NCBI RefSeq assembly: GCF_011075055.1
Contig: NC_058145.1
Coordinates: 756,887 to 820,886 of the forward strand
Length of the DNA: 64,000 nt
Direction: 5' to 3'
Origin: Mangifera indica
Lineage: Eukaryota > Streptophyta > Magnoliopsida > Sapindales > Anacardiaceae
In this document: piece by piece, positions 1-64,000 of the stretch
How positions within the stretch are numbered: position 1 is the first letter of the stretch
How the letters are laid out: each line of letters opens with the position of its first letter
Notes under the pieces: generated by a model
Databases searched by the model: none
Told to the model about the DNA's origin: nothing
The model's input: only the letters and a program-made list of their open reading frames with translations
Program-made: the position numbers and the translations under genes

Positions 1-260
1 TGACTCACCAAATTCACAAACTCGGAAAAGTTTAATCGAATTAGTGAAAACAACATTATTTTGATTAATATGTATCAAAATGATATCATTTTAATCGATT
101 TTAGCTTAACTATAATAGTAAATTGAACTTAGCTAAGTACAACAGTTGAACTCAAGCTTAGCTTCTCTTAAATCAACCCAAACTTGTATTGATTTGAGAG
201 GAGTCTGGCTCTTTCAAACCGAATCAAACTCAAACAGACTCAAATTTGATCCCATACCTC
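1..260. repeat. Dispersed palindrome-rich repeat, left copy (may start before the window)
   Basis: This stretch shares with 57380-57705 the order of a palindrome of the form AAAATGATATCATTTT (about 78-93), a TATGTATCAAAA-like segment and CTCAAGCTTAGC-like words, and ends in a GATCCCATACCTC-like edge. It looks like a non-autonomous foldback or MITE-type repeat. No coding potential is visible. Bases 261-637 after it hold nothing I can name. Confidence 0.45.
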
Positions 261-637
261 ATTATACATAAATATGTCTCCTTCTAATAAGTATGGAAAT
301 AGAAGTCATAGTCATTAGATGTCCAAGTTGAAAGTAACATTTAGGAAAATCATGAGTTTTGATTCAAAGTTTGGCCACTGAAAACCATGGTTTCTGTAGT
401 TAGAGATAGCTTTAAAACGACAGCATTCAAATCAAAACACGACAGACAGACTGAACATATTCGTGAATATATGAATGATGAGAGAGAAGAGAAGCAAAAT
501 TAATTCATATCATTATAAACCTGCAACTTGTGAATTCTTGGAGTTCCATATTTTAAAGATGGTGGGCTTTCAATGACAGCAGACACGGCATCTCCGTGCC
601 TGTGATGATCCTTCTGGTGTTTTTATGGATTGGAGGA

Positions 638-1411
638 GGCCAAATAACTATGTCCTAACCAATATTTGAAAAATGACAATTCCCACCTTTAAGTTTGAAA
701 AAATCATCTTCCCCCCTATCAATCAAAGTAAGTAGTTTGTTTTAACAATTAAATGGTATTTATGTTATTTTATCTAAAAATGATAAGATTAGTGTAATTA
801 ATTGTCATTTTGTTCATGAGATTTAAAATGTTATGATAACATTTCTGCCTAACTGAATCGAGAACACTATTTTAGGGTGTGAATGTCATTTTTAAAGCTT
901 ATTAAGAGTAAATGAATATTTTCTCTATTTTGTTTAAGAAATTATCAAATTCTCCTTATATATTATAAAAATATTTATGACTCATTCTTTTATAATATGA
1001 TATTTATATCTTTTATTTGTTACATTCTATTTAGTTATTTAGAAGTGTAATTGTCAATTTTTTAAACTTGTGAACAATATATAAAAATTAAAAAAATTAA
1101 AAAACACCCAAACTCTTTTCAAATTCCCAAAACTGTATAAAAATTTTTATTAACATCCTTAATATTTTAAAAATTATCATATACTTTTAAACATATAATT
1201 ATACTTATTAACATCTTATTTATATTTTTACTGGTAATTTTTTTATTATTTTTAATTGAAATTAAAACAAATCCAGGTTAAAATTTTGAATAAGATTTTG
1301 GAGGCAAAGTATTATGTAGTTAATAAATGGGTAGGAAAATGACTTTTTCAAATTTGAATGTGTGGAAATATGACATTCATCATACCATGGGTGGGAACTA
1401 GTCATTTGGCC
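638..1411. mobile_element. Mutator-like MITE, GGCCAAA family, copy 1
   Basis: The left end begins GGCCAAATAACTATGTCC and the right end, read in reverse complement, begins GGCCAAATGACTAGTTCCC. The similarity extends inward about 75 bp, including a shared TTTGAAAAA(A/G)TCAT segment. The interior is AT-rich and non-coding. Sister copies at 14086, 38597 and 48134 have the same GGCC termini and 9-bp target duplications. Here the flanking 9-mers (629-637 and 1412-1420) do not match well, so this insertion is older or its edges are misplaced by a few bases. Confidence 0.6.
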
Positions 1412-1457
1412 TTGTAGAGACGACTCTCAATATTCAATACACCTTCAAAATGAAATT

Positions 1458-1505
<48 letters not shown>

Positions 1506-1510
1506 ATTTT
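1458..1510. repeat. (CT)n microsatellite
   Basis: Uninterrupted CT dinucleotides run for about 45 bp and then become slightly interrupted. The antisense RERERE open frame across it is a product of the repeat. Confidence 0.95.
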
Positions 1511-3879
1511 TGCAGAGCGGCATGTGTTATAAGGTGAGAGGAGAAGTAATTGCAAGTTAGAGCATGCATGGGAATGCGTTTCATTTAAGTAGAAATATTT
1601 TTCAAATGTATCCAAAATCTTGGCATGTAGCATCAACTTCACATTTACCATTCTCACCAACTCCTCTGCTTCTCTTCTTCTTTAATTCCTCATTTACTTT
1701 ACAGATATCATTGTATACAATATCTCATCAATGCTCCATGCATCATTCATTTAATTTTCAGTTCTAGCTCCTTCCAACATTAGGGTTGGCCGGCATGCAT
1801 GCAAAACTCGAGTCCAGCCAGTGGTTTGAGAAAGCTCAACTTGAGTTTAGATGGGTTAAGCTTGAGTCAAGTGTGACTTACAGTTCTTAGCTTGTTTGAA
1901 AACTGAGTTAAACTCAAATCGGGGGAAATTTGTTTCGATCCAACTCACAAACCAATTATATGACTTAACATTTTAATGATAAAAAAATTCTAATAGTACG
2001 ATGAGATATCATTTTTCCTTTTTTGGGAAATTCTAATATTTAAAATGATATTATTTATAAGATTATGAAAACAAATCACGAATTCGAGTAATAACAACCA
2101 ATAATCAATACCACGAAATGTAACTTTTCTTTTTTGTTCTTTTACCAAACGAAAATGATTAATTTACTCATGAATACTCCATGCATCATTGATTTTCAAT
2201 TCTAACTCCTTCTCAAACTAGGGTAAGTTAGTATATGTGCAAATAGGATTAGATTCGAATCGAGATAAATCTATTGCTATTTGTACATAAGCACAATTTA
2301 ATAAACGAATCATTTAAAGCCTACTAGGCAATCTATGTGAAGCGAAAAATGTACGCGTATACATATATGTGACAAAACTTTATATCAGTTTTGAAGAATT
2401 AATAAGATGGGTCCTGCCATGCCACAACTTCATTCACTTCTCCCATCTCTGAAACATCATTTACTATCACCACGAAATGTATGAGCAAGACATTACTGCA
2501 CTTTTAAGCCCCTCTCTCTCTCTCTCTTCTTCTTCTTCAAACAAATAAATTTAAATTTAAATACGATTGTATCATATTAGATATAATTAGGTTTGCATCT
2601 GAGCTAAGTGAGCTTAAGTTTGGTTTGATGTTCTTCTTGAATGAGCAAAACACAAGTTCGAATTGGCTTAAATTATATATCGTGTCGTATTATAGGATGC
2701 CTTTTTCAAAAATATATAATAAAAAATTCTAATTGTTGTATTATCATTTTAGAAAATATTATAAACACTCTTGAAAACTTAAAATTTCTCATATACGTCT
2801 CTATTATATCTTTATTTTCTCTAAAAATGTGTATCATCAGTATCAATAATATGTATCACACTATACGATATATCCATTTTATCATATTAATTTAATATAT
2901 TTTAGAATATATATCATTTTTTGTATGTATTATATTATATCATAAGATATATATCGTGTATTATAAAATATTAATAACCATAATATCATCTTTCTTAGTG
3001 ATTTTCATATTTTCTAACAACTTTTGTTTTCTGCTTCAAATGTGGCAATTCTTCCTCTTTTCCAATGTTTGTTGACAATTTCTCAAATGACATGCATTAT
3101 TATTAGCTCTAGCAAGCTTGAACTAGATTTTTTAAATTCAATTTGACTTTGAGTTAATCCCTATCAAGGCAAGCTTACTTCAGCTTGAATTCACTTTTAA
3201 ATTATAATTTTTAGTATTTAGTAAAAATTTTTAGAAGTAGCATTAGGGTTTGTGAGTAGTCCCAATCGGATGGGTAAGGATGTCGGATTGGCCAAATGAG
3301 GACCCACTAACTTGATTTCATATTAGATTTTATGACCCATTTGTTTGTCATGTCCCCATTTCTGCCCTATAACCGTTGAGGCTTAAGCTTTGGTTCATCT
3401 TCCCCTTCCCTCCTCCATAAATTTCTGTGTTATGTTATAGAACCAATTCATAAAATCTTTCAGTATCTTTTTAGGCTACGGGAGTAAATGTTGCTGCTCT
3501 TGGGTCCTACTACGTATATTATATGAAGGAAATTCAATTGTTTTTTACATTGGCTTATTGTTATTTAGTAGTATAAGGTTGTTGATTTCGTAATGATATC
3601 GTGGGTCAGAAGTTGCTCCAGAAGTGCAACGTGTAAGAGTAACATCATGCACTTTGTTGAAGAAGGAAGTAAGTCATTATTGCATAAACTAGTTGAGAGT
3701 TAGAGTAATTTTATTGGTGAGTTAAATACAAAAAAATCTCTATAACTTTAAACCCATAATAGATATACGCAAAACTAACCTTAAAATAGGTATGTCCGAG
3801 GGTATCAAATGGATAATTCAACCGTGCCAAGCCTCTTACCTGTGAATACTATTTCCTTCATTCTTTTTCTCGACATATA

Positions 3880-4868
3880 TCTCACGTGACAAAAAATTTA
3901 ACAACCCAATTACAATATAACTAAAATTCACATTTTCTTTCAACTCATAAAACAACTTCTATTATTGCGAACATTGACAAAAACAGTCGGATCTAAAACT
4001 TAACATTATTCCCCTTTCAAGGTCTAAATCTTATTTGCACATGTTGTCTAAAGAAGGTTATCACCAATCAAATCACTCGTGCCATCATTTTTTCATCATT
4101 TGCCTTTTCTAAGCAATCATATTATTTGTCTTTGTAATGCTAACTTTCAATTTAAATCTCTCTCTAAATTCAACATCCTTTTCTTGAATCTTTGTCAATA
4201 AGTTTTTTGTTCTCATAAATGCTTCATTCTTATGCTATAAGACAATATTATTATCTAATTTTAAAACTGATTGACTTATCAACAAAATCTTAACTAAAAA
4301 TTGATAGGATTTAAACAAAGATGACAACAACAACAAAATCTTTTATTCATCTTTTTAGCTTATTGACAGGACTAATTGACAATTTATGAACAAATTAAAC
4401 TCATTTAGGTGTTCGTGACGACTTATAACTTCTTTAGTCTTTAAAGAATACATATCAATCTTCAAGCACGATCAATTAGTTAATGACTTAAGGTATAAAT
4501 GCCCATGAGCTTATCCCACAAACCCTTTTGCATAATCTTAGTCAACACGCTATAATTTATTTATGGGGCTAGGAAAAATCTAATGATAGTAACAACTTTC
4601 TTTTGAATCTTACTTCGATTACTATCAATCATTTCTCTTAGACTTAGTATCCTCTAATGGCTCATTTAGCTCTTGTTGTGTGAAGAAATCTTGAATTGCA
4701 TTTTTTTCTAACATAAATTTATTTTTTCATCAATTGGAGGAATCTCTATTTTACTAGAAATATCTTCCAACATTTTGAGGTATCCCCTTTACGCAAATTA
4801 AGCCTCAAGACTCTTCTCTTGACTCATCTCATCTCAAGTCATGAAACTTGCTCTAATATCACTTATTG
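3880..4868 (-). mobile_element. Possible degraded Copia-type fragment with a tRNA-iMet primer-binding-like site
   Basis: On the minus strand 4849-4861 reads TGATATTAGAGCA, close to the plant Copia primer binding site TGGTATCAGAGC. A CA dinucleotide sits a few bases upstream, where an LTR would end. The sequence that would be internal (down to about 3880) is riddled with stops and shows no gag or pol motif. No matching second LTR was found, so this is only a candidate. Confidence 0.25.
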
Positions 4869-5590
4869 AAATTTAAAAATACAAACAAATAAATAACACC
4901 AAACCCAAGAAAAATAAAGAAAGCCTAAAAGAAATCCCAAAGCAAAATATATACAAATATTTGGTTCATTCGGATATAAAGTGATATATTCTAATTAAAA
5001 CGACTATTTAATAAATTTTTAATAAAACTATATATATATTTTTAAATATATAATTAATTTATTATTATATTATTTAATAATTTTAAATTAAAAATAATTA
5101 ATAATTAATTTTATAATAACATTTATATATTTAATTATATATTTGACTGTTTATATACATAATATCGGTAAATTTGGATGGAATAGACTAAGGACGGCCT
5201 GAGGCCCATCCACTATGATGGAATGTCAGCAACCGCCAACTTCTTTTGGATAGAGACCAAACTGTCAATTCTCAAATAATTACCTTTCACAACCAGACTT
5301 CAAAATTTGACGTGATGATGGGAAATCTATTTATGTTGGCTCTCGAATTTGTCGCCTCGGCTTTCATCCAGGTGAAAGGGCCGTGTATTTGGCTGAAATC
5401 CAGCCGGTGGAATTTGTACATTTAGAAGCCATCGATGTGATTTGAATTTGACGAAGTTTGTGCTGAAATCAGTCTTTGTCCGCCAAGAAGGGAAACATAA
5501 TAAGGGCTGCGAATCGAATTTCAATTGAAGCTTCAGTACATAGTTCAACTTAAATCTCTGGTTGGTTGTGCTACTTGTTCTATCAAAAAT

Positions 5591-6271
5591 AGGTTAAAAG
5601 GACTATTTCACTCTCAAGCTTAATTGTATTTTGAAAATCATATTAGTAAAATTTAAAAAATTTAAAGTCTTATTCGTTGATCAATTAAAATTAAAATTTT
5701 CATTAAAAATTAAGGTAAAATCGTTGTTTTATTAATAATATTAAAAAAATAATAAATTTTATTATATTTCTTCCTTAAGTTTTAAAAACTAACATTTTAT
5801 CTCTTCTAAAGTTTTTTAATTTTAAAAAGTCATATTCTTTTCTCCCAAAACCTTAGAATTTTTTTTCCCCTCTGGCTACTATTTTCTACGATCTAGAAAG
5901 CATGACGATAAAGTCTCTTTGTCTTCATTATCGGATCTCTTCGTCTGAATTTCTTTCCGTGTATCGACCAATGGTTTAGGGTAGAGAGCGGAGGTCATCG
6001 GCATTAGAGATAATGGTCAGAGAGATAAAAAAAAATTATAAAGTTTTGGCAAAAAAATGTAATTTTCTAAAGTTTAAAAACTTTAAGTAGTAATGAAATT
6101 GTTAGTTTTTAATATAATAAATTTTATATTTTTTTAATATTATTATTGAAATGATGATTTTACTCATGTCTTTAATAGAAAATTTTAAAAACAATTATAT
6201 TATATTTTTTAAGCTGCGTGAATATAATTTTAGAAACACACTTAAACTTCAATAAGATATACTCTTTTGAC
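5591..6271. mobile_element. Mutator-like MITE, GGCCAAA family, diverged copy 2
   Basis: The termini are imperfect inverted repeats about 45 bp long: AGGTTAAAAGGACTATTTC at the left, and GTCAAAAGAGTATATCTT as the reverse complement of the right end. The flanks are ATCAAAAAT (5582-5590) and TTCAAAAAT (6272-6280), an 8 of 9 match consistent with a 9-bp target duplication. The interior contains blocks (TTTAAAAACTAA, TTTTATTAATAAT) in mirrored order like those in the 38597 and 48134 elements. No transposase is present. Confidence 0.65.
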
Positions 6272-7050
6272 TTCAAAAATATTATATTATTTTTCTTATT
6301 AATAATATTAATTTTTTGATAATACCCATTATAAGAACTAAAACCGACTCATATTCACACATAGCTCTTATAATTTATTTTTTACTTCTTTTCTTAAATC
6401 GAAATGATGGTGTTTTCTTTTAAGCCAAGTCCCATGAGCCTAATCCACCCAAATCTATGATTTTAAAGGCCGGAATTATGAAAAACTTAGAGTAATTCTA
6501 CGTATATATATTTTTTAATATATAATTAATTATATAATGATATATTATCTATATATTTAATTATATATTAAAAAATACATTAATATAATTTTATTGAAAA
6601 AAATTATAAGCCCACAGGCTCCAGATATTGGACCATTCTACAAGTTCATCAAATTCAAATTTATTTCAAAGCCTTCCAACAATAAAAAACCTGTCTAACC
6701 AGTTAAGTGAACGCCTTGCAGCAATCACAACTTAACATATGCAGAAACCCAGAAGAAAAACGAATATACCAGCTAAGCTGAGACCACCTCTCAGCGAAAA
6801 AGGTGAAAAAAATTAGACAAGCAGGATGAAGTTCTGCCCAAACGAGGTGTAAACTTCAAGTAACCTTAAAACCAAAATTGTGTTACAGGAAAAGGATCTA
6901 ACATGATCAAAATTGCATCAGCATATTTTGTATGTATGATATCCACGAAGTCACTTGTCCGCGTCTTGTTGATGTTAGGTGTTGCTCCTATGCCGTCACC
7001 AAACATTTGATTGAATTAAAAGAATTAAAGCAAGTGCCCCGGTCCTAATT
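6272..7050. other. 3' flank and probable 3' UTR of the carrier gene; AT-rich spacer
   Basis: The GC-richer part from about 6600 to 7050 borders the stop codon of the minus-strand carrier and probably carries its 3' UTR. The rest, 6272-6600, is AT-rich spacer with no recognisable feature. Confidence 0.4.
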
Positions 7051-10000
7051 TTATGCGTTATATGTGTTCTGTAGAACATACTTCACAACTTCATAAAATG
7101 AAACCACAATCCCAACTGAAGGGCCTGCACGGGCAACACGAGGACCAACTCCAGTAAACAAACCTTTCATACCCGAATCCCTGTACCAAGAACAAACTTT
7201 AAGGTCAGAAAGTAATTTCTGACCCCCAAAAAAAAGGAGTGGAAGCTTGTAACCAATGGTCAGTTCAGAAATCATTAAAAGACAACAAATTTAAACTGAT
7301 CAAAGGTTGGACCAGCAAAACAATAGATTCTGCAGCTACCCTATAAGTTTTAAACAATATGGGAAAAGATTTATGAGATGTATATAAGCAAACACCCAAT
7401 AAAATTTGTAAATTTGCAGTTCGACAACCTAGGTGCAACAGGGTATTGACAGGACCAAAACACACTGTGCCCACAAACTTCAAGATGATATTCCCAACAA
7501 AATAAAACCAGAGAACAGATCTTGTGAGTGAATACTTCATAGAGAAGTCGGTGTAGTTCAAACTGACATCTAAAAGGACATGAAATAAGAAAAGTACCTC
7601 CAAACCCCTATCAGTGTTTGCCGTGTTGTCATCCTCAATGCCCTGGCGGGATCTTTCTGAAATTAAGAGAACACTAACACTTTAAGAAATGATATTACAT
7701 GAGTAAAAGAAAGAACAAATGTCAATCTAAAGCTATTCATAAAGAGCCACAGTTCATCTTAAATATATAATTAATCATATCCCATGCTAGGCATTCACTT
7801 ACTCCTAACAATCAAAAGGGCAGTTTGCATATGGTTTGTCATAAGCAAATAAGCGCCTAAAAGTAATTCATCATAGCAATTTTCTAATTGACATAACTGA
7901 TAGCTCACATTACACTAGTCCAATCAAGAAATTCACTAAAACCCTTTCAGAAATACCTCTATTTGCCTTCGGGTTTTTGCAACATCTAGAGGACATGTTG
8001 CACCTGCAGCAAGGCTTCCAGCAACAAAACCAGCTGAAAAGTTTGCTCCTAGAACACTAGCTGCATTGGATTCCTCATCAAACAGAGTAAGAAGTCTTCT
8101 CCGGATCTAATAAAAAGGAAAAAATAAATTATGAACAACTTATATGGCAAATGAAAGAGAACCTAGCATACCTAAACAAAATATCAATACAAAAAAAAAC
8201 AAAGTTTAAAAGAATGATCTCACAGGTTCAAGGGTAGACCAACAAATTGCTGAGTAAGGAATATCACGAGCAAGCTGGGCTCCCATGCCTGTCCAAAGCA
8301 TGCGGTAACCTTGCACTATTACAATAAAGAGTGTCAATTTAAATGAATATCCAAGAAACAAAATTTAAAAATATCAATTAATCAAAAGTTGGGACTTACC
8401 TATAAAAAATATTAATTAAATTCTGATAGAGGCCTAATTACCAAAGTATATTTCCGCAGGCCCAAGAAGAGCAAAGAGGAAGGAGGCCCAGAAAAGGAAG
8501 GAAGGATGAAACTCTCAGCTGAGGATTCAAGGATTAACAAGATGGAGGGCAATCTGGGGATTACAGAAGCTGATCTGAAACAGAGTGATCCTGGCCATTC
8601 AGTTGAAACACTTGGCAGCTTATGAGTGGGCAGAGGGAAGAATTCGGTTAAGGAAATTCATCATTTTATATGGCAGCAGAAAAAGGAAGGGAACAGCTTT
8701 TGTTTTGTCTAGAATGATGTACTGAAGTTTGTCTGAGAAGAAGGAGGGGTCTGGCTCTCGAATTCCAGAATTAGCAGTGTCTATTTCCTTTGATAATGTC
8801 CATTTCATTTTAGTTTGTTGCTCCAAATTAAGTTGTAATGCACTTGGTGTAAACTCTGCCTTGGTTAATGAATGAATGGGATGGACTGCACTTTTCTATT
8901 CCATTGTCTGAGTTATTTTATTTGATTGAGTCCTTAATATATAAACTGAATGCTGGATATTGAGGTCTGGAATTCTACAGAATTTGATTCTTCCACTTAT
9001 TTCGGTTAGAAGAAATTGAAGCTGGGGCAGGGAAGATTGCAGACTGAACGGGTACGTAACAAACTCATATAAAGTATATATAATACTTAAACAACCGTTC
9101 ATCAACTTAAGGTAAGAACTGGCATGCTCCATTTTTAGCACTTGGTTCAAAACTTCTACAAGTTAAAGACATTTTTTCTAATCCTGCAGTCATTCAGTAG
9201 CTAATTTGTCACATAGACACATTTCTTAAATATTTTACTAGTATAGCGAATGAGGTTCACTTCTCTAAGAAGTCTATCTGTTCTAATTCAGTTGCCTAAC
9301 ATCACCAAATTCAAAGACCCAAATGCAGTAAAGTTAAAATAGATATGATACTAAGTTTACCAACTCAATGATAGATAAACACGCAATTTATAATATTTTG
9401 AATACTGAGCAAAACAAAGACCCTGATAGAATATTGATTGATGAAGCCAGGTTCAGAAGTACAGATAAGTACAAATCAACTTACAGCTGTTTTGAGCATT
9501 GTTTGTGCTCTTAACATGCGAGACAACACCAAGTAGCGTCCTCCAAACACCAGGAGGCTTCTTACCAATCTGGGTCTCCTTGAATGCCTATTATACAACA
9601 AAGGAAGAAAAACAACAATATAAAAACGTACGAATAGAAAAATGAAAAAGGGAAAAGATATATACATCAAATGGGAAAATAACAAGCCTATTTAAGAAAG
9701 CCTAACATTCAAGAAAACAATTAGAAAGCAAACAATAATTTACTAAATAATAACATTTTTAAAGAAATGTGAACATAGTTAATGAATTAAAATCTAGCCA
9801 TAACAACTTAGATATGTTGTGATGCAAACTAGTAATTCCACATAAAAAGCCAGCACATAATGACAATGGTAAAACTATAACTAAAATCATTCAAATCATT
9901 ACAGGAAAAATAATTGCAAATTGCACAGGAACAAAAACTCTGTTTCTGCTAAAGATTTGAAAAGATTTCAAAAACATTGTTGCTTGTTTATATTAACCTG

Positions 10001-11433
10001 TTCCTCCTCAGCTATGCAAGTCAAATTACCATAAAAAAATACCAATAATTTTTTGCTAACCAGTCTACTACACGTCCACCACCCAGCCAAAAAAGAGAAA
10101 ATTAAAATTTCACATCTTTGATGCATAAGGTACATGTTCAACAGGAAGTTTCAAACACATGGCAGTATTCTGACAATCACCTGAAGACTATTTTTCCCCT
10201 AGAAAGGAGCCCATGCCACAAGGATCATAAACCACAAAAATAATATATGTTCAGGATCATCTCGCTGTGGCAGACACCCCACAAATAGAAAAATAGGAAT
10301 AATAAAAGTAGGCATTGATCACTGTATAACCTGCATCCTGGTCCTGGCAAGTTCAATAGGGTAGCAAGTTGTGCAAGCTAATGAACGTGCTAATGATCCT
10401 GCAACCAGAGGGACATATGGTGTTGCAGATGGAGCATTCTGGGCAGTTAGATCCTCTAACCAGTTGCGAAACATGTCATAGAAGGGCAGGTAGATCCCCA
10501 CCTGCACAGAAAATATTAATGCTCCTCAACTAGAGCTCACTCAACAAATATATAAATCATACCAAAGAATACACTTAAAACTGAAATCACCATTCCAGAC
10601 GGACAAACTCACCGTTGGTACAGCCAATGCTAGACCAGCATTTGTGCCTCTCCACAGCCTTGAAAATCCTTCCTGCAAATGTCAAAATGCAATGTGAGCA
10701 CAAATGTTAACATTTCTGCAAAGATGCTGGAAAACTATTAGCATCTCTGCAATGATGCATGCACAAAACATAGCACACAAAATCATTTCCACCAACCTGT
10801 CTTATAATTTTGTAAAAGACATCAAGGGTTCCCTTGTACTGGAAACAATCAGGCGGACAAATTGAAACAGTACCATGAACACCAGCTCGTGTACAAGACG
10901 GGGAACACCTTAAATCAGCAAACAACTAGCCAAAATAAAACCCAAATCAATTGAACTCACAACTATGAATTTGAAAAAATAACAAGAATTAACAGCAAAC
11001 ATTTCTACACCACTCAATCAAACGCACCGTTTTTGGTCCAAAATATGCCATACGACCAATGATATTACTCAACGGATGCGAATAAGGTACTCCAGCAGCT
11101 TGCGCTTGCAGCCTGGTCTGAAATCAAATTTACAAAAACAATAAATGCAGACATTAAGTTTTTTATTTATATTTAAAATTTCAAAAGAATTTGTCATATT
11201 ACTTTGGCCACGTCAAGAGGATTAACAATAATCGCAGACAAAAAGGCGGCACCGGCGGCGGAGAAAGCTCTCGCTCCTAACCCTAATTTTAAATCGGATG
11301 GCGATGCCCTGGTCGTTTGATGAGACAGTGAAGCATTGAATCCTAGCTCCTCTCTATCAGAAACCGCCGATTCCATAGTTGCCGTTTCCCCGGAACTCAT
11401 CCACGGATTCTGCGTTTTAGCGGCCTCCGCCAT
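7051..11433 (-). CDS. MTM1: Mitochondrial carrier family protein, MTM1-like
   Basis: Ten exons join in frame: 11203-11433, 11028-11117, 10797-10925, 10613-10672, 10331-10501, 9485-9587, 8224-8315, 7957-8106, 7598-7656 and 7051-7180, giving about 404 residues. The start is the MAEAAKTQ methionine. Three carrier signatures are visible: PLDVAKTR at the exon 1/2 junction, PIELARTR in exon 5 and PLDVAKTRR in exon 8. Exon 3 carries a cysteine-rich insertion with two CxxxC pairs (about C114/C118 and C130/C134). The family has six membrane helices in the inner mitochondrial membrane. MTM1 homologues are linked to manganese delivery to mitochondrial superoxide dismutase and, in yeast, to pyridoxal-phosphate and iron homeostasis. 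Length is close to the Arabidopsis protein (about 413). All junctions are GT-AG. The acceptor chosen for exon 7 restores the conserved LQGYR. The order next to CRF and UBC supports orthology to At4g27940. Confidence 0.92.
8420..9000. other. GC-richer insertion-like block in intron 7 of the carrier gene
   Basis: The block starts near TGATAGAGGCCTAATT and is purine-rich and GC-richer than the rest of the intron. It looks like a solo LTR or other element fragment, but I could not pair its ends or find a clear target duplication. The minus-strand frame at 8620-8826 has no domain. Confidence 0.25.
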
Positions 11434-14085
11434 CCCTAATAAAAACCCTAGCTCAAAATAATTCTTTTTTCTTAAAGATTTATTGCAAAATGTAAAACTG
11501 CTCCATAAATTTCGAAATAGCTTACCCAAACAAAGGAAAGACAGAGACAGCGTTTGAAGAAATTAGGAAAGCGACATTTTTAGAAAGGAAATAGCAGTTG
11601 ATTTGTGGGAAAGTTCAAAATTTTCACTTGAAAATAGAACCAATGAGAAGAAGCAGAAGTGAAAGTAGGACTGCGCCGTTCCTGAAGACCAGGGTTTGAG
11701 AAAGAAACAGGGCCTTGAAATTTATGTGGTGAGTGATTAGCGGCTGCCGTTGTCCTTTCTAGGACTTTTCATTGAAATTTGTGGGAGCTCGAAACGTGGC
11801 GATATTCCCGCTTTGGAAACGATATCAGTGAGCCCGGGTGCATTCAAAAATGCTTTGGAAATGGGATTGGAGAACAACTGGTTGGGTGACGAGGACGATC
11901 AGGTCACCAGACTGTTTAACAGTAGTGGGGGGTTTGCAGGTAATATTTAAAATAATTTTGTCTAATTAATTATTACATAAACACACATATATATATATAT
12001 ATATATGAATGATCGAAATAATTTAAACTTGAATTGATGATATACATATTCAAAATTGATATTTTTTGTATTAATTGAATCAAATCGGTTGAATCAACCA
12101 ATTCACTCTAGTTATTAAAACCCATAGGATTCAACCATGCCAAGCTAAGTTCATGCATGTAATTTTGGGCAAAATCAACAAAATGCACGTTCATGTATCT
12201 TCAACACAAACTTGTGTATCTACTGGTTCAAGCACATGAGAAAAATTCGTCATTCAATCACATTGTGCTTTATGAAAAATTTAAAGAGAAGGTGCATGCC
12301 CATGCATAGACAAAAATTCAAGAGTTTCGGTTCTTGTTCCTTTCCCATTTGAATCCTCATTCATGCCTATGGAATTTTTGGAAGAATATCACATATATGG
12401 GCGCAATGTTTGTGCCTACATTTTTCGAAAAGAAAATTCGACTATTAAGAGCTCTGATTGAGGTTTGACCAAGTGCGGAAAAGTAAAATTTTAAATAGCA
12501 CACGTATGTGTATCTTGGCTACACGCTCGTGTATAAGTCAAACTATGAAGAAAACTCTACTTTCAAAACTCAACGAATCTATTATCCCAACTAATAATCA
12601 TATGAGCTATTTTAATCATCCAAAACTATAAATTGAAAACTCTTTGATACGGAAAAGGTATGTAAAATCATATACTACAAAATTCTCTTTAAAGCTTACA
12701 ACTCATTTATTTAAGAGAAACATCTACACTCATTCTTTATATTAGCCTTTGTAGAGACATTTACAATCATTTTTCTATATTCAAACACTTAGATGAAATC
12801 TTAGATAAACCATTGTGGTGGGCACAAACTCAAATAACCAGTATACGTGGACGAAATCCTGAAAAGCTATTATAAAGAGATGTTATCTTTATGAGTAAAA
12901 CTTCAAACCACTATAAACTATTGAACACTTCTTTTCCCTACTCTCGTTACTTTAAGCTTTATACATGTATTTTATGTTTAAATATCTTGATGAAATTATT
13001 TATTTGGTTGATTTTGAGTATAAATTTATTTAAAACAATTAATTTGATTTAATAATTTAAATAATTCTATTCATTCCACCAAGGATTATTAGTCATTTAG
13101 GGTTTTTCAATTAATTGTGGCTTAAAAATAATTTAATTTGAGCTAATTTGAATTTGAATGTTTAAAATTGATTAAAATTTAATTCATTTTATGGAAACAA
13201 GCATAATTTATATCTTAAATTTAACTCATTTTATCTAAGTTTGAATTTTTTTTTTCTAATGAAAAATCTTGTTCAAGTCAGAGTGTCTTTTAAGGGCGAA
13301 ATCAACTAACCAAACAGGACACAAACTCCAAACCTAATAACCGATCACACAACTATTAAATTAGATAAATTAAAAGTTCAGTTCTGATATGTCACTAGAG
13401 GAAACTTGTACCCATACTTTCTTATACATGAAATCTCCTTTTTTACCATTCAAATTACCTCTTAAGAATATTCAAGCTTGAATTTAAACTTAAATAAGTT
13501 CAATCTACCCTAGTTGGCTTGCCTTGGCTCTTTGAGAAAAACATGCAAAATGGTTTTTAAAAATAATAGTCAACCAAAAGTGATATTACATTTAATTTAA
13601 AATCAATTAATTATGTGATAATACTCAACCAAATACTTAAAATTTGGTATCCAAAATTTTAATAATAAAATATATACAATCATTATCTTCATAATCTAAG
13701 AGGATTATGATTTATGAATTTCTTTTTTCTCTTATAAATTTCAACCATAAATTGTTGCCATGACTTGTGAGTTGTGATCTCATTCACCATAGTGGTTAAG
13801 ACTTTTGAATCATAAGTTAGTCGAAGTTAATATACAAAAAATGATTTTGAGGCATTTAGAAGCTCATGTCCCTTGGTTTCCTTCAGTAAAGATTAGTTCA
13901 AATTCGGTTTGAATACAAATTCATCAATTTGAGTTGGAATTCAATTTGCTCAAGTTGGCCATTTAATAATATTCAAGAGAAGAAGCAAAATCATCAAAAT
14001 ATAATCATTGACAAAAAGAAATCTAGTATAACATTGCCGCCGCTAAGATGCTAATCTCAATGAGATGACAATTTTATTAAATAAA
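11434..14085. other. Intergenic region between the carrier gene and the zinc-domain cluster, left part
   Basis: The first 300 bases are the 5' UTR and promoter side of the carrier. 11750-11950 is a GC-richer open stretch on the plus strand ending in a donor-like GCAG/GTAATA, but it has no recognisable protein. About 12150-12560 contains words such as CACGTATGTGTATC and ACACGCTCGTGTAT, reminiscent of plant Gypsy LTRs, without LTR ends. The remainder is AT-rich spacer. Confidence 0.4.
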
Positions 14086-14335
14086 GGCCAAAAGACTTAT
14101 TCTCATTTAAAGTTTGGTATATTTTCAAACTCTTAAATATCTACTATTTTATTAAAATTTTCTATTAGAGTTAAAAATAAAACTATTATTTGTTTAAATT
14201 TTTTATTAAATAATAGTTTTATCATTAACCTTGACAGACAATTTTAACATAAGGATAAATATTTAAGTTTTTAAAATTTTACATATAAAAATTCAGAAAT
14301 ACACCAAACCTTCGGTTGGAATAAGTCTTTACACC
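14086..14335. mobile_element. Mutator-like MITE, GGCCAAA family, short copy with perfect 9-bp target duplication
   Basis: The element is 250 bp. The left end begins GGCCAAAAGACTTATTCTCA. The right end in reverse complement begins GGTGTAAAGACTTATTCCAA, and both continue into AAGTTTGGTATATTTTC-like sequence. The flanks are identical 9-mers TTAAATAAA at 14077-14085 and 14336-14344. The interior contains an inverted pair of AATAGTTTTAT-like blocks. It has no coding capacity, so mobility would need a transposase from elsewhere. Confidence 0.85.
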
Positions 14336-14344
14336 TTAAATAAA

Positions 14345-15519
14345 AATGATGTGTTAAGCTTACTCCAACGATATCAACAACTATAATTAAGCTTACTCCA
14401 AAATCTAACCCTACTGGTTTGCAATTGCTTTGCTCTTTGGGTTGAATAATTAGTAGCTACGGAGTATCTGTTCATTAATTTCATAATTAATCTTGCATAA
14501 TCATTGAGTTCATCCATGTATAGGGCTGAATTTACACTACACCAAATTCAAATAACAATTGGTTTAAGTTCGATTTAAATTCATAATAGTTAGATCAAAG
14601 AATGAGTACTATCTTTATTAAGATAAATAATATTGTTAAATAGAAACTTAAACTTGAAATTAACTTAAATCAAATCGAACACAGAGTTAAGCCAATCTAA
14701 CCCTATCTGTGTACTTATAAAACATATGCCTTGTTTCATCAATGCAAATATAATATCCAAATGCTACGGAAACGTAAAAATAGAGATGCCCACACGCTTT
14801 TCCTAAGAATATGGAAACGGAAACGGAAACGAAACGCGGGAAAAGATATAACTTCTTGAGAAACTCTTTTCACGAAAGACTGATTCATAGACCATCACCT
14901 CTACAGCTTAATCTTCATCTTCTTCTCCATAGGCATCCTAATGTTTCTATAGTGGGTAACTTGGTATTAATATAATCACATATAATAGGTCAATCTAAGA
15001 GCCAATTTACGACATCCTAACTTAACAGCATTCAAACACCCCAAAACACTCTTATTATCCAAAATAAACTCCATGGCCGATTTATTTATTTTTTTTGTAT
15101 ATGCACATCATCTTTTCTCATTACACAAGAATGTGAAACGGCAGGGTGAAGATTGAAGACGATTCAGATGAATATGAAGATTGAAGAAGAATACAAACAC
15201 GAAGATTGAAGAATAACACACCAGATTCGACTGAGACTTCAACCCGTCGGAGAGGAAGTTGAGCATCAGAGTCGGAGATAGCGAGGAGCTGAGACGTACG
15301 CTTGGGATGGAGAGGAGTGTTAGGTAATTGGATAATTCGGAATAAGGAATAAGCATATCTTTGGTCAACGTTGCATTATCATAGTACTGGGTGTCAACTT
15401 TAGATTTTATTGTCATATATAAAACAAATTGTTTAGAAATACCTGAAGTGAGCAGTCAGTTGTAACTGAAAAAGCACAAGCAGCTACCTTAACTGCCCGC
15501 TTCTTTCACTTTCTCCAAC
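14345..15519. other. Spacer and upstream region of the zinc-domain cluster
   Basis: AT-rich spacer grades into a GC-richer block (about 15100-15330) that includes a 102-residue minus-strand frame with no domain. The last 100 bases form the proximal promoter of the first cluster gene and are similar to the same region before the second gene (about 17000-17090). Confidence 0.45.
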
Positions 15520-15528
15520 TATATAAAC
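15520..15528 (+). promoter_or_regulatory. TATA box of cluster gene 1
   Basis: TATATAAAC lies about 100 bp before the ATG in a block, CTCCAACTATATAAACTAAC, that is conserved before gene 2. A transcription start near 15550 is expected. Confidence 0.6.
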
Positions 15529-15620
15529 TAACATTGATCCTCAGAACTGTCACGAGATTTTCTCTGAGAAGAGCTTCTTCTTCTTCACTGGAGAGCACTT
15601 ATTAAATTTCCGAAGTTGCA

Positions 15621-16612
15621 ATGGCAGATGACGTTCTTCCGGAATTTGATTATGCTCTCCGCTTGCCGATCTTCTTGTGTCAACTATGCCATACCCACTT
15701 TGCAATAAAGATGCAAGAAAGGCTCACAATAGTAATGTCTCTCTCTTTCTTACTTTCTAATTCTATTCAATGACGTTTGTTCATAATTTTCAGAAAGTTT
15801 CTCCATACAATCCCTACTGTACAGTGTTAAACCATCATGGTTTCCTTTCTGTCTGTATTAATCTTAGTAAAAATTCTTTAAGGGTTTCAGGGTTTCTTGA
15901 ATCTTGACTTATTGATCACATGGATGCACCTTTCTTGTCGATCTTGAAGCCTTTCAGGAATTTGTGATTTTTAGAGGGAACGACATTTCCTGCATTTCTT
16001 GATGAAACTATTGTTTTCAATGCATTTTGCAGAATGTGGAGCGACTGGCAATTTTCTTTCCACCATTAAGATGGTAAGAAAGATATCTTCTTTATCTATA
16101 AACAAATTTTCCATATTTCTTCCTGAAGAGAATCTGAAAATATACTTCTGATGAGTCTGTCATGCAGTATCAACTTGCTGGTTGATCCTCCAGAGAACCA
16201 CTTTCTTACTCAAACTTCAAATACCTGGGTAGCACGGGTGTTTTGTACAGGATGCAACACGATGATGGGCCACAAAATTTTATATATATATATTCTTTTC
16301 TATAGATCAGTTTTCCTTGATTTTCTTGAACATTTTTCTGTTCCGAAAGTGGGTTCAAATCTTAAAACTTGTACAGGTTCATGAAGATAATCCCGATCGT
16401 CCGCATCAAGAAGGAACGGTCATAATGGATGTGTAAGTTTTTGGAGACATTCAAACTTACATCCCTCTTCTTGGTGGGTTCTGAAGCTGACAGAAAAATG
16501 TTATTGTAGGAACTTGGTGCTGTTGTGGGACGGTCATGAAAGTCCTCAGTGCCCACAATTGCTTGTCGACAGAGGTTATGGGCAATTAATTGCATGCCAA
16601 CTCCGAACTTGA
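15621..16612 (+). pseudogene. Zinc-domain cluster copy 1: single Yippee-like domain, splice donor lost
   Basis: Exons by comparison with copy 2 are 15621-15731, 16033-16073, 16168-16279, 16377-16432 and 16510-16612. They would give about 140 residues with CQLC near residue 20 and CTGC in exon 3, the two knuckles of a Yippee-like zinc domain. The donor after exon 3 should be ATT/GTATAT as in copy 2 but reads ATT/TTATAT, with no usable GT before the next acceptor. Without splicing the frame ends at 16384. The second domain is gone: after the stop, 16630-16790 still matches the intron and exon border of copy 2's second domain, so this copy was once two-domain. It may still make a truncated protein. 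Promoter and 5' UTR match copy 2. Function is unknown. Confidence 0.6.
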
Positions 16613-17082
16613 CAGAGTTTCGAAAATTATATGTCCACTACCATAGTAAGATATCCCTTCATGTTACTCAGATTTTGGTTTCAGACTTGGATATTATGTT
16701 GAGTGTGCACTTTAAGTTTTATAGTCATGATGAATTATGTGTAGTATCAACTTGAACATTCAGCCCTCACAGCAGCATCGTGGCGATGTTAGCACCATTG
16801 TTGTCACTTTGGACACAAAATCTGTTACGATTTTGGTTTTAAGTTTTGCGATGCAGAATACACCTTGGCAATTTAAAAGGTATATAATCAATTTTATCAC
16901 GTGTGCCTTGCAGTGTGCCTTTCCTGTATCAAGTATTTATGTATATTTCACATTAATTATAATAACAAATTAAAAAAGAAAAAAAAGGAGATGTTTATTA
17001 ATAGTCAAAAGTCAGAAGCCAGTTACAACAGAAAACAGAACCAACTGCCTTAACTTCCCGCTTTTTTCACTGTCTCCAACCG

Positions 17083-17089
17083 TATAAAC
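17083..17089 (+). promoter_or_regulatory. TATA box of cluster gene 2
   Basis: TATAAAC sits in CTCCAACCGTATAAACTAAC, the counterpart of the copy 1 promoter, about 165 bp before the start codon. Confidence 0.6.
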
Positions 17090-17253
17090 TAACACTCTCC
17101 GATATCAGAATCCTTTAAGATTCAGTAACGCAGTTGAAATCTCAAAATCAAGATTCAAGATCTGCCGCAGGATTTTCTTGGAGAAGCACTTGTACTTCTT
17201 CACTTGAGAGCACTTACCAAAGTTCTGAAGATTTTTCGTCGACCAAAGTTGCA

Positions 17254-19047
17254 ATGGCAAACAACAATGATGTTCAGCAGTTTCGTTATGATTCAGGCGA
17301 GGCATTCTTCATGTGCGCAAGATGCTTTACCCACTTTGCTTCGCTGTCAGTAGAGTGCAGATTGGTAATATTTACATCTCTTCTCTTCTTTCTGATGCTA
17401 TTCACTTGCTTTTGGTGCTACTAGTAGCTTACTTTACTGTATGTTTGCGAATCTTTCTTTACTTATCAACATCAAGAATAGTGTGAAATAGGATTACTTA
17501 ATTTAGGGTTTTATGGTTTCTTGAAATAGACATAGAATCCTGACTGAATTGATCGTATGGACTCACATTTCTAGCCGATCATAAAGGGCCTCTCTCTTGA
17601 TTTTTGTTTCTTATAAACTATCTGATTTGATAATCTAGATGACCATTCTTTTCAATGCATTTTGCAGACTTTCGTGAATCATACAATGTTATTTCCAGAA
17701 TGGTAAGAATTAACTGATAAGTGAAGTAAATTTCATAATTTTTTTTTTTGTATATTAGCTTCATTATAATTATGATAAATTATGCAGTAGAAACTTGGTC
17801 ATTGACCCTCCAGAGAACCAGTTTCTTGATCCGAACGGCACTAGCTGGAAAGCATTTGTGTATTGCCGAAAATGCTACACAATGATCGGCATCCAAATTG
17901 TATATAAAGTTCTCTTCATTTTCAGGAATAAATTTTTTTCTCCCAATGGAGTTCAAAGCTTGCTTATGGTTATGTTACTTGTCCAGGTTCGTGAAGATAA
18001 TCCCAATCATAAATATGAAGAAGGGACAATCCGTCTACATCTGTAAGTTTTCTGAAGTAGTTTATGGAAGACATTTCAAGTATACATTTTTTATTTTTAT
18101 TTTTTGTAAATTTCTGATAGGACCAAGACGCTGTTTTGGAATGGTCACAATATGTTTTCTCTGATGCAACGGCTGCCAAAGCAGCCTCAACTGCCACCAC
18201 ATGAAGATCAGCGTCCAGTTTTCTTGTGTAGAGTATGCAATACCCAATTTGCTTCGAGACACGGAATGTCCCAAATGGTAAAATCTCTATCTCTTTTACT
18301 CTTTTTGATCTTTTTCGTTTAATAAAATTTGCTTGATCTATTTATTGTTTACAATGCATTTTGCAGGATATAAAGACTACTGGCATTTTCTTTACAAACT
18401 AGTGAGATGTCCCTTCATCTTTCCTCAAATTTTGGTTTCTGACTAAACTTGTAAGCCAAGAAATTTTCCTAACTATTGTTTACGACTATGATGAATTATG
18501 TAGTGTGAACTTGGCGGTGGTTGATACCGCAGACCACTATTTTCAACATCTGAACAGCCCTACAAGACTAGCATTTGTGAAATGTAGCAGATGCAACGAG
18601 ACGCTGGGCATGAGAAGTGTATTTTTTTTTTTAAATTTTGTTTCAAGAATACTTTTTCATTTCAAAGTGAGTCAATTTTGTGAGCTAACTGTTACTTGCT
18701 TGTCCAGGTTTCTGAAGATAATCCGGATGTCGTAGAACAACAAGGAACTGTTGGTCTGGATATGTAAGTTTGGAATTGGTTGATTTATGGAAGATATTCA
18801 AGTATATTATTATTTTGTAGGTCTGATAGAAAAATCTTATTGTAGGACTTTGGTGAATATTTGGAATGGTTCTGGTCATGAGGTGTTTACTTTAATGAGA
18901 TATGTGCCAACACCAATGATACTGCCACCATTACAGCAACTACATCAACCACCACCTCCACCACCCTCCCCTACAACCGGCACTGGCAATGGCCACTTGA
19001 GTTCGGCTGAAATGCAGCAGTTGTTGCAGAGTATATCTTTGAGTTGA
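17254..19047 (+). CDS. Two-domain Yippee-like (beta-tent) zinc protein, intact cluster copy 2
   Basis: Nine exons join in frame: 17254-17364, 17668-17702, 17788-17899, 17987-18042, 18121-18277, 18367-18401, 18504-18618, 18708-18763 and 18846-19047, giving 292 residues with all junctions GT-AG. Each half has a first CxxC (C21/C24 and C141/C144) followed by T(H/Q)FAS, then a (N/S)xxxW or NSPT segment leading to a second CxxC (C75/C78 and C196/C199) followed by TxxG. A VxEDNP turn, an EGT strand and a WNG tail follow. This order resembles Yippee, Mis18 and cereblon CULT domains, which bind one zinc through two CxxC knuckles. The similarity is my inference from motif spacing; no plant family name is recognised. 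Introns fall at equivalent points in both halves, indicating internal duplication. The C-terminus is a proline-rich tail. There is no signal peptide or membrane segment, so it is likely nuclear or cytosolic. Confidence 0.75.
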
Positions 19048-19370
19048 CTTGGACTTGGCAGGAAATTGTAGGACAGGCTGGCTATCTCAGTTTACAAGCA
19101 ATTGTAGCAGTGGATTTTTCTTTCATTTTAGTTTTAGTTGTTTCAGTTCACATTTGCATTTGGTTGATTCTCATTCTGTTTGTACTCTAAACAAACTGGG
19201 ATGAAAGCTTACTCTAGACATTGAGACAATGGGAAATATCCTGTGATGATCATATGCTTTCTCACATTGTTCCTTTTATTTCTGTCAGATTTGAGCTTCC
19301 ATGTGTGTTCTTTTTTGTCAGGGTAACAATTATGATACATCATTTTAATACTGTGTATAGGGCTGTATTA
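19048..19370 (+). other. 3' UTR and flank of cluster gene 2
   Basis: The segment beginning GAAATTGTAGGACAGGCT is matched after copy 3 at about 22306-22430, including TTCTTTCATTT and GGTTGATTCTC words. The duplication unit therefore included the 3' UTR. No other feature is seen. Confidence 0.55.
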
Positions 19371-19624
19371 TTCTGACACAGTATTACAAGAGCCCAAAAA
19401 TTGCCCATGGAGATGGGTGGTGGTATTTTGGAGTCTGCTTGAGCCAAATTCGCCTGGCATCTCCCCCGCATACACTTACAAACTTCCTCTCATATGTGTC
19501 CATGGCGTTTTATAATCACCACTGATCTCAACTTTTGAGTTTTTTCCCATGAACATTACACTAACAACTGCTCAAAGGAAAATGGAATCAGATGCATTTT
19601 CAATTTTCTCATAAAAGCACATGG

Positions 19625-20130
19625 ATGGCACTTGCTGCCCGCCCTGTTCACTCCTGCTCTGCCTTCGCTAAAAGGGTGTCGAATATGAGCTTGTACCCGT
19701 TGATGTTTTCATTGGCGGGCATAAAAAACAACCTTATCTATCTCTAAATGTGAGAAGTAGAAAACAACCATTTTTCTTACTTACTATGGGAAAAAGTGCT
19801 TCGAATACTGATCAAACACAATTTGCATTGATTTTGCTATAGACATTTGGGAAGATTCCTGCACTGTTAAGATGGAGATATCAAAACTCTTTGGTAATAT
19901 TACAACTTTTTTTGCGAAGATTTGTTTTCACAAATCTTATGTGTTGGTGCTATCTTTACAGAATCAAGAGCCATCTGCAAGTATCCGGCAAACACATACA
20001 AGGACAAAGGAAGTAGAGGCTCTCTAGTTTGATGGTCCAATAAGAGTGCTTATTCCATAATTAGTCCTGAATCCACTAAGCAGGAAAGTTCCTGATGACA
20101 CTGAGCTTGGAAGTTAAGCTTGTCGTCCCC
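19625..20130 (+). pseudogene. Phi-class glutathione S-transferase pseudogene
   Basis: Exon 1 remnant (to 19749) encodes KGVEYELVPVD and GGHKKQPYL, as in phi-class GST N-termini, but is preceded by an in-frame stop. Exon 2 remnant (19843-19893) begins TFGKIPAL, followed by a frameshift into DGDIKLF. Exon 3 remnant (from 19972) encodes ESRAI with substitutions (C, K and P where R, Y and I are usual), then a deletion, then EVEAL-stop-FDGPI and VLNPLSRK. Phi GSTs conjugate glutathione to electrophiles. This copy cannot encode a full enzyme: it has several stops, frameshifts and a missing C-terminal half. It lies between two zinc-domain copies. Confidence 0.75.
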
Positions 20131-20328
20131 ATTTTAAGCAATAGATTATAAAAACCCTCAAGAAAACCTGTCGAGTCCTGCTCAACTATTTTAATTCTAG
20201 CTTGACACTGTATGTTTTTCTATGTTCCATTTTCAATTTTCACCTCGCTTGACTCTTTTGTGAGATTATACCAGCTTTATTTCAGTCTCCTTCAGAATTT
20301 TAATAAAATGGTGGTGCTTTTTCCGCAG

Positions 20329-20485
20329 ACTCAAGGGCCATTTCCAGGTACATAGCCAGCAAACGAATACAAGAACACAGGTAATGATTTGTTAAGATCA
20401 AATAGTCCCAAGGAGTCAGCGATTATAGAGACTCGGATGGAAGTTGAAGCTCAGCAATTTGATGGTTCAGTAAGGATCAAATTGT
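20329..20485 (+). pseudogene. Second copy of the phi-GST third exon, abutting cluster copy 3
   Basis: After a CCGCAG acceptor the sequence encodes DSRAISRYIA, a frameshift, then NDLLRSNSPKESAI and METRM-like EVEAQQFDG, typical of phi-GST residues around the glutathione site and first C-terminal helix. The intron end before it (GGTGGTGCTTTTTCCGCAG) resembles the one before the 19972 copy, so the exon was duplicated with its intron border. Homology fades near 20485, only about a dozen bases before the ATG of zinc-domain copy 3. The join has replaced that gene's original leader. Confidence 0.75.
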
Positions 20486-20498
20486 TGGGAAAGTTCGA

Positions 20499-22096
20499 AT
20501 GGCAGATAACGTTGATCTTGAGCGATTTGATTACGATTCAGGCTTGCCAATCTTCATGTTTGCAAATTGTCATACTCACTTTGCTTCTCCGCCAGGAGAG
20601 TGCACAACAGTAATATCTCCATTTCTTCCTTTTCTCTGTACCTGTGAGAATCTTTCTTTGCTTATCAAAATATCAAGAAAATTGTGAAATTCGATTCCTT
20701 AATTTAGGATTTTATTGTTTCTTGAAATTTGACCCAGAATCCTGTCTTTATTGATCATATGGACTTGCATCTCCGGTTGATCATAAAGGGTCTCTTTCTT
20801 GATTTGATCAAGTATTTACTTACATTTCTTGAATAATTTCATCGTGGATTTTTGTTACTTATAAACTATCTGATTTGATGATTACTGTTTTCAATGCATT
20901 TTACAGAATTTAATGAAACGGACAATTTTATTTCCAGAAATACAATGGCACCAGTTTCTTCATTGCAATGGCACTGCCTGGCACGCAAGGCTGTATTGTA
21001 GACTATGCTACTCAGAAATGGGCTTCCAAATTGTATCTTCTTTTTATAAAGTTTTTCTCATTTTCAGGAATACATTTTTTTCTTTTTTTGGGTTCAAAGC
21101 TGGTAGCCTTACGATTATGTTACCTGTCCAGGTTCGCGAAGATAATCCCAATAATACAGAAAAAGTAAGGATGTTGGTCTACATATGCAAGTTTCCTGAA
21201 GTATATATATATTTTTTAAAATTTCTGATAGGCCCTGATAGGAAAAACTTATTGCAGGCCTATGATGCTGCTTTGGAATGGTCACGATCTGTTTGCTTTA
21301 GCGCAATGCCTGCCGAAGGAGCCTCCACTGCTACCAAATCAAAATGCTGAGCCACTGTTATACTTGTGTAGAGATTGCAATACCCAATTTGTTTCCGATA
21401 ATGAACTGTCCAGGATAGTAATATCTCTATCTCTATCTCTATCTCTGTTAGTCTGTCGAATCCAGTTTACTAGCCGTTTGTTTATAATTTTCTGTAAATT
21501 TTTTACCAAATTAAGAACTTCGATTCATTAATTTTGCAGGATTTCAAGGTTCCAAGAATCTTCTTTGAAACCAGTGGGATATCCATTCCTTTTTACTCAA
21601 ATTTTGGTTTCAGACTCAACTTTTTTAGACATTGGCACGAAATATGTATACAGACGTGTCTACTGAATTCAGCTTCTTCATAATTATGATGAATTATGTA
21701 GTATGAACTTAGTAGTAGATCCCCTAGGCCACCATATTCCTCATATGAATGGCACTATGTGGCTAGCAATTGTGAGATGTAGTGGATGCAACAAGATTCG
21801 GGGCATGAGAATTGTAATCTTTTTAATTGAGATTTCCTTTACTTTCAGGAATACTTTTCCACTGCAAAGCGAATTAATTTTGCAAGCTAATTGCTATGAT
21901 ACTTGCCCAGGTTTGCGAAGACAATCTAGATGATGTAGAACGACAAAGAACTGTTGGTTTGGATATGTAAGTTTGGAAGTGGTTGATTCATGGAGATATT
22001 CAAGTATGTTATTTTTTGGTAGGTCTGATAGAAAAATCTTATTGTAGGACTTTATTGAATATTTGGAATGGTTCTGTCATGAGGTGTTTTCTTTAA
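20499..22096 (+). pseudogene. Zinc-domain cluster copy 3: rearranged, second domain frameshifted
   Basis: Exon 1 (20499-20609) keeps the 37-codon length, but the first knuckle cysteine is phenylalanine (MFANC). Exons 2 and 3 are fused by a deletion (20907-21032), losing the segment between TILFPE and the domain core. The usual donor of exon 4 reads GCAAGT one base out of frame, but a GTAAGG 22 bp upstream (exon 21132-21164) with the acceptor before 21232 keeps the frame through 21417. Exon 6 (21540-21573) is one base shorter than in copy 2, so splicing to exon 7 (21702-21813) meets TGA; reading through instead ends at 21683 (about 199 residues). Exon 8 is 21911-21966. Exon 9 (from 22048) has a one-base loss in NGS and stops at 22096. 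Degraded or sub-functionalised; transcript evidence would decide. Confidence 0.65.
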
Positions 22097-22164
22097 TGAG
22101 ACGCTTGCCAATGCTAAAGGACCTGCCCCAGATTCCCGCAGACTCGTCCACAACCAGCACCCGC

Positions 22165-22265
22165 AACGGTTCCTGAAGTTCAGTTGAAAGCACCCCCAAT
22201 GTTTCCTCAAGTTCAGTTGAAAGCACCTCCAATGGTTCCTCAAGTTCAGTTGAAATACTACAGTG
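22165..22265 (+). repeat. 33-bp tandem repeat in the former coding tail of copy 3
   Basis: Two full units and a partial unit of AGTTCAGTTGAAAGCACC-type sequence follow each other. In the ancestral frame each reads SSVEST(P/S)N(V/G)SS. It lies beyond the present stop and has no counterpart in copy 2. Confidence 0.7.
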
Positions 22266-22780
22266 ATCACAGAGGATAGCTTAAAAGTTGAGTTGGACTT
22301 GGCATGAAATTGTAGTACAGGCTCATGCACTCAGTTGACAAGCAGTTGTGGCAGAGGATTATTCTTTCATTTCAGTTGCAGTTGTTTCAATTTACAATTG
22401 CAGTTGGTTGATTCTCCTTCGCTTGCTATCACCACGGAACCAACAACTTTGTATGCTTTTCCCATGTTACTGCCCATGTCTCAATGATTCACCTTGAGTC
22501 GTGACATTTAGATGAACCAAATTTGAATAAGGAGCTGCAACTTTAAACAGGAGGGCAGGCTGAGAAGAAAGGCATCAAGGAATAACACGAGCAATTGAGG
22601 GGTTTAGAGGGCTCCGGCATAGGGGGAAAATGGCATTGTTGTAGCTAGGATCCATTCATATTTTGTTAGCATTTAATCAGAATAAACGCAGTACACTTGG
22701 GCTGTATTTCTTTAGAATCAATCATTAAAAGTCATTTCCAATTGAATTGAGTTGAATAACCCATTGTTAGCATTTTGCAG

Positions 22781-23213
22781 GATATGGTGAGTCCGTGAGA
22801 CTTTTTCTCAGAGGTGAGAAATCCCTTCATCTATACTCAAATTTTTGTTTCAGATTTATTAGCAGAAACTTAGCTTGGTAATATTGATGAATTATGTGGT
22901 ATCCAATTGGTGGCTGAGCCCCCTGGGCACCATTTTCTTCATCCGAATGGCACTACGCGGCTAGTACATCTGAAATGCAGAGGATGCAACGAGGTGTTGG
23001 GCATGAAAATGGCAGTATTTTTACATAGTTTTCCTTTTACTTGTTTCAGGAATATTGTAAGCTAATTGTTATGTTTCTTGCCCAGATTCATGAAGAAGAT
23101 CCTCATTATGGATTCCAAATAGGAAAAGTTGGTCCAAATATGTAAGTTGGTGGAAGTTGTTAATTCATGTTTCAACTATATTTTTAAGTCTAATAGGATA
23201 ATCTTATTGTAAG
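22781..23213 (+). pseudogene. Zinc-domain cluster copy 4: relic of one domain
   Basis: Only second-domain exons remain: about 22781-22815, 22910-23011 (HHFLHPNGT, then CRGC and GMKM) and 23086-23141 (a 56-bp exon like the others). The acceptor before 22910 reads GG instead of AG, the donor after 23011 is GC, and the final exon breaks off at TTATTGTAAG near 23205. There is no start and no first knuckle. Confidence 0.7.
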
Positions 23214-23215
23214 TA

Positions 23216-26200
23216 AAACCAAATTCATATTACGATTACTTGTTCGAAATTGGTCAACCAAACCGGTTTGACATTATTTTGAACCAAACTTAATTTTCAA
23301 TTTGCTTATTAGAGAAGTTAATGAAAAATTGTTGGGAAAAAAAAAAAACAAAGAAGATAAATTTCCCGTCAAGTTGAGATTACCACGGCTCGAGTCCACC
23401 CCTAAACAGAAATTGTCTGATAAGGGGAACTATAACACAATCGGTAATGTAGGCCTAGCTCATGTGTCAAGATCATATAAGAACAATTTCTAAGAAGTTA
23501 TTTCAAAATTGCCTTCTATGATTATAGAGAAAAGTTAATGACTATACTCAGTTTTTCAATTGCGTATTCAGATTATATATCATTAAATATTATCCAATTA
23601 AATATCCAAAGAAAGTACGGAAATTTATCCAAAAAAGTAAAAAAAATATATTGCTCTTAAACTGAGACCATGTCAAACTAATATGAATTATGAACTTGCA
23701 AGCTCATTTACATTTAGATGTGGCTACTTTCTATTGTCTCCCACATTCAAAATTTTACAATCTTCTAAAACCCAAACCAAATGATGATCCAATGAAGGGT
23801 CAATTTAGTTTTTCCTAGTTTGACCTGTTGAATTGATAGTCAAAGTTGTTTAAATAAATATCATAACAATATTCAAACAATTTTTTCATGTTTAACCATT
23901 AAATATAAATTTTAAATTATATTTAATTAAAATTAAATTTGTTTATTGGTGCGAGGACAGTGACCAAGAGGTGATGCAATTTGATTTTTATTAATATTGT
24001 GTAGTCGGTGGATGGGAATAAGTTGACAGAAGAATATAAGTGAGGAGAGTGAGTCAATGCAACTGGATACGATAAACTTTATCACTTTTTAAATATTGGG
24101 TGAGAAAAATTATTAGATTTTCAAACTGAAGGAAGAAAATGCAATAAAACTTTAGTTTTTAAATTTTTTTGTTAAATGATAATTTTACTCTTATTTTTAA
24201 TAAAATTTTGCTTGTAAGTGAGAGTTTACATTTTTTAAAGTTTAAGGGTCTGAGTTTACCGTTGCACTAAATCTTGGGTGGAATCAAGTATTTTGGCCTA
24301 TTTAATATTAGATTAACATTTAATCATAATAAAAACCCCACTTGGTTACAATGATTTGGTTATGATATAACGGTGTCTTCATGTCTAGGGGTGGCTGAGT
24401 GAATTACAAATAGGACTTGATTTGAACAAATTCATCGAGGGTTGGTTCGTGTTTAATTTAAATTGTAAGTACTTACTTTAAATTTGTTCAAACTCATTAA
24501 AGGTGTCATTAAAGTTTACTGTCATGGTAAATAGAGTTATCAAAACGATAAATAATATCATTAATAAAATAAATAATATTATCAAAGAGAAAAACTTAAA
24601 AAAAAATAAAATTCTTACTCAAATTTTGTTCGAATCAAGCCAAACTAATACAACCAATGTAATTCTCTAAATATCTAAATTTGATGTACTCTATTTAGCT
24701 ATGTCTACTTGATGTAATTACTCAATAATAATGCATACCTTTTGCTTTATAAAAAGGATTGAACGTAGGGCATGGTTGACATTTTTCATCTCATACTATT
24801 ACTTTGTCGAAATCTCTCTAGAAATTTTAATAACATGGACATGTTCACCTTTTATATGTAAGCCGATGAACTATAAAAATAGCTTGTTAGTGGATTTACA
24901 CCATCGACAATAAACATTTTAATATTTTCCATTTTGGTAGTCTTTTAATGCATTAAAGTTTTGAGCGTTACCATTGTCGATATGAAAATAGATACCAATG
25001 AAAAGAATGTAAGATCGAAGATGTGATCTTACGCAAAAAAATTAAAATAAGTGAGACTGATAGTATGATCTACTTTCTAACAGTATTAAATATCAAGAGA
25101 ATGAAATATGTTTTTAAAGTAGTTAATTTGGCTCGCTACTTAGGAGCATACGTGTTCGATTATGTTATGGAATACTTTAACTTAATTTGGCAAAATACTT
25201 ATAAATTGTTACCAATGAGCTATCAAAAGGGTTTTATAGTAAGAAAATTACACAAAAGATATAATATAAATTCTATTATACGAATTCAGATATTTTTAAA
25301 TAATTTTTCAATCCCATTATCCCATTAAAATAGGAGATAAAAATATCGTGATCATTATCCAAATATGTTGGAATTATGGATGGAAGGTGATCAAGTGTGT
25401 CATTCACATTTTAGATTGACTTGTGAATAAACATAAGAAGGATCCCTCAATAACAATAAGCAAGTATAACTTCTAGATTTGGCTAAAGCGAAAGACCCCC
25501 TAATGTAATTCGAATGGAGTTAACTGTTGAGCCCACTCTAGCCTCGCAAGGCGGCCCCCTATGGTTGCGAGCTGGAGCTGCCATAGCTTATGGCTAGAGC
25601 AATCGAAGGGGCCTCCCATTTCCTGAGACCTCCACAATGTGACTCTATCTCTATGTAGGCTGTCATTCGCATTCATCTCTTGAAGATCGTCCCTTGGCCA
25701 TTTTCAATCAGATGATTACTGCTTGAAGGGTCAAAAAATGTGGTGGGCTTTGGATTTTTATATCGAGTAAAAGAAATATTTCTTGTTGACAACATTTGGG
25801 TTGATTCATTCTACTGTTAAGTTAAAAATTTAATTTTAATATATTTAATAAATTTTAAGCTCATACGCTCTCATCTAAATTTGCCATGTTTTATCATTCA
25901 AATTATGCACAACGATGAGTGTTCATGTGTATGAGAGACGAGCTGCATTAGGCGTTGACAAAGATGACAGATCCTGTTTGACTAGAAGAAAAGAAGTGAA
26001 GGGACTGCTCAATTCAAAGTTTCCACAAATTTGGTGAGAAATTCAATAATAGTAAGATTCCCAATTCACATTCATATAGTTGACTTTATATATCCTATGA
26101 AATGAATCCAAAGTGAAAAGGGGGATGAGAAAATATCATAGCTCATAGTCCTCCCTGTCATCATCACCATTAAACTTAACCTTATTAATATCTAATCATG

Positions 26201-28862
26201 GAGTGGTATGTAGTTATAGGTTGATTTGAAATTCAAGTAAAATTCTTTTCATTCAAAATCTTATTATGATTGAATTTCTCAGTAAATTTGTATAAATTAT
26301 AATTTTATCTTTTTTTTAATTTAAAATTTTATTTGTCAGGGAGGAGAAAAAAAAATCTTAAAAATATAAAAAAATTACTATTCAAAACTAGAAAAATTAA
26401 TATTGAAGTAAATTGTAAGTTTTTTAAACTAAAGAGAAAAATTAAATAAAATTTTAATTTTTTAAATAATTTTAATTAAATAATAGTTTTATTTTTAACT
26501 TTAACAGAAAATTTTAATAGAATAACAAATATTTAAGTTTTTAAAATTTCACGTATAAAAGTTTGGAAATAAATTAAACCTTAGGTGGGAATAAATCTTT
26601 TGTCCTATTTATTATTTTCAAGTTTTGAGTAATAGTGAAGAAAAAGAAAACCCTAAAAAAAAAAAAAAAATCCCATGACATTTAAGATTTTTATTTTTAA
26701 AATATTTTTTAAAAATTTTATATTAGAGTAAATTACAGTTTCCATTTAAGGTTTGGTCTATAAACACTTTTCCGCACTTAAATGACATAAAATAATACTT
26801 TCTCATATAAAATTAAATTTAGTGTAAAAAATATTGATAGCATAAAAATAAAATAATAATTTTACCATCAATTAATTTTGAAAAAAAAAAACTAAAATAG
26901 CTTCTTTATAAATAAAACTCAAACATTTTAAATATAAAAATTTAACTCTTAAAATGATTAAAAACTCACAAATTAGTACTTAAAATATTTTAAAAACCCG
27001 AGCCATCGGCATCACTCATTCACAACCGTCATGATTTTACCATTGCTAACCCTTATCATCATCTCTTTCGTAGTTATAGATAGGAGTTGTTGAAGACAAT
27101 CTTCAATTGATTGATTCAAAGATGAATTGATCGACTAAAAGTTATCATCAACAACAACTTTCGCTCAATGAATCGATTGACAATTGATTCATCAATTGAA
27201 CTAAAATTGACTAATTAATCAAAAGAAACTGAAAGAAGAGGACCAGGGGAGAAATCAACGACGGTCTAAAACCAATAAGAGAGGATGAACGAGGTTAAGG
27301 TGAAACAAAAAAGAAATACATGAGTTTTAATGTAATTTAGATATTTAAAAAGTTTTTAAAAATAAAATAATAGAGATTTCAGTTCTTGATACTGTCTTTT
27401 TTTAATTAATAAAATTTAATTTTGGATGAAAAATGTTATTTATGTTGCCTAGGGGTGGACACTTTTTTAGGCCAAACTTTGGGTGGAAAAATGAATTTAG
27501 TCATTGTATTAATTTTTCAACTTATGTCAAGTATTTATTCTCTTACCCAAGTCAACGTAAATTAATTTCTTGCATAAATTTATTACTAATAATTTGGCAT
27601 GAGCCAGATTTTAATTTCTATTTATGGCCAATAAATAATAATAAAAACATGGAAATGTTTCCCAATAAGAGAACAACAATAATTTCAACAAGTACAAAAG
27701 AACAAAAATTTTATAATAAATTCAAATATTTAAATTTAAATTGATTTAAATTAAATTTAAAATAATTTTTTTCAAATAAATTTTAATTTTAATTTATTAA
27801 TTAGTCTTTAAAATAGAGATAAGATTATTTTTATAAATTAAATTCAGTTTAAATCGATTTTCATATCTGTACCTCTATTTTTATTTTTGTATTTTTGCAT
27901 TTAGAGCTTGTACTTTACGGCAGGAACAGAACACCTAAGAACAAAAATATTTAAATCGTAATTATAAATTAAAAATAATAAAATATAATATAAATTTTCT
28001 TTTTTGTTTTGAAACTTTTTAAACAAAATTCTAACTAAACGATGACTTGTTTCACCCGCTCGGTACGGCACCAACTTGGGCTCCACCCACCGCAATTTGA
28101 GGCTACTCGTGTGGGCCTAAAAGAATGCCACGTGGCACTTCAATATCATACAAGTGACAAATGTTTACCTTGCTAAATTTAAAATAAATTCTAATAGGAG
28201 AAATGTTTTCAAACCCGGGTCTAAGTCTTGATTGATCTGATTAATAATTAGATCGATAATAAATTAATTAACCATTAAAATTTATTGAATTAAAAATAAT
28301 TGTAACTACTAATACAAGAAGTTGAATTAATTCGATTGGATTTATTTGATCAATCAAATTAGTAATAAATGCATATACAATAAAACAATATTTAATCGAA
28401 TTAAATCCTTATAATTAACAAGAATTGAATTAGTTTAACTAAAATATTTTATCTAATTTAGTTTGGTTGATCGATTCATCCACTAAATATTTATGTTATG
28501 AAATAAATCATGATTAAAAACTTTAATTAAAAGAAATAAAGATTAGACGTATAGTTAAAAGTCAAAATAATATGTTCCTTGAATATTCACAAAATAATAA
28601 TTATAGACTTATGATAATGTGTTAAAAAGTGATTTGAGCGTTACTCTCGTTACATCACTGTATGACAAAATTCCATTCAACTCTTAAGGCCCTAAACTCC
28701 GTTACATGTAACGGAGGCTTTTAGGAAATTAATAAAAAAATAAAAAATACTACTGCAACAGAACTGGCAGATATTCAGTCATCGCCGGTCAAAATCTGCC
28801 GAGAAACCGGCGAGCAAAACGGCGATGACACTCACTGACACTGTCTTCATTTTATTTTACTC
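23216..28862. other. Intergenic AT-rich region with repeat fragments and one GC-rich island
   Basis: No gene is supported. A truncated GGCCAAA-type MITE end lies near 24230-24302 (CTTGGGTGGAATCAAG..TTTTGGCC), and another end lies near 26565-26612. A GC-rich island occupies 25480-25740. Low-complexity tracts and diverged copies of A/T-rich MITE interiors fill the rest. The 101-residue plus-strand frame at 25023-25328 has no recognisable motif. The last 200 bases are probably the CRF 3' UTR. Confidence 0.45.
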
Positions 28863-29927
28863 TCACAAGAAGAAATCGTCGATGTCTTGGAAATAGTCAT
28901 CTACTCGGCATGGAGACGACGGAGAAGAGGAAGCAAAATCTTGAGGTACTGTTTGGAGAAACACGTCATTCGAATCGTCGTTGAACATACTGTGGTGAAA
29001 AATCGGGACGTTGTTGTCTGCCAAAAAGGACAGTTCGGGAGCTGGAAAATCGCTGAAAAACTCGTTGATTGGGAAAGGGAAATCGTCAAAGAAACCAGCT
29101 GATTCTTTACACAAATCCGTCGTCGTTTCACCTTGAAACTCCACCATCGTACCTTCTTCTTCGGGTTTTTGTTCCAGTTGTTCGAGTTCTTCAGAAAAAG
29201 AAGAATGAGTTCTGAAAATGAGAACAGAAGTTGGAGATGAAAGATTGTGACCATGAGACTCATCACCCGATTCGAAACCCGAAACTGCAGACGAAATATT
29301 GATTTCGGGTTTTTGAACTGGCGGTGTGGGGAAATTTGTGAAAGCGTCCGGGCCTCTTAGCTTGATGGCTTCAATATCATAAACCCTTGCAGCTTCTTCA
29401 GCTGTATCAAAAGTACCCAACCATACCCGTACACGTCTTGCAGGATCTCGAATCTCAGCCGCCCATTTTCCCCAAGGCCGTTGCCGAACACCGCGATACT
29501 TCTTTCCGTTATTTGTCGAACGTCTTCTGCAATCCACACCGTCAGCGGCTCTCTTCCGCTTGCTTGCAGTGGCAGTAACGTTACTGGGCTTACTGCTACT
29601 CGGCTCGATTTTGATCTCATTCACAAAGCGTTTCACCCGCTGGCGGCCAAACAACTCTCGTTCTTCATCACTGGAAGAGTCCGTGGCGTCGCCGTCGGTC
29701 AGAGATACCCGTACGACTCTGGGGATCACTGAAACAGGGCTGTTTTCCGGGAGATTGCGATCATCGGAAAATCCGTTTCTGGGGTTTGAAGAGGCTGGTT
29801 TAGTGAACTTCTTGGTAACGTTTCGGTGTTCAGTGTATTTAACAGGACATGGAAAACTCATAGTCATAGCTCTTTGGTCCATTTTGATGCTCTGAAAATT
29901 TTTTCTCACAGATTCTCCTGACGGCAT
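28863..29927 (-). CDS. CRF4: AP2/ERF transcription factor, cytokinin response factor (CRF4-like)
   Basis: Intronless, 354 residues. An N-terminal CRF domain (about 28-113) contains [25 protein letters not shown] and [14 protein letters not shown] single AP2/ERF domain spans about 143-200, with [19 protein letters not shown] and WLGTF; alanine 14 and aspartate 19 of the domain mark the ERF type that binds GCC-like elements. A C-terminal SSPTSVL motif, a possible phosphorylation site, is conserved in CRFs, and the tail is acidic. The CRF start could also be M16 (MDQRAMT, 29882), which resembles relatives more closely. CRFs act in the nucleus downstream of two-component cytokinin signalling. Position between MTM1-like and UBC9-like genes matches At4g27950 (CRF4). 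Confidence 0.93.
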
Positions 29928-30396
29928 CGAAAGAAAGAAAAGAAAGGGCGAGAAAACAGAAATGAATCTAAAAAGTTAAAACCCAGGAAGATTTAAGACT
30001 GAAAAACAGAATCGAATGAATTTCTCTAACTCTGTGACAGAGCTTTAAAAGGGGCCTGAAACGAGCGAAGAAAGGCAAGTGATTAACCTGCTTGTACAGA
30101 ACTTTCCTGGAATACAACTAAAAAATTAAGAAGTTTCCAAAACAAAAAATTTCTAAGATTTTCATATCAAACCTAGAAAAACAAGTCCTTAATACCCTCT
30201 TAAATGGACCCAAAAACATCGGAAGTAAAAATCAGAAATATCTGAAGAAGATGATGATGAAAAAGAAGGAAGAAGAAGAAAGTCTAACAAGTGTACGGAA
30301 CGAGATTTCAGAGACTTGTCAGTGGGAAGCGAGTTCACTGACTGGGAGATGAAGCAGAGTTTTAGTTGCGGAGAAGACCAAAACACGGTAATCGCT
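29928..30396 (-). other. Probable 5' UTR of the CRF gene
   Basis: GC-richer than the flanking spacer and lying between the TATA box and the start codon. The minus-strand frame across 30189-30422 begins upstream of the TATA box and is not taken as a gene. Confidence 0.4.
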
Positions 30397-30404
30397 GTTT
30401 TATA
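30397..30404 (-). promoter_or_regulatory. TATA box of the CRF gene
   Basis: The minus strand reads CCTATAAAACAGC. This would place the transcription start near 30365 and give a 5' UTR of about 440 nt. Its 30240-30290 section is CT-rich on the minus strand. Confidence 0.55.
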
Positions 30405-30639
30405 GGATTCCAACACCAACACCGAAATTGTAAAAACAAAAAATAAAAAAAAGCCATTTACTATTTAACAACAATTTTCATTATCTTTTTTTTAATGTAT
30501 TGAATGATCATGTTTTCTTTTGTTCTGATCGAATTTTTCGATTTTCTTATTTAATTGATTCGACATTTCAATTTAGACAATATGTTTGTTGATTGAACAT
30601 TAACAACCACAAAAACCTAAAATTATTTCTATTTTTGTG

Positions 30640-31075
30640 AATTACAATTATTCATATTACTCGTCAATTTGTTCATGTCAATCATAAAATTTTTCATGTG
30701 ACTTATTCAATATCTAAGTCAACCAACATTTATCCGACAAATTATTTCTAAATAAAAAAGAAAAATACAATGTCGAAAGTTAACTCTATTTCTATGTAAC
30801 ATAATAGAATTATAATTATTTGTATTACACATAAATTTGTTTACGTCAGCCCTAAAATCTTTCACGTTAACTCTTTAATATTCATGTCAACCATGCATAA
30901 ATTTGTCTACGTCAACCCTAAAAAGTTTTTTACGCTAACTGTTTAATATTTATATTACCCATAAATTTATTTACGTCAGCCCTAAAACTTTTTACGTTAA
31001 CTATTCAATTCATGTCAATCAATAATTACCCGACAAATTATTTCTAAATAAAGAAGAAAAATACGACATTAGAAG
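30640..31075. repeat. Minisatellite with units of about 60-70 bp
   Basis: Units containing ATAAATTTGTTTACGTCA, CCCTAAAA, TTTTTACGTTAAC and CAATTCATGTCAA recur at least three times between about 30830 and 31020. The flanking blocks CCGACAAATTATTTCTAAAT near 30740 and 31030 are also duplicated, so a larger unit was copied as well. Confidence 0.7.
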
Positions 31076-33672
31076 TTAGTTCTATTTTTGTACAATAGAA
31101 TGTAAGTTCGAACATTCAATACAAATTTTTCGGTAAGTAATAAATGCTATAATAATAGGAAGTGCGTGGAACCATACTTTATGCCTCTCACATGCGAAGC
31201 GAGGGCTCTACCATATAAGTTATACTATAGTTGATAATTTTAACGGAATCTATTAACTCAACATGACATAAAAAAATTGGAGTAACGTTTTTTATACACG
31301 AAATTGATTTTAAATTAATTTGATACAATTCGAAACTAAATCAAGTAGTATTAGAATTGGTACAAAAATAATTTGAATTAACTAAAATTTATTCAAATGT
31401 GTAGAGAAATATTATTTTAGTATAATATATATAAGATAAATTATAAAAATGTTGAATGATAATATCAATCGTAGTTGAAATCCTTATTAAATTTCCACAC
31501 CCCCTTATTTCTTATTTTTTAAAATAAAACTTAATTTTAAAAAAACATGAGTTTTTTTTAACGAACGGAGCCGGTCGGTAGTAAATCGGAAAATCCGGTG
31601 GCGATTAAAGTTAAAAGAAACGCCGCATCACAATGAATGGAGACGATTTTGACATGTAATTTTGTGTGCCCAAATAAGGATAATGATGCTGAGTCAGCAT
31701 ATGATTCATTGTACCTTGAAGAGTAAAGTCCTATTAAACATACCAGATAGGAAAAAAATAAAATAATAAATTCTTTATAAGCAACTTTTTCCATTCTTGA
31801 TTTTCATAATTTTCGTCATGTTTTTTTTTTTTAATTTTCAAAATCAACAATACTTCATTTCTCAAACAAATACAAATATTCTGATGTATTATACTATAAA
31901 TTGATAATTTTGATTTGAAAATAAATTAAATAATTAAATTATTTGATTATAAAATTATATATCAGTATATTTATAATTATTAGTAACTACCATATATACA
32001 TATATAATAAAATTATGTATACCATAATAATAAAAATTAATTTATATATAAAAAATAATATATTATTATAAAATTTGATTATTTTGAATAAAAATTAAAT
32101 AATATCAAATTATACGAAAATTAATATTAAATATAATATTTTAAAATTTTATCCTGTAATTAAAAATTAAGTTAGTGTGTCTCAACCACGTTAAAAGCGC
32201 GTGAGTTCTTCGTTACCCCTTTCTACCGTCCTTTTCTCGAATGATCAGAAATTCAAAATCGTACCCATGCTCCTCTCAGGTAGGCCATAACGAATGTTGG
32301 GATCCACCTGGTCGTGGACAGAACGGCTTGCTTAACTGTTCAATTTGTGAAACACGTGGTCAGATATTTGCGTTTTTAACTTTACAGAACTAAGTTTTAA
32401 GTCGACACGTGCACTCTGAGCAACAGCGTTAAAATCTTACACCAACTTTTCTTCCAAGGGTTCAATTCCAAATTGACTCTAATTTAGTCGAACCAAGGGT
32501 AAAGTGGGCCAAACACTCTAATATAAAAGGTATTAAATAATATTATTAAAAATTTGTTAACAATATAAATAATATTATTATCAAAAGATTAAACTCATCG
32601 ATTAAACGGTTAAATTATCAAATTAGAGTTTTAACTAAAATTAATTTATATGAGTCAAACCACAAATCAGATTAGAGTCAGTTTAGATCAGATTTACTTT
32701 TAATTAGATTCAATTTGAGTAAAGTTAAAAAAAAACCCATCTTAAGATGGATTCAAATTCATAAGAGTGGATTCAAGATTGATAAATTAAAACTCAAACT
32801 CAACTTGAAAATAATACAAATTTAGATTTGATTTGAGTAGAATATAACTCAAATATATTAACTCAGACTTCATTTGTTTATAAAAATGAGTTTAATTTTT
32901 AACTCAAACTAAACTTATTTAATGCAAACTTGAATCAAATTTAACCTTAGTTATTATGTTCTCGTTTTTTGTATTATAAGTCAACTACTCCCACTTGATC
33001 AATTCAAATTTAATCTAACCCTATCGACTATGATATGTAATTTAATGAGAAACAAAATCAAAATTTGATGAAGTAAATGGAGTAAAAAATTTAGGGTTAG
33101 TTTTTTTTTTTTTCTTCCATTGAGTCCAAAAACTAGAATTTAAAGTAGTATTTGTGCTGCTTAATTCCATAATTTTGTCCCGATCGAATTGTAATATTTT
33201 GCATGCAAAGTAAAAGAAGAAGTTCCAAGGAGCGTGGAGCCGTGAAATGGAGTAAAAGCCAGAAGAAAATGAACAAAATTGACTTTAAAGATAAAGAATT
33301 TATACAAATTTAACTTGACCATGAAAATTCAACAGATGGATATGCTCCAGCACAGCCGTTGAAGATGAGAAGATTAGATTCAGAATATTACATGGAGCAA
33401 GACAAAGGAGCCGACTCAGTTTTTGATATTAAAATTTGATGGTCGTCTTCACGGTTGTGGCCATTAAAAGGAGCTGAGTATTTTGGTTTTTGTAAGGTTG
33501 GTTTGTGTTTAGATACATCGAAATGTGAACGAATATGGAAGATTTATATGTATGTGATAAAGTTGATCAGGATGACGATCACGCCTGCATGTAAAAAAAA
33601 GGAAAGGAGAGGAAAGATGGAGATGTTTATATAAAGAAAGAATATTTAGACTTACTTGAACTGAAGATATTC
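31076..33672. other. Intergenic AT-rich region with a GC-richer ACGT-containing block
   Basis: 31560-31790 is a GC-richer block with no domain. 32180-32430 is another, with ACACGTGG and GACACGTGC G-box-like words; it could be regulatory DNA or an old insertion. 32460-33010 is a CAAATTTGAGT-rich dispersed repeat. 33180-33660 holds nothing recognisable. Confidence 0.4.
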
Positions 33673-35272
33673 ACTTAGAACCATGACTCAACAAAGGACC
33701 AAATTGTCATATAAAATTGTTGTGCGATGAGACTTACCGTTAACGAAATATACAAGAGTTGCACCAAGAGTATAGCCATTGCATAGCAACCAACAAGTTA
33801 TACAAGCAAGAACTAGATACACAAGTTATACTACAAAAAATACTAGCTTTAACGAGATAAGTAATAATAAAAGGGTCATTTTCCATCGTTATAAATATTT
33901 TTTTCATAATTTTAGTGGCTAATTATTTATACTCTCTTTAAAATCTAAAAAATGTATGATTTTAACGATGGATAAATGGTTGTTAAGAGTTTATTTATCG
34001 TCGTTAAAAAGTTTTAATGATGAAAAAAATCTTATCATCTATTGTTGTTATAGTTTCCACCGTTAAAAGTACTAACGATGGGAATAGAGGAAATTTCCCT
34101 CTCTTTAAAGCTCTTTTTTTTTTCTTTAGTGTTACATGCATAATTATTTAGAATGTTGAAAGACTCTTTTATCTAAAAATAGCAAAAATAGTAAATTTGG
34201 CAATTTTAGTTGTTTTTATGTTGTCCAATTCCATCTCATGTTTTTCACCAAATGGCAATCACAAATTTTATAGGAGTTGCACTAGAGAAGCGTATAGTCC
34301 TTGCATGGCAAAACGACAAGTTATACAAACAATAACTAAATACACGCACAATCATTCAGGATGCAAGAAGATACTCTTCTTTTTTAAAGTCGTGAGAATA
34401 ATAAATTTTGACAACTTCAACTGTTTTTATAATATCCCTTTCTATCTCATGTTTTTCGCAAAATAATAATTACAATTACAAATTACCTTGTCTTTCTATA
34501 AGATCATACAATCAATGAGTTTCCTTATAACTCTCATTAGATATATTGGTTCATTAATATACTATCGATTTGGTTGTATCTTACGTTGTTACACAATTAT
34601 GTCAGTCTCTTGTCTTATAAATACAAGATCATAGGCAAATGAATAATAAATTGTATTTTTATATTGCTATTTTGCTCAATTTTCTACTGATAATCAATAA
34701 TATAATAGTTGACATCAATATATATATATATGGGTTAGCAATTAAGATTGTTTAATGTCAAAATATTATGGGAATTTGTTGCTGAAAATGTAGAAAGTAT
34801 GTAGAGATTTTAAAATTGTTGATAGTGCTTTTCAATTTGCAGCTTTCTCAAATGAAATTCAAGTTTTAAGGATGAAAATTGAAGAAAGCGGGCTGGGCAG
34901 TAGAGTTTGAAGATCCCATATACGTTTTAGCGATAACATATTATTATAATCATATTTTGGTTAGCAAAGTAGTAATGATCTGTATATCTAGTTTTGAGAA
35001 CCTAACTAATATCTAGATGTATCGTCATATAATTGAGAATTTTTTTACTTTTAATTTGAATCCCCTAATTACATAATCTAGTTATCTAGTTAAGTACGTC
35101 ATATTTTTATTGTTAGCAAAGAAAAACATGAAATTAAGATAAATTGAACAAGTTTTGGGATAAGGATAGATTCAAGCCAAGTCAGCTTTGGCTTGACCAC
35201 ATGCTTGACTTAAACAAATTGATCTCTAGTTGGAGAAAAATCTTTTCATCAAGCTCAAGATTGACACTTTAT
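33673..35272. repeat. 1.6 kb direct repeat, copy 1
   Basis: The segment starts ACTTAGAACCATGACTCAAC and ends GATTGACACTTTAT. It is repeated in direct orientation at 35816-37493 with scattered substitutions. It contains a nested CACTA-like MITE, an internal partial repeat (AGTTGCACCAAGAGTATAGCC recurring in diverged form near 34275), and a TATA-box-like CTTATAAATACAAG near 34612. No protein is supported. Confidence 0.9.
33829..34131. mobile_element. CACTA-like MITE nested in repeat copy 1
   Basis: The left end TACTACAAAAAATACTAG and the right end in reverse complement, CACTAAAGAAAAAA, are CACTA-type termini. The flanks are TTA on both sides (33826-33828 and 34132-34134), the 3-bp target duplication of this superfamily. 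The interior carries TTTAACGATGG and ATCGTCGTTAAAA inverted words common in small CACTA derivatives. Confidence 0.65.
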
Positions 35273-35815
35273 ACCAAACCCACAAGAAAGAAAAAGATGG
35301 GTTACAGTGATATGAGTTGTGGTAGAGAAATATAAAAGGGTAGTATGAATTGCTGATATGGGCGGACAGCAACCGGCCAATCAAAATAGACATATTATCT
35401 TTGGAAGACTCTGGTTAAATGGCACTGCGGCACGTTGTGAAATTGTATTTGTTGTACGCGGTAGATGCTTGTAAGGATGATTTTTTTGGTCCCAATTGCC
35501 CAGTCTCCAACTCTCCAAGACAGTGATTGAAATTAACCTGGGCAGCGCCCAATAAGACACTGACGCCTAAGAAATTCTCAAGAATCTATGGCCATTGCTT
35601 TAATAATTCATTTATAAATATGCAATTTAATATTCTTGAACATGTGTTATTAGCCGATTTGGAACAGGCGGCCTGAACACTCCATCTTACCCCTCCTACA
35701 AATACAATACTTAATTTTGTTAGACTAGGCAGGCAACTAGCTCTATAGCAATTACCTTCTTTTGAATGCGAATGTAACCAACAAAATCGAACACTATAAG
35801 AATGGATCTCAAGGA
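35273..35815. other. Spacer between the two 1.6 kb repeats
   Basis: This 543-bp segment is unique within the window. It has a GC-richer part (35350-35560) with no recognisable gene and an 83-residue minus-strand frame without a domain. Confidence 0.4.
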
Positions 35816-35971
35816 ACTTAGAACCATGACTCAACAAAAGACCAAATTGTCATTTAAAATTGTTGTGCGATAAGACTTACCGTTAACGAAATATATAAGA
35901 GTTATACCAAGAGTATAGCCATTGCATAGCAAGCAACAAGTTATACGATCAACAACTAGATAAACAAGTTA

Positions 35972-36262
35972 TACTATAAAAAATACTAGTTTTAGTGAGA
36001 GAAACAATGACAAAGAGGTCATTTTTCATCGTTATAAATATTTTTTTCATAATTTTAGCGACCGATTATTTATACTTTTTTTAAGACTTAAGAAATTTAT
36101 GATTTTAACGATGAATAAAGCATTATTAAGAGTTTATTTTTTGTCATTAAAAGGTTTTAATAACATTTTATTATCTATTGTTGTTATAGTTTTCGCCGTT
36201 AAAAATACTAATGATGGAAATAAAATAAATTTCCCTCTCGTTAAAGCCATTTTTTTTTAGTG
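35972..36262. mobile_element. CACTA-like MITE nested in repeat copy 2
   Basis: Counterpart of the 33829 element at the same place, with termini TACTATAAAAAATACTAG and TTTTTTTTAGTG and TTA flanks. The insertion preceded the 1.6 kb duplication. Confidence 0.6.
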
Positions 36263-36841
36263 TTACATGCATAATTATTTAGAATGTTGGAAGACTCTTC
36301 TATCTAAAAATAGCAAAAATAGTATATTTGATAATTTTAGTTGTTTCTATGTTGTCCATTTCCATTGCATGTTTTTCACCAAATGGCAATCACAAATTTT
36401 ATAGGAGTTGCACTAGAGAAGCGTATAGTCATTGCATGACAAAGCGACAAGTTATACAAACAATAAATAGATACACGCACAATCATTTAGGATACAGGAA
36501 GATACTCTTCTCTTTGAAAGTCATGAGAATAGTAAATTTTGAAAACTTCAACTGTTTTCATAATATCTCTTTCTGTCTCATGTTTTTTACAAAATAATAA
36601 TTGTAATTACAAATTATCTCATCTTTCTACAAGATCACACAATCAATGAGTTTCCTTATAACTCTCATTAGATATCTTGGTTCATTAACATACTATACAT
36701 TTGGTTGTATCTTAAGTTATTACACAATTATGTTAGCCTCGTCTTATAAATACAAGATCATAGGCAAATGAATAATAAATTGTATTTTTATATTGCTATT
36801 TTGCTCAATTTTCTACTGATAATCAATAATATAATAGTTGA

Positions 36842-36845
<4 letters not shown>

Positions 36846-36929
<84 letters not shown>
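36846..36929. repeat. (TA)n microsatellite
   Basis: Uninterrupted TA repeat of about 42 units. The 67-residue YIYIYI frame over it is a repeat artefact. Confidence 0.95.
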
Positions 36930-36933
<4 letters not shown>

Positions 36934-37493
36934 ACCCAAGATCCAATTTTAATATAGAGCAAGTGGGTTAGCAATTAAGATTGTTTAATGTCAAAATATT
37001 ATGGGAATTAGTTGCTGAAAATGTAGAAAGTATGGAGAGATTTTAAAATTGTTGATAGTGCTTTTCAATTTGCAGCTTTCTCAAATGAAATTCAAGTTTT
37101 AAGGATGAAAATTGAAGAAAACGGGCGGGGCAGTAGAGCTTGAAGATCCCATATACGGTTTAGTGATAACATATTATTATAATCATATTTTGATTAGCAA
37201 GATAGCAATGATATGTATATCTAGTTTTGAGACCCTAATTGATATCTAGATGTGTCGTCATATAATTAAGAATTTCTTTACTTTTGATTCGAATCACCCA
37301 ATTACATAATCTAGTTATCCAATTAGGTACTCCATATTTTTATTGTTAGCAAAGATAAACATGAAACTAAGATAAATTGAACAAGTTTTGGGATAAGGAT
37401 AGATTCAAGCCAACTCAGCTTTGCCTTGACTTAAACAAACTGATCTCTAGTTGGAGAAGAATCAGTTCATCAAGCTCAAGATTGACACTTTAT

Positions 37494-38596
37494 CAGTGTT
37501 ATTGCACTGAAGCTCATGCACCTCACTTGAGGGTTGGATTGAAAACAAATTCAAGTTAAAGTTTCAAATCAACTTAAATCCTCCTCTGAGGATATTGTAC
37601 ATCCAACCAATAATACTATCTCTCTCACCGATAACATTTGAAAAAATCTTTAATCAATTCAACCAAGCTCAAGTTTGTCATTATGAATTCAAGTTAAGCT
37701 TGAGTCATCCCATGTTTAAACTTACTTTGACTTGAATCTAATCCTATCTCACTGGTAATCTTTTGTCTTCTTCTCGAACAATTTTTCTTGTTCTTATTTA
37801 TCATCAACATACTCTTCTCCTTCTTTAGTGTTATTGTTCACCAATTTGAGTGAGTTAAGTTCAAAATTGAATTGATTCTTTTTGAACTCACTAAGACTTG
37901 AATCTATCTTTATGAATACATGAATAAAATACTATTTATTGGCAAATTTTTTCTTCTTGTTTGACAATTTTTCTCCTTATTCTTCAATGACTTTTTTCAT
38001 TTTTCGATATTATTATTTATTAATCCGAATGAATTGACTTTAAATTCAAACCAGCCTTTATTTGAGCTCACATAGATACAAATCCACCCCACTTGGAGTG
38101 TGATGTAAATACATAAAGCCAAGTGAACCCATGAACAAAAGACAGCTCAACATGATTCACCAACGAAAGCCGACAAATCCCTGGTGACCTTATCATGTAC
38201 AAAAGTTTTGAAAAGTGAAACAGTAACAGTGACATATCTTCTTGTGTTGTCTTTTTATATAAATGTTGCTGTTGCTCCTGCAAGTCAATGAGATAGGCAG
38301 ATTGGATGGCATCGATTTTCAAGTCCAAGATCCTTATTGGAATCTTCACTGATAACTCCCTAATCATCTTCATTAATCAATACTTAATCATCATATGTAA
38401 ATCGTTAATCCCCATTGATGGTCTTGGTTGTTACAGTGTAAACCGGCCATAAATTCTCCCTTTTGCTTCTGTTAGATAGCCATTTTGCAGCATTAATGGT
38501 ATTATCATCGTATATAAATCAAATTAAATTCAAATATTTCTATATTTGAATTTGACTCTTGTTATACTATGCATTTATCCGACTCAAAATTTTATA
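37494..38596. other. Intergenic region with dispersed repeat
   Basis: 37500-38060 is a CAAGTTAAGCTTGAG and CTTCTTC-rich dispersed repeat related to 40500-40900. 38068-38373 is a GC-moderate block with a 101-residue minus-strand frame that I cannot match to any family. Confidence 0.4.
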
Positions 38597-39393
38597 GGCC
38601 AAAGGACTATTTCCCACTCAAAGTATGCATTTTTCTCAAGTTTTCTCCTATTAACTTTGAAAATACCATTTATTCACCCGTGACTGATTAAAATTAGTAG
38701 TTTCAAAAGTAAAATCGTCATTTTGTCTATATTATTAAAAAAATAAACTTAAATTTGATTTTATTTTCCCTCTTAAACCCTAAAAACTAATAATTTTCTC
38801 CAACCAAAGTTTAAAAAAATTGCATTTTCCCCCTTAGGGTTTTCAATTTTTTGAGTTAGTTTTTCGACGTTGTTTCTTCCTCTTCGATGACCTCCAGGCG
38901 ACTCCTATTCCTCTCCGATGTAGCCTCCTTCCAGCGGTTATCTTGAGAACTGTCGTCAATGAAGACTCCTCGTCGACGAAGACTCTTTGTCGATGATGAA
39001 GACTCCTTGTCGACGAAGAGTCTTCATCATAGAAGACAACTCGTCTTCGTCTCAACGAAGACGAGTTGATGACAGTGCCTAACATAATCGTCGAAAGGAG
39101 ACCACATCAGAGAGGAAGAGAAGTCGACTGGAGGTCACCGAAAAGAAAGAAACGATGTCAGAAAACTAACTTTGAAAATTTGAAATGCCCAAAGGGAAAA
39201 CACTATTTTTTAAAACTTAGGTTAGAAAAAATTATTAGTTTTTAAAATTTTAGAGAGAAAAATGAGATAAATTTTTTAAAGGTTAGGGTTTCGTTAAATT
39301 TAATAGCTTGTGGGTGCCTAAATAGTATATTTAAAATTAATGGGGGGAATTTGAGAGAAATGCATACTTTGGGTGGGACATAGCCCTTTGGCC
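38597..39393. mobile_element. Mutator-like MITE, GGCCAAA family, copy with 60-bp inverted termini
   Basis: The left end GGCCAAAGGACTATTTCCCA and the right end in reverse complement, GGCCAAAGGGCTATGTCCCA, continue as inverted repeats for about 60 bp, including AAAGTATGCATTT. The flanks are AATTTTATA at 38588-38596 and 39394-39402, a perfect 9-bp target duplication. The centre (about 38920-39080) is a cluster of nested hairpins built from GACGAAGACTC and its complement. The 80-residue minus-strand frame there reflects these repeats. Confidence 0.9.
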
Positions 39394-41526
39394 AATTTTA
39401 TAACACAAACGTTGAAATGACAGCAAATGAATTAATCCCCATGAAATATAAATAAAAGAAAAAAGGAAGACAGGATCCCATCTAAAAAGAAGGGCCAACC
39501 CCCTTACCATACGCAGCAATTGAAGCTTTATTAAATACAAAAACCAATTAAGCTCGAATTTTTATGAATATAAATTGAATCTTCAATGCCTACTCACGGT
39601 CACAGCCTTACAGGCTTTACTTTGAAACAAGAGATGTTGGTCCATCTTTGATTTTTTTTTTTTTCTCTGTAGGTATTATTATAGTTTTTTCCCTTTTTTT
39701 ACTGGATGGAGCTATCCGATTTTACTAGACTGATAAAATCAAAATATAATTATTACTCATAATTATTATATCGGATATATGAGGACATTAGTCCAAGATT
39801 TTTCACTTGATATATCATATTACTCGAACCTTGGTCTTTCACTAAAGAGTTATTTCGTTTAATCACTCAAACTAACCCTTAGGGTTTATTATTATTGTAA
39901 CTGCTCAGGAAATTTTTGAACATGGGATAAAAGTGGACTAATTTGAAGATTGAAATTTATGTTTTTTGAGATTGTATTTGAGTTTGGATATCGAGTTGAG
40001 TTTTAATTAATTCGAATATTTGAATTCAGGTTTACTTGAATCAAATGCAAAGTTAAATTGCGTTTGAGTCAAAGTTTAAACTTATTCTCAGCACTCTCGA
40101 GTTAAACTTTGTTCAAGTTCAACCCAAACTGAATCTAAACTCAACACAAAATTGAATTGGAAGTAGGGATGAATTTGAATTGAGTTAAACTCAAACAAAA
40201 GCTTACTCAAACTTCACTCAAATTCAAAACAACCAATTCAATTCAAGTTAGTGAATAATAATGTTAGAAAATGCAATATCAATAACTAATTGAAAGACTG
40301 GTGACCGATGTCGTTTAAGTAGAATCTACTGACAGTAACACTATTGAAAGACCGGTGACCGGTTCCATTTAAGGCCTCTGTCTCTGTAGAGAATGATGAC
40401 ATGTGTACATCACCCTGTGGGAATGACATGGCCCGGAATGAAGTATCAATTTTCTATGCAATTTAAATAAAAGAAACAAAAGTTGTAGATAGATTTTTGG
40501 GTAAGTATGGACAACTAGGATGTGGATAGGGTGGATTTAAATCAAACCAACTTAATCCCAATTTGGAACAAGCGAAATTTGATCTAGAATAGTCATAATA
40601 AAAGTTCTAATCGAGTTAGAATAGTCATAATTTAAATTCGAATCAAGTTAGTTTGAATTTAGTAAACTATTATAAACCCAAAAACAAAATTATCTTTTTC
40701 GATAACTTTTTTTTTTCTGATGGCTTTTCTTCTTCTTTAACTTTTCTCTTACAATTATTTTGTTTCATCATCTTTGACAACTATTTTTCTTATTCTCTAA
40801 CACTTTTCAATGAATCCTTTAATGACTTTATCACAAACTCGAACTGAATTTTATCAATTCGTATAAAGATTGAGCTAACATCTTTTTGGATTTGATTTAA
40901 TTCGAATCTACTATTAAAAGGAGGTTGTATTTATTAATGTTTAAAAATTAAAAGTTCCAAAATTATTGTAAAAGCAGCACAATTATGGAGATTTTGTAGA
41001 AGAACATGTTTTATTGTCTTGGGGAATTGTTCTTATTATTTATGGGTTTGGTTTGAATGACTGGCTTGGCTTTGTATGTTGTTATGTGAAAAACCTTAAA
41101 TTCAGGAGGATGATTGCTTTGGATATTTGGTGGTCAACTAGAAATTAAGATCAAATAATTTGCACAATATAAAGATAAATTATATAAAACAATTTAGAGT
41201 TTAAAATTTAGGGTTTCTAATATTAAAAATGTCGTTTTATACATTGTTTTAACAATTGGATTAAATCGATTTGTTCAACCATCATCCGTTAGAAAAATTG
41301 GTTACGGTTGGCTCAAAAACAGTTTTTGAAGTTAGATAATATTAGACTAAATTAAACTATATTGAACTGAATAATTCGAATAGTTGGAAAAGATAAAAAC
41401 CTAGTCAATAAAAAAATCAATTTAAAAATTTCATTATTGGGACTAAAACCCAACATCTTGTGTATTAATGGGTAATATATATATATCATCAAACTAATTT
41501 ATTTTAAATTTATTTTTAAATAATTC

Positions 41527-41563
<37 letters not shown>

Positions 41564-44308
41564 TAAACAAAATTGTTATGAATATTATTTTTAAATAATT
41601 AACCAATTAGATCATCGATGAAACAGTTTGATTGTTAATTGAATTGGGTTTATCCCTTCATTGAGTTGGCGTCCAATTAAGTGTAGTGATTAATTAAACA
41701 AATTTATTTTAAATATTAATTTTAAATAATTAATTAATTCGATCATTTGATCAAACAATTTAATTATCAATTAAATTGGACTAATCCCTTCATTGAGTCG
41801 TAGTATAGTCAAGTGTAGTAATTAATTAAATAAAATTATTTAAAATATTATTTTTAAATAATAAACTTCACCTATTAAGTGTAAGTGGACTTCACCTCTT
41901 AGATGTCATTATATAATAGAACTTTGAAATCAACCTCAAGAAATAAATATCGAACTAGTCCAACTAAGCATGGAAGTGGAGTTCCACGTGGCAACTTCCG
42001 CATGTTGCCACGTTGACAAGTTGCGAGTGGGATTGTGGAAGTCACTAACTAGTTTGGTTTCTTCTGTCAATTTTATCCTCAAAAATCGACAGGTTCTGTC
42101 GTACATGAATGTTAGACAAGACAATTAGGATTATGTTGCAATTAAAAAATTAATTAAGCCTGAATTTCAGGGACCATGCTCGAATTCCACTGGTGGGCAC
42201 GACCTATTTACCGGAATTATTATAATTTTGGAACTCAGATTTTGGTCACATTAGGATTTGACACGTGTAATGTTAAGTTTAATAATTTTATTAAAGACAT
42301 GGGTCGTCGTCATGTATTAAGACATATAATAAAATTTAATTGAAACTTAACTTAATTTTTTTTAATTTTCTATCTAAGGCATGACTTCCTAAGTTCCCTG
42401 ATGGGGAAGCGATAGGGTATTGGAATATTTTAGATAATGGAATATTATTTATAATTGTTATTAAGATTTTGTGGAAGTGAAGATGTTAACGTCGTTATTT
42501 AGGAGTAGACGAATGCCAAATTGAATTCAAATTAAATACGGTGAGTTCTAGTTAAGAATTAAACTCTTTTTCTTTAAATGATTCATTCAAATTTGAGTTA
42601 ATACAAATTAAATCTTACATTAAATTAATTTTATAATTGATAATTATAAAATTAAAAATTAAAAATTAGAAAAGGTCAAAGTCTAGATCTGACAGTTTGA
42701 TATCAAAAATTGATTCGATTCAATTCAATTTAATTAGACTCAAACTCATTATATTCAAATTTGGAGTGAACTCGAATTGAAAGATTTGTCTCGTTTTTAA
42801 TTTAAGCTGAACTCAAGCTAAGAGTTATTTGACTCGGTTTGACTCGAATCCAGTTTGAATCAATAATTCGAATTCATAGCTCGAATCAATTCAAATTCAA
42901 TAGTTTGAATAGACAATTCGAATTTGTGACTCGAATCAAAAATTTTGAATATTATTTGACTAAAACTATAATGTTTTGTCAATAAACTACGAATTCGAAC
43001 CATGAATCCAAGCCATACATTCAAACTGTCAATTTGAACTATTAATTCGAATTACGAAATTGAATCAAACTTGAATAGAACAAAACTGAGTCATTTTTCA
43101 TTCAAACCAAACTTAATTTTAGTTTGACAAACTTGAATCAAACCATTTTCTATTCAAACTAAAAGGTGTGCAGACTCACTTGACCCGAATTCACCCCTAC
43201 TCACTAGTGACACTCGTTTTTTGCAAACATGATGCAAATTAGGCAGATCATAGAGCGCATAGTGATAACCCTGCCAATATAAATCTAGACAAATCAGACA
43301 ACATAGTGTCATTTTATCGAAATCATGCTAAAAAATGATTCGGTTTAACTTGAATTGTATTATCCTAAATGTTCAGATTTGGATAGATGATTCGGATCAC
43401 AGCCGCTCGAGTGCTATTCTAATTAGATCATATAAGTGTCATTTGATCAAGGTCAAACCTAGAACATTGTTCCAATCATATGAAATAGTGTTGGTTAAAG
43501 TTGATTTTTTTCGATTTAATATGAGGAGTTGAGCAATTAATATTTTTAGTCAGTGAAGAAAATAATTAGTTTATATGGCAGAAATAAATAATATTAACTT
43601 TATAACACATATATATTATGTAATTTGACCATGAAATTAATTTATTAATTTCATCAATAGTTGGGAATATATCTTTATGCAACTTCATGGGTGAACGGTT
43701 AAGAAATTGCAAACACTAATAAGAAAATATCGAACACAAAAATAATACCTGCTTTCATGAATAAGCCAAGTTCAGATCATTCCAAATATTCAAGTTTAAT
43801 GCAGATGACATAACTCTAAGATTCAATTATTTTATATGATCAAATTCAAATCTCAAAGTAGTCAATCAATCTTGCATTGATCATTAACCGACTTCTTTAA
43901 TATTTGAGTCTATCGTTAATTAGGTTTTATTCAGACTTGGCTCAAAATGAATCCAACCCTAAATACATACAATATTTTGCATGAATTTTGAAATCGGTAC
44001 ATTGAGCAGTGAATTTTCAGAAAAAACTATAAAGAAAAAAACCTAAACCATAACGAGAAAACCAGTTTGACAATCAGAGTCCATCATTTCATTGACAAGG
44101 GTCACATTATCCATACAAAAACAGAAATCAACATGAGTTTTTCCTTCCTAACCAGACGCAAGAAGAGATTTGGAGCTCTTCTTTTAGTCCATTTTTAGGA
44201 TTGGATTTAACACAGACAGAGACACACAACGTTCATTCATACAGAAACTGAAAGACAAAAAATATACATATATAAAAAGAAAAGGCGCACCCCTCCCTCA
44301 CACACCTT
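39394..44308. other. Intergenic AT-rich region between MITE and E2 gene
   Basis: No gene is supported. Dispersed CAAATTTGAGT-type repeats occupy about 40000-40260, 40500-40920 and 42500-43200. A TA microsatellite lies at 41531-41559 and a 130-bp tandem repeat at 41560-41875. 41940-42260 is slightly GC-richer, with CCACGTGGCAAC near 41986. The last 200 bases are probably the E2 3' UTR. Confidence 0.45.
41560..41875. repeat. Tandem repeat, unit about 130 bp, 2.4 copies
   Basis: Three successive starts (about 41560, 41690 and 41821) read TTAATTAAAC/TAAAATT. Each first leads through TTTTAAATAATTAA, CAATTTAATTATCAATT and CCCTTCATTGAGT to the next unit. A related single unit lies inside the MITE at 52584-53050, so this is an amplified internal segment of that element family. 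Confidence 0.65.
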
Positions 44309-47326
<3,018 letters not shown>

Positions 47327-47335
47327 CGTCTGAAC

Positions 47336-47441
47336 CTATGATTCATCCAATAGATCTCCTCAGATCGTCATCGTCACAACAAATACACATTAAAATAATA
47401 ATCAGATAACAAAAACAACAAGCAATAGATCGTAACCGTAC
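47336..47441 (-). other. Probable 5' UTR intron of the E2 gene
   Basis: On the minus strand a CTCAG/GTACGG donor and a TCATAG/GTTCAG acceptor bracket 106 bp, leaving nine nucleotides of leader before the ATG. Leader introns are common in this gene group. Confidence 0.55.
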
Positions 47442-48133
47442 CTGAGAGACACCGGATCCTCCTGATTCTTATACGCTTTGTAAGATTTTGTGAGAGAGGA
47501 GATCGATTCGATCGATTACACGAAGAAGAAGGGAAAAAATAAAAACGAGAGAACAAAGGGAAATGCAAGGAAAGTAGAAAATGGAAGATGATATTGATTC
47601 GGTGCGGTGATGATTTTGATTAAAAAAAAAATTTAATGTGTGTGGGTCTGATTTGGCTGGCCTTTTGTGATTTTGATTTTCAACCTTCTGATTGGATTAT
47701 TCTCTCCTTATGGTGGGCCCACAGTGGCGCCTCCTTTACGTTTGACCAAAATTTCGCCGAAAGTGGCCGCCGGTATCGTTTTGCCTTGGTGGAATTGAAT
47801 ATTCTGCGGAACGGTGTCGCTTTCCTTTTTTCTGTGAGAATAATTGTGTAATTTATGAGTTTTTCTCTTTTTCAAAGAGATTCCTAATTATATTTTAATT
47901 ATTATTATTCTTTTATTGGGTCAACAAAAGAATCTTAATTATTCATTTTAGATAATATAAATTAATTAACCTTAATTAATAATTGAAATTATCAATATCA
48001 AAATTTTCAACTCACCCAATCTAAACTTATGGTCAGACTTCTGAGTCAATTTTGGCATTAATTAATTAAAAAAATATTACAATCAAGAAGAATTGATAAG
48101 ATGCGCCGATGTGAAAAATTATATTAGTGAGAA
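47442..48133. other. Promoter side of the E2 gene and AT-rich spacer
   Basis: 47442-47560 is a likely 5' UTR. 47640-47850 is a GC-richer upstream block with a 71-residue plus-strand frame that has no domain. The rest is AT-rich spacer. Confidence 0.4.
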
Positions 48134-48985
48134 GGCCAAAAGAATTATTCTCATCTATAATTTAGTGAAAATTCAAATTTCCCTTTATTAGTTTTTTAAG
48201 ACTTAAAGTTTTATTCATTACTTAATTTTTGTCGGAGTAAAGGATAAAATCGTTATTTTATTAAAAATATTAAAAAATTATAACTTTATCTTATTTTTTT
48301 TCTCAGGTTTTACAAAATAATAATTTCACCTCGATATAAAACTTTTCCAGTTTTAAATAATGGTTTTTCTTCTCTTAAATCTTTAAGATTTATATCTTCC
48401 ATCTTCAATGAGCATATCCAATAGTAAAAACTATCGAACAGAAGAGGAAGAGACAATAATCATCTCCCAACAAAAGAAATTAGTCATCAATGGATGAAGA
48501 GACGTCATCATCTCTGTTAACCAAGAGATGTCATCGTCTCTTTGTTTCCATCGACGAAGAGACGTCATCATCTCTTCGTTGATGTCCAGGAAGAGACGAT
48601 AACATCTCTTCATCCACGGTGAATCTCCTCTACTAGGAGATGGTCACCATTTTTTTTCTTCTGTTTGACAATTCTCATAACCAAATATAAAGGTCAGAAA
48701 TAAAAAACAAAAACCCTAGGGATTTGGGGGGGGGGGGAGGGGAACATATTTTAAAACTTGGAAAGTTTTAAGTTGTAGTGAAATATTACTTTTCAAAACC
48801 AGGAGGTGGGGAGAATGAGATAAAGTTATAATTTGTTTAACATTTTTTATAAAATGATGATTTTATTTTTGATCTAAACAAAAAATTCTAATAACAATTA
48901 GGTGATGGATGAGATTTTAAGTTTTTAAAATTTAACAGATAGGAGTTTGATTTTTACTGAACCTTGGGTGAGAAGTCTTTTGGCC
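48134..48985. mobile_element. Mutator-like MITE, GGCCAAA family, copy with internal hairpin array
   Basis: The left end GGCCAAAAGAATTATTCTCA and the right end in reverse complement, GGCCAAAAGACTTCTCACC, are inverted repeats. The flanks TAGTGAGAA and TAATGAGGA match at 7 of 9. Positions 48470-48620 repeat the palindromic AGAGACGTCATCATCTCT four times with spacers. A poly-G run is at about 48727-48742. No transposase is present. Confidence 0.8.
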
Positions 48986-49776
48986 TAATGAGGAATATAT
49001 AAGATTATGCACATTGCACATAGACCATGAAGAAAATAATAAATATTTTTAAAGTGGTTCAATCAACCACTTAAGAATTTATATCTCTATTATATTATTA
49101 AGTATTTATGAGATCTTAATATCATAATTAATACAAAAGAGCTCTTATAAAAGTTTTCAGATCCTTTATAATAACTTTTCATTTACACAATCAAATTGTT
49201 GAATAGATGGAGTAAATTACATAAAACATATGCAAAATTTTAATATATCAAATCTACTTATGTAAAAAAAATTAAATGACCACTTTATCTCGATGAAATA
49301 AAAAAAAATAAAAATATTACTATTATATATTTCAAAGTTAAACGATAAAAATTATATAATTAAAAGTTAAATAATTTTAAATTGTTTATTGATTTAAATT
49401 TATTTAAATTATCAAACCAGATTCATCTAAATTGGACCGATCAAATTGAATCAATCTTGTCAAAACATTGACATTAACATATTATTTTACAAAATTTTAT
49501 AATTAATAAAATTATATTTTTTTAAAATATTATTTTAATATTTATTTAAACACTTTGTTTTTAGTGGTAACCAAAACAGTAGGACCGGTCGATTTTCCAA
49601 CTGATCTCTTGACTGTCCCACTTTTAGCCGATTCAGATTGCTGCACCATAAGACCTGCCACAGAAGATAAAATCCCCTTTTTTTACTGACGTGTCATATC
49701 TGTCATTTCCCAAAACCAAATTTGACGATCCAGCCAAGAGGCTCGCCTGCCAGCAGCCGAAAGGGAAAGGCCGAGA
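48986..49776. other. AT-rich spacer and upstream region of the TH1-like gene
   Basis: Mostly AT-rich. From about 49560 it becomes GC-richer and probably holds the promoter and 5' UTR. No TATA box is clear. Confidence 0.4.
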
Positions 49777-51488
49777 ATGAACCGGCGAGTCCAAATTGAT
49801 GAATCACAGCATCCGAAAAACGACGCCGTTGACGATGGAGATGATAGTTCGATGAAAACAAAACCATCGGAGAAGAAAGGCGACTACATCGACGTGCCTT
49901 CTCATCCGTACTTAATGAAGATAATGGAAAAGCAAGGTAATAAAATTTGTGTTGATTAAGTGTTTAATTTGCCTAATTAATTGCTATGTTATGATTTGTT
50001 TAATTTTAGGGTTCCAAGATTTGGTAATTCAATTGTTGATTATTTTTATTAGCAACGCATTGGTAAATTCGATTGAATTATTACTTGAAATGTCCTAGCT
50101 TAACAGAAGGTAATATAACAAAATTGTAGATCGTTTTCAACCTGGCTTTTTTGGGATCATTTTCACATATAGATGGGAAAAGATTAAAACTAGAATGAAT
50201 CAAGATTATGAAGAGCTGCGTCCATTATTTCTATGCTATAAATTTTTGTATAATGTTTTGCGTTCCAGACCTAAATTGTATGCTGTATATATCATCTTGG
50301 TTTGGGTGAGAAAACGAGCAAATGAACAAGTAAAATTGTTGGGTTAACCACATTTCTTTCAAGCACAACAACTTAGTCAAAGATCGAAACAAATATGCAC
50401 ATTGTCAAGCCCATGCATAAGGGACAGAGGTTCATTTTGTTGGTTAGTTTTCCCTTCATTGATGGAGGGAGTTTCTGATTGGAACTGGTACTCATTTGAA
50501 AGTTTTGATACATATATTTTAAATTCTTGTTTATTTACTAAATGGACTTCATATTTGATTTTTGCAGGTGACAAGCAAGTTCTTTTTGCTGATAAAGTTT
50601 TGAAGTTCACTGGTTCTGGGAAGACGAAACATCGCATTCTTTTGATTACTAATTTTGCTATTTACCTTGTTGACCCTGATACTGCTGCAGTTAAACGCCG
50701 CATAGCTCTGGCAGCTGTTGAGAAGTTATCTTTGAGTGAACTAAGTGATAACTTTTTTGCAGTTATCATTCCATATGAATACGACCTACTCATGGCTAGT
50801 ACTCGGAAAACTGAAATTGTTACTATGTTAGTTGAAGCTCTTAAGAGTGAGTCAGTGCAGCTTGAGGTGGTTTTCTCCAATAGGTAAACCTAAGTAATGC
50901 TTCTGCTACCTCTGTTCATCGTTATACACTTAAGTGCATGCTCAATTCCTAGGCTTTATAGTGGACTTGAGCACTCTGTAATTGTGCTTGCATAAAGTGG
51001 TCAAGGCTTGTCTCACTAGCATGTGGGCTTGCCTCATTGAAACTTTAGAATCTGTGAGAAATTTTCTGGTTTTATGATGATTTGAATAGTTGTTTTATTG
51101 CTGGAGCTTTTATGTACTTGTAAACACCAATGCCAATTCTAGGATAATGAAACTGATATAGTTGTCATCATGGCACTGTTAAAATTACAGTGAATGTACG
51201 AATCTTTCTATTTGTTTTGATTCTATGTTTGATTTATTGTTCTTTTTGACTAATTATGCCTTTTCCCATATTTTTTCAAGGTTTGAGTATAATGCAACTT
51301 CTGATTTGGTGAAGGAAGTTCAATTTGAGGAAGTGGAAGGTCTTTGTTCCTGAACTATTAGAGTTGTTCTCATCAGTTATAGCTCATTTAAAGATTTGGC
51401 TATGACCTGTGCTGGTTTTATATGCTTCTAATTCATATTCTTTTTGTGTGTTGCAGGTGGTGTTAAGACAAGAATTCTGACAAGATAA
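49777..51488 (+). CDS. Small myosin tail-homology (TH1)-like protein
   Basis: Four exons (49777-49936, 50568-50883, 51281-51339 and 51457-51488) join in frame to 188 residues. The first about 50 residues are acidic and polar. The rest resembles the class I myosin TH1 domain: GDKQVLFADKVLKF, then HRILLITNFAIYLVD, a basic KRRIAL stretch, and SLSELSDNFFAVI. In type I myosins this domain has a PH-like fold that binds acidic phospholipids. A stand-alone plant TH1-like protein would therefore be expected at membranes, but no role is known to me. No signal peptide or transmembrane helix is present. The third exon uses a weaker GTCTTT donor. Identification rests on domain resemblance. Confidence 0.8.
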
Positions 51489-52583
51489 GTTGCACCTTAT
51501 AATTGTTTTAATATGTTTGTAGACTTTTGTGGGGATTCGGAAATCTCCATTGTAAAGCTATATACATACTTTCCTCCTTTCAGCATTAAGGTCAACCTTC
51601 CCTTGAAAAATATGTAGCTTATTGTTTTGATATTTGAAATAGTGTAATTTATAATTCTTTTTGCAAAAAAATGTCCATACAATTTTGTTTTCCAACTTCC
51701 AACCAGTTCCATCTGGAGATCTGAAATATGATATTTGCAGAGCAATATAATAATAAATTATTTGTCAGAGAAAACATGCCTCTTGTTTCAAAATTTCATT
51801 TTTCAGCTTATTTATTCAATTTTACCAAGTCCCTTTTACCCTTGAGGAATAGGAAAAAATAGTAATAAAGTTGAATGGAAAAAGATTCCTCTTTGGCCTT
51901 TATAATGAAGTTCAGTGTGTAAGAAAATTTTTGAGGAGAGTGGCTATAAATCCATAATAACATATAGTGTGCCTTAGACTGATTGCTTGAGATTATCAGG
52001 AACTGAAATTTCCAAAAAAAAAAAAAAAAAAACTCCAAAGACCATGAAACAGACAATTGCCACCAAGCAAGGATGGGTCAGTTGTGTATTGCCATCATTG
52101 GTGTCTAATCTCCTAATTGAAAACATCCATCCTGGAACAGTCATTGCTGGCTCTAGGTGGGACTTTTGCTGAGAATCAAATCCTGTATGCCCTTTATAAA
52201 ATAAAAAAAATGTCCACTAGGTTATTCTTGATCTTTTCCTTGTGTTTTCAGCATTCCATTCCCAATAAAGCTTGTCAAGGACGAATGGATGATGATGATG
52301 ATACCATATTTGTTTCTTGATTCTTTATTCTTCATGATGGATGGCATTGTTTCTATATCTCATGTAGGAAGCAAAGCAGAATCAAAATGAAACTTAAGCA
52401 AGAATGATGTTTGGGGTGGAGGGGCCTCTTTAATGTATCATATTGATATATAATATGTATCTTTTCAGTTGCATTTCTATTTCTTATTTAAATTACTTTA
52501 AGAGTGGGGAGTGGCATATGACATGCTTTAGGTCCAGCCTTATAAAAATCTACTTTTTGTTAGTATGTGATGTAGTTTGAAGC
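51489..52583. other. 3' flank of the TH1-like gene, intergenic
   Basis: The 3' UTR probably extends to about 51760. The remainder has moderate GC and unrelated short open frames without domains. A poly-A run lies near 52013-52031. Confidence 0.4.
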
Positions 52584-53050
52584 AATGTTTTGAAAACCAA
52601 ATTAGATTGATTGGTTTAACCGGTTCAATTGAAAACTATGAGATAGTTTATTCTGATTAAGTTATAATTTGGTTTGAATTTTGAATCGAGATGAATCGCA
52701 ATTGAATTGGTCCAAATCAGCACATGGGGTGTAAGGCATGGACCACCAAACTAAATGTAATTTAGTTATATAATTTTTTTTTTTTATTTAAATATTTGAA
52801 GGGAAAGAAAGATGTTTTTTTTTTTTCAAAATTTTGAAATGTTGGAAACTTGGAACTGAAACTCAAAATATAGTAAACTCGCATTACCATTGGAGTAAAG
52901 CCAATATTGTAATTTAATTTAATATTTAGTGATTAAATAAATAAAATTGTTTTAAATATTATTTTTAATATTTATTTAAGTAATACTCCAATCAATCGAT
53001 TCAATTATCAATTGACCTAAACTAACCCTTTCACAAGTATGAAAACATGG
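52584..53050. mobile_element. Mutator-like MITE, AATGTTTTGAAAACC family, with perfect 9-bp target duplication
   Basis: The left end AATGTTTTGAAAACCAAATT and the right end in reverse complement, CCATGTTTTCATAC, are short inverted termini. The flanks are GTTTGAAGC at 52575-52583 and 53051-53059, identical over 9 bp. AACCGGTTCAATTG and CAATTATCAATTGACC words are internal. It is related to the tandem repeat at 41560 and to the element at 58652. Confidence 0.8.
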
Positions 53051-53059
53051 GTTTGAAGC

Positions 53060-53662
53060 TATTGATTAGTTTAGTTTTAACATATTAAAAATCTCCTGTA
53101 GAGAGATAAACTTACGAATAATATTATATATATAAATTTTTTTTATTAATTATTTATATAAATTGACGTTATAACATATGATTGAATAATTTTAAAATAT
53201 GGAAAAAAAAAAAAAAAAAAGACAATCCCATCATCTAATAAACTGTTCTATCAATATAGTTTTATGCTAAGCTTAAAAGTAAAAGAATTCACCTATTACT
53301 CAATTCTCTATAGAAAGAAAGAGATTAAACTGATTTTATTATTAAGCGATGCCATTTGATTCCACATGCATAACAACAGCTCGTGAATCATTACTTAGAT
53401 AATGCAAATTGACAAAAACCTAACTTGCCTTTGACCTTACCAGAATCAGGTAGCTGACTGAACTAATCTTAGCAAATTGACAAAAACCTAACTTGCTTTT
53501 GACCTTACCAGAATCAGGTAGCTGAACTAATCTTAGCACCCAACTTTCTATCATGATCACTAATAGCTATTGGCTGACGAAAAACCAAAAAAGAACCAAG
53601 TTCAGTAGTTGGTTGTGGTATTGTTGGACTTGAACTTGAGATTTTTGACTTGTTGATGGTGG
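53060..53662. other. Spacer and 3' side of the receptor kinase
   Basis: AT-rich to 53340. A direct repeat of about 55 bp, GACAAAAACCTAACTTGC through TCAGGTAGCTGA, occurs at about 53410-53464 and 53476-53525. The remainder is probably 3' UTR of the kinase. Confidence 0.5.
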
Positions 53663-55560
53663 CTAGTTTTCGGTACTCACTTGCCCGATTTCCTCCACCA
53701 TTTTGACTACCTCTGACATTTTTGGCCTCTGCTCTGGCATTCTCACAACACAAGCCATTCCTATTTGCAACATCTCCACCATTTCCTCTTCTATGTTTGG
53801 GAACCTCAAAAGTGCCACATCAAACACTTCAGCAGTCCACTCTTCTCTAACCACAGAATTCACCCACCTTACCAAATGAATAACCTCATCACCACTTGTG
53901 GCATGTATAGGTGACTTTCCTGTGAGAAGCTCAAGCAGCAAGACTCCAAAACTGTATACATCAGACGCCTGGGTTGCTTTTTGACTGTCTGTTACTTCTG
54001 GGGCACGGTACCCTGCAGCTCGCATAAGTGGTGGTGGTATTGGATTCATCAGTGTTGCCATACCAATATCAGAAACACAACCATACCCTTGAGGGTTGAG
54101 GAAAATATTTGAGGTTTTTATGTCTCCATGGACAAATTTCCCACCATTTTGTGTATGAACATGAGCTATGCCTCTTGCTGCACCTATTGCAATTCTCAAT
54201 CTTGTCTCCCAATCTAAAGATGTCCGTCCCTCCCCTCTTCTACCTGCAAACCACAATGCAAAAATATAAAACAGCATCTTTGAATGAATTGATACAAGAG
54301 ATTAGACAAAATAACTGCAGTTTTTAGCATACCATGTAACATTGTTGAGACACTTCCTTGACTATAATAATCATAAACCATAAGCTTCTCATCCTTGGAA
54401 TAGTAATATGCTCTTAATGAAGTTACATTTTCATGCTTTAGATTTCCCACCACCTCCATTTGTTGTTCAAACTCTCTTTTGCCCACATTCACTTCCTTCA
54501 GCCTCTTCACCACCACCATGGTTGAATCCTCTAGTGCTGCTTTATAGGTTATCCCAAATGTGCCCTTCCCAAGCACCTCAGCAGAGGCCCTCAGCAGATC
54601 CTCCAAGTCAAACACAAGATTACAACCCTCAAAGAACACAAGACTGTTGTTCTTATCTTGACCCTCAGAGGCCCCTGCCTCCATTGACTTCTCTTTCTTT
54701 TGTGATTTCATTGGCAACCCATCTTGACCTTCGTTGTGAGAACAGAAATAGAAAATTAAAAGAGCAACTAGCCCAAACCCCAGGACACAACCCCCTATAA
54801 TCAACGCTAACAACACATGTTCATTCAGTTTTTTGCTTTTTGTCTTTGTTGGTGGTTGAATTGGAAGAGCTGGAGGAAGGGCTGTTTCTGAGGAAACATT
54901 GTTACCAGCAAATGCTCCACTTGGGAATTTTTGAAGAGAGTGAGGCAAGCTTCCAGTGAGGTGATTGTTGGATAAATTTAGCAATTGCAAACTGGGAATG
55001 TTGAGATCAGGAATGTCACCCGAAAGGGAGTTGTTAGCGAGATTCAGAGATGTCAGGTGAGTCAAATATGATAGTGAAGAGGGGATATGCCCATTGAAAT
55101 AATTGTTTGAAAGATCAATAACTGCAAGACTCTTCCAAACTGAGAAATCTGACGGCAATGGACCAGAAAAGCTGTTGAATTGAAGGTTAAGGGTGGACAA
55201 ACTATGCAGTTTTGAGAAATCAGAAGGAAATGAACCTGAGATACTATTGGATCTCAAACTCAGATTTTGTAATGCAGATAATCTGCTAATTGTGTTGGGT
55301 GGAATTGGACCTTGCAATGCAAATCCAGGCAACCAGAGGGCTATTACTCTGGACCTATCTTTACTGCATGTCACTCCAGTCCATAAACTGCACATTGAGC
55401 TATTTTCATGCCAATTGAGAGAGCCTGGATGACAAATGTTACCAAGAAATTCCAGTAACGCTCGTTTATCTTCAACTGGGTCAGCTATAACAGGCAAGAA
55501 ACATGTTCCCAACAAGAAAATTGCAGAGAAAACACACAAGAGGTTCATCTTTTCACTCAT
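53663..55560 (-). CDS. LRR receptor-like kinase, probably catalytically inactive (At4g23740-like)
   Basis: Two exons (54333-55560 and 53663-54243) encode about 602 residues. A hydrophobic signal peptide near [14 protein letters not shown] is followed by an LRR N-terminal cap (WTGVTC), about five leucine-rich repeats, a single membrane helix ([20 protein letters not shown]) and a kinase-like domain. The glycine loop [11 protein letters not shown] and the lysine in VVVKRLK are present. The catalytic loop reads HGDIKTSN rather than HRD, and DFG is replaced by DIG, as in LRR-III receptors annotated as probable inactive kinases. Such proteins usually act as co-receptors or scaffolds at the plasma membrane in development or immunity. 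The intron position in the kinase domain is typical. The stop falls right after VSTEN, a little earlier than in relatives that have a serine-rich tail. Confidence 0.93.
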
Positions 55561-57175
55561 TTTCTCAGTCAACAAGTGTGCAGCTAACTAGTTAAACTGT
55601 ATTGAAGGTGAAGAGTGAGTTTGTTTCTGCAAATCTGGGTCACATCTACATGAAAATGGGTAAACAAGATGAATCAGAGTCAAGAAAATAAACACAAGAA
55701 GTCTGATTTCTGATTACAAACTAAAGCTATTCAAGTCATACACGTTTCATCGACAACAGTGGCTAAGTTAGGTTCAGTTGTTTATTGACTTTCTTTCACC
55801 TACTTTGTTTGGTTGCCGAGAAAAAATATGCAATCAGAAAAGGAATCTAGAATTTAACCTCCATACATTCCATCATTAACACAAAACAAAAAAAGAATAA
55901 ACTTCTTACTTGCTTGCTTGAGTCCAGAATCCAGATCACATCAAAACGCTCACTACCCAGAAAGCTTTACAGATTCAGAAATACATTGAAGCTTCAGCCA
56001 TCTTCAAGAACGTTGAGTCAGTAAAATGGTAAACAGAAAAAGGGTCGAAGAAAGAAGAAAGAAAGGAAGCGTAAATGAAGCTGTTGTTGCTTGAAATGGC
56101 AGCATCACATGCAAGAAACCACTTTGATAATCATTGATAAGACTACACATATATAAATAATATGATAGCGCAGGAACAGGAAGCTGCATGTGGAGACAAA
56201 GAAAAGAGAGGCAGCAGTTATCGAGGGTTGCAGTTTCGGAAACTATTTGTATTTTTAAAATAATAACTGCGACCAAACGTGGGACACACAGTTTAACTTC
56301 GTCAGAGTTTAAATCTTCTTTTTTATTACTTCTGTTCTCTCTGTGTTTTTGTTTCTTGTGTTTCCGCCATTGTTGCCTTGTTTCGAGCTTCAAGATCAAA
56401 TATTATTTCTAATCATCCTCGTTATTGATCTCATATAAGATAAATATTTCATATGCATAATTGACTTGTTATACATGATATTTAAAAATAATTAATACTT
56501 TAATTACTTAAGTTACTGATGGATTTATACCGAGTTAAATTAAAAATGATTTAAATTTGATTTAAATTTATAATATTATATTAAATTATTAAATTCGAAT
56601 TTATATTATATTATCATAAAATTAAATAATTTAAATTAAAAATAAAATAATTTATTATTAATGTATATAATATAATCTTCAAAAATTAAATATTCAAAAT
56701 TCTAAACGTGATTTTGTATTAATAGGAACCAAATAAAATAATTAACTTAATTGTTTTATTATTAATGAAAAATTAGATAATCAAATAAAGTACTGATTCG
56801 AATGAGATTCAAATTCGGGTTATGAATTTTAAAAATTATTTTTAATATATATTTTTTTATAATGTAACATATGCTTTATAATATTTTATATTTTTTTATG
56901 AGATTATGTTAAAAACATGTACAACTTTTGTCATCCTGGTGAAACAAAATAAGGGTCTTGAGTCTTCTTTGACCATGTCATGTGATCTTCTTTTATGTTC
57001 ATACACATTGTGACAAATTAAATTTTACCCTTAAGTTTAAAAAAAAAAAATTTATCATAAGCTTTAAACGTTTTAAATAAGTGTCCCTGTTGTTATTTCA
57101 TAGTGCCTAATCTGAATAGCAGTGTTTCATAATCAGATTATATATTAATCTAATGAAAAAGACAGTTTTTCATTT
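55561..57175. other. Upstream region of the receptor kinase, then AT-rich spacer
   Basis: 55561-56110 is probably leader, perhaps with an intron (an acceptor-like TTTGCAG on the minus strand lies near 55627). A TATA-like TTATATATG on the minus strand lies near 56150. 56160-56410 has moderate GC and no domain. 56410-57175 is AT-rich spacer. Confidence 0.35.
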
Positions 57176-57900
57176 TACCAAAAGACTTATTCTCACACGA
57201 AAATTAGTATTTTTTTAAGTTTTTATTTATTAACTTTGAAAAACATAAATACTTATCAATCTATTAATTTTTAAAGTTAGTATCTGGATGAAATCGTTAT
57301 TTAGTAAAAATATTTTAAAAACTTAAAAATTTAATCATGTTTCTTTCATGTTTAAAAATTAACAATTTTTTTCTGACCCTTAGGGTTGGATTCAAATTGA
57401 GCTCGTTCAAGCTTGAGCTTAAACTCAGCTTAAACAAACCCGAAACGAGCCAGCCCTATACAAGCTTGAACTCGAGCTTGAGCAACTCGTAAAATTTTCT
57501 AATTAAAAATTTTAATACAAAATGATATCATTTTGATCAATATGTATTAAAACGACGTCGTTTTAATAACAAAAAATAAGTCAGGCCAAATTTGAACAGA
57601 GTTCGAGTTTGGTTCTCTTAAGCTCGAATTCGAGTTCAGCTATATGTAAATCGAATCAAGCTTGAGCTCAGCTCAACTCGAATCTAATCCTATTTACCCC
57701 CATCTAAGGTTTGAAAAATCATCATTTCTCCCCCTAGGGTTTCCATGACAACTCTGATAACATTTTCTTCTTTAGCCGTCAACGTTTTCTCTTTCTTGAT
57801 TTTTTTCTCCCTCTCGGTCTCTCTTGATTATCTCTCTACCATTTTCATCTTAGATAAAGAGGAAATTTTTTAATATTTCACTTCCTATTTTTACTATAAA
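57176..57900. mobile_element. Diverged GGCCAAA-type MITE interrupted by a palindromic repeat
   Basis: The left edge CCAAAAGACTTATTCTCA matches the 14086 element terminus, and interior words such as AACAATTTTTTTCTGACC and CCCCCTAGGGTTTCC match the 38597 and 48134 elements. A foldback repeat at about 57380-57705 interrupts it. A right terminus is not clear. Confidence 0.5.
57380..57705. repeat. Foldback repeat with two central palindromes
   Basis: The left arm GGGTTGGATTCAAATTGAGC and the reverse complement of the right arm, GGGGTAAATAGGATTAGATT followed by CGAGTTGAGCTGAGC, are imperfect inverted repeats. The centre has AAAATGATATCATTTT and a perfect 20-nt palindrome centred on GACGTC (57547-57566). 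It is related to positions 1-260. Confidence 0.6.
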
Positions 57901-58205
57901 ATCTTAAAAGTTTTTTAATTTTTGAAAATTTTGAACTCTTATATATTAAAATAATTATATTTTTATATATTACATTTTATAGTAACTTTAAAATCTATGT
58001 TGATAAAAAAAATTCTGAATAAAGAGTACTTTTTTATATTATATCAATAATAACCTCTAAAGTTTTTACTAATTCTTTTACACCCCTAAAAAATAATTAT
58101 TTATATTAATTCCTCTAAGATATAAATGCGCTTAATTTGATGACATGCCCAATAAGTTCTTAAGAAAGTCTTTCTGTCACCTCGTCACACGCACAAGAAT
58201 CGGCG
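57901..58205. other. AT-rich spacer and leader of the UBA gene
   Basis: AT-rich until about 58140. The last 60 bases are probably 5' UTR. No promoter element is clear. Confidence 0.35.
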
Positions 58206-60253
58206 ATGGACTACGATTACCGAACCAGAGCGAGTTCAGGATATCCGATGTACGGCCCTCCTCCTGCCACGTCATCAGCCTCGCCGTCCAGCCATCCGAT
58301 GTATCACCAGCCATCGTCTTTATATCCGAAGATCGGTCAACACGGTGCTCACCCCATGGTCCCTCCCGTTTCTGGCTCTTCCTCTTATAACCAGACCTCC
58401 TCTCCTTCCTCCTCCTCTTCTTGTAAGTATCAATTTCAATCTCAATCTGATGTATATGATTAACTTTTGATTTCGAATCTGTAATTTAGTTTCTGATTGA
58501 TGTAATTGTGACATGTTGCAGCAGGATTGGGAATTAGGGTTTCTTTAAAACCTGAGTATCGAATCGCTGCTCCGGTACTTTTTTTTTTTTGTATTTAATA
58601 ATTGATTTTTCTTTTTTTGAAACACGCCTTTTTCTTCGATTCTGTGTTAATGAATGTTTTAGACTCGAACCGGAGATTGATCCGGTAAAGGATTTCGCAT
58701 CAACCGACGGTCGGACAGGCTAACTGGTGCTTAAATACATTTTAAAAATAATGTTAAAAAATATTAAAAACAATTTTGCCTATTATTCATAAATTTTAGC
58801 TTGAGAACATTTTTTTTATCCACAAAATTAAAAAAAAAAAATACAATTATATAAGAGAATTATTCAAAGTTTAAAGTTTTATAACTTAATTTGATGGAAC
58901 TGGTGTTCCTGATGGAACCAGTTAAATTGGTTAATCCAATCTGGTTTTCAAAACATTGGTGTTGATTAATCTAGTTGGTTTTATTTGTACATGGTCATTT
59001 TGAAGCCTCAATTGTCTCCACAAATAGGAGATATTCCCCGGAGCAATTTTCAGTTTGATTTTGACTTTGAAAGAAGGGTTTTGGCTGAAGCTGAGAAGGG
59101 TAGCCAGAACTGGAGCAGGCTTGGGATGGAAAATGTTCCATCGAAAACCACTGAATCTACTTCGTCATTGGTAAGTTTTTTGGGCAGGTTGATTGGTTTT
59201 CAGCAAAATAATATTTTATTATTATTTTTTTAAAACTCAGCTTTAGGTTTTAAGATGGACATTATTGTTAATGCAGGGTTCGGTGGCTGATCCTGTGGTG
59301 AGCAAATACATTGCATCAGGACTCAACCGTGATGCTGTTCCCATTGCTGTTGCAAACTATGGAGACAACCCCACCAAGGTATTTTAGTGAGCTTGTTGAG
59401 TGCATATTATTGTTAACTTCAAGTGTAATCTCTATGTCATGCAGGCTTGAATATTTTGATCTCATAATTATTTACATAAGATATGTCTCAACTCTTGAAT
59501 TGGAAATGCTATGATCATTATGTGACTTGATCTTTTACTTTGCTTTTCTAATCTACAAAATTAATTTTGATTGTAATAATGGGAAAGGAAAAATTTTGGC
59601 AATCGGAGTGACTGCATCATTCTTGATGCTTTATTGAGGGATTGATTTGATTTGAATTAATTCAATTTGAATTTATGGTTTGACTTGAACAAGTTGATAT
59701 TGAGTTGGAGCTCCAATTCGATTTGTATATCTTGTTCACCTTTTTGATGCTATTGTACATCTTGCTAGCAACCTAGCTTAAACAAGTTTGAACTTTGAGT
59801 GCTTTTTTTTCAATGAAAAGGCCAATTAGACGGCCCTTTCTTGATCTTGGATGGATGAGTTACCTACAATACTTCTTGTAAAATTGTTTAACTAATTGAT
59901 TTTAAATTAAAGATAAAAATAGACAATTAAATCATTCAATTATGTGATGACATATAAATTTGTTTACACTCGTTTGTACTCACTGCTTATATATATAATA
60001 TTACTAGATGAGTTATATTGTAGTATTAATCTACCACTGAGACAATATTGTGCTACGGAGAATTATGGATTTTGATAGCTATATGGCAGCTAATGCTTGA
60101 GATTTTTTCTCCCTGCAGGTTCGGGACTTTGCCAAGGGTTACACTCTCCTTAGAGAAATGGGATTTTCATCTAGCAATGTTGCTGAAGTACTACTCATGT
60201 ATGATAATGACACAGACAAGGCATTGGCACATTTCCTTAACAATTCATCATGA
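58206..60253 (+). CDS. Plant UBA-domain (ubiquitin-associated) protein
   Basis: Five exons (58206-58422, 58522-58574, 59006-59170, 59277-59378 and 60119-60253) join in frame to 223 residues. The N-terminal about 75 residues are rich in serine, proline and tyrosine and likely disordered. A conserved middle section follows: RVSLKPEYRI, PQLSPQIGDIPRS and FDFERRVLAEAEK. The C-terminal about 45 residues form a UBA domain (LLREMGFSSSNVAEVLLMYD, then KALAHFLN), which typically binds ubiquitin through the MGF loop. The specific role of this plant family is unknown to me. Intron 2 contains a MITE (58652-58957) that does not touch splice sites. The exon 3 acceptor TTTTGAAG lacks a good pyrimidine tract but gives the only in-frame join. 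Confidence 0.85.
58652..58957. mobile_element. MITE of the AATGTTTTGAAAACC family in intron 2 of the UBA gene
   Basis: The left end GAATGTTTTAGACTCGAACC and the right end in reverse complement, AATGTTTTGAAAACCAGATT, are inverted termini. The flanks TGTGTTAAT and GGTGTTGAT match at 7 of 9. It is related to the 52584 element. Confidence 0.6.
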
Positions 60254-60678
60254 GAGTACTTGGTGGTGCAAAGAGTGATGATATGTGTGTTTACAAGAAG
60301 TATCAATTTGGGTATCTATGATGGCGTGTAATTATGTGATTGGATGTAACCATATTTTCAATTAAAAATTACATAATCACATGATAATGTATTATCATTA
60401 GTATCTAAATTAATACTCATTAAAAATAAATATAGTTTTAACTTGGAATGTGTTGGGTAGTATGTAAAAGTTAGGGAGTTTGCTTCATGAGTGCGGGCTT
60501 TATTCTGATTGTGTAAAGATGGTTAACCATATCTGGTGCCATGTATGCAAAGTATTATGTAAAAGCATAAGCAAGTTATTTCACCCTTGGTTGAGAAAAT
60601 GTAATTTACTCAAATTATTTTAATGATTTTAGGAGGGCTTGGTTCACATACCATATGAAGATTACTTTTTTTCGAATT

Positions 60679-60680
<2 letters not shown>

Positions 60681-60742
<62 letters not shown>
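60681..60742. repeat. (TA)n microsatellite
   Basis: Uninterrupted TA run of about 31 units after the UBA gene. Confidence 0.95.
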
Positions 60743-60748
<6 letters not shown>

Positions 60749-61676
60749 TTCTTTAAAATTTTTAATTGGATGAATTTATATTTGAGAGATGTCAGATATG
60801 TATTGACTTATTAGATCATTTGACATGTTAATTATTTATACATATTAATATCTCTCATTTTTTATAATTAAATGGATTTACACTCACTTAGTGAACGTAT
60901 AAAGATCAAAATAAAGTAACATTATGACCAAATTTCATATTTATACAATACGAAAAATTTGTTGAGTATATAAGAAGATCTTATATCACTTGATTTGATA
61001 ACGTAAGATATCTACTAAGTTATGAAGAGATATACAAATTGTGTAATTAGATTAGAGTTAAATTTGAAGTGAGCTTGTTTGGGTTCAAAATGAGCTTTGT
61101 TTCAGACTTTGAATGCATAATTTGTCAAGGTTCCTCCCATGTGTCAACTGCAATATGGAAAAAAATGTGATTATAAATTAATACGCAACAAAAACCTTTA
61201 TGTCTTTGAAATCAATTATGGAAGAGAAATATGAACTTTATGATAAATGATGATAATGGGATGGGTATATATTTTGGATGAATAATATTCTTTACATATG
61301 TTTATTAACTTTTAAATTTGGGATTCTTATTTGTATATATACAGTATATATTTTTCATAAATAATATTATGAACAATCCAAAATTGGACATGAGTTTGAA
61401 GCTGAGTTGTTGAGCCTAAAATGTGAGCTCAAAGTTGATCAAAGCAAACCTGAGCCAGAATACACAAACCTAAGTTAAGTGTGAGACAATCCCGAATATT
61501 AAAATTATAAAACAAGCCAAACACGAACAGGTGTTTAGCAAGCTCCCCGAGCCTGAGTCCAAGCTTGGGCTCATTGAAAATAAGCAAAAAATGAGTCAGA
61601 CCATATTTGCGCTCGGCTTAGGTAATAGTATTAGCTTATATATAACTAATTAAACACAAAAATGTATTGGATTAAA

Positions 61677-61736
61677 ACAGCAACAACAACACAACACAAC
61701 CACACACACACCAAACCCACCCCAAACACAACCCAA

Positions 61737-61767
<31 letters not shown>

Positions 61768-61770
61768 AAA
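61677..61770. repeat. Low-complexity CAA/CCA, poly-C and poly-A tract
   Basis: AACAACAACA and CACACACA words lead into about 20 consecutive C and then about 13 A. Homopolymers this abrupt are prone to sequencing or assembly error. Confidence 0.85.
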
Positions 61771-61992
61771 ACCTAAAATGACTTTTGAACTCATTTTCCT
61801 ATAAAATACATATTCTTATTAAAAATATATTCAATATGAAAAAAAAAATTCTTAGAAACCATTTTTATTAAAAAGAAATTATGAATTTTCATTTTTCTAA
61901 CTCTTAAACAATGAATGAGGATAACGAAAAGGCAGTTTTGGTCGGTTCAAAACTCAGGACAGTTCACCTACACTTACAAATTTCTGTTCCTC

Positions 61993-62411
61993 ATGTCTAA
62001 AATTTCTTCTTTTTCTTCTTCCTCTAAATTTTCAAACCCTGCAGTTTGCTTATCTTCTTCAAAACTCTCACCTACTCCAAAGTTTTCTTCTTTTTCCACT
62101 TTAAGCCCTCCTCTTTTCTCCAAAACCCCTCTATGTTTTCACCCAATTTCTCACCCTCCAAGAAAAGCTCTGACTTTGGTTTTGTCTAAGCCGTTTGAAG
62201 CAGAGGAAGAGCTGTCCTCTACAGAAGATGAGTGGCTCAAGAGACTCCCAGATAAGTCCAAGCCTTTGTACTCTCACAGCTTGCCTTGCATTGAAGCTTG
62301 GCTTAGAAATTTGGGATTTTATCAGAGTAAAGATGACCGGGCTGTCTGGTTGATTGAAAAAACTGATTGGCATGCTCAGTTGTCGCTTGATGTCACTGAT
62401 CTCTGCATAAG
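61993..62411 (+). CDS. Chloroplast protein resembling LOW PSII ACCUMULATION 3, first exon (5' partial)
   Basis: The exon encodes 139 codons plus two bases and ends at a GCATAAG/GTATGA donor. The first about 65 residues are serine-rich with few acidic residues, a chloroplast transit peptide. The mature part has EDEWLKRLPDKSKPLYSHS, SLPCIEAWLRNLGF, then DRAVWLIEKTDWHAQ and LSLDVTDLCIR, which I recall from the LPA3-like family. LPA3 assists assembly of photosystem II (CP43 insertion) in Arabidopsis. The upstream methionine at 61915 in the same frame is not needed, because the transit peptide starts well at 61993. No next exon (expected to begin with YLKSGPG-like sequence) is recognisable before the window end. 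Family assignment is from memory. Confidence 0.75.
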
Positions 62412-64000
62412 GTATGAAAATTTCGTTTTTTGTTAATTGACAATTTGTGTCAAACTTGACTGTTTAAGTGTTTTCTTGATGTTTTCAGCATTTATTTAGT
62501 GATTTTGTATTTGGGATTTTTTTCTTTGGCTGGTGATGAAGTTTTGGTATTTCGATTGTCATGTTTCAATGATTTTTGGTGCTGAGAAGTTTCTTGGAAA
62601 TGAATGATTTACTAAAGGTTTCTACTAGTTAAATGAAGACAAATAAACATAGAAACAATTTAATTGGATAGTTATAGTGTTGTATAGTGGTATATTGAAT
62701 TTTGAAAGGGGGTTATCGAAATTCAAGAAGTGCAAGTTTGGGATGTGGATTTTCAAGGAGATTTGTAGTGGCAGATAGGTCTAATATCTCATATGCAGGT
62801 GCAAGGGTTTTCACCCCCTGTTGCATGAACCCCATGACTTAGCAAACATACTTCTCATTGAACTTAAGTAAATGCAGCAGGCGGGTAAAATATTAATGAC
62901 CTGTGTTAAAGCAAGTATAACTTGTGGGCAGAATATATGAGACCTATTGTTGACATGTGACTTGCTGAGTATTTATGTCAAGTATCTGTCAACTAGGGTT
63001 TGTGTATATAAGTTGTATTAGAGTATATGTAGAGAGAATGAGTGTGATGCAATGTGGAGAACGAAAGAACCTCTTCTTCATTTATAGCGAAAAATTTTGC
63101 CATTGTCTACCCGTGGTTTTTCCAATATTGGGTTTTTGCGTAAATACTTGGGTTCTTGTGTTGAGTATTTGTTTTATTGGGTTTCATAATAGATAGTTTT
63201 CTCTGGGTTGTAATTCTGAGTTTTGAATAATGTTTGGGATATAAAAGAAGTTTGTTCTAGTGAACAGAAAATGGGAGGTATCAATTCGAGAAAACAAATA
63301 AAGCCTAACTCTTTGGTTGATCAGAGAAACTATTTAATCTCTTTCAACCTTAGCATGGCTACCATTCTCCATGTTCAAGAATTTTTTTCTGCTGGAAAAT
63401 TATACCTTAACCTGTCTATGATAAAAGTGGCCAACATGCAATAATGTGCTAAAGTGTCATTAGTTTGGTATTGGTAACTGAATCTTCTATAGATGAGATT
63501 TCAGTGCATGTAGTCAAGGGCCATCAAGTGATTGGCTTTGAAGGAACTTAAATACCATGGACGGTTTTGTTTTAATGCTTTGTAAGCCAAACCATGTTTT
63601 GATGGTTTAGGAGATCATAGATTATTTAACCAGTATTTTCTTATTATTCCCAAGCATTTTCAGATACCTATACATACCCAATATCCCTTTCTTGATTTGT
63701 CAATGTGGGATTTGCTTAGGAGTGTTACATTAACACTAGCCATGAGTCATATTTCTATGGATTCACAGAGGTCTCTATCTCACCATTATAGATCCATCTA
63801 CAAGCCAAATTCATGTCAGTTAGCACTTTGAATCATGTTTATTCTTGACCGAAAAACCATTGGCTGGGTGGTTGTATATAAAATCAACCAATCCTGTCTT
63901 CATGATTGTGCTTGATCTAGACTCAAGTGATGGTTCATATTGTAGTCAACTTCTGCCTCTTTCCACAATGTTTTTTTTTTTTTTCCTTTTGGAGCCACAT
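62412..64000 (+). other. First intron (or following flank) of the LPA3-like gene
   Basis: No exon continuing the protein is seen. The stretch has moderate GC and short open frames (62975-63196 and 63223-63444) with no domain. The expected continuation lies beyond the window or is interrupted by an insertion. A poly-T run is at about 63972-63984. Confidence 0.4.

What the first reader, a model, noticed from the sequence alone, without database searches (positions are those of the whole stretch)
15621..23213. Tandem cluster of a two-domain Yippee-like zinc protein not matched to a named plant family
Four head-to-tail copies share a module: CxxC-TxFA, a segment leading into a second CxxC-TxxG, a VxEDNP turn, an EGT strand and a WNG end. 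The two CxxC knuckles flanking a beta-rich core resemble Yippee, Mis18 and CULT domains, but the module is duplicated inside one protein and carries a proline-rich tail. Motifs and exons are seen; fold and zinc binding are inferred.
Basis: partly seen in the sequence, partly recalled or inferred. Interest (0 to 1): 0.8.

Follow-up and report, generated by a model that had tools for sequence, protein, structure and literature searches.

The report
Double Yippee gene cluster in mango
A small cluster of mango genes, of which only one still looks whole, encodes a protein made of two fused, strongly altered copies of the Yippee zinc domain, an ancient domain found across plants, fungi and animals whose job in plants is poorly known.

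Summary
The window is mango (Mangifera indica). Four head-to-tail copies of one gene lie at about 15.4-23.2 kb, but only copy B (17254-19047; 9 exons, 292 aa) is intact; A and C carry lesions and D is a fragment. The module is a divergent Yippee domain: B passes Pfam PF03226 (31.6 bits, cut-off 26.6), and a profile of mango modules alone finds human YPEL5 as its best solved structure (E 2.4e-5). Its profile also matches plant YPELs (hhalign 96.1%). Domain 1 of a mango paralogue is modelled with the beta-tent fold of Mis18, YPEL5 and cereblon, helped by canonical rows in the alignment; domain 2 has no good model. One exon holds parts of both domains, so the fusion is real. Unusual: five of five readable modules keep the two CxxC pairs but lack the GWxY signature that supplies half of the proposed aromatic cage. 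Two protein searches found two relatives, both mango. Most likely reading: a fast-evolving double Yippee, so far seen only in mango, acting as a zinc-stabilised protein-binding adaptor. Homology is well supported; function is inferred.

The parts
17254..19047 (+). Copy B, intact gene: 9 exons 17254-17364, 17668-17702, 17788-17899, 17987-18042, 18121-18277, 18367-18401, 18504-18618, 18708-18763, 18846-19047; 292 aa, two Yippee-like modules
   Evidence: spliced by hand, GT-AG at 8 of 8 introns, open frame; from TFVNHT to the end identical to public P0001
17254..18184 (+). Module 1 of B (spans exons 1-5): Cys 21, 24, 75, 78
   Evidence: location; PF03226 16.8 bits alone, below cut-off; Cys positions
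18121..18277 (+). Exon 5 of B: holds the WNG end of module 1, the linker and the first CxxC of module 2, which shows that the fusion is in one exon
   Evidence: the same joined order in C exon 21258-21417 and in protein P0002
18197..18915 (+). Module 2 of B (spans exons 5-9): Cys 141, 144, 196, 199
   Evidence: location; PF03226 best stretch 138-227 of the product, 20.3 bits alone; Cys positions
18916..19044 (+). Pro/Gln-rich C-terminal tail of B
   Evidence: translation; little conserved in P0002 apart from a short S-S-x-E-M-Q stretch
15621..16612 (+). Copy A: readable module 1 (140 aa), broken donor (TT) after exon 3
   Evidence: PF03226 16.6 bits, below cut-off
16644..16754 (+). Scraps of A's lost module 2 (exon 6 end/intron 6 and exon 7 start)
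   Evidence: BLASTN to B 18400-18444 (E 4e-8) and 18488-18513 (E 0.003)
20490..22420 (+). Copy C: decayed two-module copy
   Evidence: BLASTN collinear with B; lesions; its readable pieces are 80% and 87% identical to P0002
22770..23211 (+). Copy D: fragment of a second module, exons 22900-23011 and 23086-23141 readable
17009..17094 (+). Upstream block of B shared with A (15446-15533), with a TATA-like GTATAAA (A: TATATAAA)
   Evidence: 80.7% over 88 columns, sequence; promoter role inferred

Best explanation
Copy B is one of two mango genes known here that look intact (the other is known only as the predicted protein P0002, LOC123221947, on another contig) for a divergent double Yippee protein. 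A Yippee/beta-tent module was duplicated inside one gene. That gene was then copied in tandem, and three of the four copies in this window decayed. Each module is expected to fold as a beta-tent of two beta-sheets held at the apex by one structural zinc on four Cys (four conserved Cys: shown; zinc: inferred). The GWxY residues that form half of the proposed Yippee ligand cage are gone, so the modules most likely do not bind the canonical ligand. They most likely act as a protein-binding adaptor, the two linked modules forming an in-chain pair like the Yippee dimers of Mis18, or like YPEL5 docking on a partner such as the WDR26/CTLH ubiquitin ligase (inferred by analogy). Confidence by step: Yippee homology 0.95; B a real coding gene maintained for most of its history 0.8; beta-tent with structural zinc 0.85; adaptor without the canonical cage 0.35.
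Against: No expression, zinc or interaction data. P0001 (22.3 bits), P0002 (21.8), copy A (16.6) and the single modules (at most 20.3) fall below Pfam's cut-off, and module 2 of P0002 alone has no PF03226 match at E 0.1. In the PDB profile search two cytochrome c sequences (E 0.006, 0.03) rank between YPEL5 and Mis18 (E 0.09); their match is confined to the stretch around the first CxxC. The good model relied on an alignment with canonical YPEL rows over domain 1; with only the two mango proteins the prediction fails (pLDDT 30), and domain 2 is modelled at low confidence. B versus C omega 0.76 (0.49-1.19) is not clearly below 1, module 1 versus 2 within B is 0.93, and exons are less alike than introns (483 of 638 against 619 of 763 aligned positions; my sums), which fits weak constraint. 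In the tree copy A's module 1 does not group with the other first modules. Only mango relatives were found, so conservation across species is untested.
Confidence: 0.62

Rival explanations
1. The cluster is a decaying family: B is a recent relic on the same road as A, C and D and has no current function.
For: Three of four local copies are broken; exons diverge at least as fast as introns and omega for B versus C is compatible with 1; the two relatives found are both mango.
Against: B keeps its splice sites, its frame and eight Cys; the neutral simulation, which leaves out indels, gives 0.02% for all of this at 0.10 changes per site and 1.4% at 0.05; a second apparently intact copy, P0002, exists on another contig at 53% identity with the same architecture.
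Confidence: 0.22
2. The genes are under diversifying selection, for example as adaptors or decoys whose partners change fast, which explains tandem copying, quick decay and exons changing as fast as introns.
For: dN 0.30 and dS 0.40 between B and C against about 0.22 in introns (the intron distance is my computation from its counts); 53% identity of two apparently intact copies in one genome; the internal duplication is older than the split of B, C and P0002 in the tree.
Against: The omega interval 0.49-1.19 includes neutrality, C is a pseudogene, and gap-flexible intron alignment inflates intron identity. No site test was possible with the DNA of so few copies.
Confidence: 0.15
3. It is two neighbouring single-Yippee genes wrongly joined by splicing models, as may be so for some two-Yippee predictions in other plants.
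For: P0003 (Brassica napus), P0004 (Lithocarpus) and P0005 (Aquilegia) are predictions with two Yippee-like stretches that may be fusions of neighbouring genes (my reading of their sequences).
Against: Exon 5 of B (18121-18277) itself encodes the end of module 1, the linker and the first CxxC of module 2 in one open stretch; the same order stands in C and P0002.
Confidence: 0.04
4. The module belongs to another zinc fold (RIG-I C-terminal domain, zinc ribbon) and the Yippee match is chance.
For: PF11648 RIG-I_C-RD at 23.2 bits, just under its cut-off of 25.6; for P0002's module 2 alone it is the only match listed (13.3 bits, E 0.095).
Against: RIG-I_C-RD shares the beta-tent fold (PMC4287342, passages) and also hits a canonical plant Yippee typed from recall (17.9 bits); YPEL5 is the top solved structure with most of the module aligned.
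Confidence: 0.02

Closest known systems
Canonical plant YPEL (protein yippee-like At4g27745 type; PF03226)
   Same: Collinear module with C-x2-C, a conserved N, and a second C-x2-C-x4-G, and an HKYEEG turn in B module 1 close to the canonical QKYKEG; hhalign 96.1%
   Different: Usually one domain of about 106 aa, highly conserved (81-90% to the first of 13 plants), with GWxY; the mango modules are doubled, have a WNG extension and a tail, and lie on a long separate branch
Human YPEL5 (PDB 8qbn), yeast Moh1
   Same: YPEL5 is the best solved-structure match by sequence profile (E 2.4e-5) and a fold match for domain 1 of P0002
   Different: Single domain; CTLH/WDR26 docking not testable here; Moh1 not compared here
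Mis18 alpha/beta Yippee domains (7sfz, 9a8g, 5hj0)
   Different: Pairs form between chains that carry a C-terminal helix; none is confidently predicted in the mango protein. Mis18 is said to be absent from plants (PMC4287342, passage)
Cereblon CULT domain
   Different: The positions equivalent to its W99/Y101 hold no aromatic pair in any of five mango modules (with the mapping given)
Solanum chromosome 3 YIPPEE gene cluster (PMC8358227)
   Same: Physical cluster of Yippee genes in a flowering plant (passages); 7 of 10 sRNA-targeted YIPPEE genes there were expressed in endosperm
   Different: Not described as two-domain proteins in the passages seen; sequences not compared here

Membership tests
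Yippee-Mis18 (Pfam PF03226) | Score above the curated cut-off (26.6) | tested here: met
   Met by copy B, 31.6 bits with two stretches. Not met by P0001 22.3, P0002 21.8, copy A 16.6 or single modules, at most 20.3
Yippee-Mis18 (Pfam PF03226) | Two CxxC pairs about 52 residues apart (PMC13329494, passage) | tested here: met
   Spacing 50, 51 (B), 53 (A), 52, 50 (P0002): 5 of 5 modules; 52 in 109 of 120 listed YPEL hits
Yippee-Mis18 (Pfam PF03226) | Beta-tent fold | tested here: met
Yippee-Mis18 (Pfam PF03226) | Zinc bound by the four Cys | not testable with these tools
   Only conservation of the four Cys is shown
Canonical YPEL subfamily | Strict YPEL consensus with GWxY (consensus recalled, then checked) | tested here: not met
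   106 of 120 listed hits match the full consensus and 114 have W.Y; 0 of 5 mango modules have W.Y
Canonical YPEL subfamily | Groups inside YPELs in a tree | tested here: inconclusive
   7 mango rows form their own 100/100 clade on a long branch apart from 12 canonical rows; the sample is mostly At4g27745-type and the root is a midpoint
Cereblon CULT | Aromatic cage with W99/Y101 equivalents | tested here: not met
   I.I, M.S, H.I, Y.I, M.I at these positions; mapping from PMC4287342
Mis18 | C-terminal assembly helix after the Yippee domain | tested here: inconclusive
   Tail of P0002 modelled without helix but at pLDDT under 40
CTLH/WDR26 adaptor (YPEL5-like role) | Physical docking on WDR26-type propellers | not testable with these tools
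   Analogy only

The most novel reading that the evidence does not exclude
Mango (perhaps its family) evolved a new Yippee class: two cage-less Yippee modules fused in one chain, an in-chain counterpart of the Mis18 alpha/beta pair or a bivalent YPEL5-like E3 adaptor, under fast evolution and turning over by tandem birth and death.
Probability: 0.25. Interest if true: 0.55.

Novelty: new variant of a known kind. Interest (0 to 1): 0.36.

Why it matters
Canonical plant YPELs are highly conserved (81-90% among 13 sampled plants), and finding the endogenous ligand of Yippee domains is called a key challenge (PMC13329494, passage). A natural version that keeps the zinc scaffold but drops the GWxY cage, and fuses two modules, shows which parts of the domain can be freed from constraint and offers a direct test of the aromatic-cage hypothesis and of Yippee pairing. 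If B is only a relic, it still shows how a frozen family escapes and decays. It also corrects a public gene model (LOC123225625) that joins unrelated pieces.

Tried and rejected
Own-genome search for further Yippee loci: the genome search gave no answer in 8 tries, so the DNA and surroundings of P0002 and mango's canonical YPELs were not examined. Structure without canonical rows was uninformative, so it neither supports nor opposes the fold. A model of domain 2 guided by canonical rows was not possible, because they align to domain 1. NCBIfam gave nothing above cut-off for P0001 and P0002. PDB by single sequence gave 4 chance-like hits up to E 10; the profile was needed. RIG-I_C-RD considered and rejected as a separate identity. 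Two-gene mis-join rejected by exon 5. Positive selection considered; the data do not suffice. In one search I left out of the B-C comparison intron 2 (absent from C), all of exon 4 after its first 21 nt, exon 9 after its first 27 nt, and codons opposite gaps. Literature: seven searches. 'yippee' with 'mango' gave 2 papers, unrelated by title; 'two yippee', 'double yippee' and 'tandem yippee' have no occurrence in the 15 papers listed of 23. The library lacks most subscription papers, so this does not show that nothing is in print.
Full report
What is there. The product of copy B matches a public mango (Mangifera indica) protein at 100% over 87% of its length (P0001, LOC123225625), so the window is mango. 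It contains two modules, each with CxxC, a strand ending in N-L, a second CxxC-x4-G, EDNP, an EGT- or QGT-like turn and W-N-G. Exon 5 (18121-18277) encodes the end of module 1, a proline-rich linker and the first CxxC of module 2, so the two modules are fused in the DNA and not by a gene model.

The other copies. BLASTN against B shows A, C and D in the same orientation and order. A (15621-16612) has a readable module 1, but TT in place of GT after exon 3, a stop after module 1, and only scraps of module 2 at 16644-16754. I read it as a decayed two-module gene rather than a one-module ancestor; against this, its module 1 does not group with the other first modules in the tree (see below). C (20490-22420) has no intron 2, lacks 9 residues of P0002 (7 of B), has Phe for the first Cys, a one-base-short exon 4 with a GC donor and a one-base loss in the last exon. 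Its readable pieces are 80% and 87% identical to P0002 (LOC123221947, 315 aa), a predicted two-module protein on another contig. D (22770-23211) is a second-module fragment. The public model P0001 is a chimera at its start: it takes an exon at 11861, A's exon 2 in another frame than mine, A's exon 4, a stretch within 16734-16880, and B's exon 1 in a wrong frame running on into its intron.

What is unusual. A YPEL consensus that I recalled was checked on the 120 proteins listed (the best of 2173): 106 match it in full and 114 have W.Y after the second CxxC. None of five mango modules has it (I.I, M.S in B; H.I in A; Y.I, M.I in P0002), while the Cys spacing (50-53) is kept in all five. In the beta-tent analysis of PMC4287342 (passages) these W and Y are half of the predicted Yippee ligand cage. 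So the scaffold is kept and the cage changed. In a domain tree the seven mango rows form one clade (100/100) on a long branch apart from twelve canonical rows. The first modules of B and P0002 group together (97/96) and the second ones of B, P0002, C and D more weakly (87/74), so the internal duplication came before the split of B from C and P0002. Copy A's module 1 falls outside both groups (92/89 for the rest), and 8 of 16 inner branches are open.

How far it spreads. Two searches of 5.8 billion proteins, with the two-domain protein (131 candidates scored) and with a two-sequence profile (7988 candidates sharing most words scored), found two proteins at E up to 1, both mango. A search with a mixed single-domain profile that included one canonical row found 2173 proteins; the 120 listed are mainly flowering-plant YPELs, including Citrus and Xanthoceras, which belong to mango's order (recalled). 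Plant coverage is therefore broad, but I saw no other genus of mango's family among the names listed, so whether the class is mango-only or family-wide is open. Word-based candidate picking also limits these searches.

Is B a live gene? In a neutral simulation at 0.10 changes per site, 4.8% of 5000 runs stay free of stops, 0.7% also keep eight Cys and 0.02% also keep the splice sites; at 0.05 the values are 20%, 8% and 1.4% (indels not modelled, so generous to neutrality). P0002 points the same way. B versus A gives omega 0.61 (0.34-1.01). Against this, omega for B versus C is 0.76 (0.49-1.19), module 1 versus module 2 within B is 0.93, and exons are less alike than introns (483 of 638 against 619 of 763 aligned positions; my sums, parts of exons 4 and 9 left out). 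B was thus probably held for most of its history, but constraint on its residues is weak or the protein changes fast.

How it may work. Shown: two linked Yippee-type modules with eight Cys in four CxxC pairs, no GWxY, a poorly conserved low-complexity tail. Inferred: one structural zinc per module; a protein-binding rather than canonical-ligand role; the two modules pairing within the chain. Precedents are Mis18, whose Yippee domains pair back to back (PMC11315898, passages), and YPEL5, which docks on WDR26 of the CTLH ligase and blocks its substrate site (PMC12687426, passages). I put the adaptor role at 0.35.

Known or new. It belongs to the Yippee-Mis18 superfamily but fails the strict YPEL and CULT signatures, so I file it as a new variant of a known kind. 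A Yippee gene cluster is on record in Solanum (PMC8358227, passages). Predictions with two Yippee-like stretches exist in Brassica, Lithocarpus and Aquilegia, though these may be joined neighbours. The finding is real and pleasantly odd, but modest.

Noticed in passing
window 11861-17438: The public model LOC123225625 (P0001) begins with an exon at 11861, takes pieces of copy A and reads B's exon 1 out of frame; it hides the first CxxC of the gene.
   Followed up: yes
window 15446-15533 and 17009-17094: A and B share an upstream block (80.7%) with a TATA-like box (15520, 17082) and a T(T/G)CCCGC stretch (17055-17061; 15494-15500) that recalls E2F sites (recalled motif, not tested).
   Followed up: partly
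window 14117-14330 and 26444-26600: Self-complementary, AT-rich repeats of about 150 nt (82% alike) flank the cluster, with weaker matches at 48820, 57257, 5090 and 39227: MITE-like (label recalled).
   Followed up: partly
P0002 residues 270-315; window 22140-22279: The tail of P0002 and the end of copy C carry short Ser-rich repeats (GSSSSVE-like), of which B shows about one unit.
   Followed up: no
P0003, P0004, P0005: Predicted proteins with two Yippee-like stretches in Brassica napus, Lithocarpus and Aquilegia; P0003 and P0004 lack the end of the first domain, so they may be joined neighbours.
   Followed up: partly
window 28863-29975 (-), 53663-55587 (-), 50348-50887 (+), 61915-62436 (+): Neighbouring ORFs with Pfam matches: an AP2 protein, an LRR/kinase pair of ORFs, a myosin-TH1/PH-like exon and a DUF3143 exon.
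   Followed up: partly
window copies B and C: Introns of B and C differ in likeness (intron 1 85%, intron 8 94%, intron 4 64% of aligned positions) and overall exceed the exons, which could also reflect patchy gene conversion.
   Followed up: partly
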